Assembly (NCBI GenBank): GCA_902727895.1
Contig: CACVAP010000030.1
Location: 1-41,484 of the forward strand
Origin: an uncultured Sulfurovum sp.
Lineage (GTDB): Bacteria; Campylobacterota; Campylobacteria; Campylobacterales; Sulfurovaceae
Direction: 5' to 3'
DNA length: 41,484 bases
Shown here piece by piece: positions 1-41,484 of the stretch; the stretch's first letter is position 1, and each line of letters starts with the position of its first letter. The notes below the pieces were generated by a model. It did not search any database. It was not told the DNA's origin and saw only the letters and a program-made list of their open reading frames with translations. The position numbers and the translations under genes were made by a program.

Positions 1-250
1 AATAATAATTAACGGGTGTGGCTACTAAACCCATGTCTAATACTTGACATCCTGCTTCGTTTAAGCCAGATGTTAAATAATCTCTTAAAACTGGTGAATG
101 TGAACGTGCATCATATCCTATAGAAACAACTTTGTTTTTTCCTATCTTTTTACCTAAGTGATATCCTATTAATTTTACACTTTGTTCGTTCAATTCTTTT
201 TCAAAAATTCCTCTTATGTCATACTCTCTGAAAATTGATTTTTTTATCAT
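1..250 (-). CDS. Phosphomannomutase/phosphoglucomutase, N-terminal part (runs off the left edge)
   Basis: Reading leftward from an ATG at 250, the frame stays open to the window edge for 83 codons. The translation starts MIKKSIFREYDIRGIFEKEL and continues with SIGYDARSHSPVLRDYL. The FREYDIRG start and the GYDxRxxS active-site region (phosphorylated Ser in ARSHS) are typical of ManB/AlgC alpha-D-phosphohexomutases, which interconvert hexose 6- and 1-phosphates. The product feeds NDP-sugar pyrophosphorylases such as the one at 15595-16773. It lies 108 bp downstream of the barrel ORF on the same strand, so it may close the polysaccharide locus. Sugar specificity cannot be read from this fragment. 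Confidence 0.88.
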   Translation of the reverse strand, partial: MIKKSIFREYDIRGIFEKELNEQSVKLIGYHLGKKIGKNKVVSIGYDARSHSPVLRDYLTSGLNEAGCQVLDMGLVATPVNYY

Positions 251-358
251 AATTAAAACCTTTATTAATGTTAATAATCAATTATAAATCAATTTATGTT
301 ACACAAAGATTAAATTAATATAAAATATATAAATTAGTATTTTATATTAAAATTTATA

Positions 359-1693
359 CTAAAAATCTAAATTAAACTTAACAGAAAGTGTTCCTTCTTT
401 GAACTTTGGACCCTCGTCGGAGTCCCATCTAGTGGGCGTATAGTAGTTTGAATAAATAATACTTGGGTGATAAGGTTTAGAATCAGCCCAACCAAAAGAG
501 TAAGCATATTCACCATCATTAGAACCTATACTGTCAGGTTTATAATATTCATAAGCCGTACCTGAAACAAAAAACTTATCATAAAGAAAAGTTTTAGCTG
601 AGAGGGTCAAACGATTTTGTTTTGTCGTAATATTATGTTTCAATTGAGCTGAAATCATAACATCATCTAAGACAACTGTTTTGGCTTTTATGTACACTTT
701 TTTACTGTTGCTACTCGGCTTATACTTTATTTTTGCATTCAACTTAATATTGTCAACTAAAGCAACATCTTCTACTTTAGTTTTATAAGCAAGTTCCCAG
801 TTACCACTTTGAAAATTAAATCTACTTTCACCATCTTTTGGACTAAACTTATTATTTGCATAGTTAGAATAATTCCAAGAAAAAGTATCTTGATGCCAAT
901 CGCTATACCCAAATGAATAGGAAAAATCAGGTTGATAATAAATATTATTGTAGTTGTTAATGTCTAAACTTGAGGTTGCCCCTAAAAAATAGTAAGAGTG
1001 AGGGTTTATCATAAATGTACCCTTTAATGCTTCTCTTCCACTGTTAGGCTCTTCTATATTTTGTAAGGTTGTTGAATAAGCAACGGAAAACTTAAACCAT
1101 TTATTTAAAGGTTTAAAACCCGTACCTTGTTTCTTTTTAGTTTGACGAAAAAGTGCTACTTCATCTCCTAATTGATCACTTTCAAAAAGATCAAGCTTTT
1201 CTAACTCAACAATCTCTTCTTCTTTAGTCATAGAGCTGTTATTTTGTAAACGTCTTCTCTCTGCTTCTTCTAATTCTTTCTTCTTTAATAAAGCAAGACG
1301 TTGCTTTTCTCTCTCTTTTCTTCTTTTCTCTTCTAATGCTTTTTGTTCTAATGCTTTCTTTGCTTCATATAATTCTTTATTTTTCTTCACAAGAAGTAAG
1401 CGTTCTTCTTCTTTCTGTTTCGCCACTTCAAGTGCAATTCTTTCAGCTTCTTCTACTTCTTTCTTAGCCAATTCCATCGCAATATATTCAGATTTTTTTC
1501 GTTCTGCTTCTTTTTTTCTTTTTTCTTCTACTAATCTTATTTTTTCAGCTTTTTTCTGTTTTTTGAGAAGTGCTATAGATGTATTAAGCTTTTTATCCCC
1601 TATAGCCAACTTCTTTTTAAAAACTATTAATTCTTTTTTTGCAGTTATTAACTGCTGTTTATATTTATGCCTGACCCGTTCTAACTTTGCCAA
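359..1693 (-). CDS. Coiled-coil plus outer-membrane beta-barrel protein; probably a -1 frame continuation of the upstream DUF3131 gene
   Basis: The first ~150 residues are almost purely Lys/Glu/Arg/Ala coiled coil. The remaining ~270 are alternating aromatic/polar strands ending in F (VKFNLDF), the usual C-terminus of an outer-membrane barrel. The best in-frame start is a TTG at 1693 without a well-spaced ribosome site, and there is no signal peptide, which an outer-membrane protein needs. The frame is nevertheless open back to 1761, through the stop of the upstream gene and into its A9 run. A single -1 shift at 1753-1761 joins the DUF3131 protein to this one with Lys-rich sequence on both sides. 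Either this is the C-terminal half of a fused or slippage-regulated protein, or one base is missing from the assembly. Function (pore or anchor for the polysaccharide) is inference. Confidence 0.7.
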   Translation of the reverse strand: MAKLERVRHKYKQQLITAKKELIVFKKKLAIGDKKLNTSIALLKKQKKAEKIRLVEEKRKKEAERKKSEYIAMELAKKEVEEAERIALEVAKQKEEERLLLVKKNKELYEAKKALEQKALEEKRRKEREKQRLALLKKKELEEAERRRLQNNSSMTKEEEIVELEKLDLFESDQLGDEVALFRQTKKKQGTGFKPLNKWFKFSVAYSTTLQNIEEPNSGREALKGTFMINPHSYYFLGATSSLDINNYNNIYYQPDFSYSFGYSDWHQDTFSWNYSNYANNKFSPKDGESRFNFQSGNWELAYKTKVEDVALVDNIKLNAKIKYKPSSNSKKVYIKAKTVVLDDVMISAQLKHNITTKQNRLTLSAKTFLYDKFFVSGTAYEYYKPDSIGSNDGEYAYSFGWADSKPYHPSIIYSNYYTPTRWDSDEGPKFKEGTLSVKFNLDF

Positions 1694-1746
1694 CTTTACA
1701 CGTAGTTTAGCCTTCTTTTGGGCTACTTTTTTCTTGTATAATTGAA

Positions 1747-4700
1747 CTAGTCTTTTTTTTTGGCTGCAATTTTCTTTTTCTTTACATAGTTCTTCATGTA
1801 CACTTTAAACGGTTTATACTCTTCTTTACTAATTAAAGTATTCTTATAAGGTATATGATAATCATAGTTAAATGGTCGGGTAGCTAACATAAAGTTTTCA
1901 GAGTTCACATCTCCTTGCACAATCGTAGCTCTAGGTAAATTAACCTTTAGAACATCAAGAAAATCTAATGCTTCCTCTTTTGTATCAAACATTCCTACAC
2001 GCACCACAAAGTTAACACCTTTTCTTTCCATACGTGCTAGCTCTTTTTCATCTTTTAAAGACTCCATAATTTGCTGTGCATCATAACGAAGTTCTATCTC
2101 TTTACTTTCTATGTAATACTTATTTTTTTCATTAATGGTACGTAGAGCAAGAAGATCATAAAGCTTAGGCTCTTTTGCATAGTAAAAATTTCCATTTTTC
2201 TTATAGTTTATTGCTTCTAAAACAGCTGCATTGGTACTAATATTTAATGACTTATTCGTATGTTTAGATTTTAAATAAACCCCACCATACCAACCATATC
2301 CTTCTTTATATAAATCTTTTACTTGATCCATAAGTGTTCTAGCATAATCATCAGTGTAACCATAAAGTGCATCATAAACAAAGGCTGCTTTTGTACTTAA
2401 AAGTCCTCTTTTATGCTCAGCTTTTCGACTACGATTTAAATTTTCCCAGAGTTTACCTTCATTGTAAATACTATTTTGAATCCAATGAGGTTTACGATCA
2501 AGACCCTCTTCTGTTGAGGTTGCCAATTTTCCTGTAATATTGTATCTGTCTTTTAAAGCCAAATATACATTTGATGAATAATGCTTATACTTCAAATAGT
2601 ACGGTTGCTCCATCATTGTCCATAAATAACTCTCACCATTGGTTAATCTGTCTTCAAATCCCATTGGTACTTCATGGTTGTAAATGGCTTTATAGTCTAA
2701 GTTACGCTCATCAAATAAATGGCTATAAGCTTTAATGTTAAAGAACTTCATTGCATTATAGATGTAAAACTCTTTAGCTGGATCGACTATATCTGTAGTA
2801 CCACCTTTGTCAGTTCCGTTAAACCATCTGTCCTGCATACCTTTAGCTAAAACAGCCCGTTTAAAGTCCCACTTCGCCACAATAGAAAATACATCTTGTC
2901 TGTACTTAGGATAATCTCTTTGTAAATGGAATAAACCTGTCATCATTTGTGCAACAGAATACAAGTCCCATCCACCAGCACGTCCAGCTTTTGAACCATC
3001 TTTTTTAACCATTTCACCTGTTTTTGCATTGTAGTATAAGTTAGGAAGCTCATTATTATAGATTTTCATCTTTTTTAATGTTTCCATCAATTTATCCATA
3101 CGACTGGTAAAAATATCTTTATAAATAATATCTAAAGACTCAGCAGAAATGGTTGCCATAATGGTTTTTCCAATATGCTCAGGTCTAACAACTTTATACT
3201 TGTTCAGTCCATTAACCAAACCTGTTTCAGGATTATAGTTGTTTTCAAAATAGCTCCATGCAATCTTCGCAGACTTTAAGCTTGCCTCTTCACCATTACA
3301 ATCTGCTGTTGAATTTTTCTCCATTCCACCAGCATAAGGTTCTAATATTAAGTGTTTCTTTTCTGTAGGAAGACAACGGAAGTTATTAATATTAGTACGA
3401 TACGTATCATAAATACCACGATTTTCAAGTTTATGAAGTTTCTGTAATGGTCCCATTTTAGCTGAAAGCATCCCCTCTAATATAATAGAGTTCGTATTCA
3501 ATGTCATTGCTTTATTTTGACCTGGTCGTTTCTCATAAATACCAGCATAAAACCCTTTTTTCGGGTCATAATTACCCTTTAAGTAGTTAAATACTTTTTG
3601 AGAATATGGCGTGTCAAAAAGATAATGCATTCCTAAACCAGCTTTGGTACTCACTGTTTTATATTCATCATAATCGGCACCATGCTGATTAATGGTTTTC
3701 CATGGTTCACCATTGGTATAAACGGTATTAAAAAGGAAGTATGGACGTCTGTCAATGTTGTCTTCCGTTACAGCTGTAATTTGACCTGTTCTTTTATAGC
3801 GTTCTTCTTGTACTTTATAGATGTTTCTAATATATTTACCTGATTCAGGATCATCAACACCATACTCAAAACCTAAATACCAAAATGGCTCACTCTCAAC
3901 GAAGTTAGAGAAAAACGGTCGTGTATCCGTAGGAATTTTAATACCATAAACATCAACTTCATGTAGGAACTTATATTGTCTTGCTTCTCCAGCATTATGT
4001 CCCCAAAGTTCATAGCCACGTGCAAGGTATTCTTCATAACCTGTTAAGGCTTCATGCGTAATTTGCAGATTTCCCTCAGAAGAATACTGTCCACCATATA
4101 AATCACCCTCGACACTTAAAGCACGACAATATCGGTAACGAAGTGTTAATTTCTCAATAGCAGGTGCAAGGTTCTCTTCACACTGTTCAATAACATTTAA
4201 AGAAGAAAGCAAACGTGCCATATCGGCTGCTGACCATCCCGTACCATCTTTAACTGCTTTATTTACATAGTTCACCATCTTACCCGTGTTGGTGTTGTAC
4301 GTTTTATTTGGAAGTTCATTATTAAAAAGATCCATTTTTTGCATTGTTGTTAGAAATTTACCCATCATCACTTCATAACGTTCTTGAGTAATAATACCAA
4401 ACTGTTTAGCAGCAAAAATGGCATAGTTTGCATTTGCCCAGTCCCAAGTAGCTGCTGATGGATATTTATGTGCAGCTGCTGTCAAACCTGTTTTTTCATT
4501 AAAATTGTTTTCAATGTATTTCCAAGCAACACGCGCCATTTTCATCTCTTCGGCTGTGGGCTTACAACGTAATTGACAAGGTTTAACTTCAATCCCTGGT
4601 TTAATACAGCTATCATCTTCATCTGAACCAAAAAAGCTTGAACTAGATGATGATGTTGTTGTAATGTTAGCGTCAAACTCAATAACTTTAGCTGTACGAT

Positions 4701-4797
4701 TAATCTGCCAAAAAATTGAAATTAGAAGCAACACAATAAGAAAGAGTGAAAGAATCGCTGCTAAAACGTAAAATTTATTATTTCTAATTTTATTCAT
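1747..4797 (-). CDS. Membrane-anchored protein with two DUF3131 domains and a SPOR-like C-terminal segment
   Basis: This 1016-aa protein has a membrane segment at about residues 9-31, a Ser-rich linker and three cysteines (64, 74, 78). Two DUF3131 domains (an alpha/alpha-barrel, glycoside-hydrolase-like family) follow at about 85-480 and 505-880. Domain 1 keeps the paralogue-shared motifs TWDWANANYA (W118, D119) and GWSAADMAR (187-195). Domain 2 has VRPEHIGKT and GGWDLYSVAQ at these places, so it probably lacks the same activity. Around 928-965 the segment FVVRVGMFDTKEEALDFL resembles a SPOR (peptidoglycan-binding) repeat. The tail is Lys-rich and ends on the A9 tract. I infer periplasmic glucan trimming. 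Start: AAGGATATATTAATATG. Confidence 0.82.
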   Translation of the reverse strand: MNKIRNNKFYVLAAILSLFLIVLLLISIFWQINRTAKVIEFDANITTTSSSSSSFFGSDEDDSCIKPGIEVKPCQLRCKPTAEEMKMARVAWKYIENNFNEKTGLTAAAHKYPSAATWDWANANYAIFAAKQFGIITQERYEVMMGKFLTTMQKMDLFNNELPNKTYNTNTGKMVNYVNKAVKDGTGWSAADMARLLSSLNVIEQCEENLAPAIEKLTLRYRYCRALSVEGDLYGGQYSSEGNLQITHEALTGYEEYLARGYELWGHNAGEARQYKFLHEVDVYGIKIPTDTRPFFSNFVESEPFWYLGFEYGVDDPESGKYIRNIYKVQEERYKRTGQITAVTEDNIDRRPYFLFNTVYTNGEPWKTINQHGADYDEYKTVSTKAGLGMHYLFDTPYSQKVFNYLKGNYDPKKGFYAGIYEKRPGQNKAMTLNTNSIILEGMLSAKMGPLQKLHKLENRGIYDTYRTNINNFRCLPTEKKHLILEPYAGGMEKNSTADCNGEEASLKSAKIAWSYFENNYNPETGLVNGLNKYKVVRPEHIGKTIMATISAESLDIIYKDIFTSRMDKLMETLKKMKIYNNELPNLYYNAKTGEMVKKDGSKAGRAGGWDLYSVAQMMTGLFHLQRDYPKYRQDVFSIVAKWDFKRAVLAKGMQDRWFNGTDKGGTTDIVDPAKEFYIYNAMKFFNIKAYSHLFDERNLDYKAIYNHEVPMGFEDRLTNGESYLWTMMEQPYYLKYKHYSSNVYLALKDRYNITGKLATSTEEGLDRKPHWIQNSIYNEGKLWENLNRSRKAEHKRGLLSTKAAFVYDALYGYTDDYARTLMDQVKDLYKEGYGWYGGVYLKSKHTNKSLNISTNAAVLEAINYKKNGNFYYAKEPKLYDLLALRTINEKNKYYIESKEIELRYDAQQIMESLKDEKELARMERKGVNFVVRVGMFDTKEEALDFLDVLKVNLPRATIVQGDVNSENFMLATRPFNYDYHIPYKNTLISKEEYKPFKVYMKNYVKKKKIAAKKKD
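1753..1761 (-). other. A9 homopolymer, candidate slippage or phase-variation site
   Basis: The coding strand has nine A residues read AAA AAA AAA in frame 0, then GAC and TAG. It contains an A AAA AAA heptamer, a classical -1 slippery type. A -1 slip, or one extra A in the genome, avoids the stop and enters the open frame of the coiled-coil/barrel ORF. Confidence 0.6.
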
Positions 4798-4963
4798 ATT
4801 AATATATCCTTAAAAAATCTTATTAGATATTAATCTAAATTATATCCTTTTTTTTAAAGAAAAAATATTAATTTAAAAATTATTTTAATATTTTATTAAA
4901 AATAGGTTATATTTTATTAAAATAAGTTAAAGCCTATATGAAATGTTAAATTTCTGTGAATAC

Positions 4964-6457
4964 TTATTCTAGATTAACTAATTGATGGTTAATAAACTCT
5001 ATATTTTTATTCTCAATGTCAATATAACTAGGTTGTAAAGATCTATGTTGAGGTGCAATTGGATGCATCCCCCCTTCAACCCAAAAAGGTATAATATTAT
5101 TTGAATATATGGCACTAAATACCTCAAAATCTTCAAGATGTTTAGACGGTACCGTCTGATCATTAAAACTATGTGCAACTAAAGTTGGTACATCATATTT
5201 ATTGAGTTGATTTATTGGTGAATAATTATCTAGCCATTTTAATCTCTTCTTATTATCTTCTATACCAGATAAGCTAATTTGTTTCTTTTTAGAAAAAAGT
5301 CGTAAATCTGTTGACATACTATTAAAAATACTTACTGAAATTTTATGTTTCGCTGTCAATTTTGAAATAGCTAATACAGCCAATTGTCCTCCTGCTGATT
5401 CTCCCATTACTAAAACCTTTGAACTGTTGGCATCATAACGCTGAGCATTGTTTAAAATATGTTCAACAGCAACTTTAACATCATCTACCATCTCAGCCAT
5501 ACCAATTCTTTCTTCTTCAAGTAAACGATAATTTATACTAACAGCTGTAAAGCCTCTGTCTGCATATTGCCTACAAAGGTTTTCATAACTCTTTTTATCT
5601 CCTTTAGTCCATCCTCCACCATGAACATAAATCATTAAAGGATTATTTTTACTTTTTTCTTTAGAATAAACATCGTAACCTTGGTAGAAATCAATCCCAT
5701 AACTAATCTCTTTTTGTTCAATGATTTTATTTTTAGCTTCATAAGCAATTTTATTTAAATGAAAACGTAATAGTGGACCATGATATTGAGGTTCTAATTT
5801 TATATTTTTAGGTTGGATCTTTTGGCTCTCTTTAAGAGGGAAATAGTCTAAAATCTTTTCTTCTTCTAACGCTTCTTCCATGAAATATTCAATAGAGTTT
5901 TCATCCAATGCATTAGCCCACTCCTTTTTGTACTTGCTTCCTAAAATTAAAGTCTTAGACCAATACCAGTCCATCTGTAAAGCTGGGGAAAGGGCTATGG
6001 CTGTCTCGACCTTTGAAGCTAAACCATCTAACTCTTTTTGAAAGTTCATTAAATTCTGACAAATACTACTACCCTCATCCTTTTTCTCTTTCACACAAGC
6101 TTCAAAAAGATTTACAGGACTCTCCTGCAATACCAAACCCATAATATTTTGACGAAAATAAGGAAGAAGATTTGTTTGTGCAACCGAAAGTAAGCTTCCA
6201 GTGAAACCCTTTGCCATTAAAACAACTTTTTTCTCATTGTTAATTTCAAGACGGATTTCTTTTTGTATATCTGTAATGGTATGGGTGATATTTATGTCAG
6301 GGGAAAGTAAAACTACTTTATGTTTTGAAGATTGACAAAATGACTTTTCATTTTTATCATCAAGTTCAAAACAAAGTATTTTTACCGTTTGATTACTCTC
6401 TATGTAATTAGCATATAAAAAGAAAGAGAAACAAATAATCATCGTTACTATTTTCAA
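4964..6457 (-). CDS. Exported alpha/beta-hydrolase (esterase/lipase-like), two-part
   Basis: The 497-aa protein starts with a signal peptide (about residues 1-16). The C-terminal half is an alpha/beta-hydrolase of the acetyl-esterase/BD-FAE type. It has the oxyanion motif HGGGW near 279, nucleophile elbow GESAGG near 352-357, a candidate acid Asp in FNDQTVP near 433 and His in GGMHP near 465. The N-terminal ~240 residues are not clearly assignable; a stretch GFTGSLLS could be a decayed hydrolase elbow. It lies between the CAP lipoprotein and the tandem-DUF3131 gene on the same strand. Acyl removal from the polysaccharide, opposing the OpgC-like acyltransferase, is a plausible but inferred role. 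Confidence 0.8.
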   Translation of the reverse strand: MKIVTMIICFSFFLYANYIESNQTVKILCFELDDKNEKSFCQSSKHKVVLLSPDINITHTITDIQKEIRLEINNEKKVVLMAKGFTGSLLSVAQTNLLPYFRQNIMGLVLQESPVNLFEACVKEKKDEGSSICQNLMNFQKELDGLASKVETAIALSPALQMDWYWSKTLILGSKYKKEWANALDENSIEYFMEEALEEEKILDYFPLKESQKIQPKNIKLEPQYHGPLLRFHLNKIAYEAKNKIIEQKEISYGIDFYQGYDVYSKEKSKNNPLMIYVHGGGWTKGDKKSYENLCRQYADRGFTAVSINYRLLEEERIGMAEMVDDVKVAVEHILNNAQRYDANSSKVLVMGESAGGQLAVLAISKLTAKHKISVSIFNSMSTDLRLFSKKKQISLSGIEDNKKRLKWLDNYSPINQLNKYDVPTLVAHSFNDQTVPSKHLEDFEVFSAIYSNNIIPFWVEGGMHPIAPQHRSLQPSYIDIENKNIEFINHQLVNLE

Positions 6458-6504
6458 TTATTTCCTTCACTTTACTTATTTAATAATTATAAGTTTATCT
6501 AAAA

Positions 6505-7080
6505 TTATTTATTTTCTCTATGTCCAAATTCTTCTGTCCAGTAAACTCCATACTGTGTACCAGTTTCTACCACAATACCAACACCAAACTCAGTAAAAGA
6601 ATCATTCATCATGTTTGCACAATGTCCTGGACTTGCAAGCCAACCAGCTATCACATCCGTCAGACATGAGAAACCACCACCTATGTTTTCTCCTACTATA
6701 TCATAATCTGTATAACCATGATCATCAATACGTTCTGTAAAAAAACTTTTTCTACCTCTGTTATATCCAGCAATATCATACTCCGTACCTGAACCATCAT
6801 GTGAAAATGTATCAGTCATTGCTAAGTCTCTACTATGCTCATATGCTGCTTCAGCTAATGCCGTATTCCAAACTAAAGGTTGACTAGGTCCAACAATTCC
6901 TAAGCCATCATTACAGTCAATCTTTTGATTTCGAGCTTCATTAATAGCAACTAAAATCTCATTTTCTGTAGGATAAACAAAAGATTCTGTATCGCTATTC
7001 GTAGTACTACTAGAAGTACCTCCTCCACAGTTAGTTATAAAAAAACCAACTAACACTATTAATAACCTACGATAATACAT
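6505..7080 (-). CDS. CAP/SCP-domain lipoprotein
   Basis: The 191-aa protein has an N-terminal hydrophobic segment ending FFITNC, a plausible but atypical lipobox (Asn before Cys18), then a Gly/Ser/Thr-rich linker. The rest is a CAP (cysteine-rich secretory/antigen 5/PR-1) domain: HSRDLAMTDTFSHDG, GENIGGGF, SPGHCANMM and YWTEEFG, including the conserved His and Glu positions. Bacterial CAP proteins are extracytoplasmic, and their molecular activity is mostly unknown. Start at ATG 7080 after AAGGATGAAAT. A TetR-type palindrome sits 46-59 bp upstream, so the gene may have its own regulated promoter. Confidence 0.88.
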   Translation of the reverse strand: MYYRRLLIVLVGFFITNCGGGTSSSTTNSDTESFVYPTENEILVAINEARNQKIDCNDGLGIVGPSQPLVWNTALAEAAYEHSRDLAMTDTFSHDGSGTEYDIAGYNRGRKSFFTERIDDHGYTDYDIVGENIGGGFSCLTDVIAGWLASPGHCANMMNDSFTEFGVGIVVETGTQYGVYWTEEFGHRENK

Positions 7081-7125
7081 ATTTCATCCTTGTATAAAAA
7101 CATATCTTGAGTTTATTACCAACCG

Positions 7126-7139
7126 ACCAACTGGTTGGT
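7126..7139. promoter_or_regulatory. TetR-type palindrome upstream of the CAP gene
   Basis: ACCAAC-TG-GTTGGT is a perfect 6-bp inverted repeat. A further ACCAAC copy lies just left at 7118-7123. The size and ACCnAC...GTnGGT form resemble TetR-family operators. It lies 46-59 bp upstream of the start at 7080, near where a -35 would be. No TetR gene is present in the window. Confidence 0.45.
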
Positions 7140-7229
7140 ATATTAAAAGTTTATCACTATTGCTTCACAAAGTCAATAAATATTTAAATTTTAATATTAA
7201 TATTATATATTAATAAATTTTTAATATTA

Positions 7230-7363
7230 TTGACTTTAATCATGATGAATATAATTTATTTTGTATGTTTATAAAGTATTAATGTGGGAATATGTTTCGG
7301 AGGGGAACTGTGTATAGTAGTTGTAAATGTTTAGCCATAAACAGCTAAACATTTACATTTTTT
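7230..7363 (+). ncRNA. Candidate small RNA opposite the opgC-CAP gap
   Basis: On the plus strand TTGACT (7230-7235) and TATAAT (7250-7255; spacer only 14) could be a promoter. About 65 bases on, a perfect 14-bp hairpin is followed by T6. No plausible protein lies between; only an 11-codon ATG frame (7282-7317) without a ribosome site. Both neighbouring genes are on the minus strand and would not use this terminator. The layout fits a ~100-nt independent RNA, but expression is unproven. Confidence 0.4.
7322..7363 (+). terminator. Strong Rho-independent terminator
   Basis: The arm TGTAAATGTTTAGC pairs perfectly with GCTAAACATTTACA around an 8-nt loop and is followed by TTTTTT on the plus strand. 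On the minus strand no U-run follows the stem, so it does not obviously end opgC transcription. Confidence 0.65.
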
Positions 7364-7372
7364 ATATGAATG

Positions 7373-8584
7373 TTATCGAGTGATAAAAGAAAAACCGACT
7401 TTGTACTTAACCATTAGCCACATAAAAATAAACACTAATGAGTGTGCCAAGGTATTAACTAACATATTTCCTTCTTGAAACCAAGCAATATTAGCAATTA
7501 CAATACAAGCATAAACATGTAAAATAAATACATAAAGTGATGCCTGACCGATTGGAATGAAGAACCAACCAAATACTTTGTTAATAGGCTTCCAAAAATA
7601 AGATAACAATGCATACGAAACAAAAAGTATGGCAAAGTCATTGACCAATCGTCCTAAGCCCAAAGTATTTTTCTGAAAATACTGTTTATAAATACTTCTA
7701 AAAGTATCTGGATCAATAACATGTAATCTCATATAGTCTGGAATCTTTCCTGACATTGGGTTATTGTAAGTAAAAAATAAAAGTGCTACATAAATAGCCA
7801 ATACAAGACCAAAAGCTATGGCACCTTTCTTAGAATGGAAGAAGTTCCAAACCTCATTACGATAATAACCAATCGCCAAACCATGCACAAAAAGAACTTG
7901 CCAAGATAATACTGGGAAAGCATACTCAAACTGTGCGCCTGTTGGACGTGCATTAAATCCACTGTTGGCGAAGTAAATTAACCAACTGATTGTTAAAACT
8001 GTCATTATCTGCTTTTTAGAAAATAACCATAATATAAATGGTGAAAACATCAATAAAACAACATAAAGACCTAAAATCTGAAATTGATGAGGACCATAAC
8101 GAAGCAGTACAAATTTAGCAATAATTCTGTCTTGATACTGAGCAAATAAAGCAAAGTCTGGATACAAGTTATAAACTTTTCCAGAATAAGCTTTAAAAGT
8201 CATGGCTGCTGAAGCATCCACAAATATATTAAGAACAGCAATAGATATAATAACTATTAAAGAAGTTCTGTAAAGTAAAAAAGCTCTACCAAACTGTTTT
8301 GAAATCGTTGTTCCAAGGTCATCATTTCCCATACGCATACGAGAAAGAAGTCCTAAAATGGCTCCTGAAAGCATTACAAAACCTTCAGCACCCGTAACAG
8401 CTCCTAAACGCTCCCAAGCAATAAAGTTGTAATACGAAAAAATATCAATATGGACAACAATCAAAATTAACATAACAAATCCACGGATAAAGTCTACCCG
8501 TAAATCTCTTTTACCCCCATCTGCTGGGTACTGGAACATTTGTAGAAATGAACCCATTGGTTTCATAGCTGGTATATTATTCAT
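7373..8584 (-). CDS. OpgC-like membrane acyltransferase
   Basis: The 403-aa polytopic membrane protein has about ten hydrophobic segments. Near the N-terminus is RDLRVDFIRGFVMLILIVVH, the start typical of OpgC (succinylation of osmoregulated periplasmic glucans) and related acyltransferase-3 proteins, with the conserved Arg and His in the first helix. It begins 10 bp after the stop of the single-DUF3131 gene, so the two are almost certainly cotranscribed. No opgG or opgH occurs in the window; the polymer acylated may instead be the product of the GT2 at 11665-13419. The transferred group (succinyl, acetyl or other) cannot be read from sequence. Confidence 0.87.
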   Translation of the reverse strand: MNNIPAMKPMGSFLQMFQYPADGGKRDLRVDFIRGFVMLILIVVHIDIFSYYNFIAWERLGAVTGAEGFVMLSGAILGLLSRMRMGNDDLGTTISKQFGRAFLLYRTSLIVIISIAVLNIFVDASAAMTFKAYSGKVYNLYPDFALFAQYQDRIIAKFVLLRYGPHQFQILGLYVVLLMFSPFILWLFSKKQIMTVLTISWLIYFANSGFNARPTGAQFEYAFPVLSWQVLFVHGLAIGYYRNEVWNFFHSKKGAIAFGLVLAIYVALLFFTYNNPMSGKIPDYMRLHVIDPDTFRSIYKQYFQKNTLGLGRLVNDFAILFVSYALLSYFWKPINKVFGWFFIPIGQASLYVFILHVYACIVIANIAWFQEGNMLVNTLAHSLVFIFMWLMVKYKVGFSFITR

Positions 8585-8594
8585 CTCTTATCCT

Positions 8595-9914
8595 TTATTG
8601 GTTATTAATCATTTTAAGAAGTGGACCTTCTTGTTTAAAGAGAATAGACTCTAAAACAATTGCATTAGTATTACAAGTTAATGATTTATTAATTTTCTTG
8701 TCTTTTTCATAAATTCCTGTATACCAACCTCTGTCACTCTGTAGAGGTTGAAGTGCTTCTACTAACTCTTTGGTATAGTTAGAGTCGTATAATGCATCCA
8801 TGGCAAATGAAGCTTTCGTACTTAACTGCTTCATGTCATTAATAACATTACCTTGCTCATCAATCGCTACCCATTTGTCTTTGTTAACATAAACATTATT
8901 GTAAACAAAATAAGGTGCTTGATCTAAATGATCTTCTGAAACAGCTGTTAAAATTTTTGTCTCTTTATAACGTTGTCTTTGTGCTTCGTATAAACGGTAT
9001 GAAAACTCTTTTGAGAAATAATCCCAACCAAATTCTAAACCATCTAACATATAAGGTTCCATTACAACATAGTTATTTGCATCTGAGTGTTCTTTGTCTC
9101 TTTTGTCATAAGGCACTTCAACATCATAGATGTCAATAAACTCTAAATACTTGTCATAACGTAAAGCATTACTAATATCTACCCCAAAGGTTGCAAACAT
9201 TTTAGAAGTGTATTGCTCATACCCTAAACGACCCTCTTGAAGAAGTGATTCATTACCATCTTCAACAACAGCTCCATATAAAGCACCCTCTTTGGTCATT
9301 TCTCTAACATTCCATCGTGTAAGAATCTGACGTAATTCTTTATGATACTCAGGTTGGTTAAACTGCACATACGCCATAGGAATTAAAACACGACCAATAT
9401 CAATTGCTGACCAACCAATACCATCTTTCGTATCCACATTCGCATAATCTGTCATGGCTAAAGTTGCTGCATTATAAACTTTGTTAGGAAGTACGCCTCT
9501 ATAGAGTTCCACTTTTCCTAAAGTATCCAATGCTGTACGCATACGTTTGTCATATACTTCATGCGTAATAAGCTTCAACTTCTCAGCAGAAATCAATGCC
9601 ATTAAGTAGTTACCTGTATCCCAAAGTGTTGTTGAGGGGAAGTTATCAACAGAACTTACCAATCCAGTAGCTTCATGATAATTGTTTTCAAAGTAAATCC
9701 ATGCTGTTTTAGCAGCTTGCATATCAGCAGCTGTCAGAACTTTTTTCGTTACATTTAAGTCAGGAGCAATGGCTCTTTCTATCTCAATCACACCTAATCC
9801 TTGTTTTCTCATGTCAAGATTGTTTAAAAAGTAGATGAATACACTACCAAATATTAATGCAGATAAAAAGACTATATGGTGTCTAGCTCGTTTTAAATTT
9901 TTATACTTATCCAT
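8595..9914 (-). CDS. Membrane-anchored DUF3131 protein (single domain)
   Basis: The 439-aa protein has one transmembrane segment (about residues 14-31) and one DUF3131 domain from about 60 to the end. It shares with domain 1 of the protein at 1747-4797 the motifs AAKTAWIYFENNY, TTLWDTGNYLMALISAE, ELYRGVLPNKVYN and GIGWSAIDIGR, and the C-terminal LTCNTNAIVLESILFKQEG. DUF3131 proteins resemble alpha/alpha-barrel glycoside hydrolases, so a periplasmic endoglycosidase is likely, though substrate and catalytic residues are not established here. It is packed 10 bp from opgC and 10 bp from the OmpA-like gene. Confidence 0.85.
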   Translation of the reverse strand: MDKYKNLKRARHHIVFLSALIFGSVFIYFLNNLDMRKQGLGVIEIERAIAPDLNVTKKVLTAADMQAAKTAWIYFENNYHEATGLVSSVDNFPSTTLWDTGNYLMALISAEKLKLITHEVYDKRMRTALDTLGKVELYRGVLPNKVYNAATLAMTDYANVDTKDGIGWSAIDIGRVLIPMAYVQFNQPEYHKELRQILTRWNVREMTKEGALYGAVVEDGNESLLQEGRLGYEQYTSKMFATFGVDISNALRYDKYLEFIDIYDVEVPYDKRDKEHSDANNYVVMEPYMLDGLEFGWDYFSKEFSYRLYEAQRQRYKETKILTAVSEDHLDQAPYFVYNNVYVNKDKWVAIDEQGNVINDMKQLSTKASFAMDALYDSNYTKELVEALQPLQSDRGWYTGIYEKDKKINKSLTCNTNAIVLESILFKQEGPLLKMINNQ

Positions 9915-9924
9915 ATCAATATCC

Positions 9925-11661
9925 TTACTTATTGTTTATTTTATGGGGAATCATGACAACTCTCCGATTTTTACTATAATCACTGGGCGACGTACCAAAA
10001 CTAATAGGTCGTTTTTCTCCAAAAGATTGCATGTTAAATCTATTGCTAGCAATCCCTCTACTTTGTAAATAAGTAGCTATGGAAACAGCTCTATTTTTAG
10101 TTAGCTTATCGTTATAAGCATGGCTACCACGCTGGTCGGCATGGGTTTCAATTGTATATTTATAATTAGGACAAGCGTTTATCTTATTCACAAAAGTGTC
10201 TAACATATATTGTTTGGCTGTCAAAATCTGACTACTTCCTGTTCTAAATACTTCCATGTTCATGGTAGTACTTTGCTCACACCCTACAAGTTCTTTTGCT
10301 TCCTCCACATAAATGGTTTCTTGTGGTCTAACAACTTCATAACTTACCACTTGTTGTTGAGGCATTACTCTTTCATAAGTCACAACTTTTCTATACAGTT
10401 CTTCTCCACCAACCAGAGGTGAAGTATTTGCACACACCAACTCTTTTTGAACAACGGTAGGCGCAACAAACTTTTCAACAGCTACTACTTTTTGAACAGG
10501 AACTACCTTTGGTGTAGACACTACTTTTTGTACGACTTGCTCTACTACTTTTGTCGTAACAGGCGCACGTTGATAAGCTCTAGCTGGATAAGCCTGTGCT
10601 ACTGCTCTAGGTTCCTGTACTTTCTTAACAACTGTTTTTTTAACAACCACTTTTCTAGCAGGTGCTGTATACGCTAAGTTTCCGTGAGAAGTGTAATTAA
10701 TAGCTTTTTCTTTCACTACTTGTTTAACAACTTTCTCTTTTTTTACAACAGGTTTTTGTACAACAGGTTTTTTAGCAATTTCTTTCTTTACCACAGGCTT
10801 TTTGATTACAGGTTTTTTTACTTCAGGTTTCTTTACGACCTTCTTCTTTTCAACCTTCTTCTTAGGCACAGTTTTATTTTCTGCTTTAGCTTTGTCACTA
10901 ACAAACTTTTCAACAACTTTTATAACAGCTTTTGGAAACCAGTCTTCTAGTTTTGCACAGTCAGTGGTACGCTGTGCTGTTTTCCATGTTGTTAATTGCA
11001 TATTTAAGTCAGGATTTCGTAAAACCCTAGCACCCTCTGTTAAAGAAGCCGAAACAGATGCAGAACAACAATTGTTATAAGTTTTCTTTTTCTCTCCCTT
11101 TTTATAAGGGCCTAAAAAAGCTGGAAACGATGTTGAGATGTTAATGGTTGGTTGTCCAAACTTCCACTTTACACCCTCTTTGTTCAAAAGTTTTATGTTG
11201 TGCTTTTTTAAAATGGCAATAACTTTTTTCTTAACATCAAAAGGTATTTTCATTTTTCTTTTTTTAGAACCTTGTAAATAAGAGTCTAAGTTTATGTACA
11301 CAGCTTTTAAACCTTTTAAAGACTTATTGACTTTTTCATACTTTTCTTTTCCTAAGATTACTGGCTTCTTAGGCTTAGGGTAGTAATGAACTTTCTTTTT
11401 AGGAACAGTTTTTTTCTGTGCTTCTTTTTTCTTCTGAGTATCTGTTTTTTTATTTGTGTCTTTTTTGACTTCTGTACTTTTTTTCTTTTCTGTAGTCTTC
11501 TTCTGTTCAGTACTTTTCTTATTCTCACTGTTCTTTTTCTCTTGAGGCTTTTGCTTTTGACTTTCTGTTTTCTTCTTTGGCTCCGTTTTTGTCTCTTCAG
11601 CCATCGCTGTAGTAGACAAAAAAACAAAAGAAAGAATTAAAAAAAGTATTTTATTAGGCAT
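9925..11661 (-). CDS. OmpA-family cell-wall-binding protein with long Lys/Pro-rich stalk
   Basis: The 578-aa protein has a signal peptide ending near TTAMA, then a Lys/Glu/Thr-rich low-complexity stretch (about 22-95). A globular middle (95-260) follows, then a second Lys/Val/Pro repeat region (about 265-345) built from units such as KKPVVKKE. The C-terminal ~120 residues are an OmpA peptidoglycan-binding domain: THADQRGSHAYNDKLTKNRA keeps the Asp and Arg that bind diaminopimelate. It probably tethers an envelope component to peptidoglycan. It lies 3 bp after the GT2 synthase gene and 10 bp before the DUF3131 gene, so it belongs to the polysaccharide operon. The middle domain is unrecognised. 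Confidence 0.85.
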   Translation of the reverse strand: MPNKILFLILSFVFLSTTAMAEETKTEPKKKTESQKQKPQEKKNSENKKSTEQKKTTEKKKSTEVKKDTNKKTDTQKKKEAQKKTVPKKKVHYYPKPKKPVILGKEKYEKVNKSLKGLKAVYINLDSYLQGSKKRKMKIPFDVKKKVIAILKKHNIKLLNKEGVKWKFGQPTINISTSFPAFLGPYKKGEKKKTYNNCCSASVSASLTEGARVLRNPDLNMQLTTWKTAQRTTDCAKLEDWFPKAVIKVVEKFVSDKAKAENKTVPKKKVEKKKVVKKPEVKKPVIKKPVVKKEIAKKPVVQKPVVKKEKVVKQVVKEKAINYTSHGNLAYTAPARKVVVKKTVVKKVQEPRAVAQAYPARAYQRAPVTTKVVEQVVQKVVSTPKVVPVQKVVAVEKFVAPTVVQKELVCANTSPLVGGEELYRKVVTYERVMPQQQVVSYEVVRPQETIYVEEAKELVGCEQSTTMNMEVFRTGSSQILTAKQYMLDTFVNKINACPNYKYTIETHADQRGSHAYNDKLTKNRAVSIATYLQSRGIASNRFNMQSFGEKRPISFGTSPSDYSKNRRVVMIPHKINNK

Positions 11662-11664
11662 AAG

Positions 11665-13419
11665 TTACTCCTCGTATTTAAATAGTGCTGCTTGAACAAT
11701 CGCCCATAATGAAACCATATTAAAGAATGACCACATCAAGTTAACGCTGTATCCTGTTAAGTAAATTCGCTCACCAATTAAATGCATGGTTGTTGCGTAA
11801 ATAATTGCAAGAGCATAAAGCCCAATCAATGCCATCTGTACACGTACCATAGAAAGGTAGTTACCAGCCATGGCTGTTTTTGAAGTAACCACAAACTTAA
11901 TAGGTTTTCGTCTTACAACATCCCAGAACGCTCTTAAGATAATCGGGAAAATCGCAATAAAGAACTGCCCACCACGGTTGGAGTTTATTCCCCAAGTCGC
12001 GATGAGCAATGCCATTTGGTTAAAGAACAAGAACGGTATAAGGTGAATAAAGAAATCCATCGAATAACTCTGAACAGGTGCAATGTTTGTAAACATAAAG
12101 ATAATCGGTGAGAAAAGTAATATCACCAACCAAATCGCACCTGTATAAGACCAGAAAGTAGAAAAATACATTAACTTCTGTCCTAAACTTAGACCCGATT
12201 TAAAGAAACGCCCAAACTCTTTGGTTACCAAGTCAATGGTTCCTCCTGCATATCTAAAACGCTGTGCTGACCATGTAATTAAATCCATAGGAGAAAGCAT
12301 TTTTGATTCTACATCTGGGTGCATTACGGACTTATATTTTTTTTGTTTATGTGCATGTACCAAAAGAGACGTATAAATATCTTCAGAAGTATGATAAGAG
12401 ATATACTCTACATCAAGCTCTCTAATGGCTTTATCTTGATCTTTAGACTCTAAGATTCTGTTAACCCAACGAGAGATAGCAACACGACGCAAAGCAGACG
12501 TTCTATGAATAGATGTTGCTCCACAACAAAATGATGCATTGTAGTTGTTTCTTCTTCTTTGAATTACATCAAAAAACATAGCAGGGTCATTGGCAAAAAC
12601 ATCTTCACCAACTTTTACTTTTCCAAAGAATCGCTGAAAGAAGTTCGCGCTCTTTTTTGCCACAGAACCGTAATTTTCTTGCCAGCTGTCTTCTAGGTTT
12701 TTACCTTCTGTAAGGTCACAAAACCATTGTGGTGTTTGAACCCAAGCTACGCTATCGTCTTTAAAGTAACCCATGGTATTGAGTAAAATGTTTGGAAATA
12801 AGCGTGTATCCGAATCAATAATCACAATAAAATCACCTAATGATTCATCCATTGCATTGGTAATGGCTCCAGCTTTACGACCTTTTGAAGAGGTTCTTAA
12901 AATCTGAGGAACCCCCTCTTCTTTCGTCATTTTCGTCATCTCTTCATTACCACTGTCATCTAGTAGATAGTAACAAACATCCCAAGTTGGAAGTTTTTTA
13001 ACAGCTTTAGCAGCATGAATGGTTTCACGTACTAAAGCAGGGTCTTCGTTAAAAACAGGAATGTAAACATCTATCTTGATTTTTTTATCTTGATAAACGG
13101 CTACTTGTCCATCTTCTACCACGTCATCCATGGTTTTAGGTGCTGACTTTTTCTTAGTATCTTTTATATGCCAAAAGTTAATTACTACTAAAATAGTACC
13201 AATAAACATCATGGTCTCTGCAAATGCTAGAGGAATGGCAAACCAAAGGGCTTCCATATTTAATGATTCTGTCCAACGATAATGTAAATACCAGAGACCT
13301 AACATAATTGCCACAACACCAAAAAACTGGAAGAGTGACTGATTTAATTCAGATGGTTCTTGTGGTGTTTCTGGTACTCGGTCATCATATTTAGGTTCTA
13401 GGAAATATAGTTCATTCAC
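11665..13419 (-). CDS. Membrane glycosyltransferase, family 2 (cellulose-synthase-like)
   Basis: The 584-aa processive-type GT2 has two N-terminal membrane segments, a cytosolic catalytic domain and several C-terminal membrane segments. Motifs in order: PVFNEDP, DDSGN near 153, DSDTR near 201, TSED near 345 (catalytic base) and QRFRYAGG near 389. The last replaces the Q(Q/R)xRW of BcsA with QRFRY. It probably polymerises and translocates a beta-glycan from an NDP-sugar. No PilZ domain is seen at the C-terminus. The GTG start overlaps the GH2 stop by one base (TAGTG), implying translational coupling. This is the only polymerase in the locus, so it most likely defines the polymer. Confidence 0.88.
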   Translation of the reverse strand: MNELYFLEPKYDDRVPETPQEPSELNQSLFQFFGVVAIMLGLWYLHYRWTESLNMEALWFAIPLAFAETMMFIGTILVVINFWHIKDTKKKSAPKTMDDVVEDGQVAVYQDKKIKIDVYIPVFNEDPALVRETIHAAKAVKKLPTWDVCYYLLDDSGNEEMTKMTKEEGVPQILRTSSKGRKAGAITNAMDESLGDFIVIIDSDTRLFPNILLNTMGYFKDDSVAWVQTPQWFCDLTEGKNLEDSWQENYGSVAKKSANFFQRFFGKVKVGEDVFANDPAMFFDVIQRRRNNYNASFCCGATSIHRTSALRRVAISRWVNRILESKDQDKAIRELDVEYISYHTSEDIYTSLLVHAHKQKKYKSVMHPDVESKMLSPMDLITWSAQRFRYAGGTIDLVTKEFGRFFKSGLSLGQKLMYFSTFWSYTGAIWLVILLFSPIIFMFTNIAPVQSYSMDFFIHLIPFLFFNQMALLIATWGINSNRGGQFFIAIFPIILRAFWDVVRRKPIKFVVTSKTAMAGNYLSMVRVQMALIGLYALAIIYATTMHLIGERIYLTGYSVNLMWSFFNMVSLWAIVQAALFKYEE

Positions 13420-15560
13420 TACTTATCCTTTTTGTTTTTTACCATTAACGGTGTAAGTTTATAACTGTTTACAGCAAGTGTTTGTCCATCTTTGTCTTTT
13501 AATTCTATGTCTAACTTTACATCTCCTTGAAGCTGTAAAGCTGTTCCTAGCTTTATCAAAGAATCTCTATTAATACTTACTGGATAGTCGTAATTCTTAG
13601 TCCTATTATTGGTAGTTAATTTTAAATGAAATGTTGCGCCTTCAATAGCTTGAAGCGTATCGTTCACAACAAAAAACTCTATTTTGTTATCATTATTTTG
13701 CTTCGCCACCACAATAATGGGTGCGTAAGCTTCTTTTAATGCTCGGTAACCCATCTTAGGTTCTAAGTAATAATCCACAACGCCCCAGTTCATAGAAGGC
13801 CAACCCTCTTTAAACATGAATTGAAATATGGCTGTTGTCTTATCATACTTTTGAATACGAAGCATCTCGGTTGCAAATTTAGTTAAGTCATATTGGTACT
13901 GTTGAGAATCTTTAATAAACTGCTTCACACTGCCTTTAAACTCAACACCATAATCTTTAGAATTTTTAAATTGGAAGTTATGGTATTCCCAATGGGCTTT
14001 GGCTTTTTTAGAGGTTGGTTTTAAATATTTATTGGGTACAAACTTCTTAAGACTCTCAAAATTTGGAATAGCCTGTGCGCCATACTCTGTAATAACTTGT
14101 GCGCGTGATGGTTTAACAAAATCACGGTAAGTTTGAGAGTACCAACCATACCAAGGATGCTCAACATTAGAAGAGACTTTTTTTGTTATATGAAAAGTAT
14201 CATAGGCACTAACAACATCGTATAACTTTTGGTCTAGTTTTTTATTTTGCTCTGGATTATAATCTGGATATTTCCATTTCATCCAACTTGAATCCCAAGG
14301 TGGCTCATTATGCATCGTCCAGATATAAATACTTGGATGGTTATAAAGTAAATCAACCATTTCAATGGCTTGTTTCACAGCTTCTTTTTCAAAAGCTTTC
14401 GACTCACTGTATCCCCATTGAAGGTTATAATCTTGCCAAACTAAAAAACCCATCTCATCACATAGCTTGTAAAACCTTTTTGGTTCAACATGTGCATGCA
14501 CACGAATGGCATTGATATGTGCATCTTTCATAAGCTGTAAATCTTTACGTAAAGCCTCTTCATCCATCTCTGACATGTATTGACTAGAGATGTAGTTTGT
14601 ACCTTTTATGTAAATATTATCACCATTTAAGAAGTGTGCTTTACCATTGTTTTGAACTAAGGTTTTAAATCCTGTTTGAATTGTGTGCTTTGTATCAGCA
14701 GTTTCAAGTGTTAAGTTATATAAGTGAGGAAAGCCTCTGTCATGTGTTGTCCAAAGTTTAGCACCTTCTAACGAAAACGATAGTTCTTGATTTTTTGCAT
14801 GTTTAACTTCGAACTCTTTGACAAAAGTTTTACCTTCAAAGTTTGAAGGAGCTACTGTCACTTTAACTTTAGAGCTTGAATTAAAAAATGAACGCTCAAA
14901 TCTTTTTAAATCAAATTTTATCTTTAAATCAACAAGGTTTTCTTTTAAAGTTGGCGTAACTTTAAGGGCTTCAAACTTGTGTTCGTTATAACTTTTAATG
15001 CTTACATCATTCCAAATACCACCAGAGTTTCTGTCTTGACCTTTAGCAGACCAAGCACCTCCAGGACGCGTGTCATGATGTCCAAAAACACCACGAAGTA
15101 ATGTTTTACGTAAACTATAGTTCTGAGGATAGTTTTCTAATGGAGAATTTACTTTAACCACAATGCTATTTTTAGCATCTGTCAAATAATCACTAATATC
15201 AAATTCAAACGTTTGAAAGTATCCTTTATGAGAACCTACTAAATAACCATTTACCCAAACATCACAAAGATAGTCAACCCCTTTAAAATTTAAAAAATGT
15301 TTTGTATCTTTAGGAAATTTAGAAGCATCTATCTCTTTTTTGAACCAAATAATTCCAGCATGATTAACACCTTGTTTGTACCAGTTATTGGGTAAAGTCA
15401 TTTTAGGGTCATCAGCAGAAAATTCGTAGTGGTAACCTTCTGCTTTTGGTTCATGATTGATGTGATATTGCCACTCTCCAGCAAGAGAAACTGTCTGAGG
15501 GAAGACAGTACTTGCTTGGATTGAGATAAGGGTTAAAAGTAGTATAAATATATATCTCAT
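13419..15560 (-). CDS. Secreted glycoside hydrolase family 2 protein
   Basis: The 713-aa protein begins with a signal peptide (about residues 1-17) followed by GH2 domains. A sugar-binding jelly roll at about 20-190 contains FLNFKGVDYLCDVWVNG. An Ig-like domain follows at about 195-305 and a TIM barrel at about 310-600. The catalytic acid/base is the Glu of MHNEPPW near 418, and the nucleophile is probably the Glu of ITEYGAQ near 492. GH2 includes beta-galactosidases, beta-mannosidases and beta-glucuronidases; specificity is not determinable here. Position before and overlapping the GT2 gene suggests editing or recycling of the same polymer in the periplasm. Confidence 0.9.
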   Translation of the reverse strand: MRYIFILLLTLISIQASTVFPQTVSLAGEWQYHINHEPKAEGYHYEFSADDPKMTLPNNWYKQGVNHAGIIWFKKEIDASKFPKDTKHFLNFKGVDYLCDVWVNGYLVGSHKGYFQTFEFDISDYLTDAKNSIVVKVNSPLENYPQNYSLRKTLLRGVFGHHDTRPGGAWSAKGQDRNSGGIWNDVSIKSYNEHKFEALKVTPTLKENLVDLKIKFDLKRFERSFFNSSSKVKVTVAPSNFEGKTFVKEFEVKHAKNQELSFSLEGAKLWTTHDRGFPHLYNLTLETADTKHTIQTGFKTLVQNNGKAHFLNGDNIYIKGTNYISSQYMSEMDEEALRKDLQLMKDAHINAIRVHAHVEPKRFYKLCDEMGFLVWQDYNLQWGYSESKAFEKEAVKQAIEMVDLLYNHPSIYIWTMHNEPPWDSSWMKWKYPDYNPEQNKKLDQKLYDVVSAYDTFHITKKVSSNVEHPWYGWYSQTYRDFVKPSRAQVITEYGAQAIPNFESLKKFVPNKYLKPTSKKAKAHWEYHNFQFKNSKDYGVEFKGSVKQFIKDSQQYQYDLTKFATEMLRIQKYDKTTAIFQFMFKEGWPSMNWGVVDYYLEPKMGYRALKEAYAPIIVVAKQNNDNKIEFFVVNDTLQAIEGATFHLKLTTNNRTKNYDYPVSINRDSLIKLGTALQLQGDVKLDIELKDKDGQTLAVNSYKLTPLMVKNKKDK

Positions 15561-15594
15561 AATAAATTCTTTCTTATGTTGATTTGCTTTTAGG

Positions 15595-16773
15595 TTAACG
15601 GCTGGTCTCTAAGTCAGAAATATGTTGAATCATTTCCATAATTTCTTTTTGTTCTTCGCTTAAAACACCTTCTTCTTTTCTTGCATCATCCACTAGGAAA
15701 CTCATATCTGACTCTTCAATATCAATCGAAGTTCCAAGAGGGTTAATAATATATTTACCAGCAATAATTTTTTTGTCAATCTGAGCATGTTTACTCACTT
15801 TGGTATAACCAAGAACGACAGACTCACTAACTTTTGCATCTTCTTTAATAATACATCCCGAACCAATCATTGAAGGACCTACAATTTTGGCTCCTTTTTC
15901 TAAACGCACACTTGAACCAAAATAGATAGGAGCAACAAGCTCAACCTCATCTAAATTAATGTCACAGTTAATTCCTGCCCAAATACCAGGTTGAATCTCT
16001 TTTCCATATGGTTTTACCCCATTAATCTCTTCATTCACCAACATCATGTTTGCTTCATAAAAGTCTTTAGTTGATCCAACATCTACCCATTGGAACTTAG
16101 GAGCAGTTGCATAGAATGGCTCACCTTTTTCAACAAGTAGTGGTAAAAGTTCTCCACCAATATCAAACTCACCATCATCAGGAATATAGTCAAATACTTT
16201 TGGATCAAAAATATAAATACCTGTGTTAATAATATTACTTTTTGCTTCTTCTACTTTTGGCTTTTCTTGGAATGAAAGAACCTTGTTATTTTCATCTGTA
16301 ACAACAACACCATATTTGTAAACTTCATCTTTTGGAACTTCTTTACAAATTACGGTTGCAGTTGCATTGTTCTTTTTATGAAAATTCATCGCAGCTGTAA
16401 AGTCAAGGTCAATTAAGGCATCACCACAAATAACCAAGAATGGCTCATCAAAGAACTTTGAATAATCTTGCACTTTTTTAAGTCCACCAGCAGAACCCAG
16501 TCCTATAGGAACAATCTCACCCTCAACCAGTTTACCTTCTAAAGAGTAAGCGATTTGCATATCGTAGTCTGCACCACCTTTATAGTGATCTTCAATGGTA
16601 TTTGCCATGTATCCAACGGTTACAATTACTTCATCAAAACTATGCTTCTTTAATAATTCAAGTAAAAAACTCATAATTGGTCTCTCTACAATTGGTACCA
16701 TTGGTTTTGGTAACATGTATGTTAATGGTCTAACACGTGTACCTTTTCCTCCTGCTAATATAACTGCTTTCAT
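15595..16773 (-). CDS. NDP-sugar pyrophosphorylase (nucleotidyltransferase plus left-handed beta-helix)
   Basis: The 392-aa protein starts with the nucleotide-binding signature MKAVILAGGKGTRVRPLT, then PKPMVPI and later VICGDALIDLD. The C-terminal part from about residue 255 has hexapeptide-like repeats (IYFGSSVRLEKGAKIVGPS). This is the architecture of mannose-1-phosphate guanylyltransferase and glucose-1-phosphate uridylyl/adenylyltransferase-like enzymes. It should activate the sugar 1-phosphate for the GT2 enzyme. The gene is 16 bp after the RsbW-like gene and 34 bp before the GH2 gene. Which nucleotide and sugar are used is unknown. Confidence 0.88.
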   Translation of the reverse strand: MKAVILAGGKGTRVRPLTYMLPKPMVPIVERPIMSFLLELLKKHSFDEVIVTVGYMANTIEDHYKGGADYDMQIAYSLEGKLVEGEIVPIGLGSAGGLKKVQDYSKFFDEPFLVICGDALIDLDFTAAMNFHKKNNATATVICKEVPKDEVYKYGVVVTDENNKVLSFQEKPKVEEAKSNIINTGIYIFDPKVFDYIPDDGEFDIGGELLPLLVEKGEPFYATAPKFQWVDVGSTKDFYEANMMLVNEEINGVKPYGKEIQPGIWAGINCDINLDEVELVAPIYFGSSVRLEKGAKIVGPSMIGSGCIIKEDAKVSESVVLGYTKVSKHAQIDKKIIAGKYIINPLGTSIDIEESDMSFLVDDARKEEGVLSEEQKEIMEMIQHISDLETSR

Positions 16774-16789
16774 AATTTATTCCTTATAT

Positions 16790-17182
16790 TTATATTTCAA
16801 AAACCAATTTAATTAAGTTTTTATTTACTTCTATCTCTGTACATGTTAATACGGCTAATTTGAGACCTCTTCCACCTTCGGAAAGGTAGTCTAATTCTGC
16901 TGCTTCTTCTTTTGTAGGAAGAGGTGGGTAACCTTCTCCTTCATCTTTCATCGTAATAATAATTTTCTCATCATCTGACTGAAAATCAATTACAACTTTT
17001 TTAGAGGCCTCTAGCATATTTCCATGGACAATAGCATTCGTCACAATCTCTTGACTAATTAACAATACTTTGTTACGAACCTTCGAACTAATTCCTGCAT
17101 CAAGACGTGTCTCAACCCAAGTGTAGACCTTTGGAACTTCTTCAATCGTACTGTTGATTATGAGAGTATCTTTGGGCATCAT
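16790..17182 (-). CDS. RsbW/SpoIIAB-like serine kinase (HATPase, anti-sigma type)
   Basis: The 130-aa single-domain GHKL ATPase has its N-box at EIVTNAIVHGN, G1 box DEGEGYPP and G2 region GGRGLKL. This size and motif set fit partner-switching kinases that phosphorylate a STAS protein. The STAS gene lies 18 bp upstream and the PP2C phosphatase gene is divergent at 17789, so all three parts of a switch are together. Its target could be a sigma factor or, as in some biofilm systems, a non-sigma effector; no sigma factor is in the window. Start ATG at 17182, with another ATG directly after it. Confidence 0.88.
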   Translation of the reverse strand: MMPKDTLIINSTIEEVPKVYTWVETRLDAGISSKVRNKVLLISQEIVTNAIVHGNMLEASKKVVIDFQSDDEKIIITMKDEGEGYPPLPTKEEAAELDYLSEGGRGLKLAVLTCTEIEVNKNLIKLVFEI

Positions 17183-17200
17183 TTCAATTCTTTTATAAAA

Positions 17201-17521
17201 TTAATTACTAGCTTCAGTAATGGTAAAAATCTTATCTAACTGAGTAATCTCCAAAAGTTCAATTGGCTGTTCATTTAGAGCAGAAAGTTCTAATGACCCT
17301 TCAAGCGTTTTTAAATGTTTAAATACACTGATTAATACACTTAAACCTGAACTATCAATAAACTCTACTTCTTTAAGGTTAATAATTAAATGATGATTTT
17401 CTTCTCCAATAACCTTAAGAATATCGTCCTTCAATGCTTTCATGTTTGAAACATCTAATTTTTTTCTCTTAATATCTACTATAATTTGTTTGCTGTTCTC
17501 TACTTGTGTTATCTTTGTCAT
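17201..17521 (-). CDS. STAS-domain anti-sigma-factor antagonist
   Basis: The 106-aa single STAS domain contains VEFIDSSGLSVLISVFKHL, the DSSGL loop with the serine normally phosphorylated by an RsbW-type kinase. A good ribosome site (AAAGGAAAC) precedes the ATG at 17521. It is first in a close-packed minus-strand gene series continuing through the kinase into the polysaccharide genes. By analogy with RsbV/SpoIIAA it would be dephosphorylated by the divergently encoded PP2C protein and then sequester the kinase. Confidence 0.9.
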   Translation of the reverse strand: MTKITQVENSKQIIVDIKRKKLDVSNMKALKDDILKVIGEENHHLIINLKEVEFIDSSGLSVLISVFKHLKTLEGSLELSALNEQPIELLEITQLDKIFTITEASN

Positions 17522-17788
17522 CTTTGTTTCCTTTAGTATTATTATGATAAATAATATATATATTAAACTTAAGTTAGATTTAATTTAATGGGTTTTCATT
17601 CTTATATAGTGTATTTTAGGCATTCTTCTGGTCTATTTTCTGATTAAAATCTTAATTAATAATATTAAAAAACATTTTTTATACTTAATTTAAAATTAAA
17701 ATAAAAATTTACATTTTTTAATTAATTTAATAATTATATTATGGTACTTATGATAGAATTAATCATATATAAAACAAAGGCGAGACCA
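17522..17788. other. Divergent promoter region between the STAS and PP2C genes
   Basis: This is about 267 bp of very A+T-rich DNA with no ORF of its own. It must hold the promoter for the polysaccharide operon leftward and for the PP2C gene rightward; TATATT at 17735-17740 is a candidate -10 for the latter. No convincing operator palindrome is seen. Confidence 0.5.
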
Positions 17789-18964
17789 ATGAATAGCAAT
17801 GAAAAACTCAATAAAGTATTAATTGTAGATGATGAAGTTTTTAATCTCGATCTACTAGAAATTGCCCTATCAGACTTACAAGATTCAGAAATTATTCGCG
17901 CTACTGATGGATTTCAAGTTTTAAAAAAAGTTCAAGAGACATACTTTGACCTTATAATTCTTGACATCTCAATGCCAGAACTTGATGGATTAGAAGTACT
18001 ACAAGAGTTAAAACGTACTGATGCTACTTCATACATACCTGTCATTGTTGTTACCTCTAAAACTGAAGACCGATATAAAGCTTTGGAAATGGGTGCTGAA
18101 GAATTTTTATCTAAACCCATAGATGTTATAGAATTACGTTTTCGTGTAAATAACCTTTTACGTTTAAAGAAATACAATGACTTACAAGTTTCATTTAACC
18201 AACTACTTGAAGAAGAAGTAGCAAAGAAAGAGAACCTATTACGGAATCTTGCGCATGTAGAGCAAGAACTAGAATTAGCAAGAGAGATTCAACAAAGTCT
18301 GGTTCCAAAGGTTTACCCAAAATCTGATGTTTTAGATGTACATGGTTCTTGTACCCCTGCTTTTGAAGTTGGTGGAGACTACTTTGATGTTTTCAAAACA
18401 GACAATGGTAACTACACTGTTTTTGTTATCTCTGATGTTTCAGGACATGGTTTTGCTTCGGCTTTAGTTTCTATGCAGTTTCGTACACTTATAAGGTCTA
18501 AACTTCTTAGTGAATCAAAAACCTTTACTGAGCATATTGAAGAGATAAACAACATTATGTGTGGTGAAAATGAAGAAGCTTCCATGTTTATTACAGGACT
18601 CTTCTTACGCTACTGCCATGAAACACAAGTCATGGAGTTTATCAATGCTGGTCACCACGATCCTATTGGAATAGAAGGCATGGAGTACAGTAGAGGTATC
18701 CCAATTGGGATTCAAGACCACATGCCTTTTGCTACTACAACAGCAGTCTTTGAAAAAGGAATGCAACTTCTGGTTTATACTGATGGTATTATTGAAGAAG
18801 AAAACAGCGAAAAAGAGATGTATGGTGATCGTATCTATGCACTCAAAGAAAAAGTTAAAGATCATGATGCACGTAAACAAACTGAACTTATTTTAGAAGA
18901 ATATAATGAATTTATAGAAAAACAAAAAGATGATGTAACCATTTTAATTATAAAAGCCATTTAA
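17789..18964 (+). CDS. Response regulator with PP2C/SpoIIE-type phosphatase output
   Basis: The N-terminal receiver domain (about 1-120) has KVLIVDDE, the phospho-acceptor Asp in LIILDISMPELDG, TSK and the Lys of SKPID. A coiled-coil linker follows (KENLLRNLAHVEQELELARE), then an RsbU/SpoIIE-like phosphatase domain with GGDYFDV, ISDVSGHG, NAGHHDP and YTDGIIEE metal-binding Asp motifs. It probably dephosphorylates the neighbouring STAS protein when phosphorylated by an unidentified histidine kinase. I chose ATG 17789, which has AAGG nine bases upstream and begins MNSNEKLNK. The in-frame ATG at 17741 lies directly after a likely -10 and has no ribosome site. Confidence 0.9.
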   Translation: MNSNEKLNKVLIVDDEVFNLDLLEIALSDLQDSEIIRATDGFQVLKKVQETYFDLIILDISMPELDGLEVLQELKRTDATSYIPVIVVTSKTEDRYKALEMGAEEFLSKPIDVIELRFRVNNLLRLKKYNDLQVSFNQLLEEEVAKKENLLRNLAHVEQELELAREIQQSLVPKVYPKSDVLDVHGSCTPAFEVGGDYFDVFKTDNGNYTVFVISDVSGHGFASALVSMQFRTLIRSKLLSESKTFTEHIEEINNIMCGENEEASMFITGLFLRYCHETQVMEFINAGHHDPIGIEGMEYSRGIPIGIQDHMPFATTTAVFEKGMQLLVYTDGIIEEENSEKEMYGDRIYALKEKVKDHDARKQTELILEEYNEFIEKQKDDVTILIIKAI

Positions 18965-19064
18965 TCTAAAATTTTTCTATCATCATAAATTTGTTACAAT
19001 ATTAAATGAAAAAAATAACTTATATCTTTATAACAAATCTAACACTTAACAAAAAGAGCCTAAT

Positions 19065-19658
19065 ATGAAATACTACCCTCACATATTAGCGCTTCTCTTC
19101 TCTCTCTTCTTTATACTTTTAGCTATCAACCCTTTCGACAGAGCCGTCTGGGTCATCGAAGTTATTCCAGTTGTTGCCATCTTTTTAGCATTAGTTTTTT
19201 CCTATTCTAAATTTAAATTCACCCATCTCTCATACAGTTTAATGGCAGTTTGGTTATTTTGGCATACCATTGGTGGACACTACACTTTTGCCAATGTCCC
19301 CTTTGACTTCATAACCAATCTATTTAATTTTGAACGAAACCATTTTGACAGAATTGGTCATCTTTCTATGGGCTTTTACGCCTACCCTATGGCTGAGTTT
19401 TTAATCAGAAAAAAATACACAGGAGCTGTTTTAGCATCAATCTTTGGACTCTTTTTTATTATGAGTATTGCCTGTGCCTATGAAATCATTGAATGGGCTT
19501 ACGCTGTCATAGAAGGTGGCAATACAGGAATAGAGTTTTTAGGTTCACAAGGTGACATTTGGGACGCTCAAAAAGACATGCTGGCTGATACTCTTGGGGC
19601 TATTCTTACGCTAGGGTTGTTTTGGTATGTTAAGCCTTATAAGCGAAGTTATATATAG
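19065..19658 (+). CDS. DUF2238 (YjdF-like) membrane protein
   Basis: The 197-aa protein has about six hydrophobic segments. It carries the family-typical HTIGGHYTFANVPF, FERNHFDRIGHLSMGF, YEIIEWA and GDIWDAQKDMLADTLGA, rich in His, Asp and Glu at membrane edges. YjdF/DUF2238 proteins are conserved inner-membrane proteins of unknown function. A TACAAT -10 is visible near 18992-18997. It stands alone, about 100 bp after the PP2C gene, and I see no link to its neighbours. Confidence 0.85.
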   Translation: MKYYPHILALLFSLFFILLAINPFDRAVWVIEVIPVVAIFLALVFSYSKFKFTHLSYSLMAVWLFWHTIGGHYTFANVPFDFITNLFNFERNHFDRIGHLSMGFYAYPMAEFLIRKKYTGAVLASIFGLFFIMSIACAYEIIEWAYAVIEGGNTGIEFLGSQGDIWDAQKDMLADTLGAILTLGLFWYVKPYKRSYI

Positions 19659-19674
19659 AGTATAAAAAATTAGC

Positions 19675-19690
19675 TATAATCAAAATTATA
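19675..19690 (+). promoter_or_regulatory. -10 box and palindrome of the vapBC-like operon
   Basis: TATAAT-CAAA-ATTATA is a perfect 6-bp inverted repeat, and its left arm is a consensus -10. The antitoxin start (19711) follows with AAAGG at 19698-19702. A palindrome over the -10 would suit autorepression by the toxin-antitoxin complex. Confidence 0.5.
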
Positions 19691-19710
19691 AAATTTTAAA
19701 GGTTAGTGAA

Positions 19711-19935
19711 ATGATGATTACATTAAAGATACCAAATGAACAACTTTTTGATAAAATATTGTGGCTTTTAAATCGTTTTAAAAATGATGGGTTGGAGATT
19801 ATTACCAGTAATACAGAACAAAATGAAGCTACACCTAAATCAACTAAAAACCATGTAGACTTGTCTAACTTCTCAGGTATGTGGGAAGATAGAGAGATAA
19901 CGCAAGAGTCTATTAGAAAAAAAGCTTGGAAATGA
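19711..19935 (+). CDS. Antitoxin-like protein, VapB position
   Basis: The 74-aa protein begins MMITLKIPNEQLFDKILWLL, has a charged middle (TSNTEQNE) and ends with SNFSGMWEDREITQESIRKK, the short 'W-x-D-R-x-I' type tail common in antitoxins that wrap PIN toxins. Its TGA stop overlaps the next start (ATGA). I do not recognise a DNA-binding fold with certainty. Identification rests on size, the C-terminal motif and coupling to a PIN gene. Confidence 0.75.
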   Translation: MMITLKIPNEQLFDKILWLLNRFKNDGLEIITSNTEQNEATPKSTKNHVDLSNFSGMWEDREITQESIRKKAWK

Positions 19936-20303
19936 TAGTTTTAGATACCAATATACTTATAGAGATTTTAAAAGGTAATGAGAAAACGATTAAAAAAGTA
20001 CACTCTTTTTCTGAAGAGCTTGTTATCTCTTCTATTTCTGTGATGGAGCTTTATTATGGTGCTATCAATAAAGCTGAACTTAAAAAACTTGAAAAGTTTG
20101 TATCGATTTTCAAGATAAAGGATTTAGATGAATCCATATCTATCACATCTACGCACCTTATAAAAACCTATGCAAAGAGCCATAACCTAGATATTCCAGA
20201 TAGTCTTATAGCTTCAACTGCTTTAGTTTTGGAGTCTAAAATTTTTACTTATAACATTAAGGACTTTAGATATATTGATGGGTTAGAGTTGATTGAATTT
20301 TAG
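19932..20303 (+). CDS. vapC: VapC-like PIN-domain ribonuclease toxin
   Basis: The ~123-aa PIN domain has acidic residues in order: Asp in VLDTNILIEIL, Glu in SVMELYYG, Asp in IPDSLIAS and Asp in YNIKDFRYI. These match the metal-dependent RNase site of VapC toxins. I take ATG 19932, which overlaps the antitoxin stop by four bases; a TTG two codons earlier is less likely. The toxin should cleave specific RNAs when the antitoxin is degraded. Confidence 0.9.
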   Translation: MIVLDTNILIEILKGNEKTIKKVHSFSEELVISSISVMELYYGAINKAELKKLEKFVSIFKIKDLDESISITSTHLIKTYAKSHNLDIPDSLIASTALVLESKIFTYNIKDFRYIDGLELIEF

Positions 20304-20368
20304 ACTGACACTGGTTTAAATCAAAAATAAAATCTTAACCATCCAAAATAAATTCGCTACAATACAGC

Positions 20369-21256
20369 ATGAAAAAAGAAAAAGTGGAGATGTTAATACC
20401 TGATGCAGTATTTGAAAAAGAGTATGAACATCAAATAGAATTTGACTTAACAAGCATAAAAAAACTCACTAGCCGTAATCTAGATCCCTCTATAGAAAAA
20501 CCTCATCGGGTTGGGTTTAATGTCATTATGATTGTATTTGAGGGGAAAGGCATGCATACGGTAGACTTTGTTCCTTATAGTTATAGAAAAGGTACGGTGT
20601 TTTTTATTGCTAAAGATCAAGTGCATAACTTTAAAATAAATCCAGATGCCGATGCTTACCTTTTGCCTTTTACAGACACTTTTTTGAGTCGTCTGATTGT
20701 CAATGAGGAGTTAAAAGTTTTATATGAGATGTTTGACTATGTTCTATACCCTGCCAAAATTCAACTTGATGATGACAAATATGAAGATGTTCTAAAACTC
20801 CTACAAGTCTTGGAAAAAGAATTTAGCATTGAAATGGATAACTTTAAAGCGTTAATCTTAACACCATTACTTCAAGCTATGATTTTAAAGTTAAGTAGAG
20901 AACGGTTAACGCAAAGGTTGCCATTGGAACAGAAAGATAAAGCTTTGTATAGGAAGTTTAAACAACTCTCTTTCAACCATGACTATTCGGTGCATGTCAA
21001 TGACTATGCAAAAATACTTAATGTTTCGAGTAAGACTTTGACCAATATGTTAAATAAGTATCTTGGAAAATCTACTAAAAAATATCTTGATGAACATCTT
21101 ATCTTAAAGATTAAACGGCTTTTACTAGATGAGAATTTGACCATAGAAAATATATCAGACCAACTCTGTTTTGATGAACCTACTAATATGGTGAAGTTTT
21201 TTAAACGCTATGAAAACCTAACCCCTACAGAATTTAAGAAATTGCATACGTTTTAA
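20369..21256 (+). CDS. AraC-family transcriptional regulator
   Basis: The 295-aa protein has an N-terminal cupin-like sensor part (about 1-150; GKGMHTVDFVPYSYRKGTVFFIAKDQVHNF). The C-terminal AraC double helix-turn-helix (about 200-295) includes VNDYAKILNVSSKTLTNML and ENISDQLCFDEPTNMVKFFKRYENLTPTEFKK. A TACAAT -10 at 20358-20363 ends only five bases before the ATG and there is no ribosome site, so the mRNA could be leaderless. The OsmC-like gene starts 99 bp downstream on the same strand and is the obvious candidate target. The ligand is unknown. Confidence 0.9.
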   Translation: MKKEKVEMLIPDAVFEKEYEHQIEFDLTSIKKLTSRNLDPSIEKPHRVGFNVIMIVFEGKGMHTVDFVPYSYRKGTVFFIAKDQVHNFKINPDADAYLLPFTDTFLSRLIVNEELKVLYEMFDYVLYPAKIQLDDDKYEDVLKLLQVLEKEFSIEMDNFKALILTPLLQAMILKLSRERLTQRLPLEQKDKALYRKFKQLSFNHDYSVHVNDYAKILNVSSKTLTNMLNKYLGKSTKKYLDEHLILKIKRLLLDENLTIENISDQLCFDEPTNMVKFFKRYENLTPTEFKKLHTF

Positions 21257-21321
21257 ACAATTTTCCGTTTTTTACCATAAATCGTATCTTTTTTACCTAT
21301 CCAGCATACCCCTATTCCTTA

Positions 21322-21327
21322 TATACT
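21322..21327 (+). promoter_or_regulatory. -10 box of the OsmC-like gene
   Basis: TATACT lies 28 bp before the ATG at 21356, followed by an AAAAGGAAC ribosome site. The 60 bp upstream, between the AraC stop and this box, would hold any activator site. Confidence 0.45.
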
Positions 21328-21355
21328 TAGACATCATAAAACAAAAGGAACAAAC

Positions 21356-22654
21356 ATGAAAACTAAACTAACTACATTATCAGTATTAACAGCACTTCTT
21401 ATCTTAGGAACTACAGCTTCTGCACAAAATGAAGTAAAACAACCTATAGACGTAAAAATCTATCAAGTTGAAAAGAGATTAGACAACTATACACGACCCA
21501 TAACTTTTACACCTACTAAAGCAACAGCAGTTAATGGTGCTATTTCTGAAAATATTATGACTACGACACAAAATATTTTAAATAAAGAGGCATATTTTCT
21601 TAAAAAAGCAATGGTGAAAACAGTAGGTGAAGATGCATTTAGTGCATGGGAACTTACAAGTGATGAAGGTGGTGTTCACCATCACCAAACTGCACCTAAC
21701 CCTTTAACGTATTATGCCGTTGGAGCTTCTTCAAGCTTATTGACACAAGTAGAAAGAGCCATTCAAGTTATGGGATTAGAGGTTGAAGAAGTTAAAGTTG
21801 AATCAAAAATATTTTTTAGATGGTCTGATGCCATGACCAATAAATGGGCTGGATTTACAGATAAAGTTGTCTCAAACATTCTCATAAAAAGTAATGAGTC
21901 ACCTGAGAAAATTAAAGCTTTAAAAGAAATGGCACTAAACGCTTGGGCTGTTGGTGAAGGATTGGCGAATAAAAGTACCATAGATGTTGGCATACTTGTT
22001 AATTCTGATGAGTGGGCTGGGGTACAAGCACGTTCGGGGAACGTACCCTCACCTATTTCAGTTGACAACGGTAAAACCATTACCAACATAACACCTGACT
22101 TGACATTAAAGACCATGGAAGTAGAAAAAGACCTTGCAGTAGAGATGGGGAATTTTCCCAACCCAATGGTATTTACAGAAATTTCTATTGCTGAATCAGC
22201 AAAGGATGCTGACAGACCATATATGCATAAGATAAGAGCAAAATCATTGACCCAGAATTACAAAACTTGGGAACTCTATGCTGATGATAGTCGTGGATAT
22301 AAAGGCATAGACAAAGCACCAACATCAAGAGCTTACTTTACAGTGGGTACTTCATTTTGTTTAAAGAGTCAATTGACTGCTGCCAAAATGGCTTATAAAA
22401 AACAAGGTGTTAACATAGAAGACTTTAGAGTTGAGCATCAGTTTAACTACCAACAAGAGAACTTTATGACACCAAGCATGAAAGGTCATCTTGATGATGT
22501 AATTACCAGAGTCATTGTAAAAAGTGATGCTGACAAAGAAGTTGTAAATAACTATGCAAAAATGGCACTTCGTATGTGTTTTGCTGGAGAAGGAATTCAA
22601 AATGAGACTGAGATGGACACGAAGGTTTATCTTAATGGGAAAGTCTTGAAGTAA
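21356..22654 (+). CDS. Exported protein with two OsmC-like domains, the first without cysteines
   Basis: The 432-aa protein has a signal peptide ending near TTASAQ and two homologous halves (about 30-225 and 235-432). Each contains an OsmC/Ohr-like core: Val-rich strands around VEVKVESKIFF or IEDFRVEHQFNY, then VISNILIKSN or ITRVIVKSD, then ALNAWAVGEG or ALRMCFAGEG. Half 2 has Cys in SFCLKSQL and RMCFAGEG, the two positions of the peroxidase cysteines in OsmC/Ohr. Half 1 has Ser/Leu and Trp at these places. Thiol peroxide reduction in the periplasm by half 2 is plausible. OsmC proteins are normally cytoplasmic single domains, so this form is unusual. Confidence 0.75.
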   Translation: MKTKLTTLSVLTALLILGTTASAQNEVKQPIDVKIYQVEKRLDNYTRPITFTPTKATAVNGAISENIMTTTQNILNKEAYFLKKAMVKTVGEDAFSAWELTSDEGGVHHHQTAPNPLTYYAVGASSSLLTQVERAIQVMGLEVEEVKVESKIFFRWSDAMTNKWAGFTDKVVSNILIKSNESPEKIKALKEMALNAWAVGEGLANKSTIDVGILVNSDEWAGVQARSGNVPSPISVDNGKTITNITPDLTLKTMEVEKDLAVEMGNFPNPMVFTEISIAESAKDADRPYMHKIRAKSLTQNYKTWELYADDSRGYKGIDKAPTSRAYFTVGTSFCLKSQLTAAKMAYKKQGVNIEDFRVEHQFNYQQENFMTPSMKGHLDDVITRVIVKSDADKEVVNNYAKMALRMCFAGEGIQNETEMDTKVYLNGKVLK

Positions 22655-22752
22655 GAATATGAAAAAACTGTTACCAAGCATTTACTTTTTATTACCCATC
22701 GTTTAATCAAGATAAGTACAATTAGACTATCAAAACAATATAAGGATAAAAA

Positions 22753-23007
22753 ATGAATAAAATTATTACAACATTGGCTATTTTCGCACTGACAGTAAGT
22801 TTTGCACAAAGTGGAGGTGGTAAACCACCTAGAGGTGGAACACCACCAACAGAAGCAATCACAGCTTGTGAAGGTCAAGAAGTAGCTGCAACTTGTTCAA
22901 TGGAGACACCAAGAGGTGACACCGTAGAAGGAACTTGTGAAAACACACCTGATAACAAATATTTTGCTTGTAGACCTAACGATCATAAAGAGCGTCCATC
23001 TAACTAA
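22753..23007 (+). CDS. Small exported four-cysteine protein
   Basis: The 84-aa protein has a signal peptide ending in TVSFAQ, then a Gly/Pro-rich stretch (GGGKPPRGGTPP) and a compact domain with four cysteines. Its spacing is AC-x8-TC ... GTC-x10-AC, with METPRGDTVEGTC between. This would suit two disulfides. A ribosome site (AAGGATAAAAA) precedes the ATG. It follows the OsmC-like gene by 98 bp on the same strand and could share its regulation. Function unknown. Confidence 0.75.
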   Translation: MNKIITTLAIFALTVSFAQSGGGKPPRGGTPPTEAITACEGQEVAATCSMETPRGDTVEGTCENTPDNKYFACRPNDHKERPSN

Positions 23008-23025
23008 TTAATCAAGAAGAGCTAA

Positions 23026-23058
23026 GAAGAGATTAGTCTAAGTGACTAATCCCCTCTT
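23026..23058. terminator. Hairpin between convergent genes
   Basis: AGAGATTAGTC (23028-23038) pairs with GACTAATC and CTCT (23044-23056) around a 5-nt loop, with TTT following on the plus strand. It overlaps the stop codon of the hybrid kinase on the minus strand and lies just after the small four-Cys gene, so it probably ends transcription from at least one side. Confidence 0.45.
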
Positions 23059-25450
23059 TAACTTCTTCTTCTTGTCCATGAATTGATTTGAGCAATGTTA
23101 ATACTTTTATAGTTAAAGACCAAAACGCATTTAAATCAAATGATTCATCACTGTATTCTAGTTTTTCACACATATCAGCAATATCATTTATTTGCAGTGA
23201 ACGAAGAATACCTCTTAGCCCATGCATTTTTGCCTTAACAGCCTCTTTGTCTTCTTTCTCCATTGCAGCAGTTACTTCTTCTACAATCGTTGTTGTATTG
23301 TTCATAAACGATTCAAACAAACGAACTAATATTGCATTGTTAAAATGCATTGTATCTTTTGCGCTTTTTAAAGACGCTAATATATTTTCTAACTCATAAA
23401 CCTCTTCTACTTCAGGTAGGACTTCTGTCTCTTGCTCATTTGAATACTTTACCAAGACAGTATGTAAGCTTTGTGGATTAATTGGTTTACTAATATAATC
23501 ATCCATACCAACACTTAAAAAGTGTTCTCTGTCACCTTCTAATGCATTGGCTGTTAACGCTACAATAGGGGTATTTATACCTAACTCTCGTAACTCTGTT
23601 GTTGCATCAATTCCATTTAGAACGGGCATGTTAATGTCCATCAAGACAAGATCATAATCTTTCTGTTGGGCCATTAACACAGCCTCTTCACCATTTATTG
23701 CAAAATCAGGGATAAGATTATATTTCAGCAACATTTCGTTAATCAATATACGATTAATGTCATAATCTTCTGCAATCAATATCTCTAACTGTAAGTCTTC
23801 CTCTTCAGCAACAACTTCTTCTTCATTAGGCGTATAGTTCAACTCTAAAATAGCATTGTAAAGTTCAGAAGGATAATCTGAAAAAGACTCTATATGATAA
23901 ACGTTTGAATCTAATTCATCTTTCAGCTTTTGCCCAAGGTCTTCTTGAACTAAAATTACATTATGTTCGTTTTGAAGTAACGGTTGGCAGTTCCATGATT
24001 CAAAAGTAATGGCAATATGCTCTTTCTTATCTGAATTCATTAACTCATCCATGGATAAAACAACAAAATCTAATTTAAAATATTTTAATTGTAAAGCCAC
24101 TTTATCAAACATTGGATTATACGATTTCAATAAATAGATAGGAGGATTAAGAATCTGTTTACTTAAAGTATTACTCATCTCACACTTGTCAAATGAAACC
24201 ACAAAGTAAAAACAACTTCCCTCACCTTCAACACTGGTTACTTTCAGTTCACTGCCCATCAAGGCACATAAGGAAGCAGATATGGTAAGTCCTAAACCAC
24301 TTCCTCCAAAATTTCGTGTCGTACTACTGTCAGCTTGAATAAAAGATTTAAAAATACTTTTTAATCTCTCTTCTGCAATCCCAATACCTGTGTCTTCGAC
24401 TGAAAATTTCAAGGTCTCTTTAGAGTCATCAGAGTTTTCAAGCTTTTCAATACGTAAATCAATCGTACCTTTTATAGCTGTAAATTTTAAAGCATTATTA
24501 AGTAAGTTGGTTAATATTTGAGAAACTCTCAAATTGTCCATAGAGAGACATTCACTAATTTGAGCGTCTATGTGTATACGATAGTTAATATTTTTCTCTT
24601 TTGCCTTAGGTAAAAATACGGTAGCAGCACTACGTAATTCAGTAAAAGGGTTAACTTCCACTAAATCAAGTTCTAGCTTACCACTCTCTATCTTAGAAAA
24701 GTCAAGAATATCATCAACAAGCTTTAACAGTGTATGCGTTGAATGTTCAATTAGTTTGGTAAACCTTTGCTGTTCATGATTTAGAGGACTATTTCTAAGT
24801 AACTTTGTAAATCCAAAAATACCATTCATCGGTGTTCGTATCTCATGACTCATGTTTGCCATAAACGTAGACTTAAGTTTTTCAGAAGTTTCAGCCATCT
24901 CTTTAGCTTCTTCTATGACTGTTACGTCTATTAAATTCACTATCATAAAAGGTTCATTATTCAATACTAGAGAAGATATTAATACTTTAAAAATAGTATT
25001 TATCCCTGCTCTATTTTTAATTAATGCCCTATGCTCAAGCTCTGGATTCTCTAATACAATGTCTATCCATTCGGTAGATGAAACATCCATTAAAGTTGGG
25101 GGAGAAAGAAAACCGTCTTTCTCTATAAATAATTCACATAAACATTTATGCTCACATTGAAATTCAATTAAACTGTCAAAGTCAAATGTTTCAAAGAATT
25201 TTTCATTTACAGAAGTTAGTCCATTAATGCTATCCATTGTAAACACCACATTATCTTGACTATTAAAAAGCATATGATTATACTTTTCTTCTCTCTCTAT
25301 CTTATCTTTTAATTGTTGGGTAGTTTCATCGTATTTTGCATAGCTATTAGCAATGTCCTCTAAAAGTAATTGCGTTTTATCAGCAAACATACTAAAGTCA
25401 AACTCTTCACCCAAGTTGTCTTTTATCTGTTCCTTTAAGAGGTCATGCAT
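23033..25450 (-). CDS. Hybrid sensor histidine kinase (PAS-like, HisKA, HATPase, REC, HPt)
   Basis: The 805-aa protein has no membrane segment. After an N-terminal coiled coil (about 1-60) and a PAS-like region (about 60-180), HisKA carries the phospho-His in MSHEIRTPMNG. HATPase shows NLLNNALKFT, DTGIGI and GGSGLGLTI. REC has LIAEDYDIN and Asp in LVLMDINMPVLNG. A C-terminal HPt domain has His in KMHGLRGILRSL. Its ribosome site (AGGAT) precedes the ATG at 25450. Without the insertion sequence it would start about 20 bp after the stop of the H-NOX-linked kinase, so it is probably the next relay protein of that operon, now cut off by the insertion. Confidence 0.9.
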   Translation of the reverse strand: MHDLLKEQIKDNLGEEFDFSMFADKTQLLLEDIANSYAKYDETTQQLKDKIEREEKYNHMLFNSQDNVVFTMDSINGLTSVNEKFFETFDFDSLIEFQCEHKCLCELFIEKDGFLSPPTLMDVSSTEWIDIVLENPELEHRALIKNRAGINTIFKVLISSLVLNNEPFMIVNLIDVTVIEEAKEMAETSEKLKSTFMANMSHEIRTPMNGIFGFTKLLRNSPLNHEQQRFTKLIEHSTHTLLKLVDDILDFSKIESGKLELDLVEVNPFTELRSAATVFLPKAKEKNINYRIHIDAQISECLSMDNLRVSQILTNLLNNALKFTAIKGTIDLRIEKLENSDDSKETLKFSVEDTGIGIAEERLKSIFKSFIQADSSTTRNFGGSGLGLTISASLCALMGSELKVTSVEGEGSCFYFVVSFDKCEMSNTLSKQILNPPIYLLKSYNPMFDKVALQLKYFKLDFVVLSMDELMNSDKKEHIAITFESWNCQPLLQNEHNVILVQEDLGQKLKDELDSNVYHIESFSDYPSELYNAILELNYTPNEEEVVAEEEDLQLEILIAEDYDINRILINEMLLKYNLIPDFAINGEEAVLMAQQKDYDLVLMDINMPVLNGIDATTELRELGINTPIVALTANALEGDREHFLSVGMDDYISKPINPQSLHTVLVKYSNEQETEVLPEVEEVYELENILASLKSAKDTMHFNNAILVRLFESFMNNTTTIVEEVTAAMEKEDKEAVKAKMHGLRGILRSLQINDIADMCEKLEYSDESFDLNAFWSLTIKVLTLLKSIHGQEEEVKEGISHLD

Positions 25451-25479
25451 CTTAGTATCCTGATTTCATATTTATTTAT

Positions 25480-25488
25480 ATTTTTCTA
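25480..25488. repeat. Target-site duplication, left copy
   Basis: ATTTTTCTA directly abuts the left end of the insertion sequence and is repeated exactly at 26419-26427. A 9-bp duplication fits IS982-family insertion. Confidence 0.9.
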
Positions 25489-26418
25489 ACCCAAACTGCT
25501 AGTTAAAAGCCAATTGTTGATGAGCTACAGATAACTTAAAAAACCTATCAATGGAGTAAGCCAAAAGAAACAATTTTAGCTTAACAAGAAAGCCACGGAT
25601 AGAGGTAGCTCGAATAACTTTACCAAACTTAGCAGTAATAACAGAAAAAGCTGTTTCAACACCTTTTCTAATCTTTCGTTTGACCTTATGAGCTGGGTCT
25701 TGTTGCATATTTTTACGTTTTAAAGCAGAAAGTTCAATTCCAAATTTAGCTAAAAAACTTTCTAGTTTCCCCGAAATATAGCCCTTGTCTCCAATCACAA
25801 TAGAATTCTTAGGAAGGTTTGGAAGAAATTTATAAGAAGCAGTAGTATCATGCATTGAACCTTCTGATATATAATAAGAAACAGGTTCTTGATTCGTTGT
25901 AACTACCATATGAACTTTAAATCCATAAAAGTATTTTTTCTTTGAGGCATTATATCCTTTCAATGAAATATCCCTCCAAAGTTTTGACCTTTTCTCTCTT
26001 TGAATCTGACATAACTCTACTGGAAAGGAATCTACTGAATAGATTTGTAAACCATTTAACTTAATAAATAGGTCACTTAGAAAAACAAATAACTGTTCTA
26101 TCTCCTCTTCTAATTGAATTATTCTTCTTGTAAACCTTGAATATTCAACTTCATTTACTAACTTCATCCCCATTCCATAATAATGTGCTTTTGAATAATT
26201 ACCATTAAAATCATTCACTGCCAAATACCCTAAAAATAATACTTCGCTATCACTAATCTCTGACAACTTATGTTCTTCTTTTTCCATTACCCCTTTTAGG
26301 AATTCTTCTATTAAGCAGTATATCGTTATCATTCTTTGTTCCATAATCTTGCCTCTTAAAGCTTTTATGGAACTCTACTCTCTTTATCCTTTACCTCTTT
26401 TTTACTAGCAGTTTGGGT
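25489..26418 (-). mobile_element. Complete IS982-family insertion sequence, 930 bp
   Basis: Perfect 15-bp terminal inverted repeats (ACCCAAACTGCTAGT at 25489-25503, its complement at 26404-26418) bound one intact transposase gene. Identical 9-bp flanks show simple transposition and a recent event. The element separates two histidine-kinase genes, and its right end supplies the stop codon of one. Confidence 0.95.
25499..26344 (-). CDS. IS982-family DDE transposase
   Basis: The 281-aa protein fits the family length. The catalytic triad appears as Asp in IYSVDSFPV, Asp in VIGDKGYIS and Glu in RKGVETAFSVITAKFG, with ISEGSMHDTTASYKFLP between. The gene is intact from ATG to stop and fills the element, so it is likely active. 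The stop lies inside the left inverted repeat. Confidence 0.95.
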   Translation of the reverse strand: MEQRMITIYCLIEEFLKGVMEKEEHKLSEISDSEVLFLGYLAVNDFNGNYSKAHYYGMGMKLVNEVEYSRFTRRIIQLEEEIEQLFVFLSDLFIKLNGLQIYSVDSFPVELCQIQREKRSKLWRDISLKGYNASKKKYFYGFKVHMVVTTNQEPVSYYISEGSMHDTTASYKFLPNLPKNSIVIGDKGYISGKLESFLAKFGIELSALKRKNMQQDPAHKVKRKIRKGVETAFSVITAKFGKVIRATSIRGFLVKLKLFLLAYSIDRFFKLSVAHQQLAFN

Positions 26419-27685
26419 ATTTTTCTAATATATCTAATAACTCTACTTGATTAATTGGCTTCGTTAAAACATCATTCATTCCAACATCTAAAAACTCTTC
26501 TTTTTCAGTTTTTAAAGCACTTGCTGACAATGCAACAATGGGAATATCTTTATCAAATTTTCGTATTTCTATGGTTGCATCTTTACCTGAAAGTTTTGGC
26601 ATTTGATTGTCCATCAATACTAAGTTATAAGTCTCATTTTTTACTGCTTCAATGGCTAAAAGACCATTTTCAACAACATCAAAAGGAACAGAAAACTGTT
26701 CTAAAAGTAACGATATCAGTAAAATATTAACTTCATTGTCTTCTGCAACTAAAATTTTACCCTCAAAGTTTTCAATACCAGTCTTCTCTACTTTAACAAC
26801 CTTCTTTGTTTCTTCAACAATTTTTAGAGGAATTTGGAAACCAAAAACACTTCCTTTCCCATGTATACTTTTAAAGACAATTTTCCCTGACATTAGTTCA
26901 ATCAATTGTTTAGAAATAGATAGACCTAAACCTGTACCACCATATTCACGCGTAACCGTTCGGTCTTCTTGTTCAAAACTATTAAAGATTTTACCTTGAG
27001 CTGACTCTTTAATTCCAATCCCTGTGTCAACAATTTTTACAATTAATTCACCTGTAGCATGAGCATAAGAAGCTTTAATGCTTACCGTACCTCTTTTAGG
27101 AGTAAACTTTAAAGCATTCGAAACAAAATTCGAAACAATTTGCATAATTCGGATGTCATCAACTAGCAATGCTTTTGGAAAGTCTTTAGAGAAAGTAATG
27201 AAAAAATCAATATCTTTTTCTTTGGCTAAATTGGCAAATAGCGAATAGCCATGTTCAAGCTTTTCTTTTAAATTTACTTCAATATGAGAAATTTTAAATT
27301 GTCCACTTTGTAGTTTTGAAAAGTCTAAAATGTCATTAATTATTTTTAAAAGGCTTTCACTGCTGTCATGTATAATATTTAAATAATTTGCAAAAGCTAT
27401 CTCTTCATATTCTGTAGATTTCATAATCTCTACAAAACCCATAATTGCATTTAGTGGTGTACGTATTTCATGTGACATATTTGAGACAAAATCATCTTTA
27501 GTTTTCATCGCTATATTTGCATTTTTAAGTGCTGTTGTTAACTTTTCAGTACGTTCTGTTACTAACTTTTCTAGGTTTTGATTAATCTCATAAAGCTCAC
27601 TACTTTTTTCTTCTAAGAGCCGTTCTGACTCTTTTCTTGCGTTTCGTTCACGATTAACAATTCGCTTAATTCGTTCATCATCCAT
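26405..27685 (-). CDS. Soluble hybrid histidine kinase linked to H-NOX (HnoK-like), 3' end rewritten by IS
   Basis: The 426-aa protein has no sensor domain of its own, only an N-terminal coiled coil (about 1-65). It then has HisKA (MSHEIRTPLNA), HATPase (NFVSNALKFT, DTGIGI, GGTGLGLSI) and REC (VAEDNEVN, Asp in LVLMDNQMPKLSG, Lys in TKPIN). It starts 18 bp after the H-NOX gene, the classic arrangement in which H-NOX controls an orphan kinase. Its final residues PNC and the stop are encoded by the IS inverted repeat. Removing the element and one duplication gives an ending in EKYK and a TAA, so the receiver domain is essentially intact. Confidence 0.92.
   Translation of the reverse strand: MDDERIKRIVNRERNARKESERLLEEKSSELYEINQNLEKLVTERTEKLTTALKNANIAMKTKDDFVSNMSHEIRTPLNAIMGFVEIMKSTEYEEIAFANYLNIIHDSSESLLKIINDILDFSKLQSGQFKISHIEVNLKEKLEHGYSLFANLAKEKDIDFFITFSKDFPKALLVDDIRIMQIVSNFVSNALKFTPKRGTVSIKASYAHATGELIVKIVDTGIGIKESAQGKIFNSFEQEDRTVTREYGGTGLGLSISKQLIELMSGKIVFKSIHGKGSVFGFQIPLKIVEETKKVVKVEKTGIENFEGKILVAEDNEVNILLISLLLEQFSVPFDVVENGLLAIEAVKNETYNLVLMDNQMPKLSGKDATIEIRKFDKDIPIVALSASALKTEKEEFLDVGMNDVLTKPINQVELLDILEKYPNC
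26419..26427. repeat. Target-site duplication, right copy
   Basis: This is the exact copy of ATTTTTCTA at the right end of the insertion sequence. It lies inside the coding region of the kinase gene, whose last codons beyond it come from the element. Confidence 0.9.
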
Positions 27686-27703
27686 AATATATTAAACCTT
27701 TAT

Positions 27704-28234
27704 TTATATGCGTGTTACTTCAAAGAAGACACCTTTATCATCTTCTTGCCCCATCTTAATTTCTATGGGCTGTTTATAATGGTTTGAGAGCCCTTGAATT
27801 AATCCTTTTGCTAAATGGTGTAATTTTTTAGATGAAACATAGTAAAACTTAAAACTATGATCATCTTTAGAAACAATATCAAATTTAGGTAATTCAGCAT
27901 CAGGATAAAGCTTTTGAACTTCTACATGAATATAAGTTTCAACTTGCTCTAAAAAGTCTAGTACATTCTCAGTCTTTGCAAGTTCTGGATGCATTGATAA
28001 TAAACGGGTAAATAAGTATTCTCCAAATACTTCTAGTAAATCAGGAATGGGTATTTTACTGTGTTCATGTAACTTCACTACAATGTTTAAAAGTTCGGAA
28101 AAAGGATAGTTTCCAGTGGCTGAGTACGCACCATCATTTGTAAGTTCTAAGTCCATAAGAATATCATCTAAAAATTCAAACCCAAATTTTTCTTCAACCA
28201 ACTCGTATAGCTCTGTAAATATTATGCCTCTCAT
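27704..28234 (-). CDS. H-NOX heme-binding gas sensor
   Basis: The 176-aa H-NOX (HNOB) protein begins MRGIIFTELYELVEEKFGFE. The proximal heme ligand is most likely His103 in YIHVEVQKLYPDAELP. The usual YxSxR heme-propionate motif appears as Y132-V-S134-S-K136, with Lys for Arg. Bacterial H-NOX proteins bind NO and regulate partner kinases or cyclic-di-GMP enzymes, often controlling biofilm. Cotranscription with the kinase at 26405-27685 supports this. A good ribosome site (AAGGACC) precedes the ATG. Confidence 0.9.
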   Translation of the reverse strand: MRGIIFTELYELVEEKFGFEFLDDILMDLELTNDGAYSATGNYPFSELLNIVVKLHEHSKIPIPDLLEVFGEYLFTRLLSMHPELAKTENVLDFLEQVETYIHVEVQKLYPDAELPKFDIVSKDDHSFKFYYVSSKKLHHLAKGLIQGLSNHYKQPIEIKMGQEDDKGVFFEVTRI

Positions 28235-28281
28235 TGTAAGGTCCTTATATTAAAATTTATTTAATATATTATCATAATTAT

Positions 28282-28530
28282 TTAAATAAGAGTATTGAAA
28301 AGTTTGATTTTTTCTTTACGCTTCATCTTCTTTATCAAAAACTCTCTTTTACTCGCTAAACTACGGTTTTCAAGTGCTTCACGGTACACCAAACTAACAG
28401 GTCTTCTAGCACGAGTATACTTCGCCCCTTTTTGTGAATTATTGTGTTCATCTACACGGCGTTCGAGGTCAGTGGTGATTCCTGTGTACAAAGTATCATC
28501 AGAACACTGCACCATATAGACAAAATACAC
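28282..28530 (-). CDS. GIY-YIG nuclease-superfamily protein (UPF0213/YhbQ type)
   Basis: The 82-aa single GIY-YIG domain has VYMVQCSDDTLYTGITTDLERRVDEHN with the Tyr and Gly pair, the Arg in LERR, and REALENRSLASKREFLIKKM with the conserved Glu. The start is GTG. Proteins of this group are small, conserved and poorly characterised; DNA damage-related activity has been proposed. It lies 6 bp after the YcxB-like gene. Confidence 0.88.
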   Translation of the reverse strand: MYFVYMVQCSDDTLYTGITTDLERRVDEHNNSQKGAKYTRARRPVSLVYREALENRSLASKREFLIKKMKRKEKIKLFNTLI

Positions 28531-28536
28531 CTTAGT

Positions 28537-29028
28537 TTATACGGCTCTCATATTAATATGTTTTTCAATGTAATCTACAAACTCTTTAAGTTCTATAGCA
28601 TTCATAACAGACTTAGGAATGATTTTGAAATTAGCAATTCCTGTGTATAGGATCACGTATTTATCATCTTCTTTGTATTTTCTAAAAGCATCCCATGGAA
28701 TTGGCTTTTCATTGCCCCCTACACGAATTCCTTTTGCAGACACCCTTAAAGTCACTTCTTTAGACAAAGTATCACTTTGCTTATAAAGTCTTTTAGACTG
28801 ATAAGTCCCAAGCATTTTAGTCAATAACAAATAAAAAGCTATGGCAAAAAATAGACCCCCAAAGTTTCTAATTATCTCACGTGTATTCGAATAGTCTGTC
28901 ATAATAATAATCGCTGTTACAGCCATCATAATATACACGGCTATCATCAGTTTTCTAAAACCCATTTTTTGATGTAACAGTACAGCTTCTAAATACTCTT
29001 CTTGACTTAGTTTATATTTTACTTTCAT
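28537..29028 (-). CDS. YcxB-like membrane protein
   Basis: The 163-aa protein starts MKVKYKLSQEEYLEAVLLHQ, has two membrane segments in the middle (about 25-75), and a YcxB-type C-terminal domain with VSAKGIRV, PIPWDAFRKYKED and ILYTGIANFKIIPKSVM. Function is unknown for the family. I chose ATG 29028 because AAGGGAAAC lies just upstream. The longer frame to 29058 starts inside the palindromic element and has no ATG. Confidence 0.8.
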   Translation of the reverse strand: MKVKYKLSQEEYLEAVLLHQKMGFRKLMIAVYIMMAVTAIIIMTDYSNTREIIRNFGGLFFAIAFYLLLTKMLGTYQSKRLYKQSDTLSKEVTLRVSAKGIRVGGNEKPIPWDAFRKYKEDDKYVILYTGIANFKIIPKSVMNAIELKEFVDYIEKHINMRAV

Positions 29029-29043
29029 TGTTTCCCTTTTTTC

Positions 29044-29116
29044 GTCGGCTAAAGCCAACCCTACAAATCAAAAACTGAAATTGAATTTGAAAACTGTAGG
29101 GTTGGCTTTAGCCGAC
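29044..29116. repeat. REPIN-like pair of nested palindromes
   Basis: Two 22-bp arms (29044-29065, 29095-29116) are perfect inverted copies separated by 29 bp. Each arm is itself a hairpin (GTTGGCT-TT-AGCCGAC, one mismatch) carrying a GTAG tetranucleotide on its inner side. GTAG plus short palindrome is the hallmark of REP sequences moved by RAYT (TnpA-REP) transposases; no RAYT is in the window. It may also serve as a terminator for the oxidoreductase/methyltransferase pair upstream. Confidence 0.7.
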
Positions 29117-29129
29117 ATAATTCTAAATA

Positions 29130-29687
29130 CTATTTCTTTCTAGCAACCAAAGAGACTTTCATACTTTTGTCACCACAAATTCCCTCGTCCATAAACTCTT
29201 TTAATTCTATTATTTTATAGTCTTTAGAAAAATACTCTTCTAACTCACCTTGCTCTAACAGAAAAGCTCTGTTTGAGGGTACTTTTGTATTTTCATCACT
29301 GTGCATAAAAGTCTCAAAAATCAAAAGCCCACCTTCGTTTAACGCAACTGTTATTTGAGGAAAAAGTTTACGCTCTAAAAAATAAGTACAAACAATTAAA
29401 TCATAAGCATTTTCTTTTAAAGTATACGTATCAAAATCTACCATTTGAGCCTTGATATTTTCCACACCCTCTAAACTCTCTATTGCCACCTCAGAAATAT
29501 CTAAAGCATCCACTTCAAAGCCTTCTTGGGCTAGAAATCTACTGTTTCGTCCTTTTCCACAGGCAATATCTAAGGCTTTTGTACCACTTGCTTCTTTTGC
29601 ATAAACTTTAACAACTTCCACTATTTTTATGGGAGCTGGATTATTTTTATATTTTTCATCCCAACGTTTTTTATCTGCACTGCTCAT
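29130..29687 (-). CDS. SAM-dependent class I methyltransferase (TehB-like)
   Basis: The 185-aa protein carries motif I ALDIACGKGRNSRFLA, the acidic residue in VDALDIS and a later DLIVCTYFLE, with the start MSSADKKRWDEKYKNN common in TehB-like enzymes. The substrate is not evident. Its ATG overlaps the stop of the FAD oxidoreductase gene by one base (TAATG), so the two are translated together. It is not the MnmC1 type of methyltransferase. Confidence 0.85.
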   Translation of the reverse strand: MSSADKKRWDEKYKNNPAPIKIVEVVKVYAKEASGTKALDIACGKGRNSRFLAQEGFEVDALDISEVAIESLEGVENIKAQMVDFDTYTLKENAYDLIVCTYFLERKLFPQITVALNEGGLLIFETFMHSDENTKVPSNRAFLLEQGELEEYFSKDYKIIELKEFMDEGICGDKSMKVSLVARKK

Positions 29688-30811
29688 TATCGTTCCAAGT
29701 CTGGTGATTTTCTACACCATTTTAAAAAAAGTCTATCAGGATTTACCCGTTCATCTATTGCTTTTCCATCTACAATGTTATCTGCTAACATTTTTCCCAT
29801 AAAAGGAGCAAATACAAAACCACGCCCTCCAAGACCATTACAAACATAAAGGTTTTCCATACGTTTAGGTGCTTCTTTTAACCTTGCACCACGCACAAGC
29901 TTTGGATTTTCCTCTAACATCTCTGGCACATCAATCACAGAACCAACCAAAGGAAAATAATCTTTAGAACCAGCTCTCATGCCACAAAAAGTCTCTTTCA
30001 ATTTAAAGTCAGAAGTGTCAACCATGGTTGATGCCACTTCAAAAAGTCCTTCTAAAGGTTTTTCGCCACAACGCACACAGGTATTAATCTCTTTTTCATG
30101 GGTAGCCCCTATTTTTACAATGCCTTCTATGTTTGCTGAAACAGAAATCTTTTTATGAAGAGAAACATCTAAGTCTAACTCAGTCTCATAGTCGCCACGT
30201 GTTCCCCAAGTTCCTCTAACACCCATGTAACGCATGTCAAAAAATTTGTTTTCATAACCTGTTGCTAAAATGAGCTTACCTGAAGTATACTCACCTATAT
30301 TCCAAATAGCATCTTCATAATTCAAAGACTTTACATCATACTGAATATAGTCAATGTTTTCTAAAAATGCTTCACACATTTTAGGTGCATCACAAACACC
30401 AGCCTCATCAAACAAAAAGCTGTCTTGAGATTTTTTAATACCAAGCATTTTTAGTTTTTCTTCTGTTACCCATGCTCGTTTTGAAGTATCATACTTTTCA
30501 TACTCAAAAAACTGTGTGGCATCCTCTTCATCTTTAGGAATACGAATCACACCTGTCTGTGCAAAATATTTTGGAAATTTTTCAAGGTAAAAGTCTTTCG
30601 AGAATTCAAAAGCTTCATTGGTAAGAGATTGTAAAGCAGAGCCTTTTCCAATCTTAGGAGAAACAAAAGCACCAGCAGCAGCAGATCCACCTTTTTTAGC
30701 AATACCACCACGGTCAAGCACTAAAACATTTAAACCTTTTTCTTTTAAAAAGTAAGCCGAAGAACACCCTGCAATCCCTGCGCCAATCACTATGACATCA
30801 TAGTTTTTCAT
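29687..30811 (-). CDS. FAD-dependent oxidoreductase, MnmC2-like (DAO family)
   Basis: The 374-aa protein begins with the dinucleotide-binding motif VIVIGAGIAGCSSAYFL, then GGSAAAGAFVSPKIGKGSALQSL, and ends with GLGGRGFVFAPFMGKMLAD. SAAAGAFVSPK and the RAGSKDYFPLVG region match the C-terminal oxidase domain of MnmC, which removes carboxymethyl from a wobble-uridine modification of tRNA. It stands alone here rather than fused to MnmC1. A role as a general amine oxidase cannot be excluded. Confidence 0.8.
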   Translation of the reverse strand: MKNYDVIVIGAGIAGCSSAYFLKEKGLNVLVLDRGGIAKKGGSAAAGAFVSPKIGKGSALQSLTNEAFEFSKDFYLEKFPKYFAQTGVIRIPKDEEDATQFFEYEKYDTSKRAWVTEEKLKMLGIKKSQDSFLFDEAGVCDAPKMCEAFLENIDYIQYDVKSLNYEDAIWNIGEYTSGKLILATGYENKFFDMRYMGVRGTWGTRGDYETELDLDVSLHKKISVSANIEGIVKIGATHEKEINTCVRCGEKPLEGLFEVASTMVDTSDFKLKETFCGMRAGSKDYFPLVGSVIDVPEMLEENPKLVRGARLKEAPKRMENLYVCNGLGGRGFVFAPFMGKMLADNIVDGKAIDERVNPDRLFLKWCRKSPDLER

Positions 30812-30944
30812 CTTGTATTCTCCTATGGAACATCCTTGTATATGGACATAATTATAACCAACTTTCTAAGTAAAAAGAATAGCTAATGTAAATATTTAAA
30901 TAGATATATTAAGAATAAAGAATAATGTTTTATTTAAAGTTAAA

Positions 30945-30977
30945 GGTAAGTAGCTTTCAATTTGAAAACTACTTACC
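30945..30977 (-). terminator. Hairpin after msrB
   Basis: GGTAAGTAG pairs with CTACTTACC, with further inner pairing TTTCAA/TTGAAA. On the minus strand it follows the msrB stop by 17 bases and is followed by a modest T-rich run (TTTAACTTT). Confidence 0.55.
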
Positions 30978-30994
30978 AAAAGAGAATTTTACAG

Positions 30995-31357
30995 CTACTC
31001 TTTGTCTTTAAAACCTAAAGAAACAGAGTTAATACAATGACGTGTACTCGTCTCTGTTATTCCTTCACCCTTAAACACATGACCTAAATGTCCCTTACAG
31101 TTTGAACAAATAACTTCAATACGTCTACCATCTGCATCTGGTACTTCAGTAACAGACCCTTCAAAAGCCTCATCAAAACTTGGCCAACCTGTAAAGGAAT
31201 CAAATTTTGTGTCTGATGAAAAAAGTTCTGCATTACATTGACGACAAGTATAAGTCCCCTCTTCATAATGGTTCCAATATTTGCCTGCAAAAGACTTTTC
31301 AGTTCCTTTATTGAGAATGATGTTTTTCTCTTCTTCTGTTAATTCATTATATGCCAT
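30995..31357 (-). CDS. msrB: Peptide-methionine (R)-S-oxide reductase MsrB
   Basis: The 120-aa stand-alone MsrB has two Zn-binding CxxC pairs (CRQC and CSNC), the active-site region GWPSFDEAF and the catalytic Cys in RHCINSVSLGF. It reduces methionine-R-sulfoxide in proteins after oxidative damage. A ribosome site (AAAGGAAAAAAC) precedes the ATG. It stands as a single gene between hairpin 30945-30977 and the eda operon. Confidence 0.97.
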   Translation of the reverse strand: MAYNELTEEEKNIILNKGTEKSFAGKYWNHYEEGTYTCRQCNAELFSSDTKFDSFTGWPSFDEAFEGSVTEVPDADGRRIEVICSNCKGHLGHVFKGEGITETSTRHCINSVSLGFKDKE

Positions 31358-31434
31358 GTTTTTTCCTTTAGTTTTTTGTACTTTTTCGCACTATAGCATA
31401 ATATGTTAAAGGATAGATAGAGTCCCTAAAACAC

Positions 31435-32073
31435 TCAAACGCTCTTAACAGCTGCCAATGCCTCTTTTGTAAGATTTGTTATTCCTTCAAAATTTTTCGC
31501 TTTTAACATCTCATCAGGAATAATCCATGAACCTCCAACACATAAGACATTTTTTAAATTTAAAAATGCATTTAGATTAGTAAGATTCACGCCACCAGTA
31601 GGACAAAAGGAAATGCTAGGGAAAGGACCTCCAAAAGCTTTAAGTATATCAACCCCACCAGCTAAGGCTGCTGGATAAAGTTTACATCCTTCAAACCCAT
31701 TATTTTTAGCCAACATCACCTCTGAAGCTGTTGCAACACCTGGTATGAGTACTACGTCTAACTCTTTTGAAGTGAGCATTAATTCCTCACTAATCCCTGG
31801 ACTAAAAATAAAGGATGCACCATATTCAACAGCCATTTTAAAATCTCTTGCATTGAGTACCGTACCAGCACCCACATGCATCTCTGGCAAAGCATGAGCA
31901 ATGGATTCAATGGATTTTAAAGCTGCCTTTGTACGTAAAGTCACTTCCATAATATTAATGCCCCCTTCTAAAAGAGCTTTAGCAAGAGGTAGCGCATCTT
32001 CCACCTCATCTAAGGAAATTACTGGAACAATGGGTGAGAGTTGCATTAGCTCTTTAGCTGTCATCTTTAACAT
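31435..32073 (-). CDS. eda: 2-keto-3-deoxy-6-phosphogluconate aldolase
   Basis: The 212-aa KDPG aldolase has MEVTLRTKAALKSI with the catalytic Glu and FEGCKLYPAALAGG with the Schiff-base Lys. GGVNLTNLNAFL, for phosphate binding, also fits. It splits KDPG into pyruvate and glyceraldehyde 3-phosphate. It is the last gene of the zwf-pgl-edd-eda operon; its ATG overlaps the edd stop by one base. Confidence 0.97.
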   Translation of the reverse strand: MLKMTAKELMQLSPIVPVISLDEVEDALPLAKALLEGGINIMEVTLRTKAALKSIESIAHALPEMHVGAGTVLNARDFKMAVEYGASFIFSPGISEELMLTSKELDVVLIPGVATASEVMLAKNNGFEGCKLYPAALAGGVDILKAFGGPFPSISFCPTGGVNLTNLNAFLNLKNVLCVGGSWIIPDEMLKAKNFEGITNLTKEALAAVKSV

Positions 32074-33902
32074 TAGGCACGCTCCTCACCAGGGATATCA
32101 AAGACACTTGCACCCTCTTCAGCTAATCCCACATTTTGTCGTACCGTGGAAAAAAGCTCTCGACCAAAGCCATAGTAATTACTGTTTAAGGTAGGTTTCT
32201 CAAAGTCACGACGCGCTAATACTTCGTCATCTACTAAAAGACTTATCTCACCGTTTTGGGCATCAAAACGAATCATATCTCCTGTTTTCACTTTGGCTAA
32301 CAAACCACCACTTAATGCCTCTGGTGAGAAATGAATGGCAGAAGGCACTTTACCCGAAGCTCCTGACATCCGTCCATCGGTAACAATCGCCACTTTAAAC
32401 CCTTTGTCTTGTAGTACACCCAAGGCTGGCATAAGTCCATGTAACTCTGGCATACCATTGGCCTTTGGTCCTTGATAACGCACAACAGCTATAAAATCTT
32501 TCTCTAACTCACCCTTTTTAAAAGCATCTTGCAATTCTTCTTGCGATTCAAAAACAATGGCCCCAGCTTCAATGATAAACTGTTCAGGTTTTAATGCCGA
32601 AGTTTTAATAACACTGCGTCCAAGGTTCCCACTTAGTAGTTTTAACCCACCTTCACTGCTAAATGGATTTTCAATACTGGAGATAACATTTTCATCACGA
32701 GACACTTCAGCTCCTTTTTCAAAGCTCACATCCCCACAACTTGATACAGGTTCCACAATATAATTGTCTAAGCCTTTACCCACTACCGTTTCAACATCAT
32801 TGTGTACCAATCCAGCTTTTAGTAATTGAGCAATCACCACACTCATTCCTCCAGCTTCTCTAAAGTGGTTTACGTCAGCTTGACCATTAGGATACATTTT
32901 ACAAAGTAGAGGTGTCACTTTAGAGATGGCATCAAAATCATCCCAATTAATAATAATCCCAGCAGCACGTGCCATGGCTATAATGTGTAAAGTATGGTTC
33001 GTCGATCCTCCCGTTGCCATAAGTCCTACAATGGCATTTACAAAACTTTTTTCATCCACAATCTTAGCAATAGGTTTATATGTTCCTTTAAATTCCGTCA
33101 TGGTTAAAATATTTTCAGCTGCTTTCACCGTTAAGGCTTCGCGTAATGGTGTGTTGGCATTGACAAATGAACTGTTTGGTAACTGTAAACCCATCATCTC
33201 TAGAAGCATTTGATTAGAGTTTGCTGTTCCATAAAAGGTACAGGTTCCACTACTATGATAAGAAGCTGCTTCTGTACGTAATAAAGTCCCTTCAGAAACT
33301 TTCCCTTGAGCAAACTCTTGACGTACTTTTGCTTTTTCGGAATTACTAATACCTGATGCCATTGGACCAGCTGGAACAAACATAGCAGGTAGGTGACCAA
33401 AAGCTAAAGCACCAATGAGTAAACCTGGAACAATCTTGTCACAAACACCCAAGTACAATGCACCATCATAAACATTATGTGACAAAGCAATGGCTGTTCC
33501 CATGGCAATGTTGTCACGACTAAAGAGGCTTAACTCCATACCTGGTTGGGATTGCGTTACCCCATCACACATAGCAGGAACACCTCCAGCTACTTGTGCT
33601 GTCGCTCCTGAATCCACCAAAATACGTTTAATAAGTGCTGGATAAAGCTTAAAAGGTTCATGCGCTGATAACATGTCATTGTATGCTGTTACAATGGCAA
33701 TGTTCGGACTCTGCATCTCAGCCAAAGTTTCTTTCTCTTCAACCTTCATAGGTGCCATAGCATGCGCTAAGTTACTACAACCCAACTGATTTCGATTAAC
33801 CCCATTTTGTTGTGCTAATTGAATACGATCCAAATAGACTTTTCGACTTTTTTTAGAGCGTTCTATAATATTTTGAGTTACTTCTTCTATAACGGGATTC
33901 AT
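32073..33902 (-). CDS. edd: 6-phosphogluconate dehydratase
   Basis: The 609-aa IlvD/Edd family protein has [33 protein letters not shown] and [20 protein letters not shown] with cysteines expected to bind the Fe-S cluster. A C-terminal [17 protein letters not shown] follows. Length and the [12 protein letters not shown] form indicate Edd rather than IlvD. It makes KDPG from 6-phosphogluconate. Its start overlaps the pgl stop by four bases (ATGA). Confidence 0.97.
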
Positions 33903-34591
33903 TTATAATACACCTCTATATTTTTGATTTTTTGATTTAGTATAGCACGAATTGGCATACTCTCTTTGTCTTCACCACTTAGGGCTTCTTCATAAACAAC
34001 TCTCTTCTCTTTACCTTCAAAATGCAAATAGATATTCTTCGCACTCAAAATGGCATTGAGTGTTAAACTCATGCGTTTATGTGCTGCTGTAGTCGGTTCA
34101 ATCGTAATGCAAAGCTCCTCACTGCTAAATGCCTCTGCTAGCCGTTCATTATTTGGAAAGAGTGATGCTGTATGAGCATCCGTACCCATCCCTAAAACCA
34201 CTACATCAAAAGGAAAAAGTTCAGCTTTCAACTTTTCAGAACAAAGCGCTTCAGCCAAGCTATTCTCTTGCTCATTATTATACATCCCAACAAATCTAGC
34301 AAAGCGTGCTTCATCTTTCATCAAAACCTCTTGCACAAGATGTGCATTACTGTCTTTATGCTCATTGTCAACCCAGCGCTCATCACAAAGACCAATGGTT
34401 ACTTTATCCCATGCTAAAGGAATCTTTCGTAATTTTTTGAAAAGAGCTTTTGGGGTACTCCCACCTGAAACCAAAAGGCTTGCCGAACCTTTGTTCTTAA
34501 TTGCCTCTTCAAGATTGCGTGCTATATTCTGACTCAAGGTCACCAATAATGTCTCTTGTTTACTAAAAAAATACTCTCTTCTACTCATCAT
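33899..34591 (-). CDS. pgl: 6-phosphogluconolactonase (DevB type)
   Basis: The ~230-aa protein contains SLLVSGGSTPKALFKKL, TIGLCDERWV and DVVVLGMGTDAHTASLFPN, the signatures of DevB-type 6-phosphogluconolactonase. It hydrolyses the lactone made by Zwf. GGAG lies about six bases upstream of ATG 34591, which I take as the start. An ATG at 34588 is equally possible, and the longer frame from 34609 has no better site. The gene overlaps the zwf 3' end by 11 bases. Confidence 0.93.
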   Translation of the reverse strand: MMSRREYFFSKQETLLVTLSQNIARNLEEAIKNKGSASLLVSGGSTPKALFKKLRKIPLAWDKVTIGLCDERWVDNEHKDSNAHLVQEVLMKDEARFARFVGMYNNEQENSLAEALCSEKLKAELFPFDVVVLGMGTDAHTASLFPNNERLAEAFSSEELCITIEPTTAAHKRMSLTLNAILSAKNIYLHFEGKEKRVVYEEALSGEDKESMPIRAILNQKIKNIEVYYK

Positions 34592-36038
34592 GCCAACTCC
34601 TACCATCACGTGCGATCAGTTGAATTGATGCTGTTGGACCATCAGTTCCTGAACGATATTTTTTCATGGAAACAACATTCTCTTCCCACGCCTCTAAAAT
34701 TACATCTGCCCACTTCCATGCAGCCTCAACCTCATCCAAACGCATAAACAACGTTGGATTACTACGAATCACATCTAAAAGTAAACGCTCGTAGGCATCA
34801 GGTTTATGTTTCATGTTCATTGGGGTATTGAGTTCTAATTCAACTTGTTGCAGTCGCATCTCTTCACTTAAACCTGGAACTTTATTCATGAGTTGTAACT
34901 CAATACTCTCTTTCGGTTGCAAGGAAATAATCAACTTATTTTCAGAAATGCATCGACCTTGGTTCGCAAAAATGGAATGTGGTACAGCTTTAAATTGAAT
35001 CACAATTTCAGAGTTTCGCTTATGCATACGTTTCCCACTACGTAAGTAAAAAGGTACGCCATTCCAACGCCAGTTATCAATGTCCACACGCAAGGCTGCA
35101 AAGGTTTCAGTAGTACTATTGGGGACACCATCGGTATAGTTAGGAACCGTTTCCCCATCACTTACCCCTTGCGTATACTGAGCACGTACTGTTTTTTGTA
35201 CGATGTCTCTTGGTGTCATCTTACGTAAGGAGCGTAAAACTTTGACTTTTTCATCCCGTACACTGTCAGCGTCAAGAGAACAAGGGGCTTCCATGGCAAC
35301 CAAACAAAGCAACTGCATAAGATGATTTTGAATCATGTCACGCATGGCACCATACTCATCATAATAGTCCCATCGCCCTTCAACCCCCACATTTTCAGCC
35401 ACCGTAATCTGAACATGATCTATGTTATTAGCATCCCAAAGTGGCATAAAGAATCGGTTAGAAAAACGCAGTGCCATAATGTTTTGTACCGTGTCTTTAC
35501 CTAAATAGTGGTCAATACGATAAATTTGTGACTCGTTAAAGTATTGTAGTATTCCTTTGTTAATAAGCCGAGCAGATTCTAAATCGCGTCCAATGGGTTT
35601 TTCAAGTACCACCCGACTCTTTGGGGTAATTAAATTCCACTTATGTAAAGAGGAACAAATGGTGCTAAAAAAATCAGATGCCGTTGAGAGATAATTTATC
35701 CGTTCCCTATCGGGTTTTTGGCTTAAGAGTTTGAACAATCCTTCATAACTACTGTTGTCATTAAACTCAATAATGACTACGTCTAACTGCTTCTCAAAAA
35801 CTTTAAACTTTCCCTCATCAAAAGCGTTTTCTTTTAAAAAATTTTTAAGTTTTTCTTTTACCAATTTTCTATGCTCTTCACCCGTCATTTCAACGCGTGT
35901 CACCGTAATAATCCGACTTTTGGAATCCAAATAACCCGTATCGGTTAAATGATAGAGTGCTGGCATAAGCTTCCTAAATGCTAAGTCTCCATGTCCTCCA
36001 AAAATGACAACATCACAAACACTTTGTAAGTCAGCCAT
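34581..36038 (-). CDS. zwf: Glucose-6-phosphate 1-dehydrogenase
   Basis: The 485-aa protein has the nucleotide-binding GGHGDLAFRKLMPALYHL (Gly-His in place of the usual Gly-Ala/Ser), KPIGRD and the substrate site RIDHYLGKDTVQN. It oxidises glucose 6-phosphate to 6-phosphogluconolactone. First intact gene of the Entner-Doudoroff operon; no gnd is nearby, so flux should go through Edd/Eda. The AAGG ribosome site and a separate -10 (36075-36080) lie between it and the glk remnant. Confidence 0.97.
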   Translation of the reverse strand: MADLQSVCDVVIFGGHGDLAFRKLMPALYHLTDTGYLDSKSRIITVTRVEMTGEEHRKLVKEKLKNFLKENAFDEGKFKVFEKQLDVVIIEFNDNSSYEGLFKLLSQKPDRERINYLSTASDFFSTICSSLHKWNLITPKSRVVLEKPIGRDLESARLINKGILQYFNESQIYRIDHYLGKDTVQNIMALRFSNRFFMPLWDANNIDHVQITVAENVGVEGRWDYYDEYGAMRDMIQNHLMQLLCLVAMEAPCSLDADSVRDEKVKVLRSLRKMTPRDIVQKTVRAQYTQGVSDGETVPNYTDGVPNSTTETFAALRVDIDNWRWNGVPFYLRSGKRMHKRNSEIVIQFKAVPHSIFANQGRCISENKLIISLQPKESIELQLMNKVPGLSEEMRLQQVELELNTPMNMKHKPDAYERLLLDVIRSNPTLFMRLDEVEAAWKWADVILEAWEENVVSMKKYRSGTDGPTASIQLIARDGRSWHDE

Positions 36039-36074
36039 GCTTTACCTTTTTTTAAAATTTATAATTATTACTCA

Positions 36075-36080
36075 AGTATA
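36075..36080 (-). promoter_or_regulatory. -10 box for zwf
   Basis: On the minus strand GGCTATACTTG contains TATACT 37 bp before the zwf ATG. It lies between zwf and the glk remnant, so the operon can be transcribed without reading through the broken gene. Confidence 0.45.
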
Positions 36081-36115
36081 GCCCAATTAATAACCATGAA
36101 GTGACACAAAAATGG

Positions 36116-36248
36116 TTACTTTTTATTCAATTTTACTTCTAAGCTTGAATATGCTTTGCTTTCAGGCTGTTCTTTCTCTTTTAACAGTAATTTATTGTCT
36201 AAGTGCCAAGTTGGTTTTTGTCCCTCCTATGTCTTCTGCTAGTATCAT
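36116..36248 (-). pseudogene. glk: Glucokinase remnant (N-terminal ~45 codons, frameshifted)
   Basis: From ATG 36248, with a perfect AAGGAG ribosome site, the translation is MILAEDIGGTKTNLAL. This is the ATP-binding start of glucokinase (normally GDIGGTK; here Glu for Gly). The frame then stops (RQ, TAA). The next frame continues in glucokinase style with DNKLLLKEKEQPESKAYSSL, ending at TAA 36116-36118. The remaining ~280 residues are gone. A TATAGT -10 lies about 35 bp upstream. The operon was therefore once glk-zwf-pgl-edd-eda. Confidence 0.85.
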
Positions 36249-36327
36249 GTTTACTCCTTAAAAGTCCTATTTAAAAACTATAATCTAACATAAGTAATTT
36301 TAAAGTTTCTCTAGCTAATATAACCTC

Positions 36328-37764
36328 ATGAAATTAAATGACATTAAACTAACTAACCCTTACCTAAAATTAGATGCTGAGTTCCATGACAGAGTTAAGC
36401 CTGACCCACTTGACAAAGCACATCTCATCCATGTAAACAGAACTGTAGCTAATACGCTTGGCATAGATGACGATGAGCTGAAATCAGAAGATTTTGTAAG
36501 ATTACTTAACGGTGAATTTGAAGCTGAAGGCTCTGATCCTTTTGCCATGTGTTATGCAGGACATCAATTTGGACATTTTGTGCCACGTCTTGGAGATGGT
36601 CGTGCCATCAACATTGGAACCATTGACAAGTTTCAACTGCAACTAAAAGGTGCTGGTATTACTGAGTATTCTCGTATGGGTGATGGACGTGCTGTGCTTC
36701 GTTCAAGCATTAGAGAATACCTTATGAGCGAAGCCATGACCAACTTACGTATTCCTACCACGCTTTGTTTAGGGATTATTGGTTCAGAACATCCTGTAAG
36801 ACGTGAAAGCATTGAAAAAGGTGCGATTGTTTGTCGTGTTTCAACGACTTGGGTTCGTTTTGGTACTTTTGAATACTATGCAGCTAATGGAATGTTTAAA
36901 GAGTTAAAAGAGTTGGCTGACTATGTTATAGATGAAAGTTTCCCTCATATTAACGGTAGACCAGACCCTTATAAACTACTGTTTAACGAAGTAATGGTTA
37001 TTACTTCTCGACTTATGGCGCAATGGATGTCAGTAGGATTTAACCATGGCGTTATGAATACCGATAATATGTCCATTGGTGGGCTTACGCTTGATTATGG
37101 ACCTTTTTCATTTTTAGATGACTACAAAGCTGGACATGTTTCTAACCATACCGATGTTGAGGGACGTTACTCTTTTGAAAACCAACCTGCTATTTCAAGA
37201 TGGAACTTAGAACAACTTATGAAAGCCCTTAGCCCCCTAACCCCTATAGAAGGTATGGAAAAACTCTTGTCCATGTATGACAAGGTGTATGTACGATACA
37301 CCCATTACTACATGTGTAAAAAGCTTGGACTAGAAGGAACTGTAGAAGGTGACCCAGAACTCATAGACGACATGTATGACATGCTAGAAAAGTTACAAGT
37401 GGACTATACGCTTTTTCTTAGAACTCTTAGCCACTACAAACATAAAGGTGACAGAACCGACCTACTAGCTACAGGGCTTTACCATGAGCCTATGAATGAA
37501 TGGTTAAATGCCTATGATGAACGTATAAAATACATCGACCCAACGGAACGTAGAAATCAGATGTTAAATGTAAACCCTAAATATGTTTTGAAAAACTACA
37601 TGTTACAAGAAGGAATTGACGCAGCAGAAAATGGTGATTTTTCTGTAGTAGATGACCTCTTTAAGCTCGCTAAACAGCCTTTTGAAGAGCATCCAGAGTT
37701 TGAAAGATGGGCAAAAGCTACGCCTAAAGAATTTAAGAACCAAAAACTTTCTTGTTCATCTTAA
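36328..37764 (+). CDS. selO: Protein adenylyltransferase SelO (YdiU family)
   Basis: The 478-aa pseudokinase-fold AMP transferase has AGHQFGHFVPRLGDGRA, GAGITEYSRMGDGRAVLRSS, HPVRRE and NHGVMNTDNMSIGGLTLDYGP (catalytic Asn and metal Asp), and the family C-terminus SCSS. SelO AMPylates proteins involved in redox balance. It is divergent from the glk/zwf operon. There is no ribosome site before the ATG; a TAATAT -10 at 36316-36321 ends six bases upstream, so the message may be leaderless. Confidence 0.95.
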   Translation: MKLNDIKLTNPYLKLDAEFHDRVKPDPLDKAHLIHVNRTVANTLGIDDDELKSEDFVRLLNGEFEAEGSDPFAMCYAGHQFGHFVPRLGDGRAINIGTIDKFQLQLKGAGITEYSRMGDGRAVLRSSIREYLMSEAMTNLRIPTTLCLGIIGSEHPVRRESIEKGAIVCRVSTTWVRFGTFEYYAANGMFKELKELADYVIDESFPHINGRPDPYKLLFNEVMVITSRLMAQWMSVGFNHGVMNTDNMSIGGLTLDYGPFSFLDDYKAGHVSNHTDVEGRYSFENQPAISRWNLEQLMKALSPLTPIEGMEKLLSMYDKVYVRYTHYYMCKKLGLEGTVEGDPELIDDMYDMLEKLQVDYTLFLRTLSHYKHKGDRTDLLATGLYHEPMNEWLNAYDERIKYIDPTERRNQMLNVNPKYVLKNYMLQEGIDAAENGDFSVVDDLFKLAKQPFEEHPEFERWAKATPKEFKNQKLSCSS

Positions 37765-37780
37765 TAAATTTAATCTAACA

Positions 37781-37810
37781 TCAAGGTGCGTTTTTCCAAC
37801 GCACCCTTGA
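37781..37810. terminator. Hairpin between convergent selO and Glu-rich gene
   Basis: TCAAGG-TGCGTT pairs with AACGCA-CCCTTGA around a short loop, with one bulge. It lies between the ends of two convergent genes. Neither side has a strong T-run, so the function is likely but weakly supported. Confidence 0.4.
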
Positions 37811-37819
37811 AGTAAAAAA

Positions 37820-38140
37820 TTATTCAGCAGGTGCTTCTTCTCTCATTGACTCTTCTACTGCTCTTGCATTCTCTTGTTCTTCTCTGAGTATGATTTGCTC
37901 TTCTGTTAAGCCTTCATCGCCACTCTCAGTTTCTTGCTCTTCTATTAATGCTTGTTCTTCTCTGGCAGCTTCTCTTAGTAATTCTAGCTCTTCTGACATT
38001 GCCTCTTGTTCTTCTGAGACAACCTGTTCTGCGTCTTGGACTATTCCTTCTGTCTGTTCAGTTGCATTTTCATCAGCATAACAAGGCGTCAATAACAAAC
38101 CTAAACCTATCGAGATTAATAAACTTTTATACATTTTCAT
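37820..38140 (-). CDS. Small exported Glu-rich coiled-coil protein
   Basis: The 106-aa protein has a signal peptide (MKMYKSLLISIGLGLLLTPC, cleavage likely near CYA) followed by an extremely acidic helix of Glu/Gln/Ala with LREEQE- and EEQE-type repeats. GGAG seven bases before ATG 38140 decides the start. Its promoter and hairpin leader (38168-38201) have a close copy at 41123-41155, upstream of another exported acidic coiled-coil ORF. Function unknown. Confidence 0.75.
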   Translation of the reverse strand: MKMYKSLLISIGLGLLLTPCYADENATEQTEGIVQDAEQVVSEEQEAMSEELELLREAAREEQALIEEQETESGDEGLTEEQIILREEQENARAVEESMREEAPAE

Positions 38141-38167
38141 ACTCAAACTCCAAAATTTTGATTTAAG

Positions 38168-38201
38168 TTTTCAACTTTTTAGGTTGAAATAAAAGATTGT
38201 A
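38168..38201 (-). promoter_or_regulatory. Promoter and 5'-UTR hairpin, copy A
   Basis: On the minus strand TACAAT (38196-38201) is followed by TTTCAAC-CTAAAAA-GTTGAAA, a 7-bp hairpin, then TTAAATCAAAATTTT and the ribosome site of the Glu-rich gene. The copy at 41123-41155 has the same order, the loop start CTAA and a compensatory change in the stem. Confidence 0.6.
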
Positions 38202-38325
38202 GCATTTTTATGTTTAGCTTAACAAATATAATTAGATTACAAAAGGTAATCTTATGAATGTAGAAATGGGATGTTAAATGTAAAATAGTGTAACGGGGAA
38301 GATTGAAATTTCATATTCAGAAAGG

Positions 38326-38398
38326 TAAGCAGATTTTTATCGAGGCTCAGTCTGCTTAGATAGTTATTTTTGTTAGAAGTTTATTTTCCAACAAAAAT
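38326..38398. other. Two small hairpins after the Rpn-like gene
   Basis: TAAGCAGA/TCTGCTTA (38326-38333, 38351-38358) and ATTTTTGTT/AACAAAAAT (38366-38374, 38390-38398) lie directly beyond the stop at 38399. They may form a minus-strand termination region, but no clear U-run follows either. Confidence 0.3.
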
Positions 38399-39172
38399 CT
38401 ATTTACTTTCTTCTTTATTTTTCATGTATTCTAAAAGTTCTTCTTTTTTGATGTCTAATTTTTCTACAACATCATCTATGGCTAATTTAAAATCTTTTAT
38501 CATTACTATTGCATTTTCAAAAGTGGCTTTTTCAAAACCAATCTCATAAAATGGTGTTTTTTCTACATCTACAGTTAACATGTCAACTCCTTTTTTTACT
38601 TCATCTTTTAAGTTTCTATTACTTGAAAGAATATTTACCATTTTAAGATAGTTTCTAAACGCTTGCCCTTCACTTAGCTCACGAAGTCGTCTTAAAATGG
38701 TATTAACTACCATCTGTTTGTCTTTATCTTCAAAATCACAAAGAATTGAAAGAACCACAGCAGAGGGATTATCACTCTGAATAAGCTCTTCACAAGAGAT
38801 ATTTTTCATATCTATTATAGCATAAGAATAATCCAGCCCATCCTTATTGATACTATTTTTCATATTACATTGCCATTCACCAATATAGAGTAGATACTGT
38901 TTCACTTCTAAATCTTCATACTCAAAAAGTATATCACTAAGATAACGTAACATTCGTTGATGCATCTGTTTATGGTTATTGTTTTGTATTTCTATATGAA
39001 TTATCTCATTACCATTTTTAAAAATTAAGTCAGCATCACGTTTTTCTATGCGTGTAAACTCTTTATCAATAAGTTCCATATCTTCACTTATCTCAATATT
39101 GAGAATATGTCTTGATATATCTTTGGCTATATTTTTAAGTATTTCTTTACTTATGATGTCTTTATCACCCAT
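38399..39172 (-). CDS. PD-(D/E)XK nuclease-family protein (Rpn/PDDEXK_2-like)
   Basis: The 257-aa protein has an N-terminal nuclease-like core, EKRDADLIFKNGNEIIHIEIQNN, with the Asp and the E-x-Q arrangement of this group, then HQRMLRYLSDILFEYE. The C-terminal half contains helices ending LDIKKEELLEYMKNKEE. Such Rpn-like proteins (also annotated as transposase-like) are DNA endonucleases that raise recombination and may act in defence or mobile-element biology. It stands alone, between a hairpin region and a selO 3'-end fragment, in a region that looks acquired. Confidence 0.78.
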   Translation of the reverse strand: MGDKDIISKEILKNIAKDISRHILNIEISEDMELIDKEFTRIEKRDADLIFKNGNEIIHIEIQNNNHKQMHQRMLRYLSDILFEYEDLEVKQYLLYIGEWQCNMKNSINKDGLDYSYAIIDMKNISCEELIQSDNPSAVVLSILCDFEDKDKQMVVNTILRRLRELSEGQAFRNYLKMVNILSSNRNLKDEVKKGVDMLTVDVEKTPFYEIGFEKATFENAIVMIKDFKLAIDDVVEKLDIKKEELLEYMKNKEESK

Positions 39173-39286
39173 ACTTAAAGCCTTTATTTTAGATTTTTAG
39201 TATTTTAATATAAAAAAATATTTTTTGTTTAAAATGTGTCAAGTTGTCATCGAATTTTTTTAGCTTAAATGAAAATTGCTTTTTAA

Positions 39287-39343
39287 TGGGCGAAGGCTAC
39301 GCCTAAGGAATTTAGGAATCAGAGGCTGAGTTGTTCGTCGTGA
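39287..39343 (+). pseudogene. Fragment of a foreign selO 3' end (18 codons plus stop)
   Basis: The plus strand reads WAKATPKEFRNQRLSCSS then TGA, matching the C-terminus of the intact SelO (WAKATPKEFKNQKLSCSS) at 16 of 18 residues. About 14 of 57 bases differ, mostly synonymous and towards G or C (tcg, aag, agg, ctg), so it is not a recent copy of the local gene. A TAA stands immediately before the Trp codon. No more of the gene is present. Confidence 0.8.
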
Positions 39344-39345
39344 AC

Positions 39346-39368
39346 CCATAGGGAAATGTTCCCTGTGG
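39346..39368. repeat. Hairpin after the selO fragment
   Basis: CCATAGGGAA-ATG-TTCCCTGTGG forms a 10-bp stem with one G-T pair and starts three bases after the fragment's stop. It may be the original terminator that travelled with the foreign selO end. Confidence 0.45.
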
Positions 39369-39390
39369 CTATCTATACAAAAATTTATAC

Positions 39391-39981
39391 CTACAAAATC
39401 TTTAGAAACTCACCATAAACCAACTTACGAAGCTTCTTAATAGACTTACCTTTTCGCTCAACAACAACCTCATCATCAACCACTATTTTAAAATAAGCCT
39501 CGCCATTCTCTTCTCCAAATGATTCAGAAAAATTAATCTTTTTATCTTTGGCTAAGGTTGTAGCTAATGTCTGAGCATCTGTTTTACTAGTAGGTGTTTG
39601 TGTTGTATGGTAATGCATAAAACTTTGTTGTAAAAAACTTGAAAAAAGTTTACTATCATATTCTTCTAAATAATGTAAAAACAAATAAAAATGTTCTCTC
39701 TTAGCCTCACAAAAATCTTCTAACGCCATAAGTGTTAAAAGCTCTTTTATAAATACTTCACTTTCAAAATAAGTTATGAGTTTAAGTGCATAATCTAAGT
39801 TCTTATCTATCTTCAAAAAACAGATAAATCGTTCTATTTCTAACACATAATAAGCTTTTCCAAATCGTTTGCCATATTCTAACTTTTTACTATTTTTCAT
39901 GTCAGAACGGAGGGTACTTTTATGCTGTTCTATAAAAATATGAAGCTGTTGAAATGGGAGATGATAGAGTTTTTTTGGCAT
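39391..39981 (-). CDS. Helical protein with dsRNA-binding-like C-terminus
   Basis: This 196-aa protein is not recognised as a named family. Residues about 1-125 are helical and rich in Phe/Leu/Tyr (ALKLITYFESEVFIKELLTL). A Thr-rich linker follows. The last ~50 residues, KINFSESFGEENGEAYFKIV, then VERKGKSIKKLRKLVYGEFL, have the strand-strand-helix pattern and KxxKKLRKL helix of a double-stranded RNA-binding domain. I infer an RNA-binding role. Its ATG lies 14 bp from a REP-like arm. Confidence 0.6.
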   Translation of the reverse strand: MPKKLYHLPFQQLHIFIEQHKSTLRSDMKNSKKLEYGKRFGKAYYVLEIERFICFLKIDKNLDYALKLITYFESEVFIKELLTLMALEDFCEAKREHFYLFLHYLEEYDSKLFSSFLQQSFMHYHTTQTPTSKTDAQTLATTLAKDKKINFSESFGEENGEAYFKIVVDDEVVVERKGKSIKKLRKLVYGEFLKIL

Positions 39982-39994
39982 GAAGTATTATATC

Positions 39995-40094
39995 GTAGGT
40001 TCGATTTTATCGAACATTTAATTTAGATGGATACTGAGACAAGAATTTATATGCCTATAAAACCCAATAGGACGTTCGATAAAATCGAACCTAC
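39995..40094. repeat. Second REPIN-like pair of nested palindromes
   Basis: Two 21-bp arms (39995-40015, 40074-40094) are perfect inverted copies 58 bp apart. Each is a hairpin GTTCGAT-TTT-ATCGAAC preceded by GTAGG. Here the GTAG ends face outward, the reverse of the pair at 29044-29116. The right arm ends three bases beyond the 3' CCA of tRNA-Sec and may act as its terminator. Confidence 0.7.
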
Positions 40095-40097
40095 ACA

Positions 40098-40188
40098 TGG
40101 AGCGACCGACGAGAATCGAACTCGCGTAACTGGATTGGATTCCAATCTGGGGTTGAAGCCCAGCACACAGCCATTATGTCACAGTCGC
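40098..40188 (-). tRNA. selC: tRNA-Sec (anticodon UCA)
   Basis: On the minus strand GCGACTG pairs with CGGTCGC. The anticodon arm is CTGGG-CTTCAAC-CCCAG with anticodon TCA. A long variable arm follows (ATTGGAATCCAAT region), then a T-arm GCGAG-TTCGATT-CTCGT, and CCA is encoded. A further A-U pair (40189 with 40101) could give the 8-bp acceptor typical of tRNA-Sec. The long variable arm plus UCA anticodon makes any other identity unlikely. selA/selB are not in the window. Confidence 0.88.
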
Positions 40189-40215
40189 TTTTTCAAAAAA
40201 ACATATTTTAGTTAT

Positions 40216-40836
40216 TTATACTCCTAATAATTTATCTAAATTTTTGATTATTCCATCCATTGCTTCTATATCTCTATTTGTTTGTTCAACATTCTTCTCT
40301 TTTTGTTCAACATTCTTCTCTTTTTGTTTAATCACAGCCATTTGTTTTTTTAACTCTTCAGAATACTCTTTAGCTAATTTATCATAATTGTCTGACTCTT
40401 CATCAAAAAACTTTATTAGTTCTGATAATTTTCCTCCTGAGACTATTGCTATTTCACCAGAAAATGTTTGATTTAATCTATCTTTAGCTTCTGTTCACCC
40501 ATAAATATTTGGCTTTGAAATTGATGCAGCAGCATAAAATATTGAATTATAAGCATTTGCTTTTATTTCATCTGCTAATTGTTCAAAACTAGCTTTATTT
40601 TCATTGTAAATAGAAATAATTAACTTTTTAGCTTTTGGATTCCCATTAATATCTCAAATAAAATCTATATAATCATTATCAAAGTCTTCCATCAAGTCTT
40701 CATCTCCAAGGATACTTTCATATTCTTTTAAAACTTCTTTTTCTGTCAGTTGCAGTGAAGTGTTATCAGCATTCGCATATAAACTTCCTGCTCCTAAAAA
40801 AAGTATAGAATATATGATCCATTTTATTTTTTGCAT
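40216..40836 (-). pseudogene. Exported coiled-coil protein ORF interrupted by two in-frame TGA codons
   Basis: From ATG 40836 (GGAG five bases upstream) the frame runs 206 codons to TAA 40216-40218, broken only by TGA at 40654-40656 (codon 61) and 40495-40497 (codon 114). There is no frameshift, TAA or TAG. It starts with a signal peptide (MQKIKWIIYSILFLGAGSLY) and ends in a coiled coil with a repeated EKNVEQK heptad. Read-through contexts are YIDFI-x-DINGN and NIYG-x-TEAKD, both sensible with Trp. The local code uses TGA as stop elsewhere, so this is a double-nonsense pseudogene, a gene from a UGA-reading organism, or a recoded gene. tRNA-Sec is adjacent. Confidence 0.7.
40281..40322 (-). 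repeat. Tandem 21-bp repeat in the coiled coil
   Basis: Two exact 21-bp units, with a partial third (TTTGTTTA), encode EKNVEQK twice. The length is a whole heptad, so copy-number changes keep the frame and the coiled-coil register. Confidence 0.8.
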
Positions 40837-40917
40837 ATCTTCTCCTTTCATATCATCAAACCCCAATTTTTCAACAGAGCAAACATAAAGTTTCAAAAGA
40901 TTACAATTTTTTGTCAT

Positions 40918-41100
40918 GCACTTGTATTTTACACATCTAACTCACCCTGCACTTACTTACTGGGTATCCCTCCCAGCCCTCGTTACAGACCAACTTAGAC
41001 CATGACTTTTCTGTTTCTCTTTTTCTCCATAAAGCTTATGCCCTTTTCGTCAAGGTTGTGACCCTAGCTTACTCATTGACACTTCTGTTTGGTGTGTACT
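40918..41100 (-). other. G+C-richer non-coding block, candidate structured RNA
   Basis: This ~180-bp stretch between promoter copy B and the TGA-interrupted ORF is clearly richer in G+C than its surroundings. Its minus strand is purine-rich and includes a small CTGGG/CCCAG hairpin. The plus strand has an open stretch of about 54 codons without a good start. I do not recognise it; possibilities include a fragment of a mobile RNA element such as a group II intron, or an untranslated leader. Confidence 0.35.
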
Positions 41101-41122
41101 TTTAAAATTTTTGATTTAAATT

Positions 41123-41155
41123 TTCCAACGGATTAGGTTGGAATGGATTATTATA
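41123..41155 (-). promoter_or_regulatory. Promoter and hairpin leader, copy B
   Basis: On the minus strand a consensus TATAAT (41150-41155) is followed by TTCCAAC-CTAATCC-GTTGGAA (41123-41143) and TTTAAATCAAAAATTTT. It matches copy A at 38168-38201 along about 60 bp. A U-A pair of A is a C-G pair here, which supports a conserved RNA hairpin. Confidence 0.6.
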
Positions 41156-41248
41156 GCATTTTTTATAAAGACAAATCTAAAGTATTTAACATTAAAAATC
41201 AGAATTATAGATGTAATTATCTTTAAAAATACTCCTTTGGTTTTGACA

Positions 41249-41273
41249 GTGTTTTCAGGGGAAAACACCCTAC
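41249..41273 (-). repeat. Single REP-like palindrome
   Basis: On the minus strand GTAGG is followed by GTGTTTTC-CCCT-GAAAACAC, a perfect 8-bp hairpin. The GTAGG head is shared with the two REP pairs at 29044-29116 and 39995-40094, though the stem differs. Confidence 0.45.
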
Positions 41274-41421
41274 GGGATGGAAACACGAAAAAAGTCATTT
41301 TCAACCAAATATTAATGAAGTTGAATTAAAAGAATATTTTTAAAAAGATTCATATAGGGGTCAGTCGCCACCTTAAGAAATCATAAAAATCCGAACAATT
41401 TTACCAATAATTCCTAAAAAA

Positions 41422-41447
41422 GAGTATTAATCAAATATTTGATACTC
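41422..41447 (-). terminator. Rho-independent terminator
   Basis: On the minus strand GAGTATCAAAT pairs with ATTTGAT-TA-ATACTC and is followed by TTTTTT (41416-41421). It would end a gene entering from the right edge. Confidence 0.6.
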
Positions 41448-41484
41448 CTGTTGAACTTAGGTATTTATCTTCATCATACATCTC
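41431..41484 (-). CDS. Possible C-terminal end of a gene entering from the right
   Basis: The minus strand from the right edge is open for 17 codons (MYDEDKYLSSTGVSNI preceded by Glu) to TGA 41431-41433, which falls within the terminator stem. The other two frames stop earlier. Too short to identify. Confidence 0.35.
   Translation of the reverse strand, partial: EMYDEDKYLSSTGVSNI

Follow-up and report, generated by a model that had tools for sequence, protein, structure and literature searches.

A slippery A run apparently retained across an order of sulfur bacteria so that a DUF3131 protein is made both with and without an outer-membrane barrel

Among the closest described counterparts of the locus reported here is dnaX, in which the N-terminal part is common to both products and the slippery sequences are the same: the -1 ribosomal frameshift of E. 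coli takes place on A_AAA_AAG, and Thermus employs transcriptional slippage on A9. In some bacteria it is the longer dnaX product that arises by frameshifting, and the zero-frame stop follows the site immediately (PMC5009743). Similarly, csoS2 of the carboxysome and magnesium chelatase are expressed by -1 frameshifting in some species and exist as in-frame versions in others (PMC5009743; PMC3711429). With respect to gene content, the nearest relatives are the DUF3131/OpgC/GT2 loci of Vibrio, Pantoea and Klebsiella, where the same gene set and a homologous barrel are found in plasmid records; an accessory block of Klebsiella has been described that includes cellulose synthase, three DUF3131 proteins and OpgC (PMC12974863). 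As for protein layout, the OmpM tether of Veillonella carries a peptidoglycan-binding part, a stalk and a barrel in one protein (PMC10628300). Finally, the GH144 endo-beta-1,2-glucanases and GH189 resemble the second DUF3131 domain in predicted fold.

We analyzed a 41,484-nucleotide stretch of DNA from an uncultured Sulfurovum sp. (hereafter, the window), whose locus differs from each of these systems. The protein is unrelated to dnaX, it would be relocated by the part added, an outer-membrane barrel, and no upstream Shine-Dalgarno-like stimulatory element was seen by eye. csoS2 and magnesium chelatase differ in protein, compartment and purpose. In the Gammaproteobacterial locus, the barrel is a gene of its own with a signal peptide, and each DUF3131 protein likewise has its own gene. 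OmpM, only a weak fold match to the window barrel (Z 10.5), is without recoding, enzyme domain or inner-membrane helix, so that the likeness is one of layout only. The locus adds to the known examples of programmed -1 recoding one whose product is unusual, although expression evidence is absent. The literature search yielded no report of recoding by which a periplasmic enzyme gains an outer-membrane barrel, nothing joining ribosomal frameshifting with bacterial outer-membrane barrels or with Sulfurovum, and, in the literature on DUF3131, nothing on frameshifting. To our knowledge, few families of cellular bacterial genes outside mobile elements show conserved recoding.

Table 1. Coordinates of the junction, the two reading frames and the upstream genes in the window
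Feature	Position	Strand	Remarks
A9 slippery run	1753-1761	minus	in-phase heptamer A_AAA_AAA at 1753-1759
Zero-frame stop TAG	1747-1749	minus	one codon (GAC) past the A9 run
-1 frame open stretch	359..1804	minus	481 codons and stop; ~464 residues added after a shift
Zero-frame ORF, 1016 aa	1747..4797	minus	encodes the helix, both DUF3131 domains and the SPOR-like domain listed below; lysine-rich tail, last residues KKKD
N-terminal hydrophobic helix, residues 7-37	4687..4779	minus	from sequence; helix in predicted model
First DUF3131 domain	3463..4539	minus	profile match
Second DUF3131 domain	2191..3273	minus	profile match and predicted fold
SPOR-like domain, residues 906-960	1918..2082	minus	20.0 bits
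Long K/E-rich helical (coiled-coil) linker	1136..1762	minus	-1 frame
Predicted 14-stranded outer-membrane beta-barrel	362..1096	minus	predicted fold; C-terminal Phe (FNLDF)
Upstream genes	4964..17521	minus	esterase, CAP protein, OpgC, single DUF3131, OmpA-domain, GT2 glycosyltransferase, GH2-like, nucleotidyltransferase, ATPase, STAS

At the junction, the minus strand at 1747-1770 reads ATT GCA GCC AAA AAA AAA GAC TAG, exactly as described in an earlier note on this DNA, in which the DUF3131 gene of 1016 codons was said to end GCC-A9-GAC-TAG. The A9 is the sole run of nine or more adenines in the gene (1017 codons with the stop). The -1 frame, which ends at 359, is open through the zero-frame TAG back into the A9. 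Its first candidate start is a TTG located 53 nt past the zero-frame stop, and the first ATG lies at +269; there is no ATG near the junction and no hydrophobic signal sequence, and the product opens as a K/E-rich helix. The claim that the next ORF has neither an ATG nor a signal peptide and is open in the -1 frame through the stop is thereby borne out. A shift on the A9 would join 1015 and 464 residues into a chain of 1479 aa, in agreement with the ~1,480 aa anticipated from one slip. The interval assigned to the finding, 1691-1770, covers the junction but leaves the remainder of both ORFs outside.

In the window protein, the DUF3131 profile (PF11329) matched two stretches above its cut-off (626.7 bits). 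DUF3131 forms an (alpha/alpha) toroid in the predicted model, and the predicted fold of the second domain matches GH144 and the cyclisation domain of GH189 (Z 29.5 and 33.7, respectively), with sequence identity of just 12-13%. The predicted fold of DUF3131 resembles that of beta-1,2-glucan enzymes, a similarity of fold only, without activity data; no enzyme activity of DUF3131 is reported in the literature searched. The N-terminal helix is a probable inner-membrane anchor, by inference, and a cleavage site is not obvious. As to the SPOR-like domain, also claimed in the earlier note, the window protein itself scores slightly under the Pfam cut-off (20.0 against 21 bits), although 11 of 15 homologues match SPOR (PF05036) at E <= 0.01 (best 4e-8).

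The barrel encoded in the -1 frame had no convincing family match in Pfam, NCBIfam or PDB sequence searches. By predicted fold, it matches CymA (Z 15.2 over 221 residues, rmsd 4.2) and OmpG (Z about 14), with lower scores for OmpM1 and BcsC. A closed barrel with an even number of amphipathic strands and a C-terminal aromatic residue is expected of an outer-membrane barrel, and the 14 predicted strands, the fold matches and the F or Y that ends the aligned members fit this description. In informative pairs, dN/dS of the barrel frame was 0.17-0.21 (window/L012, 0.20; window/L004, 0.21; L037/L039, 0.17; L005/L016, 0.18), similar to or slightly higher than the 0.08-0.19 of the DUF3131 part. Judging from these substitution ratios, the barrel frame is coding and under purifying selection.

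Homologues were gathered from genome contigs and related genomes and, after removal of duplicate contig copies, 15 loci were readable across the junction (L045 being the full contig that holds L012). The barrel ORF lies in the -1 frame relative to the DUF3131 gene in 13 of these, in frame in two, and in the +1 frame in none. The 13 split loci represent 10 lineages, roughly 45-91% identical in the DUF3131 part. The two in-frame loci are single-gene fusions, L038 (1381 codons) and L041 (1455 codons). In the maximum-likelihood tree, the -1 state occurs in every major branch, and the in-frame loci are nested among -1 relatives. Furthermore, the barrel and tandem DUF3131 co-occur in the same 11 of the 399 genomes of the order. 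Three loci were left out: L051 (G657), in which several genes are broken by frameshifts, and L052 (G660) and L042 (G128:C26), which contain a barrel remnant and a barrel fragment, respectively, without a DUF3131 junction. A weak match in G521 was disregarded. Two of the analyses that the earlier note had proposed were informative: alignment of the related genomes showed the same -1 relation together with a slippery site in 13 of 15 loci, and the search for homologues combining DUF3131 and barrel in one gene recovered the two fusions. This conservation, the purifying selection and the fusions lend strong support to the notion that the DUF3131 protein and the barrel are fused by one slip.

Several observations were made on the loci outside the main set or on individual members. 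In L051:2573-9510, shifts interrupt the reading frames of the glycosyltransferase, DUF3131 and the barrel alike, which reflects either decay or an indel-rich assembly. At L052:2256-2381, the barrel is reduced to its last 42 residues and lies near a transposase-like ORF; L042:7881-8171, in G128, is an additional short piece of barrel located apart from the DUF3131 locus. The fused gene of L041 (positions 1496-5860, G196) retains an A10 at the junction, so that slippage there would shorten the product, the reverse of the situation in the window.

The recurrence of the layout bears on whether the split in the window genome could have arisen in sequencing or assembly or could mark a broken gene. 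The run is a homopolymer, the assembly is a draft of 105 contigs, and the G657 locus is broken at several places. However, the same layout is found in 13 loci from many assemblies, including G019, which is 91% identical in DUF3131 and has the A9 followed by a different codon, and the barrel frame is under purifying selection. Most of the sequences are metagenome assemblies, in which long A runs can be miscounted, yet independent genomes agree. We regard an artefact or a broken gene as scarcely credible.

An in-phase A_AAA_AAA or A_AAA_AAG is present inside the overlap of the zero and -1 frames in all 13 split loci. In six of these (L006, L045, L014, L016, L037 and L039) the overlap spans only 13-28 nt, so that the shift has almost nowhere else to occur. 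The overlap carries the sole run of nine or more adenines of the gene in ten loci (for L045, only the last 59 codons are visible); L017 has two such runs in the gene, and L004 and L014 have none. Five loci (L004, L014, L019, L037 and L039) have their sole in-phase A_AAA_AAR, in a gene of ~1000 codons, in the overlap. In L017, where only an upstream A10 provides a run of nine or more at the junction, there is more than one candidate slip site. The zero-frame stop follows the run by no more than one codon in 8 of the 10 lineage representatives. When the last 60 codons of each of these 10 genes were shuffled with their lysine-rich composition preserved, the probability that every overlap would contain a slippery site was about 1e-14. 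The proximity of the stop had P about 6e-6. Both values assume independent lineages and are thus somewhat overstated.

Could the barrel be a second, separate protein whose translation begins by termination-reinitiation or at a weak start? The ORFs do overlap, and in some members a TTG or GTG lies 20-80 nt past the stop. However, L006 has no start ahead of the barrel, its first -1 frame start being an ATG at +251, already inside the barrel, and the first start of L016 is at +230, distances too great for coupled reinitiation. Moreover, none of the -1 products has a signal peptide, although the barrel must be exported and the separate barrels of Gammaproteobacteria have one, and two fused genes exist. 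This explanation appears highly improbable. According to the earlier note, homologues with a separate barrel gene having its own signal peptide would speak against the fusion; such genes do exist in Gammaproteobacteria, but the analysable loci of Campylobacterota are all either fused or split in the -1 relation.

The nature of the slip may differ among the members. The junction carries A9-A11 in 10 of the 13 split loci, including the window, and A6G in L004 and L014. In L004, a hairpin is predicted a few bases downstream of A_AAA_AAG (z -3.1), and L014 has a weaker one at the same position. In the clade of L004 and L014, the slip is most likely ribosomal, because the site is of the dnaX type and is followed by a hairpin, and six adenines are short for transcriptional slippage. 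A stimulatory structure past the site is usual in -1 ribosomal frameshifting but not obligatory. The downstream fold of the window has z -1.6, several other loci have no downstream structure, and no stimulatory structure was common to all members, the folds differing between clades. For the A9-A11 members, the window among them, ribosomal slippage, transcriptional slippage or both could give the same products. Recoding might also be purely transcriptional, with RNA polymerase adding an A on the run and ribosomes reading normally. The prevalence of A9-A11 junctions is compatible with this, as coding regions commonly show selection against A runs once these reach nine nucleotides (PMC1088944). 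Against it, L004 and L014 have only A6G, the ribosomal heptamer of E. coli dnaX, together with a hairpin; dnaX orthologues use either route (PMC3711429), so that the members may differ. We consider an exclusively transcriptional mechanism unlikely, albeit not negligible.

A run of this kind can also change length at replication, in which case the cells would be either fused (on) or interrupted (off) and the sampled genomes would be mostly off. Such phase variation is suggested by the comparison of L038 (A11, fused) with L039 (A10, -1), which are otherwise nearly identical and differ at the junction by one A, so that run length does change between close relatives. Most members have A9-A11 runs, the product is surface-exposed, and a GeneTack survey ties poly-A tracts to phase variation of surface proteins (PMC3711429). 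However, the mixture of frames expected under this scenario is absent: the out-of-frame loci, from 10 lineages, are all -1 and none is +1 (about 0.001 for random frames). Furthermore, L004 and L014 hold the -1 relation with a short A6G tract, and the stop close behind the run is unneeded by a replication switch. The data are better accounted for by recoding that sets a ratio than by on/off switching through phase variation, which we judge improbable as the general explanation; phase variation may operate on top of recoding in some lineages.

We consider it very likely that the gene pair is subject to conserved programmed -1 recoding at the A-rich site, so that two proteins are produced from it; there is no peptide, ribosome-profiling or cDNA evidence. 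Ordinary decoding would end at the TAG after the run and give a 1016-aa periplasmic enzyme behind an N-terminal membrane helix. A fraction of the ribosomes, or transcripts with one extra A, would enter the -1 frame and add ~464 residues, predicted to comprise the helical linker and the 14-stranded barrel, for a long form of ~1479 aa. The production of both products is inferred, and so is the role of the long form in tying a beta-glucan-processing enzyme to its outer-membrane channel. From the domain order, it is plausible that the chain spans both membranes at once, although this has not been demonstrated. More tentatively, and with the odds somewhat against it, slippage may set the ratio of free to outer-membrane-bound glucan enzyme, the bound form being an inner-membrane-anchored, peptidoglycan-contacting polypeptide with an outer-membrane channel; slippage, by ribosome or polymerase, would then govern how a trans-envelope conduit is built. 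Because the two products are identical except for the barrel, the locus allows a direct test of whether slippage sets the ratio of free to membrane-tethered enzyme, and also of whether one chain can anchor in both membranes. Throughout the group, it is misleading to annotate the locus as a complete gene followed by a hypothetical orphan ORF.

The genes upstream of the junction in the window, with GT2, OpgC, a nucleotidyltransferase, a second DUF3131 gene, OmpA, STAS and ATPase among them, probably constitute a polysaccharide locus, for glucan or exopolysaccharide. The same gene set is found on Gammaproteobacterial plasmids with the homologous barrel as a separate gene; beyond Campylobacterota, only plasmid records were sampled. 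An apparent signal peptide is present at the barrel start in Vibrio, Salmonella and Pantoea and in an Edwardsiella orphan, whereas for the Chimaeribacter barrel the annotated start lies too far downstream for one to be visible. The two proteins, separate in Gammaproteobacteria, are joined here, which suggests, by inference, that they work together, as the enzyme and the outer-membrane channel for the same glucan.

At 16790-18964 of the window, the STAS and ATPase genes are divergent from a response regulator with an SpoIIE-type phosphatase, forming a partner-switching set that is likely to regulate the glucan locus. The same set is also located beside the Gammaproteobacterial loci L072, L075 and L076. 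The Edwardsiella orphan, a barrel homologue with a signal peptide (L074:5755-6627), lies among the tail genes of the prophage-like Edwardsiella tarda plasmid pFL6-60, adjoining a gene for an outer-membrane protein of the Lom type, and is possibly an extra gene carried by a phage. Elsewhere in the window, a transposase gene (DDE_Tnp_1; 25499-26344) is located between two sensor-kinase genes.
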